From an uncultured Flavobacteriales bacterium (lineage in GTDB: Bacteria > Bacteroidota > Bacteroidia > Flavobacteriales_E > Vicingaceae), in assembly GCA_905479325.1 (NCBI GenBank), contig CAJQLW010000035.1:1-64000 (forward strand): DNA of 64,000 bases. The letters are read 5' to 3'. The notes under the pieces were generated by a model that saw only the letters and a program-made list of their open reading frames with translations, searched no databases and was not told where the DNA came from. Made by a program: the position numbers and the translations under genes. Shown here in pieces: positions 1-64,000 of this stretch. Numbering within the stretch: position 1 is the stretch's first letter; each line of letters begins with the position of its first letter.

Positions 1-135
1 ATTTACATGCTTGAAGAAGAAGCTGAGCTACGAAAAGATGAAGTAGTTCAAAGTATCACTCAGGAAGAAGCGTTGAAAAATGCTCCAGATAAAGACTCTG
101 ACTTTATTAAAGTACCGAAGGTGATTAGCCAATAG
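1..135 (+). CDS. 3' end of an unidentified gene (partial)
   Basis: Frame 1 is open from the first base of the window to a TAG at 133-135, giving 44 residues rich in Glu, Asp and Lys and ending in KVPKVISQ. No motif identifies the family and the body of the gene lies outside the window. It is taken as a real gene end because the stop is followed 21 bases later by a strong bidirectional terminator hairpin and then by a convergent gene. Function not assigned. Confidence 0.6.
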   Translation: MYMLEEEAELRKDEVVQSITQEEALKNAPDKDSDFIKVPKVISQ

Positions 136-156
136 AACTAAGACGAGAACATAAAA

Positions 157-189
157 AAATCCCATGACGCTAGAAGCGTCATGGGATTT
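157..189. terminator. Bidirectional intrinsic terminator
   Basis: A perfect 14-base inverted repeat (157-170 and 176-189) with a 5-base loop TAGAA has a core of CCCATGACGC/GCGTCATGGG. It is flanked by an A-tract on the left and a T-tract on the right, so it can end transcription from both sides: the partial plus-strand gene and the minus-strand SGNH lipoprotein gene ending at 215. Confidence 0.88.
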
Positions 190-214
190 TTAGTTTAAAT
201 CTAATTGTGTTTTT

Positions 215-1708
215 CTATTGCTCTACTTCTATAGTAGGATAAGATCCAACACTAACTTTTGGAATACTTGATCCGTACGTAGCATTTATTGCAGAAATAA
301 AATCGTTTGCAATAAAAGCATATCCTCTAGTAGAAAGGTGAACACCATCTAAAGAGAAGGCTCCACCAGTAACAAAATCAGAAGAAAAAGAAATTCCGTC
401 AACAGTAATACCTCTAGTGGAGAGTTCTTCCAATCTTGCGTTAGCATCAACAAATGCTAAACCGTTTGCAGAAGCTGCTGTTCGAATTGTATTGTTATAT
501 GCCTCTGTTGCTGCATTAATTTTTGCAATTTCATCTAAATCCAACACATGATTCCCTCTCATTGGATTAATCACCGGATTAGCTGGGTCTGAAATATCTG
601 CACTCCCATAACCAAAGCATCTTATACTATCTCCGGGTACTGTAAGCGTAATCAACTCTCCAGATTTTAATAACCTGTATTTAGGTAATTGGGTTCCGCT
701 CATGTCCGTAAACGCTGTAGTCAAATCTTGGTCTAACATTAAAAACCCATTTGACCCTGCCTTAAATATTAGTTTTCTAGATGCTGCTTCTTCTGTACTG
801 TCAGGAAATTGTCCATAGATTGCAGGGTTGTCCAATGCTGCATTATATCCTTGAACCAGTGGATTACTATTGAAGAAATCCGCTTGTGCTTGAGTTAACA
901 CCAATGCATTCCATTTAACCGTAGTAAAATAAGGAATAGTAGTAACATCCGGAATATTAGCAACAACGCCCTTGGCACCATTCGCTGTTAAAGCTGCAAC
1001 TGCAGCATCGTATTCTGTTTTGAACATTCCTGCATCAGTAAGTTCTGGCTTAGGAAGTAATCCCGGAATAGTGATAGCATCATCTCCTCCTGCTGCAGCA
1101 TAACCTAATACATCATTGTTTCCAATCCATAAAGAAAAGAAGGTTGCATTCGATGCAGTAGCTAGGGATAGCATTGACTGCCCTTGTGTTCTCATTCTCG
1201 TAAAGTAAGGATTAGGATAAAACGGATCATCTAAATCTATCAATTTAGCACCTGGTACTCCTTGGTTATTGTATTCTTGACCGGAAACATCCGCAGCAAG
1301 GGCAGCAAGTCCAGCATAGTTATCTCCTTTTCTTACGGGACCTACACTTCTATTTCCGAGACAGTCAACTGTACCTTTCAACGCTAACCTTGTTTCAACT
1401 TCCCCTCTTCCAGCTAAAAGAACTGAGAATCCAGCTCCCTTAGAACCTAGCTCTCCTTCTAAAATTGGTTGGTTAAAAGAACCACCACCAACTTGAGTCA
1501 TTTGACCAGCAATCATAGCAGGCAATGAATTAATTTGACCGTTTGCGTCTAAGGCACCACTCTGATATCCTGCAGTTAACGAGTTACCCACGGCAACCAT
1601 TTTGCTAAAATCAGCAGAACCTCTGCTTACTTCCACTTCGTCAATATCTGGCTCACAAGCCGTTAATGCCGCTAATGGTAATATGTATAATAAATTTCTT
1701 GTTTTCAT
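215..1708 (-). CDS. SGNH/GDSL-family hydrolase lipoprotein
   Basis: A probable outer-membrane-anchored esterase or lipase. The 497-aa product starts with a lipoprotein signal peptide whose lipobox LTAC puts the lipidated Cys at residue 18. GNSLTAGY at about 41-48 matches block I of the SGNH family with Ser43 as nucleophile. WIGNNDVLG near residue 195 matches block III (oxyanion Asn), and DGVHLSTRGY near 460 matches block V with catalytic Asp and His. It starts 16 bases after the FadL-like gene stop, so the two are probably co-transcribed. That pairing suggests release of acyl chains at the surface and their import by the porin; this is inference, and the true substrate is unknown. Its 3' end faces a shared terminator. 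Confidence 0.85.
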   Translation of the reverse strand: MKTRNLLYILPLAALTACEPDIDEVEVSRGSADFSKMVAVGNSLTAGYQSGALDANGQINSLPAMIAGQMTQVGGGSFNQPILEGELGSKGAGFSVLLAGRGEVETRLALKGTVDCLGNRSVGPVRKGDNYAGLAALAADVSGQEYNNQGVPGAKLIDLDDPFYPNPYFTRMRTQGQSMLSLATASNATFFSLWIGNNDVLGYAAAGGDDAITIPGLLPKPELTDAGMFKTEYDAAVAALTANGAKGVVANIPDVTTIPYFTTVKWNALVLTQAQADFFNSNPLVQGYNAALDNPAIYGQFPDSTEEAASRKLIFKAGSNGFLMLDQDLTTAFTDMSGTQLPKYRLLKSGELITLTVPGDSIRCFGYGSADISDPANPVINPMRGNHVLDLDEIAKINAATEAYNNTIRTAASANGLAFVDANARLEELSTRGITVDGISFSSDFVTGGAFSLDGVHLSTRGYAFIANDFISAINATYGSSIPKVSVGSYPTIEVEQ

Positions 1709-1724
1709 CTTTCTATGTTATTTC

Positions 1725-2939
1725 TTAAAATGAATAGTTTAGTCCAATTCCTGTAATTACTGATCTTGAAGCATATGTTCCTCCAAAACCTGCAGGCTGA
1801 TATTCTGAATCTCTTTCGGTTCCAATAATGTATAAAATGGAAGCATCTACTCCAAATCGCTCACCAAAATGACCACTAAAACCAGCAGTGATGCCAATGT
1901 TATCTGAATTTGGCGTTTCAGGATTAAAATACTCGTCTTGAATTGGAGATTGATCGTAATAGAACCCTGCTCTGAAATCAAACATTTCACTATACGAATA
2001 TTGAGCTCCTACTCTAAAAATGTACGCATCTTCGTAATTTCTTGGATTTTCTGAATCATCTAAACTAGAGGTATTCGTTTCAAAATCAAAATCCAATGAT
2101 TTGTATTCGCTCCACTGAACAAGGCTTCCTTCAGCAGAAACCAATAATTTATCAGAAACTTTATACGCTAAACCCAAAGTAGTTGTGCCCGGTAAAGGCA
2201 AGGTTGCTGAGAACTTCCCGTCAGGAAAGGCTGTGGCTAATGCTGCATCTACAGTAAAATCTACATCACCCTCTTCTAACTCAACATCTACTTTAGACCT
2301 GTGTGTTAAACCTACACTAAGCTTCTCAGATACGTCGTAATGAATACCTGCATTAAAGCCAAAAGCAGTAGTGCTCCCTTGTAAGTTTGCTGTCGCATCG
2401 TTTCCAATTGGCACTGGAAGCGCTCTGTTAATTTCTACTTGACCTTGCACAATTGCAAAACCAGCTCCCACTCTTAGCTTATCGCTAATGTTATACGATA
2501 AAGTTGGCTGAATAAATATGGCACTTAACGAAATGTCTTGAATCAAGTACTTACCTGACCAATCATCTCCCCAAACTACAGTACTTCCAAAAGGAGTATA
2601 CACTCCAAGACCGGCAGATAGCTTGTCATTTATTTTATACGTTGCATACAGGTAAAACGGAGTACCAATTGGATTATCTGTCATTTCAGAAATTCCAGTA
2701 TTCCCATTCCTAAATTGCACGCTAGATGAAATCAAATTAACTCCGGCCTCAACCGAGAACTTATTCTCATCCAACCCCATCATGGCAGGGTTAAAATAAG
2801 TGCTCGAAGCACCTAAGTGGAAACTCGTGCCCAAATGTCCCATTCCGGTTTGTTTGGTTCCTTGTAGGTTTACCTGAAACCCTCCTGCAAAGGACAGTAA
2901 CGGTATAATGCCTAATAATGGCAGTAACAGTTTTTTCAT
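1725..2939 (-). CDS. OmpP1/FadL-family outer-membrane transporter
   Basis: A 404-aa outer-membrane beta-barrel for uptake of hydrophobic compounds such as long-chain fatty acids. A signal peptide of about 18 residues ends near SFAGG. The mature N-terminus GFQVNLQGTKQTGMG and the following STYFNPAMMG segment are the conserved start of FadL proteins, where the N-terminal hatch plugs the barrel. Alternating hydrophobic and polar strands fill the rest and the chain ends in a C-terminal aromatic residue (LNYSF), as expected for BAM-assembled barrels. It is the first gene of a two-gene unit with the SGNH lipoprotein. Substrate specificity cannot be read from the sequence. An imperfect promoter box, TACTTTTA, lies at 2968-2975 on the same strand. 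Confidence 0.9.
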   Translation of the reverse strand: MKKLLLPLLGIIPLLSFAGGFQVNLQGTKQTGMGHLGTSFHLGASSTYFNPAMMGLDENKFSVEAGVNLISSSVQFRNGNTGISEMTDNPIGTPFYLYATYKINDKLSAGLGVYTPFGSTVVWGDDWSGKYLIQDISLSAIFIQPTLSYNISDKLRVGAGFAIVQGQVEINRALPVPIGNDATANLQGSTTAFGFNAGIHYDVSEKLSVGLTHRSKVDVELEEGDVDFTVDAALATAFPDGKFSATLPLPGTTTLGLAYKVSDKLLVSAEGSLVQWSEYKSLDFDFETNTSSLDDSENPRNYEDAYIFRVGAQYSYSEMFDFRAGFYYDQSPIQDEYFNPETPNSDNIGITAGFSGHFGERFGVDASILYIIGTERDSEYQPAGFGGTYASRSVITGIGLNYSF

Positions 2940-3065
2940 GTTTGTTAAATTTTTATAAAAAGAATTCTAAAAGTATAAAAAAAAATCCATTTAAACACAT
3001 GTCTACGTTATCTGTTATTTGAACATATTCTAGTTAATTTTACAGCTAGAGAAAAAACCATTCTA

Positions 3066-4910
3066 ATGACAAAACAAGTCGAAGAAAAACAAGAAGTTAC
3101 CATTGTATTTGCAGGCGATTCTGGTGATGGAATTCAGTTAACTGGAACCCAATTCACCAACACCAATGCTTTGTTTGGCAACGATATAAGCACCTTTCCG
3201 AACTACCCTGCTGAAATTAGAGCACCTCAAGGTACACTTGCAGGAGTATCCGGATTTCAGCTAAAGTTTGGAAGTATTGAAGTTGCAACACCGGGAGATG
3301 ACTGCGATGTTTTAGTGGCTATGAACGCCGCCGCTTTTAAAGTGAACATTGCTCGATTGAAGAAGCACGGCACCATTATTATCAATTCTGACGGTTTTAA
3401 TGCTCGAGATTTGAAGTTGGCCGGCTATGAAACCAGCCCTCTTGAAGACAAATCATTAAACGATTATAGAACCATTCAAATTGATGTTACCAAAATGACC
3501 CGCACCGCATTAGAAGACAGCGGGCTTGGTAAAAAGGAGATGGATCGTTCTAGAAACATGTTTGTTCTGGGCTTTCTGTATTATATGTATAGCCGAAAGT
3601 TAGAAGGCACCATAGAATTCATCAAGCAAAAATTTGCTAAAAAGCCTGACCTAATTGATGCGAACATAGGTGTTTTAAAAGCTGGATATCATTTTGGAGA
3701 TACGAGTGAAGTATTTACTTCGCGGTACAATGTGAAGGCAGCTAGTTTGCCTGCAGGTTCTTACAGAAACATAATGGGTAACCAGGCGGCTGCCTTAGGC
3801 CTAATTGCTGCATCGCAAAAATCTGGTTTGGATTTATTTTACGGTTCTTACCCTATTACTCCTGCTTCTGATATTCTGCACGAATTAGCAAAGCATAAAA
3901 ACTTTGGTGTTCGTTCCTTCCAAGCAGAAGACGAAATAGCAGCGATGTGTTCTGTCATAGGAGCATCATTTGGAGGTAAACTTGGAATTACAGCTTCTTC
4001 AGGTCCCGGGATTGCCTTAAAGGGCGAAGCCATTGGACTTGGTATTATGCTCGAGTTACCAATGGTTATTGTAAACGTTCAACGGGGTGGACCATCAACA
4101 GGTTTGCCAACTAAAACAGAACAAGCGGATTTATTACAAGCGTATTACGGCAGGAATGGAGAAGCTCCAATGCCAATTGTTTCAGCCTCTACTCCTTCAG
4201 ATTGTTTTAATGCGGCTTACGAAGCCTGCAGAATTGCCTTGGAACACATGACTCCAGTTTTCTTGCTGTCTGACGGCTATATTGCCAACGGTTCAGAACC
4301 TTGGAAGTTTCCAACAACAGCCGAATTGCCAAGTATCACCCCAAAGTTTGTTCCGACCAATAAAGGCGAGGAAACATACCTTCCATACAAAAGAGATGAA
4401 AATTTAGTAAGAGACTGGGCTGTACCGGGAATGGCAGGTTACGAGCACAGAATTGGCGGTTTAGAAAAAGAAGTGGACACAGGAAACGTTTCTTACGACC
4501 CTGATAACCATGAAAAAATGGTAAAAATTAGAGCTGAGAAAGTAGCCAAAATTGCCGATAGTATTCCTTTGCAAATCGTGAACAACGGAGCAGAAAAAGG
4601 TGACGTTTTACTACTTTCTTGGGGTTCAACCTACGGAGTTGTGAAGACGGCTGTTAAACAATGTAATGAAAATGGATTAGCAGTAGGACACATTCATTTA
4701 ACCTACCTCAGCCCATTCCCTAAAAACTTAGGAGAATTACTAAAAAACTATACGCACATTATAGTTCCAGAAATCAACAATGGTCAATTGGTAAAAATTA
4801 TTAGAGATCAATTTTTAGTTGATGCTAAAGGATTGAATAAGATAAAAGGAATACCTTTTTCTACCAAAGAAATAATAGAAGCCATTGAACAAAAATTTGA
4901 AGTAGCATGA
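3066..4910 (+). CDS. korA: 2-oxoacid:ferredoxin oxidoreductase, fused gamma-alpha subunit (KorA type)
   Basis: Half of a cytoplasmic thiamine-diphosphate enzyme that oxidatively decarboxylates a 2-oxoacid, probably 2-oxoglutarate, to the acyl-CoA while reducing ferredoxin. The 614-aa protein carries an N-terminal gamma-type domain (about residues 10-195, with GDSGDGIQLTG at 17-27) fused to the alpha domain, which starts near GNQAAALGL (about 238) and includes YGSYPITPASDIL. This fused gamma-alpha arrangement is the usual KorA form in Bacteroidota. The stop overlaps the korB start by 4 bases (ATGA), implying translational coupling. Pyruvate or branched-chain oxoacids are alternative substrates; 2-oxoglutarate is preferred because of the two-subunit layout. 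Confidence 0.9.
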   Translation: MTKQVEEKQEVTIVFAGDSGDGIQLTGTQFTNTNALFGNDISTFPNYPAEIRAPQGTLAGVSGFQLKFGSIEVATPGDDCDVLVAMNAAAFKVNIARLKKHGTIIINSDGFNARDLKLAGYETSPLEDKSLNDYRTIQIDVTKMTRTALEDSGLGKKEMDRSRNMFVLGFLYYMYSRKLEGTIEFIKQKFAKKPDLIDANIGVLKAGYHFGDTSEVFTSRYNVKAASLPAGSYRNIMGNQAAALGLIAASQKSGLDLFYGSYPITPASDILHELAKHKNFGVRSFQAEDEIAAMCSVIGASFGGKLGITASSGPGIALKGEAIGLGIMLELPMVIVNVQRGGPSTGLPTKTEQADLLQAYYGRNGEAPMPIVSASTPSDCFNAAYEACRIALEHMTPVFLLSDGYIANGSEPWKFPTTAELPSITPKFVPTNKGEETYLPYKRDENLVRDWAVPGMAGYEHRIGGLEKEVDTGNVSYDPDNHEKMVKIRAEKVAKIADSIPLQIVNNGAEKGDVLLLSWGSTYGVVKTAVKQCNENGLAVGHIHLTYLSPFPKNLGELLKNYTHIIVPEINNGQLVKIIRDQFLVDAKGLNKIKGIPFSTKEIIEAIEQKFEVA

Positions 4911-5932
4911 GTGAAGTAGCAACAAAACCGCTAACTGCAAAAGATTTTGCAACAGATCAAGATGTAAGATGGTGCCCCGGATGTGGAGATTATTCCATAT
5001 TAAAACAGGTGCAATCCATTATGCCTGAATTAGGAAGAGACAAAGAGGACATCGTCTTTATTTCGGGAATTGGGTGTTCTTCGCGTTTTCCATATTACAT
5101 GAATACCTACGGTATGCACAGTATTCATGGCCGTGCTACAGCGGTAGCAAGTGGACTAAAAATTAGCCGACCCGAATTAAGTGTTTGGATCATTACGGGA
5201 GATGGTGACGCCCTCTCAATTGGAGGTAACCACCTGATTCATATGATCAGAAGAAATTTCGATGTAAATGTTCTGCTATTCAACAATGAGATTTATGGTT
5301 TAACCAAAGGGCAATACTCACCTACTTCTCCTGAAGGAAAGGTGACCAAATCTACTCCAATCGGATCGTTAGATCATCCTTTCAATCCGTTGAAACTTTG
5401 CTTAGGTGCTGATTCAACTTTCATTGCTAGAACAATGGATAGAGACCCAAAACATCAAAGAGAGATTTTATTGAGAGGCAGTCAACATGTGGGAACCTCA
5501 ATGATTGAGATTTACCAAAACTGCAACGTTTTTAACGATGGAGCTTTTGAAGTATTTACCGACAAAGGAAGCAAACTACAAGAGACGCTATTTTTAGAAC
5601 AAGGTAAACCCCTTATTTTTGGTGCAGAAAGAGAAAAAGCGATTGCTCTTGATGGTCCCAACCCAAGAATTGTAAATCTAGCCGAAGCGAATGAAGGTGA
5701 CTTAATGATTCACGATGAAACGAATCGTTTTCAAGCGCAACTCTTAACAAGTTTCTTTGACGATCCAAAAATGGAAGGACATTTACCTAGACCTTTTGGT
5801 GTTTTCTACGCGGAAGACAGATACCGTTACGAAGAAGCAATGGAAGAACAAATTGCCTTTGCTACAGATAAATTTGGAAAGGGAAACTTGGACAAGTTAT
5901 TAAGCGGAAATAACGTTTGGACAGTTAGTTAA
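4907..5932 (+). CDS. korB: 2-oxoacid:ferredoxin oxidoreductase, beta subunit (KorB type)
   Basis: The catalytic partner of KorA, binding thiamine diphosphate and an iron-sulfur cluster. In the 341-aa chain, CPGCG at 23-27 and GIGCSSR near 54-60 supply conserved cysteines. GDGDALSIGGNHL at 98-110 followed by FNNEIYGLTKGQ forms the Mg-thiamine-diphosphate motif (GDG...NN). No separate delta (ferredoxin-like) subunit is present nearby, consistent with two-subunit 2-oxoglutarate:ferredoxin oxidoreductases. The operon ends in a strong hairpin at 5951-5989 shared with the convergent accC gene. The enzyme probably serves the TCA cycle, possibly in place of or beside 2-oxoglutarate dehydrogenase, which is not in this window. 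Confidence 0.9.
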   Translation: MSEVATKPLTAKDFATDQDVRWCPGCGDYSILKQVQSIMPELGRDKEDIVFISGIGCSSRFPYYMNTYGMHSIHGRATAVASGLKISRPELSVWIITGDGDALSIGGNHLIHMIRRNFDVNVLLFNNEIYGLTKGQYSPTSPEGKVTKSTPIGSLDHPFNPLKLCLGADSTFIARTMDRDPKHQREILLRGSQHVGTSMIEIYQNCNVFNDGAFEVFTDKGSKLQETLFLEQGKPLIFGAEREKAIALDGPNPRIVNLAEANEGDLMIHDETNRFQAQLLTSFFDDPKMEGHLPRPFGVFYAEDRYRYEEAMEEQIAFATDKFGKGNLDKLLSGNNVWTVS

Positions 5933-5950
5933 ACTAAATTTAAAGGAATA

Positions 5951-5989
5951 AAAAAACCTTGTCTACTTATAAAGCAGACAAGGTTTTTT
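5951..5989. terminator. Bidirectional intrinsic terminator between korB and accC
   Basis: The stem pairs CCTTGTCT (5957-5964) with AGACAAGG (5976-5983) and continues past one A-C mismatch with CTT/AAG around a 3-base ATA loop. Six A on the left pair with the T run on the right, so the hairpin can end both converging operons. Confidence 0.9.
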
Positions 5990-6015
5990 TGTTTATCGAG
6001 TTAAGGTATAACCTA

Positions 6016-7365
6016 CTAATCTTTCGGTGCCTTGTATTTAAAGGTATCCATAAACTTGGTAGTACAATTTCCTTCCCTAAACAAGGGATCTTCCATCAAC
6101 TGTCTGTGAAATGGAATTGTTGTTTTAATTCCTTCAATTACATATTCACCCAAAGCTCTTTCCATTTTCAGAATGGCTTCTTCGCGGGTTTGAGCAACGG
6201 TAATCAATTTAGAAATCATTGAATCGTAATACGGAGGTATGGTATAGCCTGCATATACATGAGTGTCTATTCTAATTCCGTGTCCACCGGGAGCGTGATA
6301 CGTTGTAATTTTTCCGGGGCTTGGTCTAAAACCATTCTCAGGATCTTCAGCATTAATTCTACACTGAATCGCATGCATCTTGGGTTCGTAATTCTTGCCA
6401 GAAATTTTATAACCTGCGGCGATTTTGATTTGCTCTTTAATCAAGTCGAAACTAATTACTTCTTCGGTTATGGTATGCTCTACTTGAATTCGAGTATTCA
6501 TCTCCATGAAATAAAAGTTTCGGTCTTTATCCACCAAATATTCTACCGTACCTACACCTTCGTATTTCACAGCAGAAGCAGCTTTCACTGAAGCTTCTCC
6601 CATAGCCTTACGCAACTTGGCAGTCATAAAAGGCGATGGAGTTTCTTCTACTAACTTTTGATGTCTTCGTTGTATAGAACAATCTCTTTCAGACATGTGG
6701 CAATAATTGCCAAATTGGTCTCCAGCGATTTGAATTTCAATGTGGCGAGGTTCTTCAATGTACTTCTCCATGTACATTCCATTGTTACCAAACGCGGCTA
6801 ATGACTCTTGTCGAGCACTTTCCCAAGCGCCTTCCATTTCCTCTTCCGCTCTGATAATTCGCATGCCTTTCCCACCACCGCCTGCGGTAGCTTTCATCAT
6901 TACTGGGTATCCAATTTTTTTTGCTGAATCTTTCGCATGTTGCAAGTCTTTCATCAAACCTTCTACACCCGGCACGGTTGGAACACCGGCTTTAATCATG
7001 GTAGCCTTGGCCGAAGCTTTGTCTCCCATTCCATCAATCATTTCAGGAGATGCTCCAATGAATTTTATATCGTGCTCGGCACAAATCTTAGAAAACTTTG
7101 CATTTTCAGATAAGAATCCATAACCAGGATGAATTGCATCAGCATTGGTAATTTCTGCAGCGGCAATAATGTTGGTCATTTTCAAATACGAATCTGTACT
7201 TGAAGGAGGACCAATACAAACCGCTTCATCGGCAAATCGCACATGCAAGCTATCGGCATCGGCAGTAGAATAAACAGCTACCGTTTTAATGCCCATTTCT
7301 TTACAAGTACGAATCACCCGTAGAGCGATTTCTCCTCTATTGGCAATTAATATTTTTTTAAACAT
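6016..7365 (-). CDS. accC: Acetyl-CoA carboxylase, biotin carboxylase subunit
   Basis: This enzyme uses ATP and bicarbonate to carboxylate the biotin on BCCP, the first half-reaction of malonyl-CoA synthesis. The 449-aa length is normal for AccC. The N-terminus [18 protein letters not shown] is the biotin-carboxylase signature, GGGGKGM near 164-170 is the ATP-grasp glycine-rich loop, and a metal-binding [10 protein letters not shown] stretch lies near 285-295. It is the last gene of the minus-strand run, 32 bases after accB, and ends against a shared terminator. The carboxyltransferase subunits (accA/accD) are not in the window. Confidence 0.97.
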
Positions 7366-7397
7366 ATTTCTACGTATTTAATGAAAAGAAACAGGTA

Positions 7398-7919
7398 TTA
7401 CCCTGCAGGATCAACTAAAAACAAAACTTGATCGTATTCAACTGGAGTAGTATCATCAACTAATACTTTCACAATTTTTCCGCTTATTTCGCTCTCTATC
7501 TCGTTGAACAATTTCATTGCTTCAATAACACAAACCGTGTCTCCTTCTCCAATCGTATCTCCTACTTTCACAAATTCATCCTTATCTGGAGATGGCTTTC
7601 GGTAGAAAGTACCAATCATTGGCGACTTTATTTCAAGATACTTGGCATTGTCATCTTCTTTTGGAGCTGCCGCTACCGGTGCAGCAGGTGCAGGAGCAGG
7701 CGCTGCTGATTGCATTTGCCCTTGCATTGGTTGTTGCATTTGAGCTGGCATCATTTGGTGCGTTACCATTTGCTGTGGCGCTGGTTGCTCAGCTACTCTG
7801 CCTTTTTTATAAGGAGGAGTTTTAATATTAATCTTAAAATCTTTGTGTTCTATTTCAACTTCACTTACACCTGACTTTGAAACAAACTTTATCAGTTCTT
7901 GAATTTCATTAACTTTCAT
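7398..7919 (-). CDS. accB: Acetyl-CoA carboxylase biotin carboxyl carrier protein
   Basis: The carrier that shuttles carboxyl-biotin between AccC and the carboxyltransferase. The 173-aa product has an N-terminal helical region (1-40), a flexible linker rich in Ala, Pro, Met and Gln (about 45-88) and a C-terminal biotinyl domain (about 93-172). EAMKLFNEI places the biotinylated lysine at Lys136, and a final strand VLFLVD closes the domain. The FYRKPSPDKDEFVKVGD segment contains the thumb typical of acetyl-CoA carboxylase BCCPs, as opposed to other biotin carriers. It lies between fabH (59-base gap) and accC. Confidence 0.96.
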   Translation of the reverse strand: MKVNEIQELIKFVSKSGVSEVEIEHKDFKINIKTPPYKKGRVAEQPAPQQMVTHQMMPAQMQQPMQGQMQSAAPAPAPAAPVAAAPKEDDNAKYLEIKSPMIGTFYRKPSPDKDEFVKVGDTIGEGDTVCVIEAMKLFNEIESEISGKIVKVLVDDTTPVEYDQVLFLVDPAG

Positions 7920-7978
7920 AGGTCGTAATTCTTAATTTATGTCGTTAAATTTATTAAATATCTTGGTCAATACAATGA

Positions 7979-8977
7979 TTACTTACTATCGTAAGCCCAC
8001 TTCAAGTAAATTGAACCCCAAGTAAACCCTCCGCCAAAGGCAGATAGAATCAAATTGTCTCCTTTTTTAAGTTGCTTTTCCCATTCCCACAAACAAAGAG
8101 GGATGGTTCCACTTGTAGTGTTGCCATACTTTTCAATATTCAACATTACCTTGTCTTCTCCAACACCCATTCTTCTGGCCGTTGCATCAATAATTCTTTT
8201 GTTTGCTTGGTGCGGAACTAAGAACCGAATGTCCTCGCTCTTCAGGTTATTTCGCTCCATTATCTCGGCAGAAACGTCTGCCATATTGGTAACTGCAAAT
8301 TTAAATACAGCTTGCCCCTCTTGGTATACAAAATGCTCTTTAGCATCTACTGTTGCGTGACTTGCAGGCTTCACAGAACCTCCTGCTTTTTGATGTAAAT
8401 GAACTCTACCTGACCCATCACTCTTCATAATGGTATCCATTACTCCAAAATCTTCTTCAGTAGGTTCTAGTAGAACTGCTCCACCTCCATCACCAAAAAT
8501 AATACACGTTTGGCGGTCTTCGTAATCTATTATAGATGACATTTTATCGGCTCCTACTACTACAACTTTTTTACAAGCTCCTGACTCGATATACTTTGAT
8601 GCGGTAGTTACTCCGTATAAAAAACCTGAACAAGCCGCCATTAAGTCAAACCCAAATGCATTTGACGCACCAATTTTATCGGTAATAATATTGGCTGTTG
8701 CCGGGAAAACTAAATCTGGTGTAACTGTGCAGCAAATTAACAAGTCGATATCATCTGCTGTTATGCCTCTCTTTCTCAAGAGTTCATTAACGGCTTCAAC
8801 GGCCATGTCTGAAGTGCCTAAACCTTCTCCTTTAAGTATTCTTCTTTCCTTAATTCCTGTCCTCGAGGTAATCCATTCATCATTTGTGTCTACCATGGTT
8901 TCCAACACTTTGTTGGTTAACCGGAACTCAGGAACGTAGCCTCCAATTGAGGTTACTGCTGCTCGAATTTTACTCAT
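7979..8977 (-). CDS. fabH: 3-oxoacyl-ACP synthase III (KAS III)
   Basis: FabH condenses acetyl-CoA or a branched primer with malonyl-ACP to start fatty-acid synthesis. The 332-aa chain shows the full triad: Cys116 in AACSGFLYG, His256 in PHQANKRI and Asn286 in [15 protein letters not shown] near the C-terminus is also characteristic. Primer preference (acetyl or branched, the latter common in Bacteroidota) cannot be decided here. A hairpin terminator (9076-9105) and a possible promoter (9032-9061) lie between rpmF and this gene. It may therefore head its own fabH-accB-accC transcript while still sharing the upstream operon by read-through. Confidence 0.97.
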
Positions 8978-9031
8978 TCTATGATTGTAAATGCTTTTGA
9001 GTGGCTAATGTACTGCATTCTGCGAAGTAAT

Positions 9032-9061
9032 AAAAGCTAAAAATAATAAGCTTTCAACAAA
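9032..9061 (-). promoter_or_regulatory. Possible fabH promoter
   Basis: On the minus strand, TTTG (9058-9061) is followed after 18 bases by TAGCTTTT (9032-9039). This matches the Bacteroidota consensus TTTG...TAnnTTTG at all but the last position. The predicted start lies about 45-50 bases before the fabH ATG and just after the rpmF terminator. Imperfect match, so tentative. Confidence 0.3.
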
Positions 9062-9075
9062 AGCTGTTAAATACA

Positions 9076-9105
9076 AAAGGTGAACTACTTGCGCAGTCCA
9101 CCTTT
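9076..9105 (-). terminator. Hairpin downstream of rpmF (terminator or attenuator)
   Basis: AAAGGTG (9076-9082) pairs with CACCTTT (9099-9105). After one A-C mismatch, ACT/AGT extends the stem around an 8-base loop. On the minus strand the hairpin is followed by TTTGTATTT, so it reads as an intrinsic terminator between rpmF and fabH. Confidence 0.6.
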
Positions 9106-9126
9106 AGAAGTTTCTTTATGAAAAAA

Positions 9127-9315
9127 TTAAGCCTCAGCCTTTTCCATCACTACTTTTCCCTTGTAATAAAGTTTACCTTCATACCAATGAGCTCTATGAT
9201 ACAAGTGAGGCATGCCAGTAGTTGGACAAGTCGCAATTGTTGGAGCTTCAGCTTTGTAATGCGTTCTTCTTTTATCTCTTCTTGTTTTGGATATCTTTCG
9301 TTTAGGATGTGCCAT
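9127..9315 (-). CDS. rpmF: 50S ribosomal protein L32 (zinc-ribbon-degraded form)
   Basis: A small basic large-subunit ribosomal protein, 62 aa. [20 protein letters not shown] is the conserved rRNA-binding start of L32. The usual zinc ribbon (CxxC...CxxC) is missing: only Cys30 remains, in [12 protein letters not shown], so the protein should not bind zinc in the ordinary way. This form resembles L32 of many Flavobacteriia, from general knowledge. It sits 12 bases after the DUF177 gene, the widely conserved DUF177-rpmF pair that precedes fatty-acid genes in many bacteria. Confidence 0.96.
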
Positions 9316-9327
9316 AATCGTATATAT

Positions 9328-9852
9328 TTATTCGCTTTTATCTTTTAATTTTGATAAGGCAGCCCATCGTGGGTCAACCTCTTTACTTTCTTGTTTTGTT
9401 GTTAGCTTTTCTAATTGCTCAATAATTTCAGGATTACAATCTTTTTTTTTGTCATGCGTTACCTTGGTAGGCAATAACAAATGTGCATACTGATACACAT
9501 CATTTGTAACATTTAACTCATGCTCTGAATGCGAGATTACCTTAATCTCGTCTGTCTCATTGTAAGTTGTTTCACCAAACTTAACAATCAAACTTTCTTC
9601 CCCTTTTACTTTTATCGTTAGCGGCTCCAAACATCGGTCGCAACTTGCAGTAATCTTTCCTTTAAGTTTAAAATCAAGATTGAAAAGATTTTTTTTCTTC
9701 TCAAAAGTCACTTTAACTTTAAAGTCTCCTTCTTTTATAATTGAGTAATCAAATTGCTCAAAGAACGTCGAATCTATCTCAAATTCAAGTTTATGTGTTC
9801 CTTCTTTCAGTCCTGCGAAAGGAATTATCAACTGTTGTTTCTCTTTCTTCAT
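9328..9852 (-). CDS. DUF177 (YceD) family protein
   Basis: A 174-aa cytoplasmic protein of the YceD/DUF177 family, which is linked to 23S rRNA or L32-related ribosome assembly in other bacteria. The central CDRCLEPL (Cys71, Cys74) is the family hallmark, followed by an acidic C-terminus with DPRWAAL. It is positioned directly before rpmF, as in most bacteria, with a 12-base gap. The exact biochemical activity remains unsettled in the family; a role in ribosome maturation is inferred from context. Confidence 0.9.
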   Translation of the reverse strand: MKKEKQQLIIPFAGLKEGTHKLEFEIDSTFFEQFDYSIIKEGDFKVKVTFEKKKNLFNLDFKLKGKITASCDRCLEPLTIKVKGEESLIVKFGETTYNETDEIKVISHSEHELNVTNDVYQYAHLLLPTKVTHDKKKDCNPEIIEQLEKLTTKQESKEVDPRWAALSKLKDKSE

Positions 9853-9908
9853 CTGTTCCTTCCCAAAAAAGAAGTTGGCAAATTTAGTAAAATTATACTT
9901 CTTAGTTA

Positions 9909-10979
9909 TTAATTACGGCTTTTATTTACAACAAGTGCCCCTTCTGCAAGTTCGATGTTCAACTCCCTGTTTTTACAAAGCTCTGCTGCACTGTATAATG
10001 CTGTTCTAAAAGAACTTTCATTCGCAACGCCTTGTCCTGCTATTTCAAAAGCAGTTCCATGATCTGGAGATGTTCTTACAAATGACAAACCGGCTGTAAA
10101 GTTCACTCCCGAACCAAACGAAAAACTTTTTGCCGGAATTAGTCCTTGGTCGTGATACATGGCCAAAATACCGTCAAATTGAGTGTACGTGCTTGATCCA
10201 AAAAAACCGTCAGCGGCGTATGGCCCAAATGCCAAGATACCGATACTTTTTGCTTGATTAATGGCCGGTACAATAATCTCTTGCTCCTCTTTACCCAACA
10301 ATCCATTATCTCCAGCATGCGGGTTAAGCCCCATAACTGCAATTTTAGGCTTTCGAATGCTAAAATCCTCTTTTAAGCTTTTGTTTAATATGGTCAATTT
10401 GGCCAAAATCAATTCAGCTGACAAGTTGCTACCTACCTCATTCAAAGGAACGTGGCCAGTTACAACTCCAATTCTTGCGCTTTCACTCAACATCAACATC
10501 AATGAGTCACTTGCCTCATCTTGGCTTTGCAAATATTCTGTATGACCTGGGAAACCAAAATCAGCAGACTGAATTGCATTCTTATTAATTGGTGCAGTAA
10601 CTAACGCATCAACATCATTAGCTTTCAAACTAGCCACTGCAGCAGAGAGCGACTGAAAAGAAATGTTTCCAGCTTCTTTTGACTCTTGACCGAAGTTATA
10701 TTTAAACTCCTCATCACAAACTGTTACAACATTAATTTGTCCATTCTTAACAGCCTCAACAGAATCAATAAAATTGAATTTTACATCTTGAATTTGAAGA
10801 GCCTTTACCTGATCTAAAATAATACTCTTCCCTCCAAAAATAACTGGCGTAAATAACTCTAGCAATCTACTATCCGATAATGTCTTTAGAATAACCTCAA
10901 CACCAATACCATTGGGATCGCCGATTGAAATTCCTAGTCTAATTTTTGTTGATTTTATCTTTGTCATTTTTATTTTCAA
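9909..10979 (-). CDS. pdxA: 4-hydroxythreonine-4-phosphate dehydrogenase
   Basis: PdxA oxidises 4-phosphohydroxy-L-threonine with NAD to the unstable product that PdxJ condenses into pyridoxine 5'-phosphate. pdxJ is also in this window, at 25058. The 356-aa chain begins with ISIGDPNGIG, the family signature. GHTEYL, MGLNPHAGDNG and MYHDQGLIPAKS carry the metal-binding histidines and phosphate contacts. The first ATG gives a slightly long lysine-rich start; the ATG 12 bases later (MTKIKS) is equally possible. It is the first gene of the pdxA-DUF177-rpmF run. Confidence 0.96.
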   Translation of the reverse strand: MKIKMTKIKSTKIRLGISIGDPNGIGVEVILKTLSDSRLLELFTPVIFGGKSIILDQVKALQIQDVKFNFIDSVEAVKNGQINVVTVCDEEFKYNFGQESKEAGNISFQSLSAAVASLKANDVDALVTAPINKNAIQSADFGFPGHTEYLQSQDEASDSLMLMLSESARIGVVTGHVPLNEVGSNLSAELILAKLTILNKSLKEDFSIRKPKIAVMGLNPHAGDNGLLGKEEQEIIVPAINQAKSIGILAFGPYAADGFFGSSTYTQFDGILAMYHDQGLIPAKSFSFGSGVNFTAGLSFVRTSPDHGTAFEIAGQGVANESSFRTALYSAAELCKNRELNIELAEGALVVNKSRN

Positions 10980-11045
10980 TTGAACAAGCTATAAGTCGCG
11001 CTGTTAACAGCATAGAAGTAGCTATTATATGTAATTTCACAGCTG

Positions 11046-11073
11046 CAAAACTAACATAATAAAGACTGACAAA
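11046..11073 (-). promoter_or_regulatory. Probable pdxA promoter
   Basis: On the minus strand, TTTG (11070-11073) is followed after 16 bases by TAGTTTTG (11046-11053), a full match to TAnnTTTG. The predicted transcript would start about 60 bases before the pdxA ATG. Confidence 0.45.
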
Positions 11074-11090
11074 CTCAGTTATCATTCAAA

Positions 11091-11098
11091 TACATTTG
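11091..11098 (+). promoter_or_regulatory. TAnnTTTG box abutting the mqnC start
   Basis: TACATTTG matches the Bacteroidota -7 box exactly but ends only two bases before the TTG start at 11101. If it is used, the message would be leaderless or the start codon would lie further in. No TTTG is seen 16-21 bases upstream, so it may be chance. Confidence 0.3.
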
Positions 11099-11100
11099 CA

Positions 11101-12225
11101 TTGAACACAGAAGACTTATTAGGTAGAGCATTGAAAAAAGAGTTTTTAACGGCACAGGAAGGACAATTTTTATTTGAGAATGCAGCTACAGCAGATTTGG
11201 CGTTTACGGCAAATCAATTAAAAATTGAGAAAAAAGGCAACAAGGAAGTAACTTGGATTATAGACAGAAATGCAAATACAACCAACGTTTGTCTTGCAAA
11301 CTGTAAGTTTTGTAATTTCTTTAGAATTCCAGGTCACAAAGAGGCGTACATAACAACCATAGAGCAGTACAAAACCAAAATTGATGAACTCATAAAATAT
11401 GGAGGCGAGCAATTGTTATTGCAAGGGGGACATCACCCTGAGCTTGGTTCAGATTATTACTGTGGCCTATTTAAAGAACTGAAAAGCCTCTATCCAAACC
11501 TTAAACTGCACGCACTTGGACCACCCGAAATTGCACACATTTGTAAACTAGAGGGGTTGAGCCATACCGAAGTACTAAAACAACTAAAAGAAGCAGGCTT
11601 AGATTCATTACCTGGGGCAGGTGCTGAAATTTTAAACGACCGTGTACGAAGATTAATCTCAAAAGGGAAATGTACCGGTAAAGAATGGTTGGATGTGATG
11701 AGAGCTGCCCATCAGTTAAACATTACAACATCGGCAACCATGATGTTTGGCCACATTGAAACACTAGAAGAACGATTTGAGCACTTGGTGTGGTTGAGAG
11801 AAGTTCAAAGTGAAAAACCAGAACATGCGAAAGGATTTTTAGCATTTATTCCTTGGCCGTTTCAAGATGATGGAACACTTTTAAAAAGAGTCAAAGGCAT
11901 TAGTAATGATGTATCGGCAGATGAATACATTCGAATGATTGCAATATCGAGAATAATGCTCCCGAACGTGGAGAACATTCAAGCGAGTTGGTTAACTGTA
12001 GGTAAAGAGGTTGCTCAAATTTGTTTGCACTCAGGCGCCAACGATATGGGTTCTATTATGATTGAAGAAAATGTTGTTTCTGTAGCAGGGGCACCACATC
12101 GATTTACAGCTGATGGAATACAGGACGCGATTCGAGAAGCGGGTTTTATTCCACAACTTAGAACACAACAATATGAATACAGGGAATTACCTAAAAATAT
12201 CGAGCAACAGGTGATCAACTATTAA
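11101..12225 (+). CDS. mqnC: Cyclic dehypoxanthinyl futalosine synthase (radical SAM)
   Basis: MqnC performs the radical cyclisation of dehypoxanthine futalosine in the alternative menaquinone pathway. The 374-aa chain has the radical-SAM cluster motif CxxxCxxC at Cys64, Cys68 and Cys71. LLQGGHHPELG, FIPWPFQ, IQASWLTVG and MIEENVVS are MqnC rather than MqnE features. Translation starts at a TTG; no ATG is available in frame upstream, and the MNTEDLLGRAL start aligns with the usual N-terminus. Other mqn genes are absent from the window. The next gene follows after 14 bases. The finding implies quinone synthesis by the futalosine route, pending proof that the other genes exist elsewhere. Confidence 0.93.
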   Translation: MNTEDLLGRALKKEFLTAQEGQFLFENAATADLAFTANQLKIEKKGNKEVTWIIDRNANTTNVCLANCKFCNFFRIPGHKEAYITTIEQYKTKIDELIKYGGEQLLLQGGHHPELGSDYYCGLFKELKSLYPNLKLHALGPPEIAHICKLEGLSHTEVLKQLKEAGLDSLPGAGAEILNDRVRRLISKGKCTGKEWLDVMRAAHQLNITTSATMMFGHIETLEERFEHLVWLREVQSEKPEHAKGFLAFIPWPFQDDGTLLKRVKGISNDVSADEYIRMIAISRIMLPNVENIQASWLTVGKEVAQICLHSGANDMGSIMIEENVVSVAGAPHRFTADGIQDAIREAGFIPQLRTQQYEYRELPKNIEQQVINY

Positions 12226-12239
12226 CGTCTAACTAAGTA

Positions 12240-14900
12240 ATGATTCGTAAACTCTTTGGTTTGTTTTTTTTGGTTACCATGGCTTTCTCAAGTTATGGCA
12301 CACACAACCTTGCCGGAGAAATTACTTACAGACACCTTAGTGGATTAACGTATGAATTTACATTTACTATTTACGCTGATGGAACTAGCCCCGCCATTGC
12401 TCGAGAAGAAATAGAAGTAAATTGGGGGGATTTTACAAAATTAGATTCCATCAATCTGAATAGTCAAGTTGAAATTATTTCATCTCCATTCCCTATTCTT
12501 AAACGAGTATGGAGAGCTACTCACACCTTCCCCGGACCAGCCTTTACGTACAGGATTTCTGTTGAAGATCCCAATAGAAATGCGAATGTAATTAACATGG
12601 ACAATTCTATAAATGTGCCGTTTACCATTCAAACAGAATTAACCATTCCAGCATTTACTGGCGATGAAAACAATTCAGTGCAACTGAGGAATGATCCAAT
12701 CGATAGAGCATGTGCTGGGGTTAGATTTGTGTATAATCCCGGAGCGTTTGACCCTGACGGAACTGATTCATTATCCTACTCGCTTGCTCCAAGCCGAGGT
12801 GGACGAGATGTGATTGCACCGAACTTTTCTTTCCCTCAAGCTTCAAATAGTTTTACAATAAATGCTGTTACAGGTGATTTAGTTTGGGATGTTCCCACGC
12901 AAACGGGAATTTACAATGTTGCCATTGTAATAAAAGAATACCGAAGAGGTTTCTTTATTGGAAGCGTCTTACGCGACATCCAAATCTCAGTTGAAGGAAA
13001 TTGCAACAATTCTGCCCCTACTATTTTCTCAGATGACCAAGTTTGTGTTGAGGCGGGAACAAGATTGGTAAGTTTAATTCGTTCAACCGATTCTGACCTA
13101 TCAGACCTGGTTACCTTAACAGCTAGCGGCGAAATTCTTGAATCACCAATTAATCTTCGAACAAACTTCAATATTCAGAGTTCGGCAAACCCTGTAAATA
13201 CAAGTTTCGAATGGAATACTAACTGCGAGGATGTTCGAAGAAATAGTTACACTTTGAATTTAAGAGCTGAAGATAATGCTTCTGTCAGGGGCTCTGTTAA
13301 TTTGGTCAATTTTAAAACCGTAAACATAAAAGTCGTTTCACCGGGGCCTTCAAACGCAAGTGCTCAGGCAAGTGGAAAGTCGATTTTACTCAACTGGAAT
13401 AACTTAGACTGCCCCAATGCAAGTGGTTACTATATTTATAGAAGAAATGATTCTTCAGGCTTTGTTCCATCCAACTGTATAACCGGTGTACCCGATGGAA
13501 TAAACTATGAAAAAATTGCCACTATTGAAGATGTAAACAATCAATCTTTTCTAGATAACAACAATGGCATTGGTCTCGTTCCTGGACAAAAGTATTGTTA
13601 CCTGATCACAAAGTTTTATCCAGATGGCGCCGAAAGTTATGCATCGGAAGAAGTGTGTTCCGAAATTGAAAAAATAATTCCTGTAATTACCAACGTTTCT
13701 ATTACAACTACAAACGAAGTGAACGGAAGCCTTTTACTAGCTTGGTCTCCACCAGACTCATTCAATACTACGGCATTCCCTGCTCCCTATCGATATTTAA
13801 TCGTTAACGAAGAAAATGGTTCGGTATTAATTGATTCCACAAATAGTATTACTGACACAATCTACAACCTCAACAATACAAACACAAAAAATAATGCTAG
13901 AAGGTTTAAAGTAGAACTGTTAAGCCTCGGAAATGGAAGACAAATTGTTGGAGGGACCTCAGTAGCATCATCTCTATTTTTAACAACAACTGTTAGTGAC
14001 GAACAAGTTCGTTTAAATTGGATAGATCAAACACCTTGGAATAACACAAGGTTTGACGTTTTTAGAAAGGTTTCAGGTGCACCTCAGTTTGACTCAATAG
14101 GCACTGTGTTAACACCAACTTTTACTGACTTTAATGTTCAAAACGAAATTGAATACTGCTACTTTATTCGTTCAGTAGGACAATACAACTTGAACAGTGT
14201 AATACGTCCCATCATCAATTTATCTCAAGAAGTTTGCGCCACACCAATAGATAATGTTCCGCCATGTAGCCCAGAGTTCACGCTAGAAAGCAATTGCACC
14301 GATGGGTTTATGGAATTAAAATGGAATGATATAAGAAGAGTATGTGCGCCTGATTTAGCGCGATACAGAATTTACTTTGCGGAAACCCCTAATGCAGCTA
14401 AAACGCTTCTTTTCGAAACAGAGCAATTAGATGATACCACTTACACCGCTCCAAGTGATAGCGTAGGAGGCTGTTTTACTGTTGTGGCAGTTGACTCTAC
14501 AGGGAATGAGAGCAATTTTAATGACTTACAATGCGCTCCATATTGCCCTGTTTATGAATTGCCGAATGTATTTACTCCAAACGGTGATGGAAAGAACGAC
14601 TTATTTGTGCCAATTAAGCCCTATAAATACGTTGACTCAATTTACATTCAAATTTTCAACAGGTGGGGCGAAGTAGTTTTCCAAACCAACGATATTGAAA
14701 TCAACTGGAACGGAGAACATGAAAACGTTAAATTTAAAAAAGGTAATGAAGTATTAAACTCCAATCAGAAAAATGTCAGTTCAGCTGTATATTTCTACGT
14801 TTGTGAGGTATATGAATTAAGCCTAGAACCAACTGAACCAAGAATTATCAAAGGCACAATTACCGTTTTAGATTCGAAAGTTATACAAGAAAAGCAATAG
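12240..14900 (+). CDS. Large secreted surface protein with CHU/type B T9SS C-terminal domain
   Basis: An 886-aa exported protein of unknown role. A signal peptide (about 1-20) precedes a mature start THNLAGEITYRHLSG typical of Bacteroidota gliding-associated surface proteins. The middle contains Ig/fibronectin-III-like stretches, recognisable by repeated YRIYFAE / YYIYRRN-type strands and paired cysteines. The C-terminal about 100 residues contain NVFTPNGDGKNDLF and IFNRWGEVVF and end in IKGTITVL, matching the gliding-motility C-terminal (CHU_C, type B) sorting domain recognised by the type IX system. It sits oddly between mqnC (14-base gap) and ribE (no gap). A paralogue sharing the domain plan lies at 16518-19748. 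Confidence 0.85.
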   Translation: MIRKLFGLFFLVTMAFSSYGTHNLAGEITYRHLSGLTYEFTFTIYADGTSPAIAREEIEVNWGDFTKLDSINLNSQVEIISSPFPILKRVWRATHTFPGPAFTYRISVEDPNRNANVINMDNSINVPFTIQTELTIPAFTGDENNSVQLRNDPIDRACAGVRFVYNPGAFDPDGTDSLSYSLAPSRGGRDVIAPNFSFPQASNSFTINAVTGDLVWDVPTQTGIYNVAIVIKEYRRGFFIGSVLRDIQISVEGNCNNSAPTIFSDDQVCVEAGTRLVSLIRSTDSDLSDLVTLTASGEILESPINLRTNFNIQSSANPVNTSFEWNTNCEDVRRNSYTLNLRAEDNASVRGSVNLVNFKTVNIKVVSPGPSNASAQASGKSILLNWNNLDCPNASGYYIYRRNDSSGFVPSNCITGVPDGINYEKIATIEDVNNQSFLDNNNGIGLVPGQKYCYLITKFYPDGAESYASEEVCSEIEKIIPVITNVSITTTNEVNGSLLLAWSPPDSFNTTAFPAPYRYLIVNEENGSVLIDSTNSITDTIYNLNNTNTKNNARRFKVELLSLGNGRQIVGGTSVASSLFLTTTVSDEQVRLNWIDQTPWNNTRFDVFRKVSGAPQFDSIGTVLTPTFTDFNVQNEIEYCYFIRSVGQYNLNSVIRPIINLSQEVCATPIDNVPPCSPEFTLESNCTDGFMELKWNDIRRVCAPDLARYRIYFAETPNAAKTLLFETEQLDDTTYTAPSDSVGGCFTVVAVDSTGNESNFNDLQCAPYCPVYELPNVFTPNGDGKNDLFVPIKPYKYVDSIYIQIFNRWGEVVFQTNDIEINWNGEHENVKFKKGNEVLNSNQKNVSSAVYFYVCEVYELSLEPTEPRIIKGTITVLDSKVIQEKQ

Positions 14901-15482
14901 ATGTTTACAGGAATTATTGAAAGTTTAGGGGAAATCAAGTCTCTTAAAAAAGAAGGCACAAATATCAGAGTAGAAATACAATCGGCTATTTTAGATGAGA
15001 TTAAAGTAGACCAAAGTATTGCACATAATGGAATTTGTTTAACTGTTGAAAAAATAAATCCAGCCAGTTACGAAGTGGTTGCGGTGAAAGAAACAATCGA
15101 CAAAACCAACCTAGGCGAATGGGCTTCAGGCGGTAAAGTAAACCTTGAACGCTGCATGCAAATGAATGCGCGACTTGATGGCCATATTGTACAGGGTCAT
15201 GTGGATGAGACAGCTGTAGTGCGTTCAATTAAAACTGAAGAAGGAAGTTGGGTATATTCTTTTGAATTAAAAAACCCATCTAAATTAATTGTTGAAAAGG
15301 GTTCTATTTGTATTAATGGAACCAGCCTTACAGCATTTAACGTAACGGACTCATCTTTCGCAGTGACGATTATTCCCTACACCTATGACCACACGATTTT
15401 TCATCAATTGAAAGAAGGAGACTTAGTGAATATCGAATTTGATATCGTCGGCAAGTACATTCAACGCATGGTGGCCAACTAA
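14901..15482 (+). CDS. ribE: Riboflavin synthase, alpha chain
   Basis: The enzyme dismutates two 6,7-dimethyl-8-ribityllumazine molecules to riboflavin. The 193-aa protein starts with the invariant MFTGIIESLG, includes ARLDGHIVQGHVD at the junction of its two lumazine-binding barrels, and has the expected length. Its ATG directly follows the TAG of the preceding surface-protein gene (TAGATG), so translation is probably coupled. The stop overlaps the metF stop on the other strand by 4 bases. No FMN riboswitch was recognised upstream. Confidence 0.95.
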   Translation: MFTGIIESLGEIKSLKKEGTNIRVEIQSAILDEIKVDQSIAHNGICLTVEKINPASYEVVAVKETIDKTNLGEWASGGKVNLERCMQMNARLDGHIVQGHVDETAVVRSIKTEEGSWVYSFELKNPSKLIVEKGSICINGTSLTAFNVTDSSFAVTIIPYTYDHTIFHQLKEGDLVNIEFDIVGKYIQRMVAN

Positions 15483-16426
15483 AAAATAGCCTGAGCGATT
15501 TGTTTTACAGTTGTAGATTTACCCATAGTATAGAAATGTAAACACGGAGAGCCATACTCAATTAACTCTTTTGACTGTTGTATCGCCCACTCTATGCCCA
15601 CTTGTTTAACATCTTCTCCAGTTTTGCATTTATCCAGTTCGTCTGTTAACTCAGAAGGCAAATCAATGTTAAAAAATTTAGGTAAAAAGGTAATGTGTCT
15701 CATTGACTCAATTGGTTTGATCCCTGGTACAATGGGAACATCAATACCAGCTTCTCTGCACGCATCAACAAATGAGAAAAATTTCTTGTTGTCGTAAAAC
15801 AATTGAGTCACAACATAATCAGCACCGGCGTCAATTTTCTCCTTCAAACGCTTTATGTCTGCTTTCATGTTAGGCGATTCAAAATGCTTTTCAGGATAAC
15901 CTGCTACACCTATAGAAAAGTTGGTTGGTGTTGCATTTTCAATGTTCTCATCCATGTAATTGCCGTTATTCAACTCAACAATTTGTTTTACCAAGTCAAC
16001 TGCGTACCTATTACCACCTTGTTCAGGTACAAAGTGAGTCTCCGTTTTTATGGGATCTCCTCTTAATGCCAATACATTATCGATTCCTAAAAAATTTAAA
16101 TCAATCAAGGCATTTTCTGTTTCTTCTTTGGTAAAACCTCCACAAATCAAATGTGGAATTGCCTCTATGTTGTACTTGTTCATTATCGCAGCACAAATCC
16201 CAACCGTTCCTGGTCGCTTTTTTATAGCAATTTTCTCTAAAAAGCCTTTCTCTCTTTTCTTGTAAATAAACTCTTCCCTATGGTAGGTAACATTAACAAA
16301 CGCAGGATTAAATTCCATAAGGGGATCAATACCGTCGTATATAGACTGTATGCTTTTACCTTTCAAAGGGGGTAAAATTTCAAATGAAAAAAGTGGCTTG
16401 TCAGTTGTTTTTAGTAGCTCTATCAC
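15479..16426 (-). CDS. metF: 5,10-methylenetetrahydrofolate reductase
   Basis: MetF makes 5-methyltetrahydrofolate for methionine synthesis using FAD and NADH; it connects functionally to ahcY at 57193 in the methyl cycle. The 315-aa TIM barrel shows FEILPPLKG near the start (catalytic Glu), NVLALRGDP near 115 and ADYVVTQLFYDN near 205. The start codon is GTG at 16424-16426. A perfect TATATTTG box lies about 27 bases upstream of it (16453-16460), overlapping the base of the terminator of the preceding gene. I recognised no SAM riboswitch. Confidence 0.95.
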   Translation of the reverse strand: MIELLKTTDKPLFSFEILPPLKGKSIQSIYDGIDPLMEFNPAFVNVTYHREEFIYKKREKGFLEKIAIKKRPGTVGICAAIMNKYNIEAIPHLICGGFTKEETENALIDLNFLGIDNVLALRGDPIKTETHFVPEQGGNRYAVDLVKQIVELNNGNYMDENIENATPTNFSIGVAGYPEKHFESPNMKADIKRLKEKIDAGADYVVTQLFYDNKKFFSFVDACREAGIDVPIVPGIKPIESMRHITFLPKFFNIDLPSELTDELDKCKTGEDVKQVGIEWAIQQSKELIEYGSPCLHFYTMGKSTTVKQIAQAIF

Positions 16427-16452
16427 TTACTTAATGATTTTATTATAGACTA

Positions 16453-16460
16453 CAAATATA
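16453..16460 (-). promoter_or_regulatory. metF -7 promoter box
   Basis: Reading the minus strand, TATATTTG is an exact TAnnTTTG match, placing the transcription start about 20 bases before the metF GTG. The matching -33 region would fall inside the hairpin at 16460-16487. Confidence 0.45.
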
Positions 16461-16487
16461 AAAGCCCTTTGTTTAAAAAGGGCTTTT
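16460..16487 (-). terminator. Intrinsic terminator after the 1076-aa surface-protein gene
   Basis: A perfect 11-base stem AAAAGCCCTTT (16460-16470) / AAAGGGCTTTT (16477-16487) with a 6-base loop. On the minus strand it lies 30 bases beyond the stop of the upstream gene and runs into a T-rich stretch. Confidence 0.85.
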
Positions 16488-16517
16488 AATAGTAGAAAAG
16501 TTAATTAGTATTTCGAA

Positions 16518-19500
16518 CTACCTTAAGATGGTAACCGTTCCTTTAAAAATATCTTGAATTCCACTTGGGTCATCAATGTCTAGAATATAAAAATAAGTTC
16601 CCTCTTTATGATCACCGCCATCCCAATCATTTTGGTAGTCTGCGCTTTCATAGATTAGCTTTCCCCATCGGTTGAATATTTTCAATTTGTTGCCAGTATA
16701 CAATTCTAACAAGTCAAACCTCAATACATCATTAATCCCGTCTCCGTTTGGCGTGAATACATTTGTTGGTTTTACAAGTACTTCACAAGCATCGGCTAGT
16801 GCTGGCTCACCGTACTTACAAGATGCACCTACAGGTACCTCTTCGTTTACTGCGCGCACAAACAACCGAACCTCTTTGCCATAGATAATATGGTGAATCC
16901 CATAAGTATCATTTGGACGGAACCACTTTACTTCACCATTTTCAGTAAGGGAAGTACCCAAACTATCCAGTGGCCTGCCTTCCTGATCTACTCCACGAAC
17001 TTCGTATCGTTCTGCTCCGTCTACTACTGGCCAATAAAAACGCTGTTTCACTTCGCCTAAATTTTTATCAAAACTAACTATAGAACATTCCGGTTTTGTT
17101 TGTTCCAACGAATCGGCAACGTCTACGAAGATAGAATCAGAACCTTCACAAGTACTATTTTCCGTAGTTTTTGTTACCACTAATTTATACCAACCGCGCT
17201 TGTTTCGGCTCATTGTAGCTGCAGACAAGGTATCAGTAGTATCGTTTTCTAAAATCATATTTGGAATATCTTCTCCAAAATACCATTGCCTTGACATGTA
17301 ATCTGGTCTCAAGTATTCCTCAGATGTTGTATTATATAAACTAAATGCATCTTCCAAACAAATGGTTGTGTCTTTTCTGTTGAACTCTTCTGTAACTTCA
17401 GGAGCCAACTTCACGTTCACATCCTGCTTTACAATTTTTATCGAATTAGAATCAACACATCCATTTAAAAAGGTAACGTATACTTTAATGTTTTGAAGTG
17501 AACTAAGACCAACTCCAGTAGCCACTCCAAGTTCTAAGTCTAATGTATCGTTTACGTTACCATTAGCTTGTGAATTAGCATTCGAAGATCCCCCTACAGG
17601 AATAAAATCATAATCTACAGTATCTCCTGGAAAGCCAATTACAGCACCAGATGCATCAGTGGCAAGAACAGTCCTAACACTATCGCTATATTTTACCCAA
17701 CGATAACTAACGGGGTTCCCAGAAGCCACGTAATTAGGGTTGCTAGGGTCAGTAAACTTTGGGTCTACCAAGTCCCTTATTACAGGCCAACGTTCTTGCC
17801 TGCACAAATCAATATCAACTGTACTTACTTTGGGGTGGGTAAAAAAGTCGGTAAATGTAATATCATCGTCAAAGCAACGCTCATCATGCTGAGTTCCATC
17901 TAATCCAGTCCACGGAAAGTTCAATCCAACCCCTACTGTCCAAAAGCCTTCTGTTTCGGTTCCTAATGGCGTGTTTGGGAATTCGTAAGGGTCAGGTATA
18001 GTTGTTAAATTATAAATATTTAACCTACTATTATTTAGCATAAAAGTATCAATAGTGGGGGGCGTTGCCCGAGGAAATCGTCCTGTGAATTTAAAATCGA
18101 AGGAGTCTGCTCGATTAACAACTGCTCGACTCTGTCTTTTCAGTGCATCTAAGTTAAAAATGGGAGCGTCTCCTGGGTAACAGTAATTCTTCTGACTTCC
18201 GGGTGTAATTCGATCATCATCGTCTTTAAAAACATAATCAAACCCTCCACTTTGCACAACAAATGGGGTGGATTGATATTCTGGCATAAAAAACCCACAT
18301 CTATTCTCAACTGTATTTGTATCGTTACCAACTCTGGTGAAAAGCGTGTACCTTCCCGGCCCTATTCCCTCATCAAAAATTAGCTTAAATGTAAAAAATT
18401 CTCCAAACTGGTTCACGCTGGCCGGGTCTACGTATATCCGATCAGGATTGTATGCACTTTGGTCAATAGGGGATTTAGGGTTGGTTCCTCTAAAAACTCT
18501 AAAGTCGAAAGGAACAGAAAAGCTAAAGCTTCTGTACAACATAGGTTTCGTAAACGTAAACTCTAAGGTATCTTCAGCACAATTAAACTCCCATGCTTGC
18601 TCTGTTGTGTTAAAGTCTACAGACTCAACAATTGGCAAATTGTCATCACATAAGTTTTGGTTGGCAATTACAAATCTCAGTTGTCTTGGGGTGATTGATA
18701 AAGTGTCCCATTGAACCCTTCTTATCGAGTCTCCGTTTCCAAGCTCTTCCTTCACAAAAATTCTTCTCCACTCCCAAACTTCAATTGTAAGTGGGGCGGT
18801 ATAAATACGCTCTCCCAGTCCTAGCTGAGGAGTAAAAGTCATTACACCAGTTGCTTCGTTAAAGGTAAATGGATCTGACGCGGCAGTTGGAAATGGATCA
18901 TAAGTACTTCTCGGACTAACGTAAATCGCTGCTCGGTTTTCTCCCGTTAACACAGGCTTAAGTCTAAATGAAAGAGAATCTCTAAGGTTGGTTGTGTTTT
19001 GTATAATGTCACCTGTGATTCGATCTCTAATCACAATATCAGCAGTACCGATATCTCTAACGTAATCTTTCAAATCAAATCGGTAACTGTTTCCTTCACA
19101 AATGGTCTCTAAAATTTCAGTTTTTGCATTCCAAATTGGGCCTTGGTTTTTCCCTAAATGGTAAACCACCTCTTGGTTGGGCGGAGTATCATTTCCAAAA
19201 GTTCTCACGGTATCACAAAATGTATGTACCTCTGTTCTCAAAAAGAATCGCTGCCCGGCATTTATGTTTCCGTTAGCGGGAGAATGAAACTCTCTACCTA
19301 TGTAACTAACTCCCCCACCTACTTCTTCACCAAAAATGATTTTGTATCTTCTATTAGGATCTAACAAAACTGGAACTGTATTTAAATAATATCCACCATC
19401 CGTAACAATTTCCTGACTTTGAATACAAATATTATCCAATTGCGGAATTTCTCTTAAACTATCTAACGTAATGGTTCTAAAACCCGTCCACGTTGATGGT

Positions 19501-19748
19501 AGCGGAGAAGTTATATCCGTTACATAAACGGTTGTTGTTGGTGGAAGAGGGTCGACCGTAAAAACTGGTGCATCTCTAAAAAAGCGCAACGTAATCTCGT
19601 AAGGTAATGGCTGGCTACAATCTTCTGACCCATCTCCTACATATTTTGCATAAATCTCTCCTCCTGCAAAAATATTTTGCGCAACACCACTAATTGTTAA
19701 TAAAGTAGAACCAATAAAAACAAAAAGTCCAATTATGTACTTTCTCAT
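16518..19748 (-). CDS. Large secreted surface protein with CHU/type B T9SS C-terminal domain
   Basis: A 1076-aa exported protein, function unknown. It has a signal peptide (about 1-23, cleavage near VAQN) and a mature start FAGGEIYAKYVG that resembles the AGEITYRHLSG start of the 12240-14900 protein, suggesting paralogy. The long middle is rich in Asp, Thr and Asn with scattered cysteines, as in multi-Ig surface proteins. The C-terminus has NVFTPNGDGINDVLRF, IFNRWGKLIYES and a final GTVTILR, the CHU_C (type B) sorting domain of T9SS cargo. It is probably exported across the outer membrane and attached to the surface. It is transcribed alone, with a clear terminator downstream. Confidence 0.85.
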   Translation of the reverse strand: MRKYIIGLFVFIGSTLLTISGVAQNIFAGGEIYAKYVGDGSEDCSQPLPYEITLRFFRDAPVFTVDPLPPTTTVYVTDITSPLPSTWTGFRTITLDSLREIPQLDNICIQSQEIVTDGGYYLNTVPVLLDPNRRYKIIFGEEVGGGVSYIGREFHSPANGNINAGQRFFLRTEVHTFCDTVRTFGNDTPPNQEVVYHLGKNQGPIWNAKTEILETICEGNSYRFDLKDYVRDIGTADIVIRDRITGDIIQNTTNLRDSLSFRLKPVLTGENRAAIYVSPRSTYDPFPTAASDPFTFNEATGVMTFTPQLGLGERIYTAPLTIEVWEWRRIFVKEELGNGDSIRRVQWDTLSITPRQLRFVIANQNLCDDNLPIVESVDFNTTEQAWEFNCAEDTLEFTFTKPMLYRSFSFSVPFDFRVFRGTNPKSPIDQSAYNPDRIYVDPASVNQFGEFFTFKLIFDEGIGPGRYTLFTRVGNDTNTVENRCGFFMPEYQSTPFVVQSGGFDYVFKDDDDRITPGSQKNYCYPGDAPIFNLDALKRQSRAVVNRADSFDFKFTGRFPRATPPTIDTFMLNNSRLNIYNLTTIPDPYEFPNTPLGTETEGFWTVGVGLNFPWTGLDGTQHDERCFDDDITFTDFFTHPKVSTVDIDLCRQERWPVIRDLVDPKFTDPSNPNYVASGNPVSYRWVKYSDSVRTVLATDASGAVIGFPGDTVDYDFIPVGGSSNANSQANGNVNDTLDLELGVATGVGLSSLQNIKVYVTFLNGCVDSNSIKIVKQDVNVKLAPEVTEEFNRKDTTICLEDAFSLYNTTSEEYLRPDYMSRQWYFGEDIPNMILENDTTDTLSAATMSRNKRGWYKLVVTKTTENSTCEGSDSIFVDVADSLEQTKPECSIVSFDKNLGEVKQRFYWPVVDGAERYEVRGVDQEGRPLDSLGTSLTENGEVKWFRPNDTYGIHHIIYGKEVRLFVRAVNEEVPVGASCKYGEPALADACEVLVKPTNVFTPNGDGINDVLRFDLLELYTGNKLKIFNRWGKLIYESADYQNDWDGGDHKEGTYFYILDIDDPSGIQDIFKGTVTILR

Positions 19749-19908
19749 ATACTATATTTTATATCTAAAAAACCATTCAAAAATGACGAAACGTAAAGTA
19801 ACAGAAAATTCAACTTACTTACAAGAGTCTTTCACTAATGAACGGTGAGACGAAAATAAAAAGAATACCGTTGCATGAATTTAAAATGATTTGGATTATA
19901 TAATAAAG

Positions 19909-19916
19909 TAATTTTG
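19909..19916 (+). promoter_or_regulatory. lepA -7 promoter box
   Basis: TAATTTTG matches TAnnTTTG exactly and a TTTG lies 15 bases upstream (19890-19893). The start site would fall near 19922, leaving a leader of about 13 bases to the ATG at 19935. Confidence 0.45.
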
Positions 19917-19934
19917 CACAACATAAACGGATAC

Positions 19935-21731
19935 ATGGAGCTAATTAGAAATTTTTGCATTATTGCGCACATCGACCACGGTAAGAGCACCTTGGCAGAT
20001 AGACTTTTAGAGACCACTAAAACCATAACATCTAGAGAGTTACAAAACCAAACCCTAGACGATATGGATTTAGAGCGTGAGCGAGGAATTACGATTAAAA
20101 GCCATGCGATACAGATGACTCATGTGCACGAAGGTACCACGTACAACCTAAATTTAATTGACACTCCCGGACATGTTGACTTTTCGTATGAAGTTTCTAG
20201 GTCTATTGCAGCATGTGAAGGAGCTCTCTTAATTGTAGATGCCGCTCAAGGCATACAAGCACAAACTATTTCTAACCTATACCTTGCCTTAGAGCATGAT
20301 TTAGAAATTATTCCGATTTTAAATAAGATTGATTTGCCTTCTGCTATGCCAGAAGAAGTGAAAGATCAAATTGTAGACTTAATTGGTTGCGACAGAGATG
20401 ATATTTTAAGCGCTAGTGGAAAAACCGGGCAAGGAATTGATGGAATTTTAGAGGCCATTATTAATAGAATTCCTGCGCCAAAAGGAGATCCAAATGCACC
20501 CTTACAAGCCCTAATCTTCGACTCTGTTTTTGATTCTTACCGTGGAATATTAGCTTATTTTAAAGTTATTAATGGAGAGCTCAGAAAAGGTTCAAAGGTG
20601 AAGTTTGTTAATACCGGTAGTGAATACGGAGCCGAAGAAATTGGCGTACTGAAACTAAAAAAAGAACCAAGACAAGTAGTAAAAACAGGCGATGTTGGTT
20701 ATATCGTTTCGGGAATAAAAACAGCAAGTGAAGTTAAAGTAGGCGATACCATTACAACGGTAGACAAACCTTGTACAACTGCAATTCAGGGATTTGAAGA
20801 CGTAAAACCTATGGTTTTTGCAGGAATTTACCCTGTAGATACGGACGAGTATGAAGATTTACGAGACGCAATGGAAAAGTTGCAACTCAACGATGCTTCT
20901 TTAACCTTTGAACCAGAATCATCGGCCGCTCTTGGGTTTGGATTTAGATGTGGATTCTTGGGAATGTTGCACATGGAAATTATCCAGGAAAGACTTGAGC
21001 GAGAATTCGACATGACTGTGATCACAACAGTTCCCAACGTTTCTTATCACGCTTTTCTTAATAAAAACCCCGATGAATTAATTCTAATCAACAACCCTTC
21101 TGACTTACCTGAAATAACATTACTGAATAGAGTAGAAGAGCCTTTCATTAAAGCTCAAATTATTACTAAATCTGATTATGTAGGAGCAATTATGACGCTT
21201 TGTATTAGTAAAAGAGGCGAATTACAAAACCAATTATACTTAACAACGGACCGCGTTGAACTTACCTTCCATATTCCTCTAGCAGAAATTGTTTTCGATT
21301 TTTACGATAGGCTAAAGACTATTTCTAGAGGTTATGCATCTTTCGATTATTTCCCAATTGGCTATCAAGAATCTAAGCTGGTAAAAATGGATTTACTGTT
21401 GAACGGTGATCAAGTAGATGCCCTTTCTGCTCTGATTCATAAAGACAAAGCATACGATTTGGGTAAAAGAATTTGCCTCAAACTTAGAGAGCTTCTTCCT
21501 AGACAGCAATTTGACATTGCCATTCAAGCTGCTATTGGAGCAAAAATCATTTCAAGAGAAACAGTAAAAGCACTCCGAAAAGATGTGACTGCCAAATGTT
21601 ATGGTGGAGATATTTCTAGAAAAAGAAAGCTTTTAGAAAAACAAAAGAAGGGAAAGAAAAAGATGCGACAAATTGGGAATGTAGAAGTACCACAAAATGC
21701 ATTCTTAGCTGTACTAAAATTAGACGACTAG
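19935..21731 (+). CDS. lepA: Elongation factor 4 (LepA) GTPase
   Basis: A ribosome-associated translational GTPase implicated in back-translocation or in 30S assembly and initiation. From the ATG at 19935 the product is 598 aa, the usual LepA size. An in-frame TTG 21 bases earlier would add seven poorly conserved residues and would lie within the promoter box, so it is rejected. G1 is AHIDHGKS, G3 DTPGHVDF and G4 NKID. The C-terminal LepA-specific domain ends with [20 protein letters not shown]. The stop is one base away from the convergent DUF4296 gene stop. Confidence 0.97.
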
Positions 21732-21732
21732 A

Positions 21733-22104
21733 CTAATTTTCGACAGCTTCTGTAGACTCTACTTCCTTGCCTTTCAAAGCAGCGGAACGAGTGTTCAGAT
21801 TTGTTATTACTTCCTCAAAAATTTTCTCAAATTCTTGTGGTTTATTTGAGAAGTAGGTAAAGTTGCTATCAAAAACTGCCTTTGTAGTTGCATGCTTTCT
21901 AAACACCGAAGCGTAAATGGAGTCGTTGTAAATAAGGCTATCTTTTGTTCTATTAATGCCTAATCGGACGATTGATTCAGCCGTTTGAAAATCGGTTAGT
22001 ACTTCAATAAACTTTTCCTTTTCCCATAAATAATCGGGCTTTTTCTCCTGTTGTTCACAGGATAACAAGGTAAAGATAACGAAGCTTACTAGTAAATACT
22101 TCAT
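21733..22104 (-). CDS. DUF4296-type lipoprotein
   Basis: A 123-aa exported lipoprotein: the signal peptide ends in LLSC, with lipidated Cys16. The body (YLWEKEKFIEVLTDFQ..., then DSIYASVFRKH) matches the DUF4296 pattern known from Bacteroidota, predicted helical with a conserved N-terminal segment that resembles a small periplasmic helper. Its start overlaps the pyrC stop by 4 bases, so it is translated from the same message as pyrC and the glycosyltransferase, an arrangement I recall from other Flavobacteriia. Function unknown. Confidence 0.8.
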   Translation of the reverse strand: MKYLLVSFVIFTLLSCEQQEKKPDYLWEKEKFIEVLTDFQTAESIVRLGINRTKDSLIYNDSIYASVFRKHATTKAVFDSNFTYFSNKPQEFEKIFEEVITNLNTRSAALKGKEVESTEAVEN

Positions 22105-23447
22105 GCGTTGAACTTCATTCGAAGTCCTTTTTTAGATTCATCAAACTTCCCTTGGTCATAAGCTAAATGCCCACTTACAAAAGTTTTTTCAATTTTCGCC
22201 TTAAATTCTTGCCCTTCAAAAGGAGACCAGCCGCACTTATAGTGTAAACTTTCTGGGGTAACTATATTGGGATCATTAAGATTTACTAAAACCAAATCTG
22301 CATAATAACCTTCCCGAATAAATCCCCGTTCTTTTATTCTAAACAGTTTCGCCAAAGAATGGCTCGTCTTATCTACGATTTTCTCCAAACTAAATACTCC
22401 TTGATGGTACATTTCAAAAAGTGCTGGCAGTGCATGCTGAACTAATGGCCCTCCACTTGGTGCCTTTGCATACTTATTTGCCTTTTCTTCTTTTGTATGA
22501 GGAGCGTGGTCTGTAGCAATTACATCAATAACATTGTCGTTAACCGCTTGCCTAATTGCATTTCGATCTGATTCAAACTTCACCGCAGGGTTCCACTTTA
22601 TACGAGTTCCGTACTTTTTATAATCAGCATCTGTAAACCACAAATGATGAATGCACGCCTCGGCTGTAATTCTCTTCTCCGTTAAGTCAACCGCATTGGT
22701 AAATAGCTCAAGTTCTTTTGCGGTAGAAATATGCAAGATGTGTAATCGAGTGTTATATTTCTTTGCTAATTCAACTGCTTTTGATGACGACCTGTAACAT
22801 GCCAACTCATCCCTTATAATAGGATGTTGTTCAATTGGAATATCTTCCCCATACTTTTCAACTGCAGCTTCAGTATTGGCTCTAACAGTAGCTTCATCTT
22901 CGCAATGCGTTGCAATTAGCATCTTGCAGTTGCGAAACAAATTATCTAGAACCACCTCTGAGTCTACAAGCATGTTACCAGTTGAAGAGCCCATGAATAC
23001 TTTTACGCCACAAACATCCTCAGGATTCGTTTTCAAAACTTCCTCTAAATTATCGTTAGAAGCACCCATAAAGAAAGAATAATTAGCCAAGGCCTTTTTG
23101 CCAGCGATTTGGTATTTATCCTCTAACAGTTCTTGGGTAAGTGTATTGGGCACGGTATTCGGCATTTCCATAAAACTTGTAATCCCTCCAGCTACCGCAG
23201 CTTTTGCTTCTGTATAAATCTCTGCTTTATGTGTTAATCCAGGTTCTCTAAAATGAACTTGGTCATCAATCATACCTGGAATTAAATACAAGCCTTCGGC
23301 ATTAATAAGTTCCTCGTTGGGTTTTGTTGAAAGACCCGAAGTACTTATTTCTGCAATTCTTTCTCCCTCAATTCGAACATCGGCCTTAAACACTTTATTC
23401 TCATTCACTAAGGTTGCCCCCTTAATTAAAAAAGATACCTGACTCAT
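22101..23447 (-). CDS. pyrC: Dihydroorotase (class I type)
   Basis: It cyclises N-carbamoyl-aspartate to dihydroorotate in pyrimidine synthesis. The 448-aa amidohydrolase has MIDDQVHFREPGLTHK at residues 59-74. Compared with the canonical D-x-H-x-H-x-R metal motif, the first histidine is Gln63, while His65 and Arg67 remain. Other metal or catalytic positions are present: THCEDE, LHILHIS and IATDHAPH. This Gln-for-His form is, as I recall, usual in Bacteroidota, so loss of function is not implied. It lies 6 bases after the glycosyltransferase gene and overlaps the DUF4296 gene. Confidence 0.92.
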   Translation of the reverse strand: MSQVSFLIKGATLVNENKVFKADVRIEGERIAEISTSGLSTKPNEELINAEGLYLIPGMIDDQVHFREPGLTHKAEIYTEAKAAVAGGITSFMEMPNTVPNTLTQELLEDKYQIAGKKALANYSFFMGASNDNLEEVLKTNPEDVCGVKVFMGSSTGNMLVDSEVVLDNLFRNCKMLIATHCEDEATVRANTEAAVEKYGEDIPIEQHPIIRDELACYRSSSKAVELAKKYNTRLHILHISTAKELELFTNAVDLTEKRITAEACIHHLWFTDADYKKYGTRIKWNPAVKFESDRNAIRQAVNDNVIDVIATDHAPHTKEEKANKYAKAPSGGPLVQHALPALFEMYHQGVFSLEKIVDKTSHSLAKLFRIKERGFIREGYYADLVLVNLNDPNIVTPESLHYKCGWSPFEGQEFKAKIEKTFVSGHLAYDQGKFDESKKGLRMKFNA

Positions 23448-23453
23448 ATTTTA

Positions 23454-24182
23454 TTATTTTATTTTTAAAAAAATGCTAGACAACCTGAGGTAAATTACTC
23501 CAAAAAATGCCTCTTTAAAAATCCCTCCGCTCATCTTGCTAGTACCTTCTTGTCTATCTGTAAATATGATTGGAATTTCCACTACGTTAAATCCTAGTTT
23601 CCATGCCCTAAATTTCATTTCAATTTGGAATGCATAGCCCTTGAACTTGATATTGTCGAGATTTATTGTCTGCAACACTTTTGCCCTGTAACATTTGAAC
23701 CCTGCTGTAGAGTCTCTAAACGGCATTCCGGTTATAAATCGAACATAAACCGAAGCATAATAAGACATTAGAACTCTGCCCATTGGCCAATTCACCACAT
23801 TCACCCCAGTTTTATAACGTGAACCAATAGCAACATCTCCGCCGTCATTCTCACACGCCTCATACAATTTAATTAAGTCGTCCGGGTTGTGACTAAAGTC
23901 AGCATCCATTTCAAACAAAAACTCGTAATTGTGCTGCAGACCCCATTTAAAGCCATGAATATAAGCAGTCCCCAAACCAAGTTTCCCACTTCGTTCTTCA
24001 ATGTGGAGCCTACCGGAATACTTGGGCTGCAGACTTTTCACAATTTCTGCAGTTCCATCAGGAGATCCATCGTCAACAATTAATATGTGAAAGTCACCAT
24101 CTAAGCTAAATACCTTAGCAATTATTTTTTGGATATTTTCCAACTCATTATAGGTTGGAATAATGACAAGTTTCGACGGCAT
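23454..24182 (-). CDS. DPM1-like polyprenol-phosphate glycosyltransferase (GT2)
   Basis: A 242-aa membrane-associated GT-A enzyme resembling dolichol/polyprenol-phosphate mannosyltransferase. Its N-terminus VIIPTYNELENI, LIVDDGSPDGT and MDADFSHNP (DxD-like metal site) are typical. RDSTAGFKCYR, KGYAFQIEMKFRAWKLG and DRQEGTSKMS complete the DPM1 signature. There is no C-terminal membrane domain, as in the soluble-type bacterial enzymes. It probably supplies polyprenyl-phosphate sugar for glycosylation or envelope glycan synthesis; the sugar is not determined. It is the first gene of a pyrC-DUF4296 unit, after a 107-base gap without other recognisable features. Confidence 0.88.
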   Translation of the reverse strand: MPSKLVIIPTYNELENIQKIIAKVFSLDGDFHILIVDDGSPDGTAEIVKSLQPKYSGRLHIEERSGKLGLGTAYIHGFKWGLQHNYEFLFEMDADFSHNPDDLIKLYEACENDGGDVAIGSRYKTGVNVVNWPMGRVLMSYYASVYVRFITGMPFRDSTAGFKCYRAKVLQTINLDNIKFKGYAFQIEMKFRAWKLGFNVVEIPIIFTDRQEGTSKMSGGIFKEAFFGVIYLRLSSIFLKIK

Positions 24183-24289
24183 GTTATGATAAAACTATTA
24201 TAAAAAGTAAAAATAGTGAAAGGTGTGAGCATTTCAATGGCACAAACCTACAAGAATTCCGAAAAGATGTTAAACGAGTACAAGTACGA

Positions 24290-25051
24290 CTAATATCCTA
24301 GAAAATTTAGCACCACCTTAGAGAATTCGCTCATCTTCTCAGCGTGTACCCAGTGCCCTGCGCCCTCTATAACTTCTAGCTCATACGCCGGAAATTTCGC
24401 TTTGATCTGAGAGAAATAGTCTTGCACAATATAATCGGACTTTGAGCCTGCAATAAATAAGGTCTCCTTATTGAATTGTCCTTTGGCAATCGAATACTCA
24501 CTAATAGGTACAATTTTGTTTGCTAAAACCTCTAAATTAAAGCGCCAACCTAATCTATTTTTTTGCTCCCAATATAAATTTTTCAATAAAAATTGTCTTG
24601 TTCCAAAGTCTGAAATATACTTTGTCAAGTAACCTTCAGCCTCTTTTCTGCTCTCAACATCAGCCAATGGAACACTTTTCAACGCCTCAATAATGGTATA
24701 ATGATGTACTTCGTAACTCACTGGGGCAATATCAACAACAATTAGCTTGTCAATCATTTCAGGAAATCTCATCGAAAACTCCATCACTGTTTTACCACCC
24801 ATAGAGTGACCTAAAAGAATAGCGCTTTTCAAATTCAAATGATCCATCAACTCCTTTAAATCATTCGCCATTAAAGGATAGGAGAACTCTTCTGAGTGAA
24901 GAGATTGTCCATGATTTCGTTGATCAACTAGGTACACTTCAAAATTTTCAGACCAATTTTTAGCCAAGGTCATCCAATTATCTAATGAACCAAATAACCC
25001 ATGTAAAATAATGAGAGGCTGTCCTTCTCCGATCTTTTTATAATTCAGCAC
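24290..25051 (-). CDS. Alpha/beta-fold hydrolase (YbfF-like esterase)
   Basis: A 253-aa serine hydrolase of the alpha/beta fold. HGLFGSLDNW near 18 provides the oxyanion turn and GHSMGGKTVM (about 92-101) is the nucleophile elbow. An Asp on the strand LIVVDIAPV or near FIAGSKSDY may complete the triad with the His in GAGHWVHAE near the C-terminus. The length and the HGLFGS...N motif resemble the YbfF acyl-CoA/ester hydrolases. It begins 6 bases after pdxJ, so it is probably co-transcribed with it. The physiological substrate is unknown. Confidence 0.85.
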   Translation of the reverse strand: MLNYKKIGEGQPLIILHGLFGSLDNWMTLAKNWSENFEVYLVDQRNHGQSLHSEEFSYPLMANDLKELMDHLNLKSAILLGHSMGGKTVMEFSMRFPEMIDKLIVVDIAPVSYEVHHYTIIEALKSVPLADVESRKEAEGYLTKYISDFGTRQFLLKNLYWEQKNRLGWRFNLEVLANKIVPISEYSIAKGQFNKETLFIAGSKSDYIVQDYFSQIKAKFPAYELEVIEGAGHWVHAEKMSEFSKVVLNFLGY

Positions 25052-25057
25052 AGTAAT

Positions 25058-25771
25058 TTATTTTAAAGCGTTTAAATAGGTTTGAATTGTTTTTTCTAGT
25101 CCAAGGTACAATGCGTCTGAGATGAGCGCGTGACCAATAGAAACCTCCAACAATTGTGGAATATGCTTTTTAAAGTACGCTAAGTTTTTTGTGTCTAAAT
25201 CGTGCCCAGCATTTATTCCAATGCCCAATTGATCAACCTGTTTTGCGGCTACAACATAACTCTCAATTGCTTTTGCAGCATTCTGATGAAACTTTTCTGC
25301 GTAAGGACCAGTGTAAAACTCAATACGGTCTGTTTGAATATTAGGCAAAAAATTAATCTGCTCTAAATCAGTTTCCATAAAAATAGAAGTACGGATTCCA
25401 GCAGCTCGAAACTCACCGAGAACTTCATTTAATAAATCTTTCTGCTCAGTTACTTTCCATCCAGCATTTGAGGTTAATACCCCCGGAGGATCGGGCACCA
25501 GTGTCACTTGCTCAGGCTTCACTTCTAAAACTAAGTCTATAAACTTTTTGTTGGGATACCCTTCAATATTAAATTCGGTGGTTACGGCGTTTTTTAAGTC
25601 ATACACATCCTTATATCGAATGTGTCGTTCATCTGGTCTCGGATGTATGGTGATGCCTTGAGCTCCAAACTTCTCACAATCTAACGCAACTTGCAATAAG
25701 TTAGGAACATCGCCGCCTCGCGCATTTCGTAGTGTAGCTATTTTATTAATGTTTACGCTTAATCTACTCAT
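25058..25771 (-). CDS. pdxJ: Pyridoxine 5'-phosphate synthase
   Basis: PdxJ condenses the PdxA product with 1-deoxyxylulose 5-phosphate to pyridoxine 5'-phosphate. The 237-aa TIM barrel starts [16 protein letters not shown], with [12 protein letters not shown] near 41-52 and ETDLEQI and GINAGHDL further on, all conserved in PdxJ. It has a well-formed promoter at 25803-25832 and is followed by the hydrolase gene. Together with pdxA (9909) this indicates the DXP-dependent vitamin B6 route. Confidence 0.96.
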
Positions 25772-25802
25772 AAATTATTCAGTAATATTGTGTAACAATG
25801 CT

Positions 25803-25832
25803 CAAAGTTAGCCCTAATAGATAACATACAAA
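25803..25832 (-). promoter_or_regulatory. pdxJ promoter
   Basis: The minus strand carries TTTG (25829-25832), 18 bases, then TAACTTTG (25803-25810): both boxes of the Bacteroidota primary-sigma consensus are perfect. The start would fall about 25 bases before the pdxJ ATG. Confidence 0.6.
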
Positions 25833-25844
25833 GTAGGAAGTAAA

Positions 25845-26507
25845 ATGTTGGCAAGAGAATTAATTAGTGATGAAATACCGGCTTTAAAAACCTCTGATAC
25901 GGGAAAAAAAGCATTGGAACTGTTGGAAGACTATAAACTCACTGAGCTTCCGATTGTAAACAATACCGACTTTTTAGGTTTAATAACTGAAAGTGACATA
26001 TTGGATTTAGATGATCCTGAGGCTCCTATAGGAAACCATAAACTTTCCCTCGAAAAACCAGCGGTTAATGCCTACGAGCACATCTACGAGGTGTTGGCAA
26101 AAATTTCTACCCTTAAACTAAGCTTAATCCCAATTTTAGACGACGATAATACTTTCCTAGGCGTGATCTCTCTGCCAATTTTAATTGAAAGCATTTGCAA
26201 TTTAGCCGCAATAAAAGACATGGGTGGAATTTTGCAACTAGAATTGAATGTAAATGACTATTCCCTCTCAGAAATATCGTCTATTGTAGAAAGTAATGGA
26301 GCTAAAATTTTAAGCTCTTACATCCACACCCATCCTGACTCTACTAAAATGGATGTGACCATAAAGATCAACAAAACCGACTTGTCTCCAATCATTCAAA
26401 CGTTTGAACGTTATAATTACACTATAGCCGCTTCATTCCATAAAAGTGAAATGCAAGACGAACTAAAAAAGCGGTACAATGAATTCATCAACTACTTGAA
26501 CATCTAA
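25845..26507 (+). CDS. CBS-pair protein with C-terminal ACT-like region
   Basis: A 220-aa cytoplasmic regulatory protein. Two CBS motifs occupy about residues 1-55 and 70-127 (LPIVNNTDFLGLITESDIL and IPILDDDNTFLGVISLPIL). A region from about 140 to 205 looks ACT-like (LELNVNDYSLSEISSIVESN). CBS pairs usually bind adenine nucleotides, so it may report nucleotide state to a partner. It starts the long plus-strand envelope-biogenesis run, divergent from pdxJ, and is followed after 8 bases by the POTRA barrel gene. No catalytic domain is present; the role is unassigned. Confidence 0.82.
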   Translation: MLARELISDEIPALKTSDTGKKALELLEDYKLTELPIVNNTDFLGLITESDILDLDDPEAPIGNHKLSLEKPAVNAYEHIYEVLAKISTLKLSLIPILDDDNTFLGVISLPILIESICNLAAIKDMGGILQLELNVNDYSLSEISSIVESNGAKILSSYIHTHPDSTKMDVTIKINKTDLSPIIQTFERYNYTIAASFHKSEMQDELKKRYNEFINYLNI

Positions 26508-26515
26508 ACTTACAG

Positions 26516-27940
26516 ATGCTTCGTACGATTATTGCCCTACTTCTACTTTCATTCAATTTAAGTTTGTTTTCACAAGCCTTTCAAATTGATACCTTCAAAC
26601 AATCAGTAGCATTCCAGGCTAAAAACTTAAAAGTAATTAACCAAATTGTTATCGTTGGCAACAAAACGACAAAACAAAAAATTATACTTCGAGAATTGGA
26701 ATTTAAATCGGGAGACACCTTAACCAATCAGGAGTTTTCTGTTGCTATTACTCAATCAAAAAAGAACTTACTCAACACTTCACTATTTAACTTTGCAAAG
26801 TTCGATGTTGCCTTAGTTGATAGCGTGAATGCAAACGTGATCATTCAGCTAACCGAAAGGTGGTACGTTTTCCCATTGCCAATATTTGAAATAGACGACA
26901 ATAATTTTAATACTTGGTTCCGAACAAAAGACCTTTCTAGAATAAATTACGGGATGCACCTAACCCATTATAACTTTCGGGGCAGAAAAGAGAAACTCAT
27001 ATTAACTGCAATGTATGGTTTTACCGAACGGTACAGAATTCGCTACGAAGTACCATACCTTACAGCCTCTCAAAAATTGGGCTTAGCAGTTGACGTATCG
27101 TACAACAGAAGAGATGAAATTGCTTACAATTCATTCAATAATGAGCGATTACAGTACAAAGATTTAGAAAATGACGCATATCGCAACTTATCCAATTCTG
27201 TTAGTTTATCCTACAGAAATAAAATATTCAACACCCACTTATTTACCGTTAACTACAGTCAAAATAACATTACCGACTCTGTGGCAAACCTGAACGAAAA
27301 CTTCCTATTGCCAAATGCAACAAGTTTAAATTATTTTAGAGTGAGCTATCAGTTTACTAGCGACAAAAGAGACTCTAAAAACTATCCTTTAAAAGGCTCT
27401 TACTTTAAAGCATCTTTAACACAATATGGGTTGGGTATACTTTCAGAACTGAGTTTGACCAATTTTAATGTAGAGGCTAAAAAATTTATTGAAGTAAAGC
27501 CTAGATTTTATTTAGCCGGAGGTATTAGAGCTTTATTGACACCAAATAACAATCAGCCCTATCTTTTAAGGAATGGGCTTGGCTACAGTTCGTTTGGAAT
27601 TCGGTCATATGAGTACTACGTAATTGATGGACAAAACATTGGACTAGGAAGACTACAACTTCGCTACCAATTAGTAAAACCTAATCCAATGAATCTCCAA
27701 GGGTTTTCTGAACGTTTTGGTAAGTTTCACTATGCTTTCTACCTTGGTATCTTTAGCGATGTGGCGTTTGTTGAGGATCAATTTGGCTACCCAGAGAATC
27801 GCTTGGCAAATGAAATTCAATTTGGACAGGGAGTAGGATTAGACTTTGTGAGTTATTATGACATTGTTATCAGGGCTGAATATTCTTTTAATAAATTTGG
27901 AGAAAGTGGTTTATTTCTGCACTTTGTAGCACCAATCTAA
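26516..27940 (+). CDS. Single-POTRA outer-membrane barrel (BamA/TamA superfamily)
   Basis: A 474-aa Omp85-like protein. A signal peptide (about 1-20) precedes one POTRA domain (about 39-115: INQIVIVGNKTTKQKIILRELEF is its opening strand and helix). The barrel runs from about residue 130 to the end and contains the SDKRDSKNYPLKGSYFKAS strand typical of surface-antigen barrels. It differs from the full BamA at 31392, which has several POTRA domains. It may insert or transport a specific envelope component, or belong to the patatin-less Omp85 group; this is inference. It lies 8 bases after the CBS gene and 10 before nadK. Confidence 0.8.
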   Translation: MLRTIIALLLLSFNLSLFSQAFQIDTFKQSVAFQAKNLKVINQIVIVGNKTTKQKIILRELEFKSGDTLTNQEFSVAITQSKKNLLNTSLFNFAKFDVALVDSVNANVIIQLTERWYVFPLPIFEIDDNNFNTWFRTKDLSRINYGMHLTHYNFRGRKEKLILTAMYGFTERYRIRYEVPYLTASQKLGLAVDVSYNRRDEIAYNSFNNERLQYKDLENDAYRNLSNSVSLSYRNKIFNTHLFTVNYSQNNITDSVANLNENFLLPNATSLNYFRVSYQFTSDKRDSKNYPLKGSYFKASLTQYGLGILSELSLTNFNVEAKKFIEVKPRFYLAGGIRALLTPNNNQPYLLRNGLGYSSFGIRSYEYYVIDGQNIGLGRLQLRYQLVKPNPMNLQGFSERFGKFHYAFYLGIFSDVAFVEDQFGYPENRLANEIQFGQGVGLDFVSYYDIVIRAEYSFNKFGESGLFLHFVAPI

Positions 27941-27950
27941 CCTAACTTAT

Positions 27951-28838
27951 ATGAAAATAGCGCTATACGGGAAAAAAGTAGATAGTACACATGCTTCTGA
28001 AATACAAGTATTGTTTGATTTACTGCTTGAGCATAAAATACCCTATGTGGTGCACAATTTTTTGCAAGAAAGCATTGTTGAAAATAAATTTACAGAAGCA
28101 GAGCAAGTTAGGTACTTCTCGTCCTACAACGACCTTAAAAATGAAGGTATTTCATTTCTAATAAGCATTGGAGGTGACGGAACATTCTTAGACACAATTC
28201 TACTAGTAAAAGACCTAAATATCCCTATTTTAGGAATAAATACAGGGCGCTTAGGTTTTTTATCAAATACTCCTACTACTGAAATTAAAACAGTTTTACA
28301 AGACCTAATGGATGGCAACTATTCAACTGAAAGGAGATCTTTACTGCGATTAGATAGTGTTAGAAATCATTTCGGAGACTCAAATCATGCACTTAATGAA
28401 ATAAGTATCTTAAAAAGTGACAGTTCATCTATGATTACCATTCACACTGAGATAAATGGAACCCACCTCAACTCTTATTGGACAGATGGTTTAATTATTT
28501 CAACCGCTACGGGATCAACAGCCTACTCACTTAGCTGTGGCGGTCCAATCATGATGCCTGGATCAGGAAACTTTGTAATCACTCCTATTGCCCCTCATAA
28601 CTTAAACGTGCGCCCAATTGTAATTGATGATGATGCTATTTTAAAAATTAGCGTTGAAAGTAGATCTGAAAAAAATCTCGTTGCCATGGATTCTAGATCT
28701 GAAGAATTAAAAAATGGAGAAATTTTAACCGTTCAAAAGGCAGACTATAAAATTTCAATTGTACAACTTAAAAACCAAAGCTTTGTGAATAGCTTACGGA
28801 ATAAACTTAATTGGGGCCTTGATCAAAGAAATAGCTAG
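27951..28838 (+). CDS. nadK: NAD kinase
   Basis: It phosphorylates NAD to NADP in the cytoplasm. The 295-aa chain has SIGGDGTFLDTI (about 64-75), the GGDG catalytic motif, followed by ILGINTGRLGFL. TATGSTAYSLSCGGPI near 183-198 carries the second nucleotide-binding loop and DALNEI-like ALNEISI lies between. Length and motif order are standard. It follows the small POTRA-barrel gene by 10 bases, and a new promoter box appears 38 bases after its stop. Confidence 0.96.
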   Translation: MKIALYGKKVDSTHASEIQVLFDLLLEHKIPYVVHNFLQESIVENKFTEAEQVRYFSSYNDLKNEGISFLISIGGDGTFLDTILLVKDLNIPILGINTGRLGFLSNTPTTEIKTVLQDLMDGNYSTERRSLLRLDSVRNHFGDSNHALNEISILKSDSSSMITIHTEINGTHLNSYWTDGLIISTATGSTAYSLSCGGPIMMPGSGNFVITPIAPHNLNVRPIVIDDDAILKISVESRSEKNLVAMDSRSEELKNGEILTVQKADYKISIVQLKNQSFVNSLRNKLNWGLDQRNS

Positions 28839-28876
28839 TTTCAGAACATCAATTATCTCAGTTTTAAAAATCTAGT

Positions 28877-28884
28877 TATATTTG
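28877..28884 (+). promoter_or_regulatory. Promoter box for the 28905 barrel gene
   Basis: TATATTTG is an exact TAnnTTTG match; the predicted start near 28890 leaves a 15-base leader to the ATG at 28905. It would allow the barrel-uppS-bamA part to be transcribed separately from nadK. No good -33 TTTG is visible. Confidence 0.4.
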
Positions 28885-28904
28885 TGAATTGTATGTTAAA
28901 GGAT

Positions 28905-29846
28905 ATGAAAAAACATTTACTAATTACCTTGATTGCAGTTGTTTTACTTCCAAATATAGCTGATGCTCAACGTTGGAAAAGATTTCGAAGACAGTTAATT
29001 GGAGGAGTTGGCGTAACAAACTTCCTAGGAGACCTAGGAGGAGGTCCGGGAGTTGGTAGAGACTTTATTTGGGATTTGGACGTACCTGCTACACGTCCAT
29101 CCTTAATGGTAGGGTATCGTTATCAGTTTAATAGCTGCCTTTTTGGAAGAGCGAACGTACAATGGGGAGTATTCAGAGCTGATGATGACTTTACAACAGA
29201 GCAGTTTCGAAGCGGACGAAATTTAAAGTTCAGAACAGGGTATTTTGAGCTCGATTTAATGGCTGAATTTTATTTAATACAAAACGCGAGAGGCAACCTT
29301 GATAAGCTAAAAGGAGTAAGAGGTAGAAGAGGTTTAAAAATGGAGGTTTACGTATATGGAGGTTTGGGCTTTATGTACTTTAATCCAAAAGGTGAATACC
29401 AAGGAACTTGGCACAAGCTTCAGCCATTAGGAACCGAAGGACAAGGTTTACCGGGAGAAGCAGAAAAATATAACCGAACAACTTTCACCATCCCGTATGG
29501 TATTGGCTTAGGAAAGTCAATTGATCGGTATTGGGGAGTTAACTTAGAGCTAACATTTAGACAGACTTTCTCTGATTACATAGATGATGTTAGTGGAAAC
29601 TATTATGGTCGAAAAAACATCTACCAAGCAAAAATAGATCAAGGATTTAGCAGTGCTGAAGCTACAAAAGTGGCATTTCTTTCTGATCCCAGTCAAGGTT
29701 TAGGCGGAAATCCCGCAAACGGATTCACTAATATTTTAGATCCCGATAGAAATGACTTGGTTGGTCAGCAAAGAGGGGATCCTAGTGACAATGACGCATA
29801 CATGACGTTGATGGTTACAGTTTCTAGAAAAATTGTTAAACGCTGA
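28905..29846 (+). CDS. Outer-membrane beta-barrel protein (DUF6089-like)
   Basis: A predicted 313-aa outer-membrane barrel. The start is set at the ATG at 28905 because it gives a clean signal peptide (MKKHLLITLIAVVLL...ADA|Q). The in-frame GTG at 28884 would add seven residues ahead of it and falls in the promoter box. The mature part has GGVGVTNFLGDLGGG near the start, an arginine-rich RGRRGLKMEVYVYGG strand, and ends with a MVTVSRKI strand. It shares the general plan of the next gene and is probably a divergent paralogue. Such barrels sit upstream of uppS and bamA in many Flavobacteriia. Function unknown. Confidence 0.78.
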   Translation: MKKHLLITLIAVVLLPNIADAQRWKRFRRQLIGGVGVTNFLGDLGGGPGVGRDFIWDLDVPATRPSLMVGYRYQFNSCLFGRANVQWGVFRADDDFTTEQFRSGRNLKFRTGYFELDLMAEFYLIQNARGNLDKLKGVRGRRGLKMEVYVYGGLGFMYFNPKGEYQGTWHKLQPLGTEGQGLPGEAEKYNRTTFTIPYGIGLGKSIDRYWGVNLELTFRQTFSDYIDDVSGNYYGRKNIYQAKIDQGFSSAEATKVAFLSDPSQGLGGNPANGFTNILDPDRNDLVGQQRGDPSDNDAYMTLMVTVSRKIVKR

Positions 29847-29899
29847 AGAAGTAGTCCAAAATTTTAATACTAATCTTTCAAATATCACGTTACTCGTAA

Positions 29900-30607
29900 A
29901 TGATTAGAAGGATAAGTTTCCCCATATTATTTGTAACGCTTGTTACTTCAAGCGTTTTCGCTCAGCGTACCGCAGAGGTTGGAGTGTTTTTTGGCAGGTC
30001 ATACTATTTAGGTGAGTTAAACCCACGAACCCACTGGGGCAACGGTATTGGTAGTTCTACACTTGGAGGAGTTTTTAGGTACAACTTAAATGAACGCTAC
30101 ACATTGAAAGGCGCAATAGTAAGAACTACATTAACTGCTAATGACGAGTGGGAATCTTTTCAATTTAACCAACAACGGCTAGCTTCTTTCGAAAATACAC
30201 TAACAGAATTTGCTGGAGAAGTCGAATTTAATTTCTTACCCTATAAAATGGGAGACAAAAGACATTTTTTCACTCCATATTTATTTGTTGGGATTAGTTA
30301 TTTCTTAAACGACATTGAAACGACAGTTGAAGGTTTTGAACCAGCGCCAACAAATCAGGAGGGCGGAGGAAAGTTGGCGATGCCGTTTGGACCAGGCTTA
30401 AAGCTCAGTTTAGGCAAAAATTGGGCATTTTCTATGGAATGGGGATTTAGAAAAACTGGTTATGATTTAATTGACGGATTAGAAAATCGAGTTGAAGATG
30501 TTTTTGAAAGTGGTAAATCATATGATAATGATTGGTTTGTAGTAAGCGGATTCATGCTGACCTACAAAATAACAGATGAAGGCCCTTGCCCATTTTATAA
30601 TTTTTAA
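29900..30607 (+). CDS. DUF6089-family outer-membrane barrel
   Basis: A 235-aa exported barrel with signal peptide (about 1-22, ending FAQ) and mature start RTAEVGVFFGRSYYLGELNP, the DUF6089 signature. TEFAGEVEFNFLPY and FTPYLFVGISYFLND strands follow. The chain ends CPFYNF, with a terminal aromatic as expected of BAM substrates. Its place directly before uppS and bamA matches the conserved Flavobacteriia order and hints at a role in envelope assembly, but none is established. Confidence 0.82.
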   Translation: MIRRISFPILFVTLVTSSVFAQRTAEVGVFFGRSYYLGELNPRTHWGNGIGSSTLGGVFRYNLNERYTLKGAIVRTTLTANDEWESFQFNQQRLASFENTLTEFAGEVEFNFLPYKMGDKRHFFTPYLFVGISYFLNDIETTVEGFEPAPTNQEGGGKLAMPFGPGLKLSLGKNWAFSMEWGFRKTGYDLIDGLENRVEDVFESGKSYDNDWFVVSGFMLTYKITDEGPCPFYNF

Positions 30608-30654
30608 TCTACTATTAAAATTCGCATATTTGCGCCCCTGAAAACTATTAGTAA

Positions 30655-31395
30655 ATGCCTATCCCATCTCATTTTAATTCGGAAAATGTCCCTGAACATA
30701 TTGCCATAATTATGGACGGAAATGGTCGTTGGGCAAAGCAAAATGGTAAGGCTAGAGTTTTTGGCCATAAAAGTGGTGTTAAATCAGTTAGAAGCGTTTC
30801 TGAAGGTGCAGCAGAGGCAGGTGTTAAGTTTTTAACGCTTTATGCCTTTTCAACTGAAAACTGGAATCGGCCTAAAGCAGAAGTAATGGCATTGATGCAG
30901 CTGCTTGTAACAACCATTGCCGGAGAAACCAAAACGCTAAATAAAAACAACATTCGATTAGCTGCGATTGGAGACCTCGCTTCTTTGCCTGGGAATTGTC
31001 AGTCTGAACTTGAGAAAGCAATTAAAAACACATCGACCAATACGGGAATGACAATGGTACTTGCGTTGAGTTATAGCTCACGGTGGGAAATTGTAAATGC
31101 TGTTAAATCCTTGTTAATTGATGTTAAATCAGGAATTTTAGATGCAACCAATATAGATGAGGCTATTTTCAATAACTACCTTTGCACCAAAAATATTCCA
31201 GACCCAGAATTGATTATTAGGACAAGTGGTGAGCATAGAGTTAGTAATTTTTTACTATGGCAAGCCGCATACTCAGAATTTTACTTTACAGATATATTGT
31301 GGCCAGACTTTAGGAAAGAGAACCTTTGGGATGCCATCATTGATTTTCAAAATAGAGAGAGAAGATTTGGGAAAACTAGCGAACAAATTAAATGA
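30655..31395 (+). CDS. uppS: Undecaprenyl diphosphate synthase (cis-prenyltransferase)
   Basis: It builds the C55 lipid carrier for peptidoglycan and other glycans from FPP and IPP. The 246-aa protein has IAIIMDGNGRWA (catalytic Asp) near 17-28, GHKSGVKSVR, TLYAFSTENW, and RTSGEHRVSNFLLWQ near the C-terminus, all hallmarks of the family. It overlaps bamA by 4 bases (ATGA). A weaker promoter-like CATATTTG lies 22 bases upstream of the ATG. Confidence 0.96.
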   Translation: MPIPSHFNSENVPEHIAIIMDGNGRWAKQNGKARVFGHKSGVKSVRSVSEGAAEAGVKFLTLYAFSTENWNRPKAEVMALMQLLVTTIAGETKTLNKNNIRLAAIGDLASLPGNCQSELEKAIKNTSTNTGMTMVLALSYSSRWEIVNAVKSLLIDVKSGILDATNIDEAIFNNYLCTKNIPDPELIIRTSGEHRVSNFLLWQAAYSEFYFTDILWPDFRKENLWDAIIDFQNRERRFGKTSEQIK

Positions 31396-33926
31396 GATAC
31401 TTTAAACTAATTCTTTCACTACTTTGTATCGTTATTGCTGATACTTCTTTCGCTCAAGTTACTGTCGATCCTGCTCTAGAAATGCTTGATTACAGTTCGC
31501 CAAGAACTTACGAAATTGCGGAAATTACTGTATCAGGCACTCAAAATCTAGATCACAGTGCACTTATTGCAATAGCAGGGCTTGAGGTTGGACAAGAAAT
31601 AGAAGTGCCAGGAGAAATTATTTCTAAAGCCATTACCAACCTTTGGAAGCAGCGACTCTTTACAGATGTTAAAATAACTGCGACTAAACTCCAAGGAGAG
31701 TTGATTTTTTTAAATTTATACGTTGAAGAGCGACCAAGACTCTCGAAGTACAGGTTTAAGGGCGTAAAAAAAGGAAAACAAGAAAGCTTACGAGATGAAA
31801 TTAACCTTACTAGAGGCGCAGTAATTACAGCAAACCTTATAAATAACACCAAGCAAGAAATAAAAGAATATTTCGTTGATAAAGGATACTTTAATACAGA
31901 AGTCGAAATAACCGAGGAGAACGATTCTACACTAAGAAACACCAAGATTCTTACAATTAAAGTAGATCAAAACCAACGTGTAAAAATTAAAGATATTAGA
32001 ATTGAAGGGAATGAGCTATTTGCAGATAAAAAGATTAGGCGTTTTTTAAAAAACACAAAAAAAGCAAGAGTCACAGGTCTATTTAAACCCTCAAAATACA
32101 TCAAAAGCAATTACGAAAAAGACAAACGAGGAATAATAGCAAAGTATAACGCCCAAGGTTATAGAGATGCGAAAATTTATTTTGATACGCTTTACAAAAT
32201 CTCTGAAAATAGAATTATGATTGAGATGAAAATCTCAGAAGGAAAACAATACTACTTTGGTGATTTAAAATGGATTGGAAATACAAAATATTCCAATGCT
32301 GAATTAGACAGAATTTTAGGAATTGAAAAAGGAGATTTATTCAATAAAGATTTATTTGACCAACGAATTTACCAAGATCAAAATGGCAGAGACATTAGTT
32401 CTCTTTACCTTGATGATGGTTACTTGTTCTTTCAGCCCAATGTAGTTGAAACAGAAGTTAGAGGAGACACCATTGATTTCGAAATTCGATTAAGAGAAGG
32501 ACAACAAGCAAGAATAAATGAAATTAGAATCATTGGTAACACTAAAACGAATGATCACGTTATTCGACGAGAATTAAGAACAAATCCGGGTGATTTATTC
32601 AGCAGGGCAGATATTATTCGTTCACAGAGAGAACTAATGCAATTGGGTTATTTCAATCAAGAAAGAATGGGTATCAACCCAATACCAGACCAAGAAAGTG
32701 GAACAGTTGATATTGAATATACGGTGGAAGAGCAACCATCCGATCAAATTGAACTTTCGGGTGGCTGGGGCGGAGGCCGAATTGTAGGTAGCTTAGGTGT
32801 TACTTTCAATAATTTCAGCGCTAAAAACATGTTTAAAAAGGATGCTTGGAGACCTTTACCAGCTGGTGACGGACAGCGTTTAAGCTTAAGAGCTCAAACC
32901 AATGGAGAATTCTTTCAATCGTATAATATATCATTTACTGAGCCTTGGTTAGGAGGTAAAAAGCCAAATAGTTTGAATGTCACAGGTTATTATTCGAGAC
33001 AAACAAATGGAGCATTAAGAACAATTACTAACCAGAATACGGGAGAAGAAATTGACAACCCAAACAGGCAGGCTTTAGGTATTTGGGGAGTTTCAATTGG
33101 CTTGGGTCAGCGGTTGCAATGGCCTGATGACTTTTTTACGTTGTACAACGAAATAAGTTATCAGTATTACGATTTACAGAATTGGGGTAACTTTATTTTT
33201 AGATCTGGTTTTGCTCACATCTTAAGCTTCAAGCACAACCTTTCAAGAAATTCAATAGACGCGCCAATTTATGCTACGAGAGGAGCTCAAACCACCCTTT
33301 CATTGCAATGGACACCGCCCTATTCTTTATTTGATGGCAGAGACAATTACGATGAATTGAACAATCAAGAACGTTATAAATTCATTGAGTTTCATAAATG
33401 GAAATTTAACTCGTCATGGTTTACTCCTTTAGCTGGAAATGAACGTAAGCTGGTTCTAAACACTAAAGTTGGATTCGGTTATTTAGGGGAATACAACGAC
33501 CGTTTGGGTCAGTCACCATTCGAACGATTTTATTTAGGTGGAGACGGTTTAAGTGGATTTAACCTTGATGGTAGTGAAATTATCGCTCAAAGAGGTTACG
33601 ACGACCGTACACTTTCGCCGCAAACTGGTGCAACCGTTGTTTCTAAATATACCATGGAAGTTCGATATCCGTTTACATTGAATCCTAGCGCAACTATTTA
33701 CGGTTTAGTGTTTGCTGAGGCCGGTAACTCTTGGTTAAATATTGAACAGTTTAACCCTTTTGAGGTAAAAAGAGCAGCAGGAGTTGGAGTTCGAATCTTT
33801 ATGCCATTCTTTGGCCTACTTGGGTTAGATTGGGGTTACAGGTTTGATGATGTTCCAGGAAGAGTAGATCCGAATAGTAGAACAGAATTTCACTTTTCTA
33901 TTGGTGGAAACATTGGAGGATGGTAA
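31392..33926 (+). CDS. bamA: Outer-membrane protein assembly factor BamA
   Basis: The central subunit of the BAM complex, inserting beta-barrels into the outer membrane. The 844-aa chain has a signal peptide (about 1-22) and an N-terminal series of POTRA domains (about 38-455; EIRIIGNTKTNDHVIRRELR marks the last one). A 16-strand barrel follows. The barrel holds the sequence GGDGLSGFNLDG and a QRGYDDR lid-type motif near the conserved loop-6 region, and ends in a GNIGGW strand. Start overlaps uppS; two OmpH/Skp chaperones follow directly, completing an assembly module. Confidence 0.95.
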   Translation: MRYFKLILSLLCIVIADTSFAQVTVDPALEMLDYSSPRTYEIAEITVSGTQNLDHSALIAIAGLEVGQEIEVPGEIISKAITNLWKQRLFTDVKITATKLQGELIFLNLYVEERPRLSKYRFKGVKKGKQESLRDEINLTRGAVITANLINNTKQEIKEYFVDKGYFNTEVEITEENDSTLRNTKILTIKVDQNQRVKIKDIRIEGNELFADKKIRRFLKNTKKARVTGLFKPSKYIKSNYEKDKRGIIAKYNAQGYRDAKIYFDTLYKISENRIMIEMKISEGKQYYFGDLKWIGNTKYSNAELDRILGIEKGDLFNKDLFDQRIYQDQNGRDISSLYLDDGYLFFQPNVVETEVRGDTIDFEIRLREGQQARINEIRIIGNTKTNDHVIRRELRTNPGDLFSRADIIRSQRELMQLGYFNQERMGINPIPDQESGTVDIEYTVEEQPSDQIELSGGWGGGRIVGSLGVTFNNFSAKNMFKKDAWRPLPAGDGQRLSLRAQTNGEFFQSYNISFTEPWLGGKKPNSLNVTGYYSRQTNGALRTITNQNTGEEIDNPNRQALGIWGVSIGLGQRLQWPDDFFTLYNEISYQYYDLQNWGNFIFRSGFAHILSFKHNLSRNSIDAPIYATRGAQTTLSLQWTPPYSLFDGRDNYDELNNQERYKFIEFHKWKFNSSWFTPLAGNERKLVLNTKVGFGYLGEYNDRLGQSPFERFYLGGDGLSGFNLDGSEIIAQRGYDDRTLSPQTGATVVSKYTMEVRYPFTLNPSATIYGLVFAEAGNSWLNIEQFNPFEVKRAAGVGVRIFMPFFGLLGLDWGYRFDDVPGRVDPNSRTEFHFSIGGNIGGW

Positions 33927-33946
33927 TTTTAAAAATCTGAATTACA

Positions 33947-34474
33947 ATGAAAAAGATATTTTTTTTAAGTTTGGTACTCTTTTTGTCTATTGCTAGTCAA
34001 GCACAGAAATTTGCGTACATCGATACAGAGTACATATTGTCAAAGGTTCCTGAATATCAAGACGCGCAAAAGCAGTTAGATGCACTTTCTGAACAATGGC
34101 AAAAGCAAATGGAAAAAAGATACGAGGCAATCGAAAAAATGTATAAGGACCTTCAAGCGGAAGAAATATTGCTTACGGAAAGCATGAAGAATAAAAGGCA
34201 AGAAGAAATTATTAAAAAAGAACAGGAAGCTAGAGATTTTCAAAAAAAGAAGTTTGGAGTTGACGGAGAGCTATTTAAGAAACGAAAAGAATTAATTAAA
34301 CCAATTCAAGAAAAAATTTACAAAGCAGTACAAGAAACAGCAAATGTTGGGAAGTACTCTGTTATATTTGACAAAGCAAGCGCGGCCACTATGGTATACT
34401 CAAATCCAAAATATGACAAGAGTGATGATGTACTCAGAAGAATGGGAATCAAGCCAGAAGGCAATTCAAAATAA
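33947..34474 (+). CDS. OmpH/Skp-family periplasmic chaperone
   Basis: A 175-aa periplasmic chaperone carrying unfolded outer-membrane proteins to BAM. A signal peptide (about 1-19, ending SQA) precedes KFAYIDTEYILSKVPEYQ, the family's first strand and helix. A long charged coiled coil (about 40-120) forms the Skp tentacle, and YSVIFDKASAATMVY closes the body domain. It lies 20 bases after bamA and 36 before a second copy, the usual tandem arrangement in Bacteroidota. Confidence 0.92.
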   Translation: MKKIFFLSLVLFLSIASQAQKFAYIDTEYILSKVPEYQDAQKQLDALSEQWQKQMEKRYEAIEKMYKDLQAEEILLTESMKNKRQEEIIKKEQEARDFQKKKFGVDGELFKKRKELIKPIQEKIYKAVQETANVGKYSVIFDKASAATMVYSNPKYDKSDDVLRRMGIKPEGNSK

Positions 34475-34510
34475 ATCAAAATTTAACACAACAAACAAAA
34501 ACAATCAACT

Positions 34511-35014
34511 ATGAAAAAGATGAAGAACATAATTTTAGTAGCAGCTACGCTTTTGAGTAGTGCTGTATTTGGTCAAAAATTAGGACACATTAACTCAAAT
34601 GAATTACTTCTTGCAATGCCAGAAAGAGCTACAGTAGAAGAAAACATTAAAAGAACGGCGCAAGATTTGGAATCTAAACTAGCTGCATTAACAAAAGAAT
34701 ACCAGGCACAAGTGCAAACTTACCAAGCACAAGAGGCTACCATGACAGATGCAATTAAGCAAGACAAAATCAAGGAAATAACCAATTTAGAGGAAAGAAT
34801 TGGAGAATTTCAGCAATCTGCTCAAAAAGATTTACAGGCACAAGAAGAAAAACTATTGAGACCAATTATCGATAAAGCTAAGAAGGCAATTGAAGACGTA
34901 GCAAAAGAAAACAACTTCACTTACATTTTTGATTCAGGCGTTGGCGTTTTATTATTCCAAAAAGATTCTGATGACATTATGCCATTGGTAAAAAAGAAAT
35001 TAGGTTTACTATAA
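34511..35014 (+). CDS. OmpH/Skp-family periplasmic chaperone (second copy)
   Basis: A 167-aa paralogue of the preceding gene. A signal peptide (about 1-21, ending VFG) is followed by LGHINSNELLLAMPERA, a coiled coil rich in Gln and Glu (about 40-120) and the closing NFTYIFDSGVGVLLFQ segment. The two copies differ strongly in the tentacle, suggesting different clients or mixed trimers. A hairpin with a T run begins 23 bases after its stop, just before murI. Confidence 0.92.
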   Translation: MKKMKNIILVAATLLSSAVFGQKLGHINSNELLLAMPERATVEENIKRTAQDLESKLAALTKEYQAQVQTYQAQEATMTDAIKQDKIKEITNLEERIGEFQQSAQKDLQAQEEKLLRPIIDKAKKAIEDVAKENNFTYIFDSGVGVLLFQKDSDDIMPLVKKKLGLL

Positions 35015-35037
35015 ATCTTCCTTAAAATATCTATTTT

Positions 35038-35066
35038 AGAAGCTACTCTAAGGCGTGGCTTTTTTT
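35038..35066 (+). terminator. Terminator or attenuator between ompH copy 2 and murI
   Basis: AGCTAC (35041-35046) pairs with GTGGCT (35055-35060) with one T-G wobble. The stem can extend by three pairs at its base around an 8-base loop. A run of six T (35061-35066) follows immediately and abuts the murI ATG at 35067. Confidence 0.6.
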
Positions 35067-35870
35067 ATGAAAAAAAATATTCAAAATACCGACAATTCAG
35101 CTCCAATTGGAGTATTTGACTCAGGAATTGGTGGGACTTCCATTTGGAATGAAATCAATACTCTTTTGCCAAATGAGAATTCAATTTATTTAGCCGACAG
35201 TAAATATGCCCCCTACGGAACACGTTCTAGAGAAGAAATAATCGCACTAAGTGAAAAAAATACCGTTTTACTTTTAGAAAAGGGGTGTAAAATAATTGTT
35301 GTGGCTTGTAATACGGCTACCACTAATGCAATTCAATATTTGAGAAATAAATACGATGTTCCGTTTATCGGCATTGAGCCGGCCATTAAACCTGCCTATT
35401 TAAAAACAGTGAGTAAAACCGTAGGAATATTGGCTACAAAAGGAACGTTAAGCAGCGCTCTTTTTCAAGAAACAAGCAATTTATATAAAGAAGGAATTGA
35501 AATTTTAGAACAAGAAGGTACCGGTATAGTTGAGCTAATCGAGCAAGGCAAGTTAAATTCAGAAGAAATGATGGCATTGCTGCGTCAATATACTTTACCA
35601 ATGGTTGAAAAAGGGATGGACCATTTGGTACTTGGATGCTCGCATTACCCATATCTCATTCCAAACTTAAAAAAGTTGCTACCTCCTTCAATTAAAATCA
35701 TTGACTCAGGATTTGCAGTTGCAAAACAAACCGAAGCAATACTGAACAAGAAAAAGTTATTGAATCAAAATATGTACAGAGGCTCTCACCAATTTTACAC
35801 CAATGGGTCTATCGATTTTTTACAGTTGATTCTTCAAAGTCAATACAATGTAACCGCGCTAGATTTTTAA
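35067..35870 (+). CDS. murI: Glutamate racemase
   Basis: MurI supplies D-glutamate for peptidoglycan. The 267-aa product from ATG 35067 starts MKKNIQN and has the family opening [24 protein letters not shown] and LGCSHYPYL hold the two catalytic cysteines. An in-frame GTG at 35055 would add MAFF but lies in the 3' arm of the hairpin, so the ATG is preferred. That leaves the start codon directly after the hairpin's T run, so murI expression may depend on partial read-through. Its stop shares TTAA with the prfB stop. Confidence 0.94.
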
Positions 35871-36958
35871 TAGCTTGTGCCGAATTCCATTAAATAGGTC
35901 TTAATGAATTCATTCAGTCCTCCATTCATCACTCCGTCTACATTCGAAGTTTCATGACCAGTCCGAACATCTTTCACCATTTTGTAGGGATGCATCACAT
36001 AATTTCGAATTTGTGACCCCCACTCAATTTTCTTTTTGTCTGCCTCAATTTCTGCTCGTTTTTCAAGCTTTTTACGCATCTCAATCTCAAACAATTGAGA
36101 CTTTAGTAATTGCATTGCCTTTTCCTTATTTCCGAGTTGAGAGCGAGTTTCCGTGTTATCAATAATAATTCCGGTAGGCTTATGGTGCAACCGAACTCCT
36201 GTTTCTACTTTGTTCACATTTTGACCTCCTGCTCCTCCGGAACGAAATGTATCCCAAGAAATATCAGCAGGGTTTACCTCAATTTCAATTGTGTCATCAA
36301 CCAAAGGGTACGCGTAAACTGAGGCAAATGAGGTATGCCTCTTAGCATTTGAGTCAAATGGAGAAATACGAACCAATCGGTGCACTCCATTTTCCCCCTT
36401 TAAATAACCAAAAGCAAACTCTCCTTCAATTTCAAGCGTAACCGTTTTAATGCCTGCTACATCTCCATCTTGTAAATCGAGCTCTTTTACTTTCATGTCG
36501 TTCTTTTCGGCCCACATTAAGTACATCCGCATGAGCATTGAAGCCCAATCGCAACTTTCTGTACCCCCTGCTCCTGAAGTAATCTGCAAAACGGCGCTTA
36601 ACGAATCTTCTTCAGCACTTAGCATATTTTTAAACTCCAAGGCGTCTAAAACCTCTAATGCCTTTTGATAAGCAGCTTCAACTTCTTTGGCAGTCGCTGC
36701 CTCTTCTTTGTAAAACTCATAGAGCACCTCCGTGTCTTCAACCGCTGTTTTAACAGCATTGTAACCATCTGTCCACACTTTCTTATTCCGAATTTGCTTG
36801 AGTAGCTTTTCGGCCGCCTTCGAATCATTCCAAAAATCAGGAAGCTGAGTACGTTGCTCTTCCTCTGCAATTTCAAGTTGCAAATCCTCAATATTCAAAT
36901 AGCTTTTAAGTGCTTCTGTTCTTTGTTGAATTGACTTTAATTGATCTTGTGTTATCAT
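35867..36958 (-). CDS. prfB: Peptide chain release factor 2, without programmed frameshift
   Basis: RF2 releases peptides at UGA and UAA. The 363-aa protein has the SPF stop-recognition tripeptide in [15 protein letters not shown] and GGQ in [10 protein letters not shown]. In many bacteria the gene needs a +1 frameshift at CUUUGA near codon 25. Here the matching place reads TAT TTG AAT at codons 20-22 (36893-36901) and the frame is continuous, so the autoregulatory frameshift is absent. A perfect TAACTTTG promoter box is at 36978-36985. The 3' end overlaps murI by 4 bases on the opposite strand. Confidence 0.96.
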
Positions 36959-36977
36959 AGGAGTTTGGAAAGTGGGT

Positions 36978-36985
36978 CAAAGTTA
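36978..36985 (-). promoter_or_regulatory. prfB -7 promoter box
   Basis: The minus strand reads TAACTTTG, identical to the pdxJ box, ending about 20 bases before the prfB ATG. No TTTG was found at the usual upstream distance. Confidence 0.4.
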
Positions 36986-37044
36986 ATCTTTCAGCCGTGT
37001 ATATTGAGCATTAGTTCGCAATTAACCCCTAATTTTATGCATTG

Positions 37045-38940
37045 ATGCCAGTAAACTATTCCATTCACCAGATTTTAGAAACCCATTGGGGTTTTAAGCA
37101 GTTTAGGCCGCAACAAGAAGAAATTATTCAATCTGTTTTAAACGGAAAAGATACGTTAGCCTTGCTACCAACTGGTGGCGGAAAGTCAATTTGCTTTCAA
37201 GTTCCTTCGTTAGCAACAGACGGACTTTGCCTAGTAATTTCCCCGCTTATTGCTCTCATGCAAGATCAAGTACAAAACTTAAAATCACGTGGAATCAAAG
37301 CCCTTATGATTCACAGCGCCATGAGTAAAAGGGAGATTGACATCACATTAGACAACGCAGCTTATGGAGATTATAAGTTTCTTTATTTATCCCCAGAACG
37401 ACTAGAAACAGAACTTTTTCAAGCCCGACTGAAAAAAATGAACATCAACTCTGTAGCCATTGATGAGGCTCATTGTATTTCTCAGTGGGGGTATGATTTT
37501 AGACCATCATACCTCAATATTGCAGCGTTAAAAGAAGAACTAAAAGATGTTCCTTTTATTGCTTTAACTGCAACAGCCACGCCTGAAGTTGTTATTGATA
37601 TACAGGAAAAATTACTCTTTAAAAAACCCAACATCATACAGAAGAGCTTTCTGCGCAGCAATTTGTCGTACGTCGTTCGGCGAACAGAAAACCAAGTTTC
37701 CTCCATGTTGAAAGTTATTGACGGAGCCAGAGGCAGCGGAATCGTTTACACCACTACTAGAAAGCGAACAAAAGAAATTGCACACCTTTTGCAACAGCAT
37801 GGATTAAAAGCCGATTTCTATCATGCAGGGCTATCATCTGAAGAAAGACAAACTAAACAGCACAGCTGGATTCATAACAAAACTCAAATCATTGTTGCTA
37901 CCAATGCCTTTGGAATGGGAATTGACAAGGCTGATGTTCGTTTTGTTATTCATGTAGACTTGCCAAGTTCGTTGGAAGCCTACTTTCAAGAAGCAGGGAG
38001 AGCAGGGAGAGATGAAAAAAAGTCGTACGCCGTTTTATTGCTAAGCCCTTCTATGACTGAAAATTTAAAGCAAAAAACAGAAGCCGAATTCCCAGAAATT
38101 GATTTTATCAAAAAATGCTATTTATGCTTGTCTAATTATTACCAAATACCGATTCACGGTGGTTTAAATCAAGTTTTTGATTTTGATATAAAAGATTTTA
38201 GCACACGCTACAAGTTAAACGTTGCTAGTTGTTACCGTGCACTTCATTTTATTGAAAAAGAAGGGATGATTAGTCTGTCTGAGAACTTTTTTACCCCAAG
38301 CAAAATCTACATTTTACTAACCAAACAAGATTTTTACACGTTTCAGGTAGCCAATAAAATATATGACCACTTTTTAAAAACATTGCTCAGAACCTACGGT
38401 GGCTTAATGGAATCGTATGTTTCTATCGATGAAAATGAATTGGCCAAAAATTTAAAAAGCACAAAATCAAAGGTGATTGAAATACTAATGCGGCTAAAAA
38501 AACTGGAGGTTATTGATTACCAGCCCAAGGGAACTCTACCTAAAATAAGCTATACAAAAAGCAGAGTTGAACAGTTAAAAATTGGCAAACAACACTACAG
38601 AGAGCGAAAAGACATCGCTTTTAAACAAGTTGAGGCAGTAATTTATTATGCTGAAAATCAGAACATTTGCCGCAGCAATAAGTTGCTTTATTATTTCGGA
38701 GAAAACGCCACGAGAACTTGTGGAGTGTGTGATGTATGTCTCGCTAAAAAGAAAACCGAAGGGAATATTAACACCGAAGAACTTGAATTAGGTGTGATTG
38801 AAAAATTGAAGAATGGTCCAAAAAAAGTTGACGAGTTACTTCAAAAAAGTAAGCACCCTAAAGAACTAGCTCAGCTGCTCAATTTTTTAACGGAAACCGG
38901 AAAACTGAAGTTTGACGGCTTATTTTATTCCCTGAAATAA
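37045..38940 (+). CDS. recQ: ATP-dependent DNA helicase RecQ
   Basis: A 3'-5' DNA helicase of recombination and repair. The 631-aa chain has GFKQFRPQQEEII (motif 0, about 16-28), TGGGKS Walker A (43-48), DEAHCISQWGYDFRPSY (motif II and aromatic-rich loop) and QEAGRAGRD (motif VI). The RQC region includes the zinc site with Cys in NICRSNKLL and CGVCDVC. The C-terminus is short and winged-helix-like, and I could not identify a separate HRDC domain. An in-frame TTG lies 3 bases before the chosen ATG. The stop lies one base from the convergent ligA stop. Confidence 0.95.
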   Translation: MPVNYSIHQILETHWGFKQFRPQQEEIIQSVLNGKDTLALLPTGGGKSICFQVPSLATDGLCLVISPLIALMQDQVQNLKSRGIKALMIHSAMSKREIDITLDNAAYGDYKFLYLSPERLETELFQARLKKMNINSVAIDEAHCISQWGYDFRPSYLNIAALKEELKDVPFIALTATATPEVVIDIQEKLLFKKPNIIQKSFLRSNLSYVVRRTENQVSSMLKVIDGARGSGIVYTTTRKRTKEIAHLLQQHGLKADFYHAGLSSEERQTKQHSWIHNKTQIIVATNAFGMGIDKADVRFVIHVDLPSSLEAYFQEAGRAGRDEKKSYAVLLLSPSMTENLKQKTEAEFPEIDFIKKCYLCLSNYYQIPIHGGLNQVFDFDIKDFSTRYKLNVASCYRALHFIEKEGMISLSENFFTPSKIYILLTKQDFYTFQVANKIYDHFLKTLLRTYGGLMESYVSIDENELAKNLKSTKSKVIEILMRLKKLEVIDYQPKGTLPKISYTKSRVEQLKIGKQHYRERKDIAFKQVEAVIYYAENQNICRSNKLLYYFGENATRTCGVCDVCLAKKKTEGNINTEELELGVIEKLKNGPKKVDELLQKSKHPKELAQLLNFLTETGKLKFDGLFYSLK

Positions 38941-38941
38941 G

Positions 38942-40978
<2,037 letters not shown>

Positions 40979-41033
40979 CTAAAATTATTAATTCAAATGC
41001 TTTTATGTTATTTTTAAAATATAATATACCAAC

Positions 41034-42425
41034 ATGAAATTCACTGAAAAGTATAGCCGCCTGTTTCAACTTTTACTACCAACGCCACTTAGTATGGTAC
41101 TTATTTTAAGCATTATAACAATTATATTTGCCTATATTTTTACTGCACCCACTTTATCAGATGTTAGTTATGTTTTAACAATTCTTGATTATTGGGAAAG
41201 AGGCTTATGGAACAATGGCTTATCGGTTTTTGCTCTGCAAATGATGTTGATTTTGGTTCTTGGACACATATTGGCCATGACTCCCGCTGTAAATAAATTA
41301 ATCATAAAACTAACTTCTTTTGCTACAAATAACGCAAAAGCGGCAGCACTTGTTTGTTTTTCTACCGTAGTTGTGGCGCTGTTTAATTGGGGTTTAGGAC
41401 TTATTTTTGGAGCAATCATTGCAAGAAAAGTTGGAGAAAAAGCGTTGCAAGAAGGAATAAATTTAAACTACCCTTTGATTGGCGCAGCAGGCTACTCTTC
41501 GTTAATGGTTTGGCATGGAGGAATATCTGGTTCCTCAACAACAAAAGTAGCAGAAAAGAACCATTTGAAGGAGCTCATGAATGGAATTATGTCTCCTGAG
41601 CAAATCGAGAAATTACCAGAAGCCATCTCTTTCTCCGAAACAGTCTTTTCTCCGATGAATTTATTTGCCAGCTGCTTGTTGTTAATTCTGTTGCCCGCAG
41701 TGATGTACTTTCTTGGGAAGGGGAAAAGTTTTACAACGCTCAACCGCCTTTCTTCCGAGGAAGTGAAAGTTGAAACGAATCTAAAACCTTACGGTGCGGA
41801 GAAAATCGACTACTCAACTTTAACAACCAAGCTAGTTGGATCTATCATTATTTTATACCTAAGTGTTAAAGTTTTTAATTCAGAGAACATTCAAACTTTC
41901 AGTTTTATTACTCCGAATTTTATTAATCTCAGCCTGCTAGGATTGGGTTTCTTTTTCCATAAAAATATCATGGAATTTTTAAAAGCTACTGACCAAGCAA
42001 TTGGTGGAGCATCAGGAATTTTAATTCAATTTCCGCTATACTTTGGAATCATGGGAATTATGAAAGAGTCAGGACTGGTAAACATGCTTTCCAACTTCTT
42101 CGTTGCTCATTCCACAGCAAATAGCTTTCCGGTTTTTACTCTTTTCAGCGCAGGCATAGTAAATGTATTTGTACCTAGTGGCGGTGGTCAGTGGGCTATT
42201 CAAGGCCCCATCATAGTTCAAGCAGTGCAAGATTTACAAGTTTCTCTACCAAAAAGCATCATGGCACTTGCGTATGGCGACCAACTAACCAATATGTTAC
42301 AACCTTTTTGGGCTTTACCATTATTAGGAATAACGAAACTAAAGGCAAAAGAAATTTTACCTTATACTCTTATTTTAATGGTGGTTGGCAGTGTTATTTA
42401 CATTGGAACACTGTTACTATTTTAA
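41034..42425 (+). CDS. atoE: AtoE-type short-chain fatty acid transporter
   Basis: A 463-aa inner-membrane protein with about 11-12 hydrophobic segments that resembles the short-chain fatty acid (AtoE/ScFAT) transporters. Conserved-looking blocks are FNWGLGLIFGAI, HGGISGSSTTKVAEKNH and FVPSGGGQWAIQGP near 380-395. It may import acetoacetate, butyrate or similar acids, to be activated by CoA transferase genes that are not in this window. It is a single gene between divergent ligA and a convergent permease gene; its TAA stop shares TTAA with that gene's stop. Confidence 0.85.
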   Translation: MKFTEKYSRLFQLLLPTPLSMVLILSIITIIFAYIFTAPTLSDVSYVLTILDYWERGLWNNGLSVFALQMMLILVLGHILAMTPAVNKLIIKLTSFATNNAKAAALVCFSTVVVALFNWGLGLIFGAIIARKVGEKALQEGINLNYPLIGAAGYSSLMVWHGGISGSSTTKVAEKNHLKELMNGIMSPEQIEKLPEAISFSETVFSPMNLFASCLLLILLPAVMYFLGKGKSFTTLNRLSSEEVKVETNLKPYGAEKIDYSTLTTKLVGSIIILYLSVKVFNSENIQTFSFITPNFINLSLLGLGFFFHKNIMEFLKATDQAIGGASGILIQFPLYFGIMGIMKESGLVNMLSNFFVAHSTANSFPVFTLFSAGIVNVFVPSGGGQWAIQGPIIVQAVQDLQVSLPKSIMALAYGDQLTNMLQPFWALPLLGITKLKAKEILPYTLILMVVGSVIYIGTLLLF

Positions 42426-43567
42426 ATACCTGTTTGCTGCTTTGTGTTTTTAGTATCGAACGCATCTCGGAGCCCATTCCCCAATAAAACAAAGGAAAGA
42501 ACCAACAGGCAAATGGCAATTCCTGGGAAGATTGCTAGATAGGCATCACCGGTTATAATATAGCCCTTGTGCTCGGCAATCATTTTACCCCAAGTTGCTT
42601 GCGGCGGCTGAGCCCCAAGACCGAGAAAACTTAAACCGGCTTCGATTAAAATCGCCGCTGCAAAATTAGATGCCGATATAACAATTATTGGTCCTGTTAC
42701 ATTGGGTAAAATATGTTTCGAAATTATTCTGAACGTGCTAAATCCAAATGACTTGCCTGCTTCTACAAATTCCATTTGCTTGGTGCTTAGCACTTGACCA
42801 CGAACTACCCTTGCTACTTCAACCCACATAGTAAGACCAACTGCCACAAACACTTGCCAAAACCCTTTTCCTAAAGCAAGAGTCATTGCAATAACTAACA
42901 GCAAGGTAGGTATTGACCAAATCACATTGATAAACCACATAATTAAATCGTCTATTTTTCCACCAAAATATGCTGCTATTGCACCTAAACTAATACCTAT
43001 GAGCAAAGAAATGAGAATAGAAATAAAACCGACCGTAAAAGAAATCCAAGTTCCGGCCATTAACCTGCTCAACAAATCTCTGCCGTATCGATCAGTTCCT
43101 AATATGAATGTTTTTTCATGAATCACTTCATCTTCTTCAAATTCATCAAACAGTGTTTTCGGATAAAGTAAAACTTCTCCCTCACTCACTTCGTCTCCTG
43201 TGTATTTTATGATCTCTACACCATCAGCTCTCAACGTAAATGAATCAATTGGAATTTCTTTATATGCAGGTTCAAATCCAAATACAAAAGAATACAACAC
43301 TCCATTTGCTTGGAAAGTAGAGGCAGGCAGGCGCAAAAATTTAACAGTAAAACCTGGGGGCTTTCTGGCTAATTCTAAATGTTGCTGGTTTGCTTTTGGA
43401 GAAGAATCTGGGCGTATAATTGGGCCCAAAACAGCGATGAACAAAAAAGTTAGAATAACCACTAAACCAATTACTGCGATTTTATTTTGCAGTAATTTCA
43501 GCCATGCAAGCTTAATTGGAGATAGATTTTTTTCAGTCAATTTGGTTATGTTTTTCGTCCCTTCCAT
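42422..43567 (-). CDS. OppC/DppC-type ABC transporter permease with large periplasmic insert
   Basis: A 381-aa inner-membrane permease of the peptide/nickel class. Helix 1 (about 30-50) is followed by an unusually long extra-membrane segment (about 52-150) containing FEPAYKEIPIDSFTL, then GTDRYGRDLLSRL, the conserved entry to the core domain. The EAA loop EAGKSFGFSTFRIISKHILPN contacts an ATPase, and GLGAQPPQATWGKM is typical of OppC. No ATPase, OppB or binding protein is nearby. The gene overlaps the glycosyltransferase gene upstream by 22 bases, implying co-expression. The long insert may replace part of a binding-protein contact; this is inference. Confidence 0.88.
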   Translation of the reverse strand: MEGTKNITKLTEKNLSPIKLAWLKLLQNKIAVIGLVVILTFLFIAVLGPIIRPDSSPKANQQHLELARKPPGFTVKFLRLPASTFQANGVLYSFVFGFEPAYKEIPIDSFTLRADGVEIIKYTGDEVSEGEVLLYPKTLFDEFEEDEVIHEKTFILGTDRYGRDLLSRLMAGTWISFTVGFISILISLLIGISLGAIAAYFGGKIDDLIMWFINVIWSIPTLLLVIAMTLALGKGFWQVFVAVGLTMWVEVARVVRGQVLSTKQMEFVEAGKSFGFSTFRIISKHILPNVTGPIIVISASNFAAAILIEAGLSFLGLGAQPPQATWGKMIAEHKGYIITGDAYLAIFPGIAICLLVLSFVLLGNGLRDAFDTKNTKQQTGI

Positions 43568-44646
43568 TGCGGACTAAGAAACAAAGATAACAAAGCAATT
43601 CCCACTGAATACACCGGATAAAATATTGAAAGAATAAAGCTCCACTTCACAATTGAGTTACCACGTAACCAATGTGGTACTTGTTGAACAAGTATTAAAT
43701 CTAAAATCCATTTAAAACAAAAAACACCCACAAAAAAACTGAATGAGTTATATTGTAATAAAAACCCTACAAAAGCGACAAGAACAGCCACATTTGCTAA
43801 ACTAATTACAAGTCCAAATTTTATTGTATCGTAGTCTTTGTATTTTTTTGATTTCGCAGCCCATCTTATTCTCTGCTTAAAAAAAGACCTAAAATCACTG
43901 ATTGCTTCTGTTTGAACCAGTGCTTCTTCATTTGCCACAAAGCGAATTCCTTCGTTTCCAAATTTTCTTTTAAATGCATGGAGTAAGAAAATATCATCTC
44001 CACTTGCAACATCTTCATTCCCTTCATAGTTGGCAGAAGCAAAAAATAATTCTCTTCGAAAAGCAATGTTGGCGCCATTTGAAAGAATAGGTCTTTTTTT
44101 ATCGGCAGTATACATAGTGACCGCCATAATACTAGCAAATTCGAAAGTTTGTAGCTTTTGAAACCAAGTTGGTTTTTTTGAATGCAACATTACAGGACCT
44201 AAGGCCATTTGAACCTTTTCACCTTCAAATACAAACTGCATCTCAAATATCCAATTTTCTCCCATGGCACAATCTGCATCTGTGCAAATAATCACATCAT
44301 TTTTAGCCGTCTCAACTCCAACTTTAATCGCAGCTTTTTTACCGTACTCTATTCCTAAAGAAAGATGATGAACTTTAAAAGGGAGTTTGTCTATTTCTGA
44401 ATCTATCAGAGTAAAACCCTTATCTGTTGAATGATCATTAACCAAAATCAACTCCAGGTTCTCACTAGCATATTTTTGCCTTGCTAACAAAGTTAAAAGT
44501 TGCATTACGTTATTCTCTTCATTCCGATAAGGGATTACAATAGAAACTGAATGCATTTTCTCGGATAATTTATTGGTAGGCTTAACTTTTCCGAGAATCA
44601 TCCAAACAATAAAAACAGCGTATACGAGCAATATAAACCCAATCAT
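43546..44646 (-). CDS. Membrane-bound family 2 glycosyltransferase
   Basis: A 366-aa processive-type GT2. An N-terminal membrane helix (about 1-19) is followed by a GT-A domain with VSIVIPYRNEENNV, LVNDHSTD and TDADC (DxD), then QRIRW (the QxxRW product-binding motif) near 250. Three hydrophobic segments close the chain. It may elongate or initiate a surface glycan or transfer sugar to a lipid. Its start overlaps the stop of the YbhN-like gene by 4 bases and its end overlaps the permease gene, so the three genes form one minus-strand unit. The acceptor is unknown. Confidence 0.85.
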   Translation of the reverse strand: MIGFILLVYAVFIVWMILGKVKPTNKLSEKMHSVSIVIPYRNEENNVMQLLTLLARQKYASENLELILVNDHSTDKGFTLIDSEIDKLPFKVHHLSLGIEYGKKAAIKVGVETAKNDVIICTDADCAMGENWIFEMQFVFEGEKVQMALGPVMLHSKKPTWFQKLQTFEFASIMAVTMYTADKKRPILSNGANIAFRRELFFASANYEGNEDVASGDDIFLLHAFKRKFGNEGIRFVANEEALVQTEAISDFRSFFKQRIRWAAKSKKYKDYDTIKFGLVISLANVAVLVAFVGFLLQYNSFSFFVGVFCFKWILDLILVQQVPHWLRGNSIVKWSFILSIFYPVYSVGIALLSLFLSPQWKGRKT

Positions 44647-45587
44647 AACCTTTTGAATTTAAATAATTGAATCCAATCTACTTTCCCAATAAAGAAAAGG
44701 CCAATAATGGCTGGAACGAATAAGTTGATAATCCATAATACGCTTGAAGCAACAACTGCTAATTCTCCAAAATTTCCAATCTGCTCAAAGAAGTAATAAC
44801 TAACAGATCCTCTTACCAGCAAATTTGAAAACCACCCCGTTGGAACAATTGCAACAACTAAAAAAATAGTTGAAATTGTTCCTAAGTAATCCAATAAAGA
44901 TAGCTCCACACCGCAAAGCTTAAGCAAGAGAATGTACTGAAAGCAAAACACAAAATACCTCAAAATGCTTAAAAAAAGCACCTTGATTCGGTTTTCAAGT
45001 TCAATTCTAATCTGCAATCCCCTGCTCTTAATAAAGCTACTCAAAAAACGAAACTTGAATCTTTTTGTAAGAAACCCGAATAATAGGACTGCTCCTAGAC
45101 CATATAAAATTGGCTTTGGCACTTGAAAAGAAAAACTGTCTTGAATTATTGAATAACCTAGAAGGCCACAAATAACGGTTACTAAAAGTTGAGAAAGAGA
45201 TAAAAATCCATTTAAAAAAAGAGCCGTTGATCTCGTTTCACTTTTTAAAGAAAGGACTCTTCCTCCATAGTCGCCAATGCCATTTGGTGTTACAATACCC
45301 AATGTAATTCCGCTTATAGCAGACCTCAAGGCAAATAAAAAAGTAAGTTTCTCAACGTCATTTAATATCAACTTCCACTTTACTGTTTCAATTGCCCAAT
45401 TTAGTGGCATAAGTAATACAACCAATAGTAGTAAAAGCCAACCATTTCGTAATTGGTAAATTAACTTGTTAAAATTAATCTCAATGGCTTTTCCAAAGAG
45501 TTCATTTTGCAAATAATAAGCACAAGAAACTATGATCAATGCACTCAGCAAAATGTTGCCTAATTTATATAGCTTTGTTTTTTCCAA
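44643..45587 (-). CDS. YbhN/MprF-like flippase-domain membrane protein
   Basis: A 314-aa inner-membrane protein with about eight hydrophobic segments of the UPF0104 / lysylphosphatidylglycerol-synthase transmembrane type. NWAIETVKWKLIL, AISGITLGIVTPNGIGDYGGR and PTGWFSNLLVRGSVSYYFF are the recognisable family blocks. Translation appears to start at a TTG (45585-45587) that shares its last-base position with the divergent ruvC ATG. Family members are proposed lipid or polyprenyl-linked flippases. The fused-stop linkage to a GT2 gene suggests a two-gene glycolipid module, inferred. Confidence 0.78.
   Translation of the reverse strand: MEKTKLYKLGNILLSALIIVSCAYYLQNELFGKAIEINFNKLIYQLRNGWLLLLLVVLLMPLNWAIETVKWKLILNDVEKLTFLFALRSAISGITLGIVTPNGIGDYGGRVLSLKSETRSTALFLNGFLSLSQLLVTVICGLLGYSIIQDSFSFQVPKPILYGLGAVLLFGFLTKRFKFRFLSSFIKSRGLQIRIELENRIKVLFLSILRYFVFCFQYILLLKLCGVELSLLDYLGTISTIFLVVAIVPTGWFSNLLVRGSVSYYFFEQIGNFGELAVVASSVLWIINLFVPAIIGLFFIGKVDWIQLFKFKRL
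45570..45577 (+). promoter_or_regulatory. ruvC -7 promoter box
   Basis: TAGCTTTG is an exact TAnnTTTG match ending 9 bases before the ruvC ATG, which supports the ATG at 45587 over an upstream in-frame ATG at 45539. It lies inside the 5' end of the divergent YbhN-like gene. Confidence 0.4.
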
Positions 45588-46156
45588 TGAGGGCTAAAGT
45601 TAAAGAAGTAGAGAAGATTATTTTGGGTATCGATCCTGGTACTTCAATTATGGGATATGGAGTTATTTCTGTGATAAAAGGAGAAATTAAACTACTTGCC
45701 ATGGGCGTGATTCAACTCGCTAAATTAGGCGACCATTCGCTCCGATTGCAAAGAATATTTGAACGCACCGTTTCTATCATTGATGAGTTTAAGGTTGATG
45801 AAATGGCAATTGAAGCTCCGTTTTACGGCAAAAATGCACAATCCATGTTAAAGCTTGGCAGAGCCCAAGGAGTAGCAATGGCTGCCTCCATGACACGAGA
45901 AGTCCCAGCGACTGAGTATATGCCAAAAAAGATAAAAAAAGCCATCACAGGTAAGGGCGCGGCTTCCAAAGAGCAAGTAGCTGCAATGGTCAGGTCCATT
46001 GTTCAATTCAAACAAGATCCTCAATATTTAGATGCGACTGACGCGTTAGCGGTTGCAGTTTGTCATCACTTTCAAGGAAATTCAGTTATTGGTAAGCAAA
46101 AGTCTTACTCTGGCTGGGATTCGTTCTTAAAAAATAATCCTGACCGAAAGATTTAG
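45587..46156 (+). CDS. ruvC: Holliday junction endonuclease RuvC
   Basis: RuvC cuts Holliday junctions in recombination together with RuvAB. The 189-aa protein from ATG 45587 (MRAKVKEVEK) has the four acidic catalytic sites expected: Asp16 in GIDPGTS, Glu in MAIEAPFYGKNAQS, and two Asp in LDATDALAVAVCHH. A longer frame from 45539 would add 16 non-conserved residues and overlap the neighbour's start, so it is rejected. The 3' end shares TTAG with the HIT gene stop. Confidence 0.95.
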   Translation: MRAKVKEVEKIILGIDPGTSIMGYGVISVIKGEIKLLAMGVIQLAKLGDHSLRLQRIFERTVSIIDEFKVDEMAIEAPFYGKNAQSMLKLGRAQGVAMAASMTREVPATEYMPKKIKKAITGKGAASKEQVAAMVRSIVQFKQDPQYLDATDALAVAVCHHFQGNSVIGKQKSYSGWDSFLKNNPDRKI

Positions 46157-46539
46157 GAGTTTATTAACTCAGCTATTTCATTTAGCTTTTCCGCCGAAAC
46201 TTCTAGTTTTGGTGCGGCAAAATTGATATCGTTTACGTTATTTATGGGAACCAAGTGAATGTGAGCGTGGGCAACTTCTAAACCAATTACAGCGACTCCG
46301 ATTCGTTTACAATCAATTTTGGCTTTGACCTTTTTGGCAACAATTTGGGCAAACTTCCACAACTCAACATACTCTTCACTTTCTATATCAAAAATATAGT
46401 CTATTTCTTTTTTAGGAATTACCAAAGTATGACCTAAGCCCAATGGTTGAATGTCTAAAAATGCTAGAAAATGATCATTTTCTGCAATTTTATAGCATGG
46501 AATGTCTCCATCGATAATCTTGGTGAATATTGTCGACAC
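46153..46539 (-). CDS. HIT-family (histidine triad) nucleotide hydrolase
   Basis: A 128-aa cytoplasmic HIT protein of the HinT branch. TIFTKIIDGDIPCYKIAEND is the family start and VAHAHIHLVPI carries the His-x-His-x-His active-site triad. HinT enzymes hydrolyse AMP-linked amines such as acyl-adenylates from tRNA synthetases. It begins at the last base of the greA stop (1-base overlap), so it is co-translated with greA, a pairing I recall from other Bacteroidota. Confidence 0.94.
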   Translation of the reverse strand: MSTIFTKIIDGDIPCYKIAENDHFLAFLDIQPLGLGHTLVIPKKEIDYIFDIESEEYVELWKFAQIVAKKVKAKIDCKRIGVAVIGLEVAHAHIHLVPINNVNDINFAAPKLEVSAEKLNEIAELINS

Positions 46540-47012
46540 TATCTACTGATGTTAACTACTTCAAACTTCATGGTACCTGATGGCACTTTAACCTCTGCCA
46601 TTTCTCCAACTTTCTTACCGAGTAATCCTTTAGCTATAGGAGATTCAACAGATATGCGTTTCTTCGCCATGTTTGCTTCCTTTTCAGAAACTATAGTATA
46701 CTCCATTTCGGCGCCATTGGCTAAGTTTTTAATCTTCACTTTTGATAAGATCAAAACCTTGGTTGTATCTAATTCAGACTCATCAACTACTCTTGAATTT
46801 GCAACTAAGGTTTCCAATTTACTAATCTTTAGCTCTAATAATCCTTGAGCTTCTTTTGCAGCATCGTATTCTGCATTTTCAGATAAGTCTCCTTTATCCC
46901 TAGCCTCTGCAATCTGAGCTGAAATTGAAGGTCGCTCTACTTTCTTAAGGTGATTTAATTCATCAATCACCTTTTTTAACCCTTCCTCTGTAAAATAACT
47001 TATTTGACTCAT
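46539..47012 (-). CDS. greA: Transcription elongation factor GreA
   Basis: GreA enters the RNA polymerase secondary channel and promotes cleavage of backtracked transcripts. The 157-aa product has the N-terminal coiled coil (about 8-75) with DLSENAEYDAAKEAQG, which includes the catalytic acidic tip, and a C-terminal FKBP-like domain with ESPIAKGLLGKKVGE. It is preceded by a TACTTTTA-type imperfect promoter box and by the terminator of the PorV-like operon at 47040-47071. Confidence 0.95.
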   Translation of the reverse strand: MSQISYFTEEGLKKVIDELNHLKKVERPSISAQIAEARDKGDLSENAEYDAAKEAQGLLELKISKLETLVANSRVVDESELDTTKVLILSKVKIKNLANGAEMEYTIVSEKEANMAKKRISVESPIAKGLLGKKVGEMAEVKVPSGTMKFEVVNISR

Positions 47013-47039
47013 TGTGTCTTAGCTAAAAGTATAAAATTC

Positions 47040-47071
47040 AAAAAGAGAACCCCTTACGAGATTCTCTTTTT
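47040..47071 (-). terminator. Intrinsic terminator of the PorV-like operon
   Basis: A 10-base stem AAAAAGAGAA (47040-47049) / TTCTCTTTTT (47062-47071) with a 12-base loop, 24 bases beyond the last gene of the minus-strand receptor-surface protein-PorV unit. On that strand it ends in TTTTTGAATTTT. Confidence 0.7.
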
Positions 47072-47094
47072 CAAATGTAAGATTTTTTTAAAAT

Positions 47095-48174
47095 TTAGAA
47101 TGCTAATCTCAATCCTATCGCATGAGTACCATCAAAAGCTCTCGTGACACGGTACGAATAATCGATTCCTATAGTAGAACCACTGCTGTTTGTTGGAACT
47201 TCAATGGTTGCACCTAGGGTAGGCCCTACCGAAGTAGTTCTTGACTCCACTTCATCAGCTGCATCAGTTTCAAATACATATCCCGCTCTGAACATAAACT
47301 TGTTTTGGAAAGCATATTCTCCACCAAATCGTATTTGATCTTTCGTGAAAGAGTTTGAAGTAAATGTTCCACTAGCAGTTATCCTGTGATCCGCAACAAA
47401 ACTCCCGTCTTCTTGCTCATCTACATCAGATAAATAAAAGTCATAAGATGCACCAATGTTAACCAATGAAGGTAATTCAAAATCATTGGTTCTTCTCTGG
47501 AATGTTAACGTTTGGTCTGTATTTTGTTTATCAGCTTGGATTGCTAAACCGTTACCAGAATACTTGGTTGTTGGACCTACATTTCTCAATGTAATACCAA
47601 ACTTGAATGCGTCATACTTTGCAGTTTTATAGGCAACTCCAGCATCAATTGAAACACCACTCGCATTAACATCAGCAGTAGACTCAGAGATTATTCGAAC
47701 CACTAAACCTCCACTAATACTATTGGAAAACTGTTTTGAATAGGCTAAGCCAATATTCAAATAGTTTGGTTGGAAAGAACCAATACCGCCATCTGGGAGG
47801 TCTGCAGTAGTAATGTCAATTTCACCAAAATTCATCCTAGTCACAGAAATTCCCATAACCCCAGCCTCGCCAAGTTTCTTAGCAAACCCGAAACTTAATA
47901 AGTTAATATCTGTCCCGCTTAACCACCTAGTATTGGAAAAGACAATCTCAGTATTCTTTGTGAAAGCTAGCCCAGCAATGTTTAAGTTCATTGCTTCAAT
48001 ACCTCTTGCACTTGCTGTATTCGATCCACCCCAACCTGAACTTCTTGCCCAAGGGTTTATTAACAACTCTGAAGCACCAGCTTCTCCTGCTCTATCTTCA
48101 TTTCCGGAAAACGCATCAAATGAAATTAATGCCAATGCCAACGCTATTGTATAAGTAATCTTTTTCATAGTCAT
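47095..48174 (-). CDS. PorV/PorQ-family outer-membrane barrel
   Basis: A 359-aa outer-membrane protein. A signal peptide (about 1-23) precedes the mature start EDRAGEAGASELLINPWARS, the usual opening of PorV/PorQ proteins, and the barrel ends in GLRLAF. PorV is the T9SS shuttle that takes cargo from the translocon to the attachment complex. This one directly follows a giant secreted protein with a T9SS-like end (3-base gap), so it may be its dedicated carrier rather than the housekeeping PorV; that is inference. The second ATG, 6 bases inside, gives MKKITYTIAL and is an equally likely start. Confidence 0.82.
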   Translation of the reverse strand: MTMKKITYTIALALALISFDAFSGNEDRAGEAGASELLINPWARSSGWGGSNTASARGIEAMNLNIAGLAFTKNTEIVFSNTRWLSGTDINLLSFGFAKKLGEAGVMGISVTRMNFGEIDITTADLPDGGIGSFQPNYLNIGLAYSKQFSNSISGGLVVRIISESTADVNASGVSIDAGVAYKTAKYDAFKFGITLRNVGPTTKYSGNGLAIQADKQNTDQTLTFQRRTNDFELPSLVNIGASYDFYLSDVDEQEDGSFVADHRITASGTFTSNSFTKDQIRFGGEYAFQNKFMFRAGYVFETDAADEVESRTTSVGPTLGATIEVPTNSSGSTIGIDYSYRVTRAFDGTHAIGLRLAF

Positions 48175-48177
48175 TTT

Positions 48178-51100
48178 TTAGAAATTGTTAAAATCAGCCG
48201 GTCTAATCGTACCAAACCACTTTAGTATTCGTTCGCCCACATTAGGAACATCTAGGTGAATAATATAGACTCCACTTGCAATTGGAACACCTACCTGATT
48301 GGTTAAGTCCCAATCTAGAAACTTATCTGGACTTGCTTTAAAGTATCGTCTGATTAACGTTCCATTTGTATTATAGATCGTGATTGTACAATTTTCTGGT
48401 AAATTTGTGAATTTAACAGTGTTGTCTAACTGCGTAAACTCATATCCACTTTGAGAGTAATATGGGTTCGGTACAACATTAATTTCCTCTAGCGCACTTT
48501 GTAAAAGATTTCGTTGTCCTTTTACCGTTGCCTTACCTGAAGTACTGAATTTATAAACAGGGAAACCATCATTCGCTAGAACACTATCTAGGTCATCATT
48601 ACCAGTATCAATCGTAGATTCTTTAATACCGAACGGCTTACTTACATTTATATCAATCCGTACATCATTAGAAAGTAACGTTTCTCCAAATTGTAGAAGT
48701 GGTATAGCTACATAAGCACAACTAGCATAACCGAATCTTCTTCTAATAGAAGCCGTACTACCCAACAACTCTCTTAATTGAGCACCGTTATCATATTCAG
48801 GAATAAAGGCGAATGGTGCAATTGTATTTTCATCTGATTCAGTGCGTCTGAATACGTAAATATAATGCTTACCTCCCCATATTTGATTGATAAATTCAGG
48901 ATCGATACCTTCAGCTACAGTTGTTGTAGGGTTCCAAAGCATATCATCTCCATTATTAAAGCTATACTTCGAGTCTTCTCCAAATGCCATATTAAGACGC
49001 TCTCCAGTTTCTTTATTAATAACATAACCGGGGAACCAACCCATTCCATATGGATTAATAAATCCAGCATCGCTCTCTAATGTATCACCCATTTGTCTCA
49101 AAGTATCTGCTAATTGAGCAGGCGTTAGATTACCTAACCCTGTTGTATCAACAGGATTTCCATCCTTATCTACAGACAACTTGGATACTTTCACTTGGTT
49201 TTTTGCGTGAATAACAGCTCCTGAAGCATCGGTTAAACCGTCATCTTTCGTTTCTACTACCGGGCATCTAGTCCATTTAGATTTGTCATTCGTAATAATA
49301 AACTGAATCGACATCAATTTAGATAATGGAGACCTTGTTGCAGAAAAATTATCAATTCCCGGAGCGTTAACAGTTAATTGTGCTGTTGCAGGGTCAGCCG
49401 ACAATTCATTTCTCACTAACCTGAAAGGAGCTATTATACCAGAGAGCATATCCTCATATGCCTGCTCTGGATCTAAGTATTGTGTAGCCGTAGAATTCTG
49501 GAAGTCATTAAAGAAATTAGAAGGTGACTGATCTGCTACTCCTGATAAAATCCAGTTGAAAGGGCCTTCAAGATCATTATCCGGAATTCCACTTAACCAC
49601 TGCCGTTCCGGATTATCGTATTCAATCGTAGCTGAGATGAATCCATTATTAGATTCTGGTTCCAGTGCACCTGGTACACTACCATCGATTAAATCAATAG
49701 ACAACCCCCAGTTAGGACTCAATAAAAGTTGTTGATTCTGAAAAGCGATTGACTTGTCAGAATTCACTGTATCAGTTCCGCCTTCTCTCCAAATTCTCCA
49801 ATAAGTAGACTCATCTATAGATTGAGGATTTAAAGTGTCTACAAACTGAACATAATATGTCCCGTCTATAATATTTAACGGGTCTACTACGCTTACAGTA
49901 AACGGACCTTGATCCGCTGCGTATGTAATCTCATTTATCGTTTTTTCTGTTGACTCCCATGCTTTATCCGTTAGCAACGCATCAATTGAAGCTTGAGTAA
50001 TTCTTAACGCATTTCCACCGTTACCTGTTCCTTGAAGTCTTGTAATTCCAATTCTATCACCAAAACTAGAATTAACAGCAGTTCCTCCTTCTTCAAACTT
50101 TGGTGGAGCAGGAATGGCTGTAAAAGCGGTAACTTCTCCACCTGTTGCTGACTTTCTACTTCTTAGGTAAGTAGTAGTTTGCCCATCAAATGCAGCTGCA
50201 AGCGGAAGAATTGTGTCTGTTAAGTCTGGAGCAGCTCCTTGCAGATAAGGTTTAAACTCGTTATATCCATAGGCTATAGCAATGTAATAATACGTTTTGT
50301 AATTTATTAAAGCTGCGTCACCATCAGCAAACGCATCTTGATTTAACGAGAAGCTTCTCTGAATCCCTTCGTTGGCAGCAACTACCTTCCTTACAGGAAT
50401 ATTTGCGTTCAACCCCTTATCGAAGGTGAAATTTGTTAAGCTTGCTACGTTATCTTTTATGTCACATTGAAAAACTAAACGCGCTCTACTAGGGTCTTCA
50501 ATATCGTTCACTGAAATACCTGGACCTGCGGCTTGATACACTTGATAGCCTTGGAACCTATATCTATCATCAAGGAATACAGGATTCGTAAGATTCAATA
50601 GGTATTCTGGCGTAACAATATTAGGGTCTCTCTCTTCATAGTTTTCTCCAAAGTTATTAGAGGTACTTGGGTTAGATAAGTAGAAAATTAATTCCTTATC
50701 CAACTCCTGAACAGTTACTTCTGGTGCATCAGGACCATTTAACACTTGGAAACAGTTATCAAATAAAGCCTGAGCCTTATCATCAGCTGTAAATAAATCA
50801 GCTACAGAAGCTAATCTACCTCCGCTTTGAGCTTGTGCGAAAACAACCCCTACTGTAATATCATTTACGTTTCCTGGTCTTAAGGTAAAAGGTCCAGCAG
50901 ATTGTAAGAATCTTCTATCACCATCAGCATTTTGAGGTTCTCCCCCTCCAGGGTTATCTTCTGTCCAATTTGTGTTTGTTGGTATCGTGGTAAAACCATT
51001 TTCATCTGTTGTACCCCAATGAAAAGGATCAGTTTCGCCTGGGAACATGAAATCTGTAGGTATATCTTCAACACCAGGTGTGTTAAATCCATTTCCTCCA

Positions 51101-52425
51101 TGCCGCATTCTTCTACCGTTCTTCCAAATTCCACGCATGTAATTATAATAATGTACTGCTAAATCTGGATCTCCGTTCGGAGCTGGTCCTATATTATAAT
51201 AAACAAACCTTCTCATTCCGAATCTCTCGTTATCCGGTACCAAGTCTGGTTCTCTATCGTTTGGATCAAAATATCCTAAACCGTTTAGCGCTTCTCCCGG
51301 CCCTATTCCTACAGCGTTGTTAATACCGTCAGCATCCTGATAAGGACCCTCAAAAAAGTCAATTCCAATCGCAGGGGGGTTGGCTCCATAACCAGCCTGA
51401 CCACCTTGACCGCCATCAAACTCCACACCGTTGAACGCATACCCTAAACCTCTTTCAACATCACAACCTACGTAATCATCTGTTGCATCTCCAACATCAG
51501 GATCCACAAAACTTGCAAAAAATGTATTTGTTAGCGTAAAGGTTGATCGGTTGATCAACTCAAAGTTGTAAAATGTCATGTTATTAATCTCATCATTCGT
51601 TGCAAAAGCGAATGCTTGACCGTGAATCTCCATTCCTATTGAAGGAGCATTTGATTCTGTGTGAAGGTTCCCTTTATCGTTAAAAATCCACCAGTATGTT
51701 TTATCACCAAAAAGTGGTCTTCTTCCGCTTATAGAACGGTTCTCTCTATTTTCTCTACAATCAACATCACCTACAAGATCATAAAAAGGATAATCTCCTA
51801 ACTCAGGCTCATATGAATCATCACCTGCAACATTCATGTAAGGAGCCAATCTGAAATCTTGTCCTTTCGATACGTCTCCATTACCTGGCCATTCTGAAAT
51901 TACAGTTGGCACTTGATAGTCCGGAAAGTCTTCGGCAGCAGTACCTTTTAATACGGCTTGATTATATGCGTTGAATAAAGCTACCTCTGCTCTTGTTAAT
52001 TCGAAGAATCGATCGTACTCATCACATGTCACGTCATCAATTTCAGCAGTTCCAAGAACATCTAATGGTCCAGTATAATAATCAACTCCTTGACCAAATT
52101 TACTTACCGCAGCTTTCAATTGCCCGTTCACATCGGTACCTGCAAGCCATAGACCACCTGCGTAAAGGGCATAACTATTTGAACCCTTAGGCACCTCATA
52201 ATCAGCAACACCGTTCGCTCTATCTTGCCACCACAGACCGCCTGCTTCAACTCGTGTTCTAACGTTGTTGAATTCAAGAAAAATTATTCTACTAGCGGGA
52301 GCACAACCAGCTGCAGTATTAATTTGTTGCTGTCTTGGTTTATTCTTATCTTTTTCACCACTCGCTCCAAAAGCAATTACTGGCGCCAAAAGACCCATCA
52401 ATATTGAAATTTTTAACTTTCTCAT
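48178..52425 (-). CDS. Giant secreted protein with T9SS-like C-terminal region
   Basis: A 1415-aa protein with signal peptide (about 1-20). The N-terminal module contains LEFNNVRTRVEAGGLWW, YEVPKGSNSYALYAGGLWLAG and SKFGQGVDYYTGPLD. I recall this module from large surface proteins of Bacteroidota, but no function is known. The middle has long Asp/Asn/Gly-rich stretches with predicted beta structure. The last about 100 residues (INVVPNPYY, CTITIYNTNG, VPIASGVYIIHLD, ILKWFGTIRP) resemble a type A T9SS sorting domain with an extra tail after the usual end. It lies between a TonB-dependent receptor (20-base gap) and a PorV-like gene. Confidence 0.8.
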   Translation of the reverse strand: MRKLKISILMGLLAPVIAFGASGEKDKNKPRQQQINTAAGCAPASRIIFLEFNNVRTRVEAGGLWWQDRANGVADYEVPKGSNSYALYAGGLWLAGTDVNGQLKAAVSKFGQGVDYYTGPLDVLGTAEIDDVTCDEYDRFFELTRAEVALFNAYNQAVLKGTAAEDFPDYQVPTVISEWPGNGDVSKGQDFRLAPYMNVAGDDSYEPELGDYPFYDLVGDVDCRENRENRSISGRRPLFGDKTYWWIFNDKGNLHTESNAPSIGMEIHGQAFAFATNDEINNMTFYNFELINRSTFTLTNTFFASFVDPDVGDATDDYVGCDVERGLGYAFNGVEFDGGQGGQAGYGANPPAIGIDFFEGPYQDADGINNAVGIGPGEALNGLGYFDPNDREPDLVPDNERFGMRRFVYYNIGPAPNGDPDLAVHYYNYMRGIWKNGRRMRHGGNGFNTPGVEDIPTDFMFPGETDPFHWGTTDENGFTTIPTNTNWTEDNPGGGEPQNADGDRRFLQSAGPFTLRPGNVNDITVGVVFAQAQSGGRLASVADLFTADDKAQALFDNCFQVLNGPDAPEVTVQELDKELIFYLSNPSTSNNFGENYEERDPNIVTPEYLLNLTNPVFLDDRYRFQGYQVYQAAGPGISVNDIEDPSRARLVFQCDIKDNVASLTNFTFDKGLNANIPVRKVVAANEGIQRSFSLNQDAFADGDAALINYKTYYYIAIAYGYNEFKPYLQGAAPDLTDTILPLAAAFDGQTTTYLRSRKSATGGEVTAFTAIPAPPKFEEGGTAVNSSFGDRIGITRLQGTGNGGNALRITQASIDALLTDKAWESTEKTINEITYAADQGPFTVSVVDPLNIIDGTYYVQFVDTLNPQSIDESTYWRIWREGGTDTVNSDKSIAFQNQQLLLSPNWGLSIDLIDGSVPGALEPESNNGFISATIEYDNPERQWLSGIPDNDLEGPFNWILSGVADQSPSNFFNDFQNSTATQYLDPEQAYEDMLSGIIAPFRLVRNELSADPATAQLTVNAPGIDNFSATRSPLSKLMSIQFIITNDKSKWTRCPVVETKDDGLTDASGAVIHAKNQVKVSKLSVDKDGNPVDTTGLGNLTPAQLADTLRQMGDTLESDAGFINPYGMGWFPGYVINKETGERLNMAFGEDSKYSFNNGDDMLWNPTTTVAEGIDPEFINQIWGGKHYIYVFRRTESDENTIAPFAFIPEYDNGAQLRELLGSTASIRRRFGYASCAYVAIPLLQFGETLLSNDVRIDINVSKPFGIKESTIDTGNDDLDSVLANDGFPVYKFSTSGKATVKGQRNLLQSALEEINVVPNPYYSQSGYEFTQLDNTVKFTNLPENCTITIYNTNGTLIRRYFKASPDKFLDWDLTNQVGVPIASGVYIIHLDVPNVGERILKWFGTIRPADFNNF

Positions 52426-52445
52426 AATCTATCTCTTTTTAAACC

Positions 52446-55400
52446 TTAGAAACTTAATTGAGCTCCTAATCTGATTCTTCTAGGTAATTCGTAATTAAAC
52501 GGATTCTGAAGTCTTAATCCGTATTGATCTCTGAATGATTGCTCACTTACTTGTTGTCTAATTTCATTTTGAAATTGAGCAGCATTTAAATAACCATCGT
52601 CGTCTGGGTTTCCTGTGAATGCATAAACATTTTGAATGTTTTCAGCATTTAAAACATTCAATACTTGTAAGTACAAATTCAAATTTGATTGCTTTTTACC
52701 TTCTTTCCAAGCTTGTTTATTTGCTTCAGTTTTAGCACCCCAGTTTATATCAAATGACTTATCAAGCCTTGCATCAACTCTAACAGTCCAAGGTAATCTA
52801 GAACCATTTATATCTCCCTCAACAGGCTGTCTTGTTTGTGAGCCACCAAACAACTCATTACTTCCTGCTAAGGATCTTTGAGTAAAAGGCGTACCTGAAC
52901 CCGCAATGAATACAACGTTAAGACCTGTATTTTCTAAAATATTTTTCCCTCCTACTCTTGGACCGTTGTAGTCTGAACCACTTCCATAACGGTAATCCAA
53001 AGTTGAAACGATTTGGTGTCTTTGGTCATACGTATAAGGGAAAATAGTTCTTAAGTTAGGTTGATCTGAATTAACTAAATTCAATGCAGTAGTAGAACCA
53101 GATCCTGTTCCTTCAGCAAATTGAATGGTATAATTTAACCTTAGTGATAAATTCTTAGTTCTTCTCATTTCGTAATTGATGGTAAAACCTTTTACCGTTC
53201 CAAAATCTAAGTTATCATAGGTTAAATAATCTTCTGGATATGCTCCTACCAACCTTCTAACTTGAATTTCATCTCTTTGCTCTCTATAGAACGACGAAAG
53301 AGTTAATGCAGAACTACTCCCAACTTTTTGCTTAAATCCTATTTCGTAAGAAATAGTTTTTGTAGGCTTTAGGTTAGGGTTATTGATAATTCTATTGTGA
53401 TTCGTAATGTAGATTAAATCTAACGGTTCAAGACCATTCTCTCCTGATGGTCGTCGAGTTAATATATCATAGTTTGCAAAGAACGTAGCCTCATCTGAAA
53501 TTGGGAATGAGAATGAAACCCTTGGCATTAAAGTATACTGAGGCTCATAATCTTCGAAAGACTCTGTGCTCATGTCAGCTGATGTTGATGTTCTTGTAGG
53601 ATCAACTAACCAAGGTGCTATACTAGATCCCGCTTGTAAAACAGAAGGATCATTTAGTAAAACTCCTTGAGCATTGAAAAATTCATTCGTTTCAGGGTTT
53701 CTATATCCAACAATACCTGTTGAAGATGGGTTCTCAATGTCATTTACGTAAACAATGAAATTGTCTTGAATATTATCAGGGGTTTCACCCAATCCCTGAG
53801 TTTTAGCATAAGCAACATCTCTAGTCGGGAATAAAGAGAAAGGGTCTTTCAACACAGGCTGATTTGCATCAAATCTATCCAAACGTAACCCAATTCTAAA
53901 AATCAAATCATCAAAGGCAAATTTATCCTCAATGTAACCCGCTACATAAATTGGTTGATATGCAGGAACTGGTCTAGTTTTAAAACCTAGTTCATTCTCC
54001 TCATTGAAGAAGTCATCCAGAGAAGGAGAAGCATTTAGCTTTTTCCCTTTGTAATCATACCCTCTGTATAATAAGTTTACATTATTCACCGGATTTATCA
54101 ATTGATCGGCAGAAAAGAATGTCATGTTATACAAGTCAATGTCATACGAATCGAAATCGATAAAGTCGATTCCATTTGGATCCAAGCCCAAAGCATTTCT
54201 CATGTTGTATGCGAAATAACTTCTATTTTCTCCATCGTATCTTCTTTCAAAAGTTACCGTTGGATCAATTGGATTTGGAGAAGTATAGTTTACTGAGTAA
54301 TTATTTGAGTCAAGCTGAAGGATATGACTGTTTACAGAAAGACGACCCAAATCCCATAAATCTCGAGGATTTAAAGAATAAAATCTTTCTATTCTTTGCT
54401 CGTATTCAAACCCAAGCACTATCGCATGATCGCCAATATCCGCTGAACCTCTACCACTTAGTCGAATCTGATCACTTTCAGATTTACTGTAACCATTACT
54501 AACAGAGCCTGTTGAAGACCACATATTATAAACAGCACCATTAACAGTTCCTCCATTAATAATACCACCATTACCTTCTACATCTTGAGCAGTACCATAA
54601 GCTCTTTCACCTGTAGGAAGAAAACCCGAAGGGAAGAAAGTATAATAATTACTTGTGTAATTTGCTAAGACAGGATTAATGTTAGACGGTGTGTAATCAT
54701 ATGAGTTTGGATTATCAAAAGCTGTAAGAAAACTTCCTCTGTATTCATTACCGTCATTTAGAGTTACAGGATTTCCGTTATTATCCCAATAAGATAAACT
54801 TGTATTGGCATCAAATCTACCTAAGTATCCATACCTAAAGAATTCATTCCCATGATTTCGATCTTCTACCAACCTATTTGCTCTTGAGAAATCAGCTTGA
54901 ACCGAGAAAAATGCGTTTTTAATTAAAGACTTGTCTTCTTCTTTTGTGTTTGCATCTTCTTTAGCATTTTCAAATCGCTGAACAAATCGTCCAAAGAACC
55001 TAAAATCTGTACTCAGTGATTGTGTATTATTCTCATAATTGTACAATGAAAAATTTCTATTGTAATTATTCCCTTTTGCATAGTTATACGTACCACCGAA
55101 CGAAATAGAACTTAAATCAGTTAGTTTCACATCAAACTTACCATTAACAGCGATACTTAGATCATCATCGTTAAGTCTAAAGTCTATTTGCTCGAAATCG
55201 TCATTTGTTAGAAACTGAGCCCGTTGTACAACACCATTATTTCCTTCTTGGAAGATTAATGGGTTATTTCTTATTTCTTGCTCAACATTGTCTTTTGGCT
55301 TATATATTGGGGTAACACTTTGACCACTTAACGCGTGTCTAATTTCACCTGTCAACAAGAAACCGAAAGGAGAAGTAACCTCTCCGTCTTTGTCTTTCCT

Positions 55401-56213
55401 TTTAATAACAGGTCCACCTAAAGCGAATCCAAAAAGATTATAACCCCACTTATCTAAACCAAAAGAAGTAGTTTCTCCTGTTTTAAAGCCGGAAGACAAA
55501 ACCTCTGCACTACCAAAATACTCCGTAAATGCACCTCTAGTAGTTACTGTGGTAACAGCACCTGTTACGTCACCGTACTGAGCAGATATCCCTCCGGTTT
55601 TTACAGAAACTTCTTCAATTGCTGATTTTGGCAAACTTGATGATCCGATGATTTTGATACCATCAACAAATGTGATAGAGCTATTAGAACGCTGCCCTCT
55701 AACGTTATTGTTTCCGGAACCATTGTCTCTAGATGTAATACCGTTTCCTGCCGCTTTAGTAATATCTGCAACACTACGAACAGCCATTTGAGTAATTTCA
55801 GTCCTATTTACACTTCTTGAAATTTCGGTTTGATCAACTTCAATAATAGGCTCAGCCCAAATTTCAACTTCTTCAATATCTACCCCTTTAGAAAGTTCCG
55901 CATCAAGTATTTTCAACTTACCTGAACTTACTACAACGCCTGACTTTCTACTTGGAGAAAAACCAACGTATGAAAACTTCACATCATAGGACCCAGGAGG
56001 GATAGGTTTCAAAGTATAAACTCCATCAAAATCAGTTGTGGTTACAAGAATTTGCTCTGTACCTCGAAGTAAAACTACATTGGCAAAAGGAACGGGCTCA
56101 CCGTTTGCTTTCTCCGTTACCGTACCTTTAATTGTACCAGCCCCTACTTGAGCGCTTACTGAGGATGCAAATCCCAACGCTATCGCTAGCGTGAAAAGTA
56201 ATTTTCTTAGCAT
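52446..56213 (-). CDS. Large TonB-dependent receptor with carboxypeptidase-regulatory-like domain
   Basis: A 1255-aa outer-membrane receptor. A signal peptide (about 1-21) is followed by a carboxypeptidase-regulatory-like domain (about 27-112, GTIKGTVTEKANGEPVPFANV). A plug comes next (about 130-245, NNVRGQRSNSSITFVDG and GGISAQYGDVTGAVTTVT), then a long barrel ending RRIRLGAQLSF. Its length and the missing SusD partner argue against a polysaccharide-utilisation system. It is the first gene of a tight unit with the giant secreted protein and a PorV-like barrel. The ligand is unknown; a role in export or assembly of the giant protein is possible. Confidence 0.88.
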   Translation of the reverse strand: MLRKLLFTLAIALGFASSVSAQVGAGTIKGTVTEKANGEPVPFANVVLLRGTEQILVTTTDFDGVYTLKPIPPGSYDVKFSYVGFSPSRKSGVVVSSGKLKILDAELSKGVDIEEVEIWAEPIIEVDQTEISRSVNRTEITQMAVRSVADITKAAGNGITSRDNGSGNNNVRGQRSNSSITFVDGIKIIGSSSLPKSAIEEVSVKTGGISAQYGDVTGAVTTVTTRGAFTEYFGSAEVLSSGFKTGETTSFGLDKWGYNLFGFALGGPVIKRKDKDGEVTSPFGFLLTGEIRHALSGQSVTPIYKPKDNVEQEIRNNPLIFQEGNNGVVQRAQFLTNDDFEQIDFRLNDDDLSIAVNGKFDVKLTDLSSISFGGTYNYAKGNNYNRNFSLYNYENNTQSLSTDFRFFGRFVQRFENAKEDANTKEEDKSLIKNAFFSVQADFSRANRLVEDRNHGNEFFRYGYLGRFDANTSLSYWDNNGNPVTLNDGNEYRGSFLTAFDNPNSYDYTPSNINPVLANYTSNYYTFFPSGFLPTGERAYGTAQDVEGNGGIINGGTVNGAVYNMWSSTGSVSNGYSKSESDQIRLSGRGSADIGDHAIVLGFEYEQRIERFYSLNPRDLWDLGRLSVNSHILQLDSNNYSVNYTSPNPIDPTVTFERRYDGENRSYFAYNMRNALGLDPNGIDFIDFDSYDIDLYNMTFFSADQLINPVNNVNLLYRGYDYKGKKLNASPSLDDFFNEENELGFKTRPVPAYQPIYVAGYIEDKFAFDDLIFRIGLRLDRFDANQPVLKDPFSLFPTRDVAYAKTQGLGETPDNIQDNFIVYVNDIENPSSTGIVGYRNPETNEFFNAQGVLLNDPSVLQAGSSIAPWLVDPTRTSTSADMSTESFEDYEPQYTLMPRVSFSFPISDEATFFANYDILTRRPSGENGLEPLDLIYITNHNRIINNPNLKPTKTISYEIGFKQKVGSSSALTLSSFYREQRDEIQVRRLVGAYPEDYLTYDNLDFGTVKGFTINYEMRRTKNLSLRLNYTIQFAEGTGSGSTTALNLVNSDQPNLRTIFPYTYDQRHQIVSTLDYRYGSGSDYNGPRVGGKNILENTGLNVVFIAGSGTPFTQRSLAGSNELFGGSQTRQPVEGDINGSRLPWTVRVDARLDKSFDINWGAKTEANKQAWKEGKKQSNLNLYLQVLNVLNAENIQNVYAFTGNPDDDGYLNAAQFQNEIRQQVSEQSFRDQYGLRLQNPFNYELPRRIRLGAQLSF

Positions 56214-56260
56214 AATAGAAATTTTATGTTATCGTTTCGTTGTAAAAAACTACAGGGCAG

Positions 56261-56293
56261 TAAAGATATACATTTAATGAAAAGAATAACAAA
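56261..56293 (-). promoter_or_regulatory. Probable promoter of the receptor-surface protein-PorV unit
   Basis: The minus strand carries TTTG (56290-56293), 21 bases, then TATCTTTA (56261-56268), which matches TAnnTTTG at all but the final base. The transcript would begin about 40 bases before the receptor ATG. Confidence 0.35.
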
Positions 56294-56346
56294 TTTTAAC
56301 AGCAGCTTAATACTGATTTATTAATTCTTTATTAGTCATTATTTTA

Positions 56347-56646
56347 TCATCTTTTAAACCATCTTTTCACAAAGAAACCCTTTTGATTATCGTTGTTTCG
56401 TTTCGATTTTCTCTTCGTTTTTTTCATTCTTTTTTGAACTGCTTTTGTCTGCATTTCAAAATGCGCTTTCCTTTTTGCCTCTTCTTGTTTTTGCGCTTCC
56501 CTCTTTTTTCCCTCTTTATCTTTTTCTAATTGTTCGCTGCGCTTATCAACTGTTTTTTGCACTTTGCGTTGAGACTGTGCCTGCGAGTTCATAGCTATGA
56601 CACAAAGTGAAAAGAAAATGACGCCTCGCAGAATATATTTTTTCAT
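56347..56646 (-). CDS. Small exported highly basic coiled-coil protein
   Basis: A 99-aa protein with a good signal peptide (about 1-23, ending SQAQ). The mature part is almost only Lys, Arg, Glu and Gln, predicted to form one charged helix, ending in a very basic KRMKKTKRKSKRNN stretch and FVKRWFKR. No family is recognised. The composition is that of a DNA-, lipopolysaccharide- or peptidoglycan-binding periplasmic protein, but that is a guess. It is a single gene divergent from the Rieske-like lipoprotein gene. Confidence 0.65.
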   Translation of the reverse strand: MKKYILRGVIFFSLCVIAMNSQAQSQRKVQKTVDKRSEQLEKDKEGKKREAQKQEEAKRKAHFEMQTKAVQKRMKKTKRKSKRNNDNQKGFFVKRWFKR

Positions 56647-56697
56647 TTTTCGTTTATTTACAAACTAATAGCGAATTCAATTTTTTAAAAATTTAGG

Positions 56698-57144
56698 ATG
56701 ACGAAAATAACCATACTTGAACCACAAAAGCAACTACTTTCTGTCGTCTTGGTTACTATTCTTTTACTTTCATCTTGCACGTCCGATGAAAATTCAACAA
56801 TTCCTTTGGTTCAAGTAAACTTTCAATACAATATAAACCTTCCTGAATACATTGCTTTACAGACAGTAGGTGGATCTGTTGAAGTATTTGGAGGCTCTCG
56901 AGGAATTATTCTTTTTAGATCCTCCCCTGATGAAATCAAAGCTTTTGACCGCCATTGCACTTTTGAACCATCAAACACCTGTGGTTTGGTATCAGTTGAT
57001 CCAAATCGATTTACTGCAACAGATAATTGCTGCGGGTCTAGTTTCTTGCTAAGCACAGGTGACGTTTCCTCTCCTCCGGCAATCTTCCCTTTAAAAGAAT
57101 ATACTGCAATTTTCAGCGATCCTATACTAACTGTTACAAATTAA
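56698..57144 (+). CDS. Rieske-fold lipoprotein lacking most [2Fe-2S] ligands
   Basis: A 148-aa lipoprotein (lipobox LSSC, Cys27). Residues 82-133 read like a Rieske domain: AFDRHCTFE (box 1), CCGSSFLLSTGDV (box 2) and PAIFPLKEY. Compared with CxH...CxxH, only Cys87 is kept. The other ligands are Phe89, Asp109 and Cys112, so a normal Rieske cluster is not expected. Cys95 and Cys111 could form the structural disulfide. Similar degenerate Rieske lipoproteins occur in Flavobacteriia as far as I recall. Its stop lies at the edge of the terminator shared with ahcY. Confidence 0.7.
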   Translation: MTKITILEPQKQLLSVVLVTILLLSSCTSDENSTIPLVQVNFQYNINLPEYIALQTVGGSVEVFGGSRGIILFRSSPDEIKAFDRHCTFEPSNTCGLVSVDPNRFTATDNCCGSSFLLSTGDVSSPPAIFPLKEYTAIFSDPILTVTN

Positions 57145-57175
57145 AAAGGCTGTTACATTTCTGCAACAGCCTTTT
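57144..57175. terminator. Bidirectional intrinsic terminator between the Rieske-like gene and ahcY
   Basis: An 11-base perfect stem AAAAGGCTGTT (57144-57154) / AACAGCCTTTT (57165-57175) with a 10-base loop. The left A-tract is part of the Rieske-like gene's stop codon and the right T-tract precedes the ahcY end, so it can serve both directions. Confidence 0.85.
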
Positions 57176-57192
57176 AATTTTATTCTTACAGA

Positions 57193-58503
57193 TTAATATC
57201 TGTAGTACTCTGGCTTATATGGTCCTTCAACCGTAACACCAATATATTCTGCTTGGTCTTGTCTTAGTTCTTCTAATTCAACGCCAATTTTAGCTAAATG
57301 AAGTTTAGCAACTTTTTCATCTAAATGCTTTGGTAAAGTATACACCTTGTTCTCATAGTTGTCGCTATTTTTCCAAAGTTCAATTTGCGCTAACGTTTGA
57401 TTCGTAAAAGAATTAGACATCACAAAAGAAGGGTGACCTGTGGCACAACCTAAGTTAACTAATCTACCTTGCGCTAAAAGAATAATGTCTTTCCCGTCTA
57501 ACGTGTATTTGTCAACTTGTGGTTTGATTTCAATTTTTGACTCAGCTTTCGTATCTAAAAATTTAACATCAATTTCATTGTCAAAATGCCCGATATTACA
57601 AACGATCACTTTATCTTTCATTTTTCTAAAATGAGCTTCAGAAATAATGTCTTTGTTTCCGGTAGCCGTTACAACAATGTCAACTTCTTCTACAGCGTTG
57701 ATCATTTTCTTCACTTCAAAACCGTCCATTGCTGCTTGTAAAGCACAAATTGGGTCAACTTCAGTTACTATAACTCTCGCACCTGCTCCTTTTAAAGAAG
57801 CAGCAGAACCTTTACCAACATCACCGTAACCGGCCACAACAGCTACCTTCCCTGCCATCATAACATCTGTAGCTCTTCTTATAGAATCAACCAAAGATTC
57901 TTTACAACCGTATTTGTTGTCGAATTTAGATTTAGTAACAGAATCATTCACGTTGATTGCAGGCATTACTAATGTTCCGTTCTTCTCTCTTTCGTAAAGT
58001 CTATGAACACCTGTAGTCGTTTCCTCAGAAAGACCTCTAATGCCATCCACTAATTCTGGATAGTTATCAAAAACCATGTTGGTTAAATCACCACCATCAT
58101 CTAAAATCATATTCAACGGCTTTCTATCTTCTCCAAAGAAAATAGTTTGCTCAATACACCAATCAAACTCTTCGTCAGTCATACCTTTCCAAGCATACAC
58201 AGGAACGCCTGCAGCAGCAATTGCGGCAGCAGCCTGATCTTGGGTAGAGAAAATATTACATGAAGACCAAGTAACCTCTGCTCCTAAAGCAGTTAAAGTT
58301 TCAATTAAAACTGCAGTTTGAATAGTCATATGCAAACAACCTGCGACTCTAGCACCCTTAAGAGGTTGCTCATCTTTATATTCTTCTCTCAAAGACATTA
58401 ATCCAGGCATTTCGGCCTCTGCTAATTCGATTTCTTTTCTTCCCCACTCTGCTAAAGAAATATCTTTTACTTTGTAAGGTAAATATTCTACACTTGCACT
58501 CAT
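57193..58503 (-). CDS. ahcY: S-adenosylhomocysteinase
   Basis: It hydrolyses S-adenosylhomocysteine to adenosine and homocysteine, completing the methyl cycle with MetF. The 436-aa chain has [16 protein letters not shown] near 55-70, [31 protein letters not shown], and the NAD-binding [13 protein letters not shown] at about 219-231. It ends with the typical YKPEYYRY tail. A perfect TAAATTTG promoter box is at 58530-58537. Confidence 0.97.
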
Positions 58504-58529
58504 GTTTAATTTTTTTACTTTTCGGATGG

Positions 58530-58537
58530 CAAATTTA
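58530..58537 (-). promoter_or_regulatory. ahcY -7 promoter box
   Basis: The minus strand reads TAAATTTG, an exact TAnnTTTG match ending 26 bases before the ahcY ATG. It lies only 13 bases from the alternative first ATG of the divergent transferase gene. Confidence 0.4.
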
Positions 58538-58585
58538 CCAAATTAATTAATGCTATTTTTTTCAGATAACAGCAAGAACAAAGAT

Positions 58586-59215
58586 ATGTTTGAAAGTCTA
58601 CAAATAACTCCTACCCATTCTATTTACACAGGGTCAGTAATGTATGATAGAAGCGAAGAAATGCATCGGTATTTACAACAGTTAAATTTGAATTTAACCC
58701 ATTTGCAACAAATAAAGAACAAAAAAAGGCGAGCTGAATGGATGTTTATTCGTGAAGTAATGAGCAAAAATATGCCGAAAGGGGAAGATATTATTTATGA
58801 CGAACATCGAAAACCCTTTTTCAAAAACTCAACTCATTACTTAAGCATTTCACATTCCAACGAAAAAATTGCTATTTCTGTTAACGAAAAGCATGAAACT
58901 GGCGTGGATTTACAATACATTACGGATAAGATTATCCGAATAAAATCGAAGTTTCTCAATGAATTCGAGCTAGAACGAGTTTCAGACGACCCGCTTCAAC
59001 TTACCTGCCATTGGTGCATTAAGGAAGCTCTCTTCAAAATTTACGGAAAAAAAGACGCATTCTTAAAAGAGAATTTCGAAGTAAAAGATTTCACATTTGA
59101 AGACAATTTTGGCACAGCAACCGGCATAACTAAAGTTGGCAATTACTTTACCGAGCAAAAAATGGAATTGAGAAAGCTAGATAATTATATGATGGCTTAT
59201 AGTGTGAATTATTAA
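58586..59215 (+). CDS. 4'-phosphopantetheinyl transferase family protein
   Basis: It transfers phosphopantetheine from CoA to a carrier protein. The 209-aa product from ATG 58586 shows SISHSNEKIAISV near 90-102, GVDLQYI (metal Asp) and CHWCIKEALFKIYGKK (WxxKEA). An ATG 36 bases upstream (58550) adds MLFFSDNSKNKD, which does not look like family sequence; 58586 is preferred but not certain. It is a Sfp/EntD-type broad-range enzyme by size rather than the short AcpS form. It probably activates acyl carrier proteins of the fatty-acid genes or a secondary-metabolite system not seen here. Confidence 0.85.
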   Translation: MFESLQITPTHSIYTGSVMYDRSEEMHRYLQQLNLNLTHLQQIKNKKRRAEWMFIREVMSKNMPKGEDIIYDEHRKPFFKNSTHYLSISHSNEKIAISVNEKHETGVDLQYITDKIIRIKSKFLNEFELERVSDDPLQLTCHWCIKEALFKIYGKKDAFLKENFEVKDFTFEDNFGTATGITKVGNYFTEQKMELRKLDNYMMAYSVNY

Positions 59216-59237
59216 TATTGCAGTTATATAATTTGAA

Positions 59238-59987
59238 GTGAAAAAAAATATTTATCAAAATCTGTTACACAAAAAAAATGCCCATCAAAAAATGATGGCA
59301 TTGATTCTTGACCCAGATAAAGTTGACCATACAACAATAAATCAGACGATTGAACAAGCTCACAAAGCTAACATAGACCTGATTTTAGTTGGAGGTAGCT
59401 TGCTGACAGATGGTGATATTGAAAAAACGATTATAACAATTAAGTCGATTAGCTCTATTCCTGTGATACTTTTTCCGGGAAGTACCTCTCAAATTGCTGT
59501 GCAAGCTGATGGAATTTTATTTTTATCACTTCTTTCAAGCAGAAATGCCGAGATGATTATTGGGCAGCAAGTTACTGCTGCACCATATCTCAGAAAAACA
59601 AATCTTGAAGTTATTTCTACAGCCTATTTACTAATCGACTCAGGCAAGCAAACTACAGCTTCATACATGAGTAATTCAAATCCTATTCCGGCTAACAAAC
59701 CTGAGATTGCCGCAAGCACAGCTTTGGCCGGAACGTACATGGGCATGGATTTAATTTACTTAGATGGTGGCAGCGGAGCAGAAAACCCGGTACCTCCAGA
59801 AATGATTTCTAAGGTAAAAGAATACACTTCACAACTTTTGGTAATTGGTGGTGGCTTAAACACTGAAGAAAAAATAGAAGCCGCTTTTTCTGCAGGAGCA
59901 GATATAGTGGTGGTAGGAAATGCAATTGAAAAGAATCCCGAATTTTTAGTTAAGATTGGCAACTTAAAAAAACGATTGAACGGCTAG
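59238..59987 (+). CDS. Geranylgeranylglyceryl phosphate synthase family protein (PcrB-like)
   Basis: A 249-aa TIM-barrel prenyltransferase of the GGGP-synthase/PcrB family. MALILDPDKVD near 20-30 (phosphate and Mg binding), STAYLLIDSGK, IYLDGGSGAENPVP and VVGGGLNTEEKI are conserved. The start is a GTG at 59238. In archaea the enzyme makes the first ether-lipid bond; Bacteroidota homologues have been shown to make the geranylgeranyl product, with unknown cellular purpose. It sits between the phosphopantetheinyl transferase and pnuC, an arrangement I recall from Flavobacteriia. Confidence 0.88.
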   Translation: MKKNIYQNLLHKKNAHQKMMALILDPDKVDHTTINQTIEQAHKANIDLILVGGSLLTDGDIEKTIITIKSISSIPVILFPGSTSQIAVQADGILFLSLLSSRNAEMIIGQQVTAAPYLRKTNLEVISTAYLLIDSGKQTTASYMSNSNPIPANKPEIAASTALAGTYMGMDLIYLDGGSGAENPVPPEMISKVKEYTSQLLVIGGGLNTEEKIEAAFSAGADIVVVGNAIEKNPEFLVKIGNLKKRLNG

Positions 59988-59991
59988 TTTA

Positions 59992-60591
59992 ATGCAAGAT
60001 TTCTTCTCCGGCATTCTCAATGAACTAGAAGTTTTTAATTGGCTTGAAATTACAGCTGTAATTTCGGCTCTTATTTATGTTTTTCTAGCCGCCCGAGGCA
60101 ATAAATGGTGTTTTCTTTTTGGTTTAATTAGTTCTGCCATTTACGTGTACATCACATTTAAGCTCAATTTCTATTTTGATGTCCTCATCAATCTCTATTA
60201 TATCGCCATGTCCTACTTCGGTTGGATCTCTTGGTCGACTGAAAAAGATAACAGCACATTACAGATATCAACAACTCCCAAAAACCAGCTGAAATTTTAC
60301 GTGATTGCAGGAGGAACTCTCACCATAGTGTTAGCTTTTGTAGCAGAATATTTTAGCAATACTCAATTAGCTTATTTAGATGCATTCACAACTATTTTTG
60401 CAATTATTGCAACCTTTATGGTAGTTAAAAAGCGGTTAGAGAATTGGCTTATTTGGATTGTAGTAGACTTGGTTGCCAGCGGAATGTATTTTTACAAGGA
60501 ACTTTACTTTACGGCACTTTTATTTTTTACCTATACAATTATAGCCATTGTGGGCTACTTTAAATGGAAAAAGCTTCTTCAAATCAATTAA
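59992..60591 (+). CDS. pnuC: PnuC-family vitamin transporter
   Basis: A 199-aa inner-membrane transporter with about seven hydrophobic segments. SYFGWISWS near 78-86 contains the WxxW motif of PnuC. PnuC members carry nicotinamide riboside, or thiamin (PnuT) or riboflavin, by facilitated diffusion with trapping by phosphorylation. The next gene is a NadR-like kinase (28-base overlap), favouring nicotinamide riboside; the TPP riboswitch and thiamin receptor just downstream favour thiamin. The choice is open. Confidence 0.9.
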   Translation: MQDFFSGILNELEVFNWLEITAVISALIYVFLAARGNKWCFLFGLISSAIYVYITFKLNFYFDVLINLYYIAMSYFGWISWSTEKDNSTLQISTTPKNQLKFYVIAGGTLTIVLAFVAEYFSNTQLAYLDAFTTIFAIIATFMVVKKRLENWLIWIVVDLVASGMYFYKELYFTALLFFTYTIIAIVGYFKWKKLLQIN

Positions 60592-61091
60592 AAATTGCCA
60601 TAATAGGACCTGAATCCTCCGGTAAATCAACACTATGCGAACAGTTGAGCCGACACTTTTCAGCTTCACGGGTACCTGAATTTGCAAGAAGCTATTTAGA
60701 GACTATTCCCAATTATAGCAGGCATGATTTAGACTATTTTTTAGGCCAACAAATAGCCAACGAAAAGAAAGACCATGCTTCAATTCTGTTCTGCGATACA
60801 GATCCTATTTCGTTTAAAATTTGGTCAATTTATAAGTTCGGAACAGTTAGCAAATACATTAACTCTGTCATTAGTTCTCACAACAATTATGCTCATAGAA
60901 TACTCTTGACGCCAGACTTGCCTTATGAAAAAGATCCATTGAGAGAAAATAGCTCCCTAAAACAACGAATTGAGTTGTTTGAATTATTTAAACAAGAGTT
61001 AGAATTTCATAACCTTAGTTATAGTATTGTTGACGGATTGAACGAAAACCGAATAAAAAATGCAATAAAAACGCTTTCAAAACTAATTTAA
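60564..61091 (+). CDS. NadR-like P-loop kinase (ribosylnicotinamide kinase type)
   Basis: A 175-aa AAA-type P-loop kinase matching the C-terminal domain of NadR. IAIIGPESSGKST (about 11-23) is the Walker A motif, VPEFARSYLE follows, and CDTDPISFKIW and LTPDLPYEKDPLREN near 110-130 hold metal and lid residues. It has no adenylyltransferase domain, so it should only phosphorylate. It overlaps pnuC by 28 bases and traps the imported vitamin; thiamin is the alternative substrate to nicotinamide riboside. Confidence 0.85.
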   Translation: MEKASSNQLKIAIIGPESSGKSTLCEQLSRHFSASRVPEFARSYLETIPNYSRHDLDYFLGQQIANEKKDHASILFCDTDPISFKIWSIYKFGTVSKYINSVISSHNNYAHRILLTPDLPYEKDPLRENSSLKQRIELFELFKQELEFHNLSYSIVDGLNENRIKNAIKTLSKLI

Positions 61092-61093
61092 AC

Positions 61094-61101
61094 TAATTTT
61101 G
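61094..61101 (+). promoter_or_regulatory. Promoter of the TPP riboswitch transcript
   Basis: TAATTTTG matches TAnnTTTG exactly. The predicted start, 5-8 bases on, coincides with the 5' edge of the TPP aptamer at 61109 and follows the stop of the NadR-like gene by two bases. The downstream receptor therefore has its own transcript. Confidence 0.5.
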
Positions 61102-61108
61102 ACATTCA

Positions 61109-61179
61109 TTACAGGGGTGCCACTAGGCTGAGATTATACCCGTTGAACCTGATGCTGGTAATTCAGCCGAAGGGAGTAA
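61109..61179 (+). ncRNA. TPP riboswitch (thi box)
   Basis: The aptamer holds the invariant TPP elements in order: GGGGTGCC (61114-61121), CTGAGA (61128-61133), ACCCGTTGAACCTGAT (61138-61153) and GAAGGGAG (61169-61176). TTAC/GTAA closes P1. TPP binding to this RNA represses the downstream gene, the TonB-dependent receptor at 61251. A 7-base stem (61193-61199 / 61203-61209) with a T-rich tail may be the expression platform, but this is weak. Confidence 0.92.
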
Positions 61180-61250
61180 GTGATTTTTCATCATTTCCGC
61201 TACGGAGATTTCTTTGCGTGTACTTCTATTAACCAATAGAATTAAAGAAG

Positions 61251-63746
61251 ATGAAAAAAATTATTGCCATCACATTACTAGCGCTTCCATTGTTCGTTCA
61301 AGCTCAATTCAGTTTAAGAGGGAAAGTTTTAAGCGAAAAATCGAACCAACCACTTGTTGGAGCTAACCTATATTTGGAAGGAGGATTCAATGCAACTTTT
61401 ACCAATGAAAATGGTGAGTTTAGAATTGGTCGAATCAAAAATCAACAAACAAAAATCATTGTCTCGTACATTGGCTATAAGACAGATACCCTAAGTTTTG
61501 ACCTCAGTAAAAATGACAGTATAACATTGTACCTCAAGCCATTTAGCTATCAATCTGATGAAGTAATCGTTTCTAGCACCAGAGTAGCGGGAAACGCACC
61601 TGCCACCAAAACCAATGTCTCTAAAGAAGAGCTTGCAAAAAATAACTTAGGCCAAGATCTTCCTTATCTTCTTCAGCAAACACCTTCTGTAGTTACAACC
61701 TCTGATGGAGGCACTGGGATTGGTTATACCGGAATTCGAATTAGAGGAAGCGACGCAAGTAGAACAAATGTTACAAATAATGGAGTCCCACTAAACGATC
61801 CTGAATCACATGGCGTTTTTTGGGTAAACATGCCAGACTTTGCATCTTCATTAAATTCAGTTCAAATTCAAAGAGGAGTTGGAACTTCTACCAATGGAGC
61901 TGGAGCTTTTGGCGCAACTATTAACTTAGAAACAAAACTATTAAGCACAGAAGCCTATGGAGAAATTTCAAATTCAGTCGGCTTTTTAGAAAACAACAAC
62001 GAGCTTACCAATGTGCAGTATAACAATAGAAAACATACTGTTCAATTTGGCAGTGGGTTAATTAACAACAAATTTGCTTTTGAAGGCCGACTTTCTAATA
62101 TTCAATCTGAAGGATATATTGACCGAGCTACAGCCGACCTAAAATCATATTTTCTATCAGGCACCTACTATGGTGAAAAAACGGTGTTAAAAGCCATTAC
62201 TTTTGGAGGAAAAGAGGTTACTTACCAATCATGGTTTGGAACGCCACAAGCAAGAGTTGAAAACGACCGAGAAGGTATGCTGGCCTCCGCAGCCAACAAT
62301 GGTTTGTCGGAAGCTCAAACCAATAACTTGCTAAACTCAGGCAGAACTTACAATTTTTACGAATACGACAACCAAGTTGATAACTACAATCAAGATCACT
62401 ATCAACTGCATGTTTCGCATGAATTCAGCGAAAAACTTTCGGTGAATGCCGCATTGCATTATACCAAAGGATATGGATATTTTGAAGAATTTAGAGAAGG
62501 CGAAAGTTTTGGCAGTTACGGGTTGAATAATGTGGTTACGGATTCTGACACCATTGAATCAACAGATTTAATTCGCAGAAGGTGGTTGGACAATGATTTT
62601 TATGGGATGACTTATTCTATCAACTACGACCCAACTAAAAAATTAAATATCAATCTAGGTGGTGGAATAAATAATTACGAGGGCGACCATTTTGGGGAAG
62701 TTATTTGGGCACAATTTGCATCAAGCAGCTTTCCTAGAGAAAATTACTACGAAAGTAGTTCTCAAAAACTAGATGCAAATATTTACCTTAAAACCAACTA
62801 TATTGTAAATGATAAGTTGAGCGTAATGGCCGACTTGCAAGTAAGAAGGATTATTTACACAGCAAAGGGAACCGACAACGATTTAAGGGAAATCGCAATC
62901 AATGAAAACTTTACGTTTTTCAATCCTAAAATAGGTGCGAATTATAAAATTGATGCGAACTGGAGCACCTATGTTTTTGGAGGGGTAGGTAATCGAGAAC
63001 CAAATCGTTCAGATTTTATTGACCAGCCGCCTAATACACCCAAAAGAGATGCTAATCAATCAGAAAGAATGTACAATTTAGAATTGGGTTCAGAATACAA
63101 AACGAGTATCTACAGCCTTTCTGCCAACTTGTATTACATGTATTATTTAGACCAATTGGTTGCTACAGGGCAATTAAATGATGTAGGTTCTCCGCTAAGA
63201 CAGAATGTTGACCGAAGTTTTAGAAGAGGAATTGAAATTCAAGCAGGAGTTAAGGTAACAAAAGAGTTAACTTGGAATGTAACGGCTACGTTAAGCGAAA
63301 ATAAAATTGAAAAATACAATGAGCTACTCTATTCGTATGACGAAAACTTTAGTTTAGATTCCATCTATTCATTTGAATTAGAAAATACTGATATCGCCTT
63401 CTCGCCCAATGTTATTATAACAAGTGAGCTTTCATATCAACCAACAAAAACCATTGAACTTGCATTATTAACCAGGTACATTGGTAAGCAATACCTAGAC
63501 AACACTCAATTTAGAGGCAGAAGCTTAGATGCATATTTGGTAAACGATTTAAGATTTCAAGCTGTAATTCCTCAAAAATTATTTAAAGAGGTTAAACTAC
63601 AACTACTTGTGAATAATATATTGAGCGAAGAATACTCTGCCAATGGATACACATACTCTTATGTATTTGGCGAAAAGGTGACAGAAAATTTTGTTTACCC
63701 ACAAGCGTTAAGAAATTATATGATAGGAATAAACTTAAAGTTTTAG
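61251..63746 (+). CDS. TonB-dependent receptor, probably for thiamin
   Basis: An 831-aa outer-membrane receptor. A signal peptide (about 1-19) precedes a carboxypeptidase-regulatory-like domain (about 21-100, SLRGKVLSEKSNQPLVGANLYLEGG). A plug with GYTGIRIRGSDASRTNVTNNGVPLNDPESHG near 155-186 and a barrel ending in RNYMIGINLKF follow. It lies directly behind a TPP riboswitch, so thiamin or a precursor is the likely ligand. This matches the thi-box-controlled receptors described for Bacteroidota. Confidence 0.9.
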   Translation: MKKIIAITLLALPLFVQAQFSLRGKVLSEKSNQPLVGANLYLEGGFNATFTNENGEFRIGRIKNQQTKIIVSYIGYKTDTLSFDLSKNDSITLYLKPFSYQSDEVIVSSTRVAGNAPATKTNVSKEELAKNNLGQDLPYLLQQTPSVVTTSDGGTGIGYTGIRIRGSDASRTNVTNNGVPLNDPESHGVFWVNMPDFASSLNSVQIQRGVGTSTNGAGAFGATINLETKLLSTEAYGEISNSVGFLENNNELTNVQYNNRKHTVQFGSGLINNKFAFEGRLSNIQSEGYIDRATADLKSYFLSGTYYGEKTVLKAITFGGKEVTYQSWFGTPQARVENDREGMLASAANNGLSEAQTNNLLNSGRTYNFYEYDNQVDNYNQDHYQLHVSHEFSEKLSVNAALHYTKGYGYFEEFREGESFGSYGLNNVVTDSDTIESTDLIRRRWLDNDFYGMTYSINYDPTKKLNINLGGGINNYEGDHFGEVIWAQFASSSFPRENYYESSSQKLDANIYLKTNYIVNDKLSVMADLQVRRIIYTAKGTDNDLREIAINENFTFFNPKIGANYKIDANWSTYVFGGVGNREPNRSDFIDQPPNTPKRDANQSERMYNLELGSEYKTSIYSLSANLYYMYYLDQLVATGQLNDVGSPLRQNVDRSFRRGIEIQAGVKVTKELTWNVTATLSENKIEKYNELLYSYDENFSLDSIYSFELENTDIAFSPNVIITSELSYQPTKTIELALLTRYIGKQYLDNTQFRGRSLDAYLVNDLRFQAVIPQKLFKEVKLQLLVNNILSEEYSANGYTYSYVFGEKVTENFVYPQALRNYMIGINLKF

Positions 63747-63764
63747 CAGGCGGAAAGAGCTTCT

Positions 63765-63772
63765 TATATTTG
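63765..63772 (+). promoter_or_regulatory. Promoter box for the terminal peptidase gene
   Basis: TATATTTG is an exact TAnnTTTG match ending 21 bases before the ATG at 63794, giving a short leader. Confidence 0.4.
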
Positions 63773-63793
63773 AGGTTCACTTAATTTAAAAAC

Positions 63794-64000
63794 ATGAAGT
63801 ATCTTCCTATCAGTTCCAATTTATTTGTAAAAAATAGAGCAAAACTTGCCGAAAGAATGATGCCGGGTTCGTTGGCCATATTTAATGCTAACGACATTTT
63901 GCCATCAAACGCAGACGGCACCATGGCTTTTCGTCAGAATAATGATTTATTTTATTTGTCGGGAGTTGATCAAGAAGAGTCGATTTTAGTTTTATTCCCA
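63794..64000 (+). CDS. Aminopeptidase P family protein (M24), N-terminal fragment
   Basis: An open frame of 69 codons runs from the ATG at 63794 to the window end. The text resembles the AMP_N domain of Xaa-Pro aminopeptidase: NRAKLAERMMPGSLAIFNAND followed by FRQNNDLFYLSGVDQEES. The catalytic creatinase-fold domain lies beyond the window. Clipped by the window edge and not itself broken. Confidence 0.8.
   Translation, partial: MKYLPISSNLFVKNRAKLAERMMPGSLAIFNANDILPSNADGTMAFRQNNDLFYLSGVDQEESILVLFP

Follow-up and report, generated by a model that had tools for sequence, protein, structure and literature searches.

In the T9SS attachment complex of P. gingivalis, the C-terminal sorting domain (CTD) of PorU stays on PorV and that of PorZ on PorQ, both uncleaved (PMC10202324), and PorZ and PorQ form a subcomplex (PMC5562754). 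A review has hypothesized that cognate PorV-like barrels may protect the CTD from cleavage (PMC10202324). Type B cargos such as SprB are encoded next to cognate PorP/SprF barrels, which are needed for secretion and hold the cargo at the surface (PMC12618676, PMC9143113); the type A CTDs reported so far all use PorV (PMC12618676). A FadL-superfamily barrel, BamG, serves as a platform for the surface protein BamH (PMC12578637).

Here we describe a locus that shares features with all of these. In the window, i.e., the whole stretch of 64,000 nucleotides that was analysed, three consecutive minus-strand genes at 47095-56213 code for a TonB-dependent receptor (T), a giant exported protein (G) and a barrel of the PorV/PorQ family (P). 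As in PorZ-PorQ and PorU-PorV, a PorV-family barrel would hold one surface protein by an uncleaved, type-A-like CTD, and the CTD of G is nearest to those of PorZ and PorU. Unlike these two pairs, which are parts of the secretion machine, P belongs to a separate clade, is encoded in one operon together with cargo and TonB receptor, and is found in several sets in some genomes. The arrangement resembles SprB-SprF in that the cargo gene is directly followed by its own barrel gene, a specialised shuttle or anchor in the type B case (PMC12618676, PMC9143113), but the CTD of the trio is type-A-like, its barrel is of the PorV/PorQ and not the PorP/SprF family, and a TonB receptor is included.

The likeness to SusCD lies in a receptor with CarboxypepD_reg and plug domains encoded together with a large surface protein; however, T does not match TIGR04056, and G has a T9SS CTD and differs from the SusD-like lipoproteins. 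P matches the profile of the PorV of the SprA-PorV complex (6h3i) and shares family NF033709 with it, but falls below the equivalog cut-off and in a separate clade, canonical PorV being encoded elsewhere, next to porU. Finally, BamG is of the Toluene_X/FadL type and holds lipoproteins (PMC12578637), whereas P is PorV-type with a T9SS-type partner.

Organization of the locus

The features of the locus are as follows (aa, amino acids).

52446..56213, minus strand: T, TonB-dependent receptor, 1255 aa, with signal peptide, CarboxypepD_reg-like N-terminal domain, plug and barrel
55866..56135, minus strand: T residues 27-116, N-terminal extension of the carboxypeptidase-regulatory-like kind known from SusC-type receptors (PF13620, 65.5 bits; PF13715, 47.1 bits)
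55569..55823, minus strand: T residues 131-215, TonB plug domain (PF07715, 27.8 bits; cut-off 23.9)
48178..52425, minus strand: G, giant exported protein, 1415 aa, with no Pfam or NCBIfam family above cut-off
52363..52425, minus strand: G residues 1 to ~21, signal peptide of the Sec type as judged by eye, non-lipoprotein type
50266..52278, minus strand: G residues 50-720, conserved N-terminal beta-rich module (AF2 pLDDT 87)
51460..51504, minus strand: G residues 308-322, conserved acidic motif DPDVG...DDYVGCD
48211..48498, minus strand: G residues 1310-1405, T9SS sorting domain, Ig-like, type-A-like, nearest to PorZ and PorU
48181..48210, minus strand: G residues 1406-1415, extra C-terminal tail beyond the last strand
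47095..48174, minus strand: P, PorV/PorQ-family barrel, 359 aa, of the TonB-receptor-linked clade by profile and tree
47040..47071, minus strand: terminator-like hairpin of 14 pairs 3' of P, between the trio and greA-HIT

The three genes are separated by gaps of 20 and 3 bases, and the open reading frame (ORF) coordinates agree with the strand, spacing and lengths of 1255 and 1415 aa given in the initial annotation. On the minus strand, terminator-like hairpins are absent from the T-G and G-P gaps; matches of this kind are overall no commoner here than in shuffled sequence.

The genes next after the trio, greA and a HIT-domain gene (window 46153-47012), follow it in most genomes of the class seen, a conserved synteny without an obvious functional reason. 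We do not count them as part of the module, because we saw their linkage in the window's class only and the hairpin intervenes. Upstream of T there is a 99-aa ORF (window 56347-56646), signal-peptide-like and rich in Lys and Glu, and an ORF of ~94-113 aa recurs at this place in many relatives of the class.

Occurrence and gene order

Of 41 related genomes, 40 have a homologue of G, as do 79 of 198 genomes sampled across the phylum; a genome of the same genus as the host (G004) has a trio too. A first comparison of 80 neighbourhoods around G homologues gave the same-strand order T-G-P at 56 loci (the window counted), the median gaps being 24 and 17 nt, and these trios span many families and more than one class. 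Within the named GTDB collection at least 580 G relatives were confirmed, and at 80 named loci among them, which overlap the first-round set in part, 56 G genes belong to a complete trio; the carriers include the cultured Acidiluteibacter ferrifornacis and Crocinitomix catalasitica ATCC 23190. With order and strand kept at 56 loci, the arrangement is far beyond chance. The triplets that the initial annotation mentioned for other Bacteroidota do exist, the three families being adjacent across the phylum and not only in this genome; a lack of adjacency in related genomes, which it had named as a refutation, was looked for and did not come out. It also knew of no function assigned to them, and the open-licence literature that we searched (preprints were outside its scope) gave no description of the trio.

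Type-I G (profile E <=1e-70) and type-I P (profile >=260 bits), the kinds found in the window, have identical occurrence: both are present in 57 of the 198 genomes and neither in the other 141. As these genomes are related to one another, the Fisher value of this co-occurrence cannot be read as a probability. Among 71 type-I P genes, 64 have G directly upstream; of the remaining 7, at least 4 are at or near contig ends. SprA is present in 154 of the 198 genomes, including all 57 with the trio (lists compared by eye). Since 97 genomes have SprA and no trio, the trio seems to be an optional user of the T9SS rather than a part of it.

Some loci depart from the common pattern. L109 (genome G163, ~10900-15120) has a group made up of a receptor, a 273-aa ORF and a type-I P, in which G is missing, and two G genes adjoin on the opposite strand; this is possibly a trio with a replaced cargo. 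At L203, L220, L229 and L240, same-strand genes of ~1030-1110 aa lie directly upstream of type-I G and give no match to the T profile; they might be divergent receptors or other partners.

The receptor

Both the CarboxypepD_reg and the plug domain of T are above their Pfam cut-offs, and among 20 relatives of T the N-terminal extension is found in all and the plug in 18. The solved protein nearest to T by profile is a SusC homologue, matched over the N-terminal domain and the plug. We do not place T in SusC/RagA, as TIGR04056 gave no match up to E = 1. From its plug and SusC-like N-terminus, T looks like an ordinary uptake transporter.

The giant protein and its sorting domain

Only one of the 56 type-I G members has a Cys lipobox-like motif; the other 55 lack it. 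The AF2 models of G are confident (pLDDT 87.2 for residues 20-745 and 86.5 for residues 746-1415), and the conserved N-terminal module noted in the initial annotation, with the motifs quoted there, is present, and is also found in other T9SS cargo. Its acidic motif hints at metal binding as a possible property. Foldseek recognised no substrate-binding fold in the N-terminal part (best TM 0.26) and its matches to glycoside-hydrolase beta-sandwiches were too weak (TM <=0.26) to make the module a known enzyme. Sequence searches of G against PDB and PHROGs gave nothing useful, Pfam and NCBIfam gave no SusD family match, and no hydrolases or similar ligand genes were seen beside the window's trio.

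The C-terminus is more informative. Foldseek searches with the AF2 model of the ~100 C-terminal residues gave PorZ as the best match (E 3.3e-6), followed among T9SS proteins by substrate CTDs bound to SprA-PorV (8glk, TM 0.72; 8gl8, TM 0.70; both normalised by target) and PorU, which bears out the T9SS-like C-terminus that had been read from the letters. PorZ is also the commonest NCBIfam match of G relatives (19 of 20), the window's own G matching below cut-off. We do not class G as an ordinary type A cargo, though the fold agrees, since its TIGR04183 score of 17 bits is below the cut-off of 23; no type B CTD family was reported for it by NCBIfam. The type-I tail extends ~10 residues past the last strand, and its final residue is F, Y, L or I in all 56 members. 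All but one of the 56 type-I G proteins retain Lys1402, which, matched by position and not by superposition, is the apparent counterpart of the near-invariant Lys that solved complexes show in contact with PorV close to the end of the CTD (PMC10994853).

The barrel and the host T9SS

P passes the PorV/PorQ family NF033709 (152.5 bits, cut-off 90) and fails the canonical PorV equivalog NF033710 (82.9 bits, cut-off 250), PorQ NF033711 (77 of 220 bits) and PorV2 NF052325 (43 of 325 bits). Its profile matches PorV 6h3i with E 3.5e-24 and, weakly, the FadL relatives TodX, CymD and TbuX. A maximum likelihood tree of 143 barrels (quick search, SH-aLRT support) resolved canonical PorV (100), PorQ-type (100), type-I P (100) and type-II P (99) as clades. 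The receptor-linked barrels group together (90), with types I and II inside, and P falls outside the canonical PorV clade. The initial name of PorV-like barrel fits the family match. The clade of P is separate from those of PorV and PorQ, and on cut-offs and tree together we reject its being canonical PorV, PorQ or PorV2. A rule based on tail length had wrongly assigned L143 to type I; in the tree this locus groups with type III.

The host draft genome (2.7 Mb, 92 percent complete) has the T9SS genes for SprA (split over two contigs), PorU and PorV. The canonical PorV gene adjoins porU and its product scores 451.8 bits on NF033710; PorQ and PorV2 are also present, all of them outside the trio. 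P is an additional PorV-family member and not the sole PorV of this genome, in which we counted seven PorV-family loci. One of the seven, at window 1725-2939, proved to be a FadL (Toluene_X) protein. This barrel (404 aa) is followed on the same strand by a 497-aa GDSL-like protein, the two occupying window 215-2939; they may be a candidate pair of the BamG-BamH type, as in the BAM complex of Bacteroidota.

Paralogous trios

PorV-family genes number from 4 to 20 per genome (30 genomes), and neighbourhoods in several genomes show many further trios around the extra copies, some deep-branching genomes holding several paralogous ones. In type II trios, G has 1041-1282 aa and a CTD ending in ..GKFAIIK; in type III, G has about 680-780 aa. 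Over 74 complete trios the distances of P, T and the CTD correlate at 0.64 to 0.82. Comparing trios within genomes removes species history, and the Spearman coefficients for P-G, P-T and T-G are then 0.56-0.68 (57 pairs, six multi-trio genomes), values reached by none of 1000 within-genome permutations (0/1000). By these distances, T, G and P have been kept together through duplication and not reshuffled.

In a sister arrangement, a lipoprotein of ~500-540 aa takes the place of G and is followed by the receptor and the PorV-like barrel. The host itself has such an operon-like set on contig C44 (L021, 8562-15096), with a lipoprotein of 501 aa, a TonB receptor of 944, a PorV-like barrel of 398 and an NHL-repeat protein of 411, and similar sets recur at L150, L154, L157, L166 and L178. 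With a lipoprotein in the place of G here, the function of P may be another one than holding a T9SS CTD. Another organization was seen at L164 and L175, with a cargo of ~529 aa bearing a T9SS-like CTD and then two different PorV-like barrels from outside the trio clades.

CTD class and barrel neighbour

P is directly downstream of 136 of 164 assessable cargos with trio-type CTDs, against 0 of 12 relatives of the G body with a standard type-A CTD (Fisher 4e-9, kinship ignored); the classes were scored with models trained on trio cargos, which is partly circular on the trio side but not for the 12 type-A relatives. Genome G031 has only the type-A version in the scan and no type-I P, and G038 has neither.

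Roughly 23 cargos whose CTD is type I lack both T and P as neighbours. The number of G genes lacking P is too high, because spurious ORFs masked some P genes in our ORF calls (L070, L078). Most of the tested genomes with orphan type-I cargos have a type-I P elsewhere, so strict gene pairing is not required; in this they resemble F. johnsoniae, whose orphan type B cargos share a shuttle (PMC12618676). The interpretation in the initial annotation is supported in part, and best in its core: that the linked PorV is dedicated to one cargo is well supported by comparative evidence, namely adjacency, the separate P clade, a CTD class that tracks the clade and presence of P, and joint divergence. The host's canonical PorV, PorQ, PorV2 and PorU could serve G instead.

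A proposed surface complex and its alternatives

We think that T, G and P probably form one surface complex, if by a modest degree of confidence, in which a T9SS-exported G is held by P and works with T. G would be exported through the T9SS, and P, instead of the general shuttle PorV, would by analogy receive its CTD from SprA. P may then keep G bound and uncleaved at the surface, as PorQ does PorZ, displaying it beside or over T, a TonB-dependent transporter. Since T is an ordinary-looking TonB transporter and a relative of SusC homologues, G is taken as its surface partner. The role we find most likely for G, and the weakest step of the scheme, is that of a surface capture subunit for the ligand of T, a T9SS-built counterpart of SusD.

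G and P might instead be a cognate pair with a structural or adhesive role, as a surface layer or adhesin, T being only co-expressed or a scaffold and no uptake taking place. The size and beta-rich nature of G and the existence of G-like proteins on their own agree with this, as do the type B cargos held by PorP/SprF barrels, which are known or predicted adhesins (PMC12618676). However, T diverges together with G and P in paralogous trios, keeps its plug and N-terminal domain, and accompanies P even where a lipoprotein stands in place of G, and we consider a purely structural role unlikely.

Another explanation is that P is a redundant PorV paralogue, PorV shuttling G and PorU cleaving it, so that the operon would reflect co-regulation only. 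The type A fold of the G CTD, the canonical PorV and PorU of the host and the use of PorV by the type A CTDs reported so far (PMC12618676) are what such a case would look like, but it would leave unaccounted for the match of P clades to CTD classes, the distinctive CTD tail and the fact that G and P occur in exactly the same ones of 198 genomes, and we judge it quite improbable.

A role of T in export, as a TonB-type gate for G, might be read from the position of T before G in the operon and from PF25183, an Oar-like barrel family that 5 of 20 T relatives match. In Myxococcus xanthus, Oar is needed for the secretion of PopC (PMC6434023). Against this, G has a T9SS CTD, every type-I genome has SprA, and T is kept beside P in the absence of G; the uptake-transporter look of T also favours a partner role over that of an export gate, which we regard as very unlikely. 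We give scarcely more than a passing chance to P being a FadL-like channel for a hydrophobic compound, with T, G and P as parallel parts of a nutrient system and no CTD binding, since the weak matches of P to TodX, CymD and TbuX on which it could draw are far exceeded by the PorV match (E 3.5e-24), and the CTD class follows the P clade.

Implications

That a T9SS cargo is paired with a cognate barrel is already known; more novel would be a reading of the trio as a TonB receptor complex built by the T9SS. We advance only tentatively that there is a third route to TonB receptor complexes and that PorV-family barrels radiated with matching CTD classes. If true, the capture subunit would be a T9SS giant clipped by its own PorV-type barrel instead of a SusD lipoprotein, and a genome might have many private cargo-barrel-receptor sets, against the view of one PorV.

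The recurrence of the trio in many Bacteroidota suggests a class of surface complexes with a private secretion partner. It would be a widespread counter-example to the single-PorV view of type A CTDs, and suggests a role for many unassigned genes of the PorV/PorQ family. The hypothesis that cognate barrels protect the CTD (PMC10202324) becomes testable in natural paired variants, and the trio would link protein secretion with TonB-dependent uptake.
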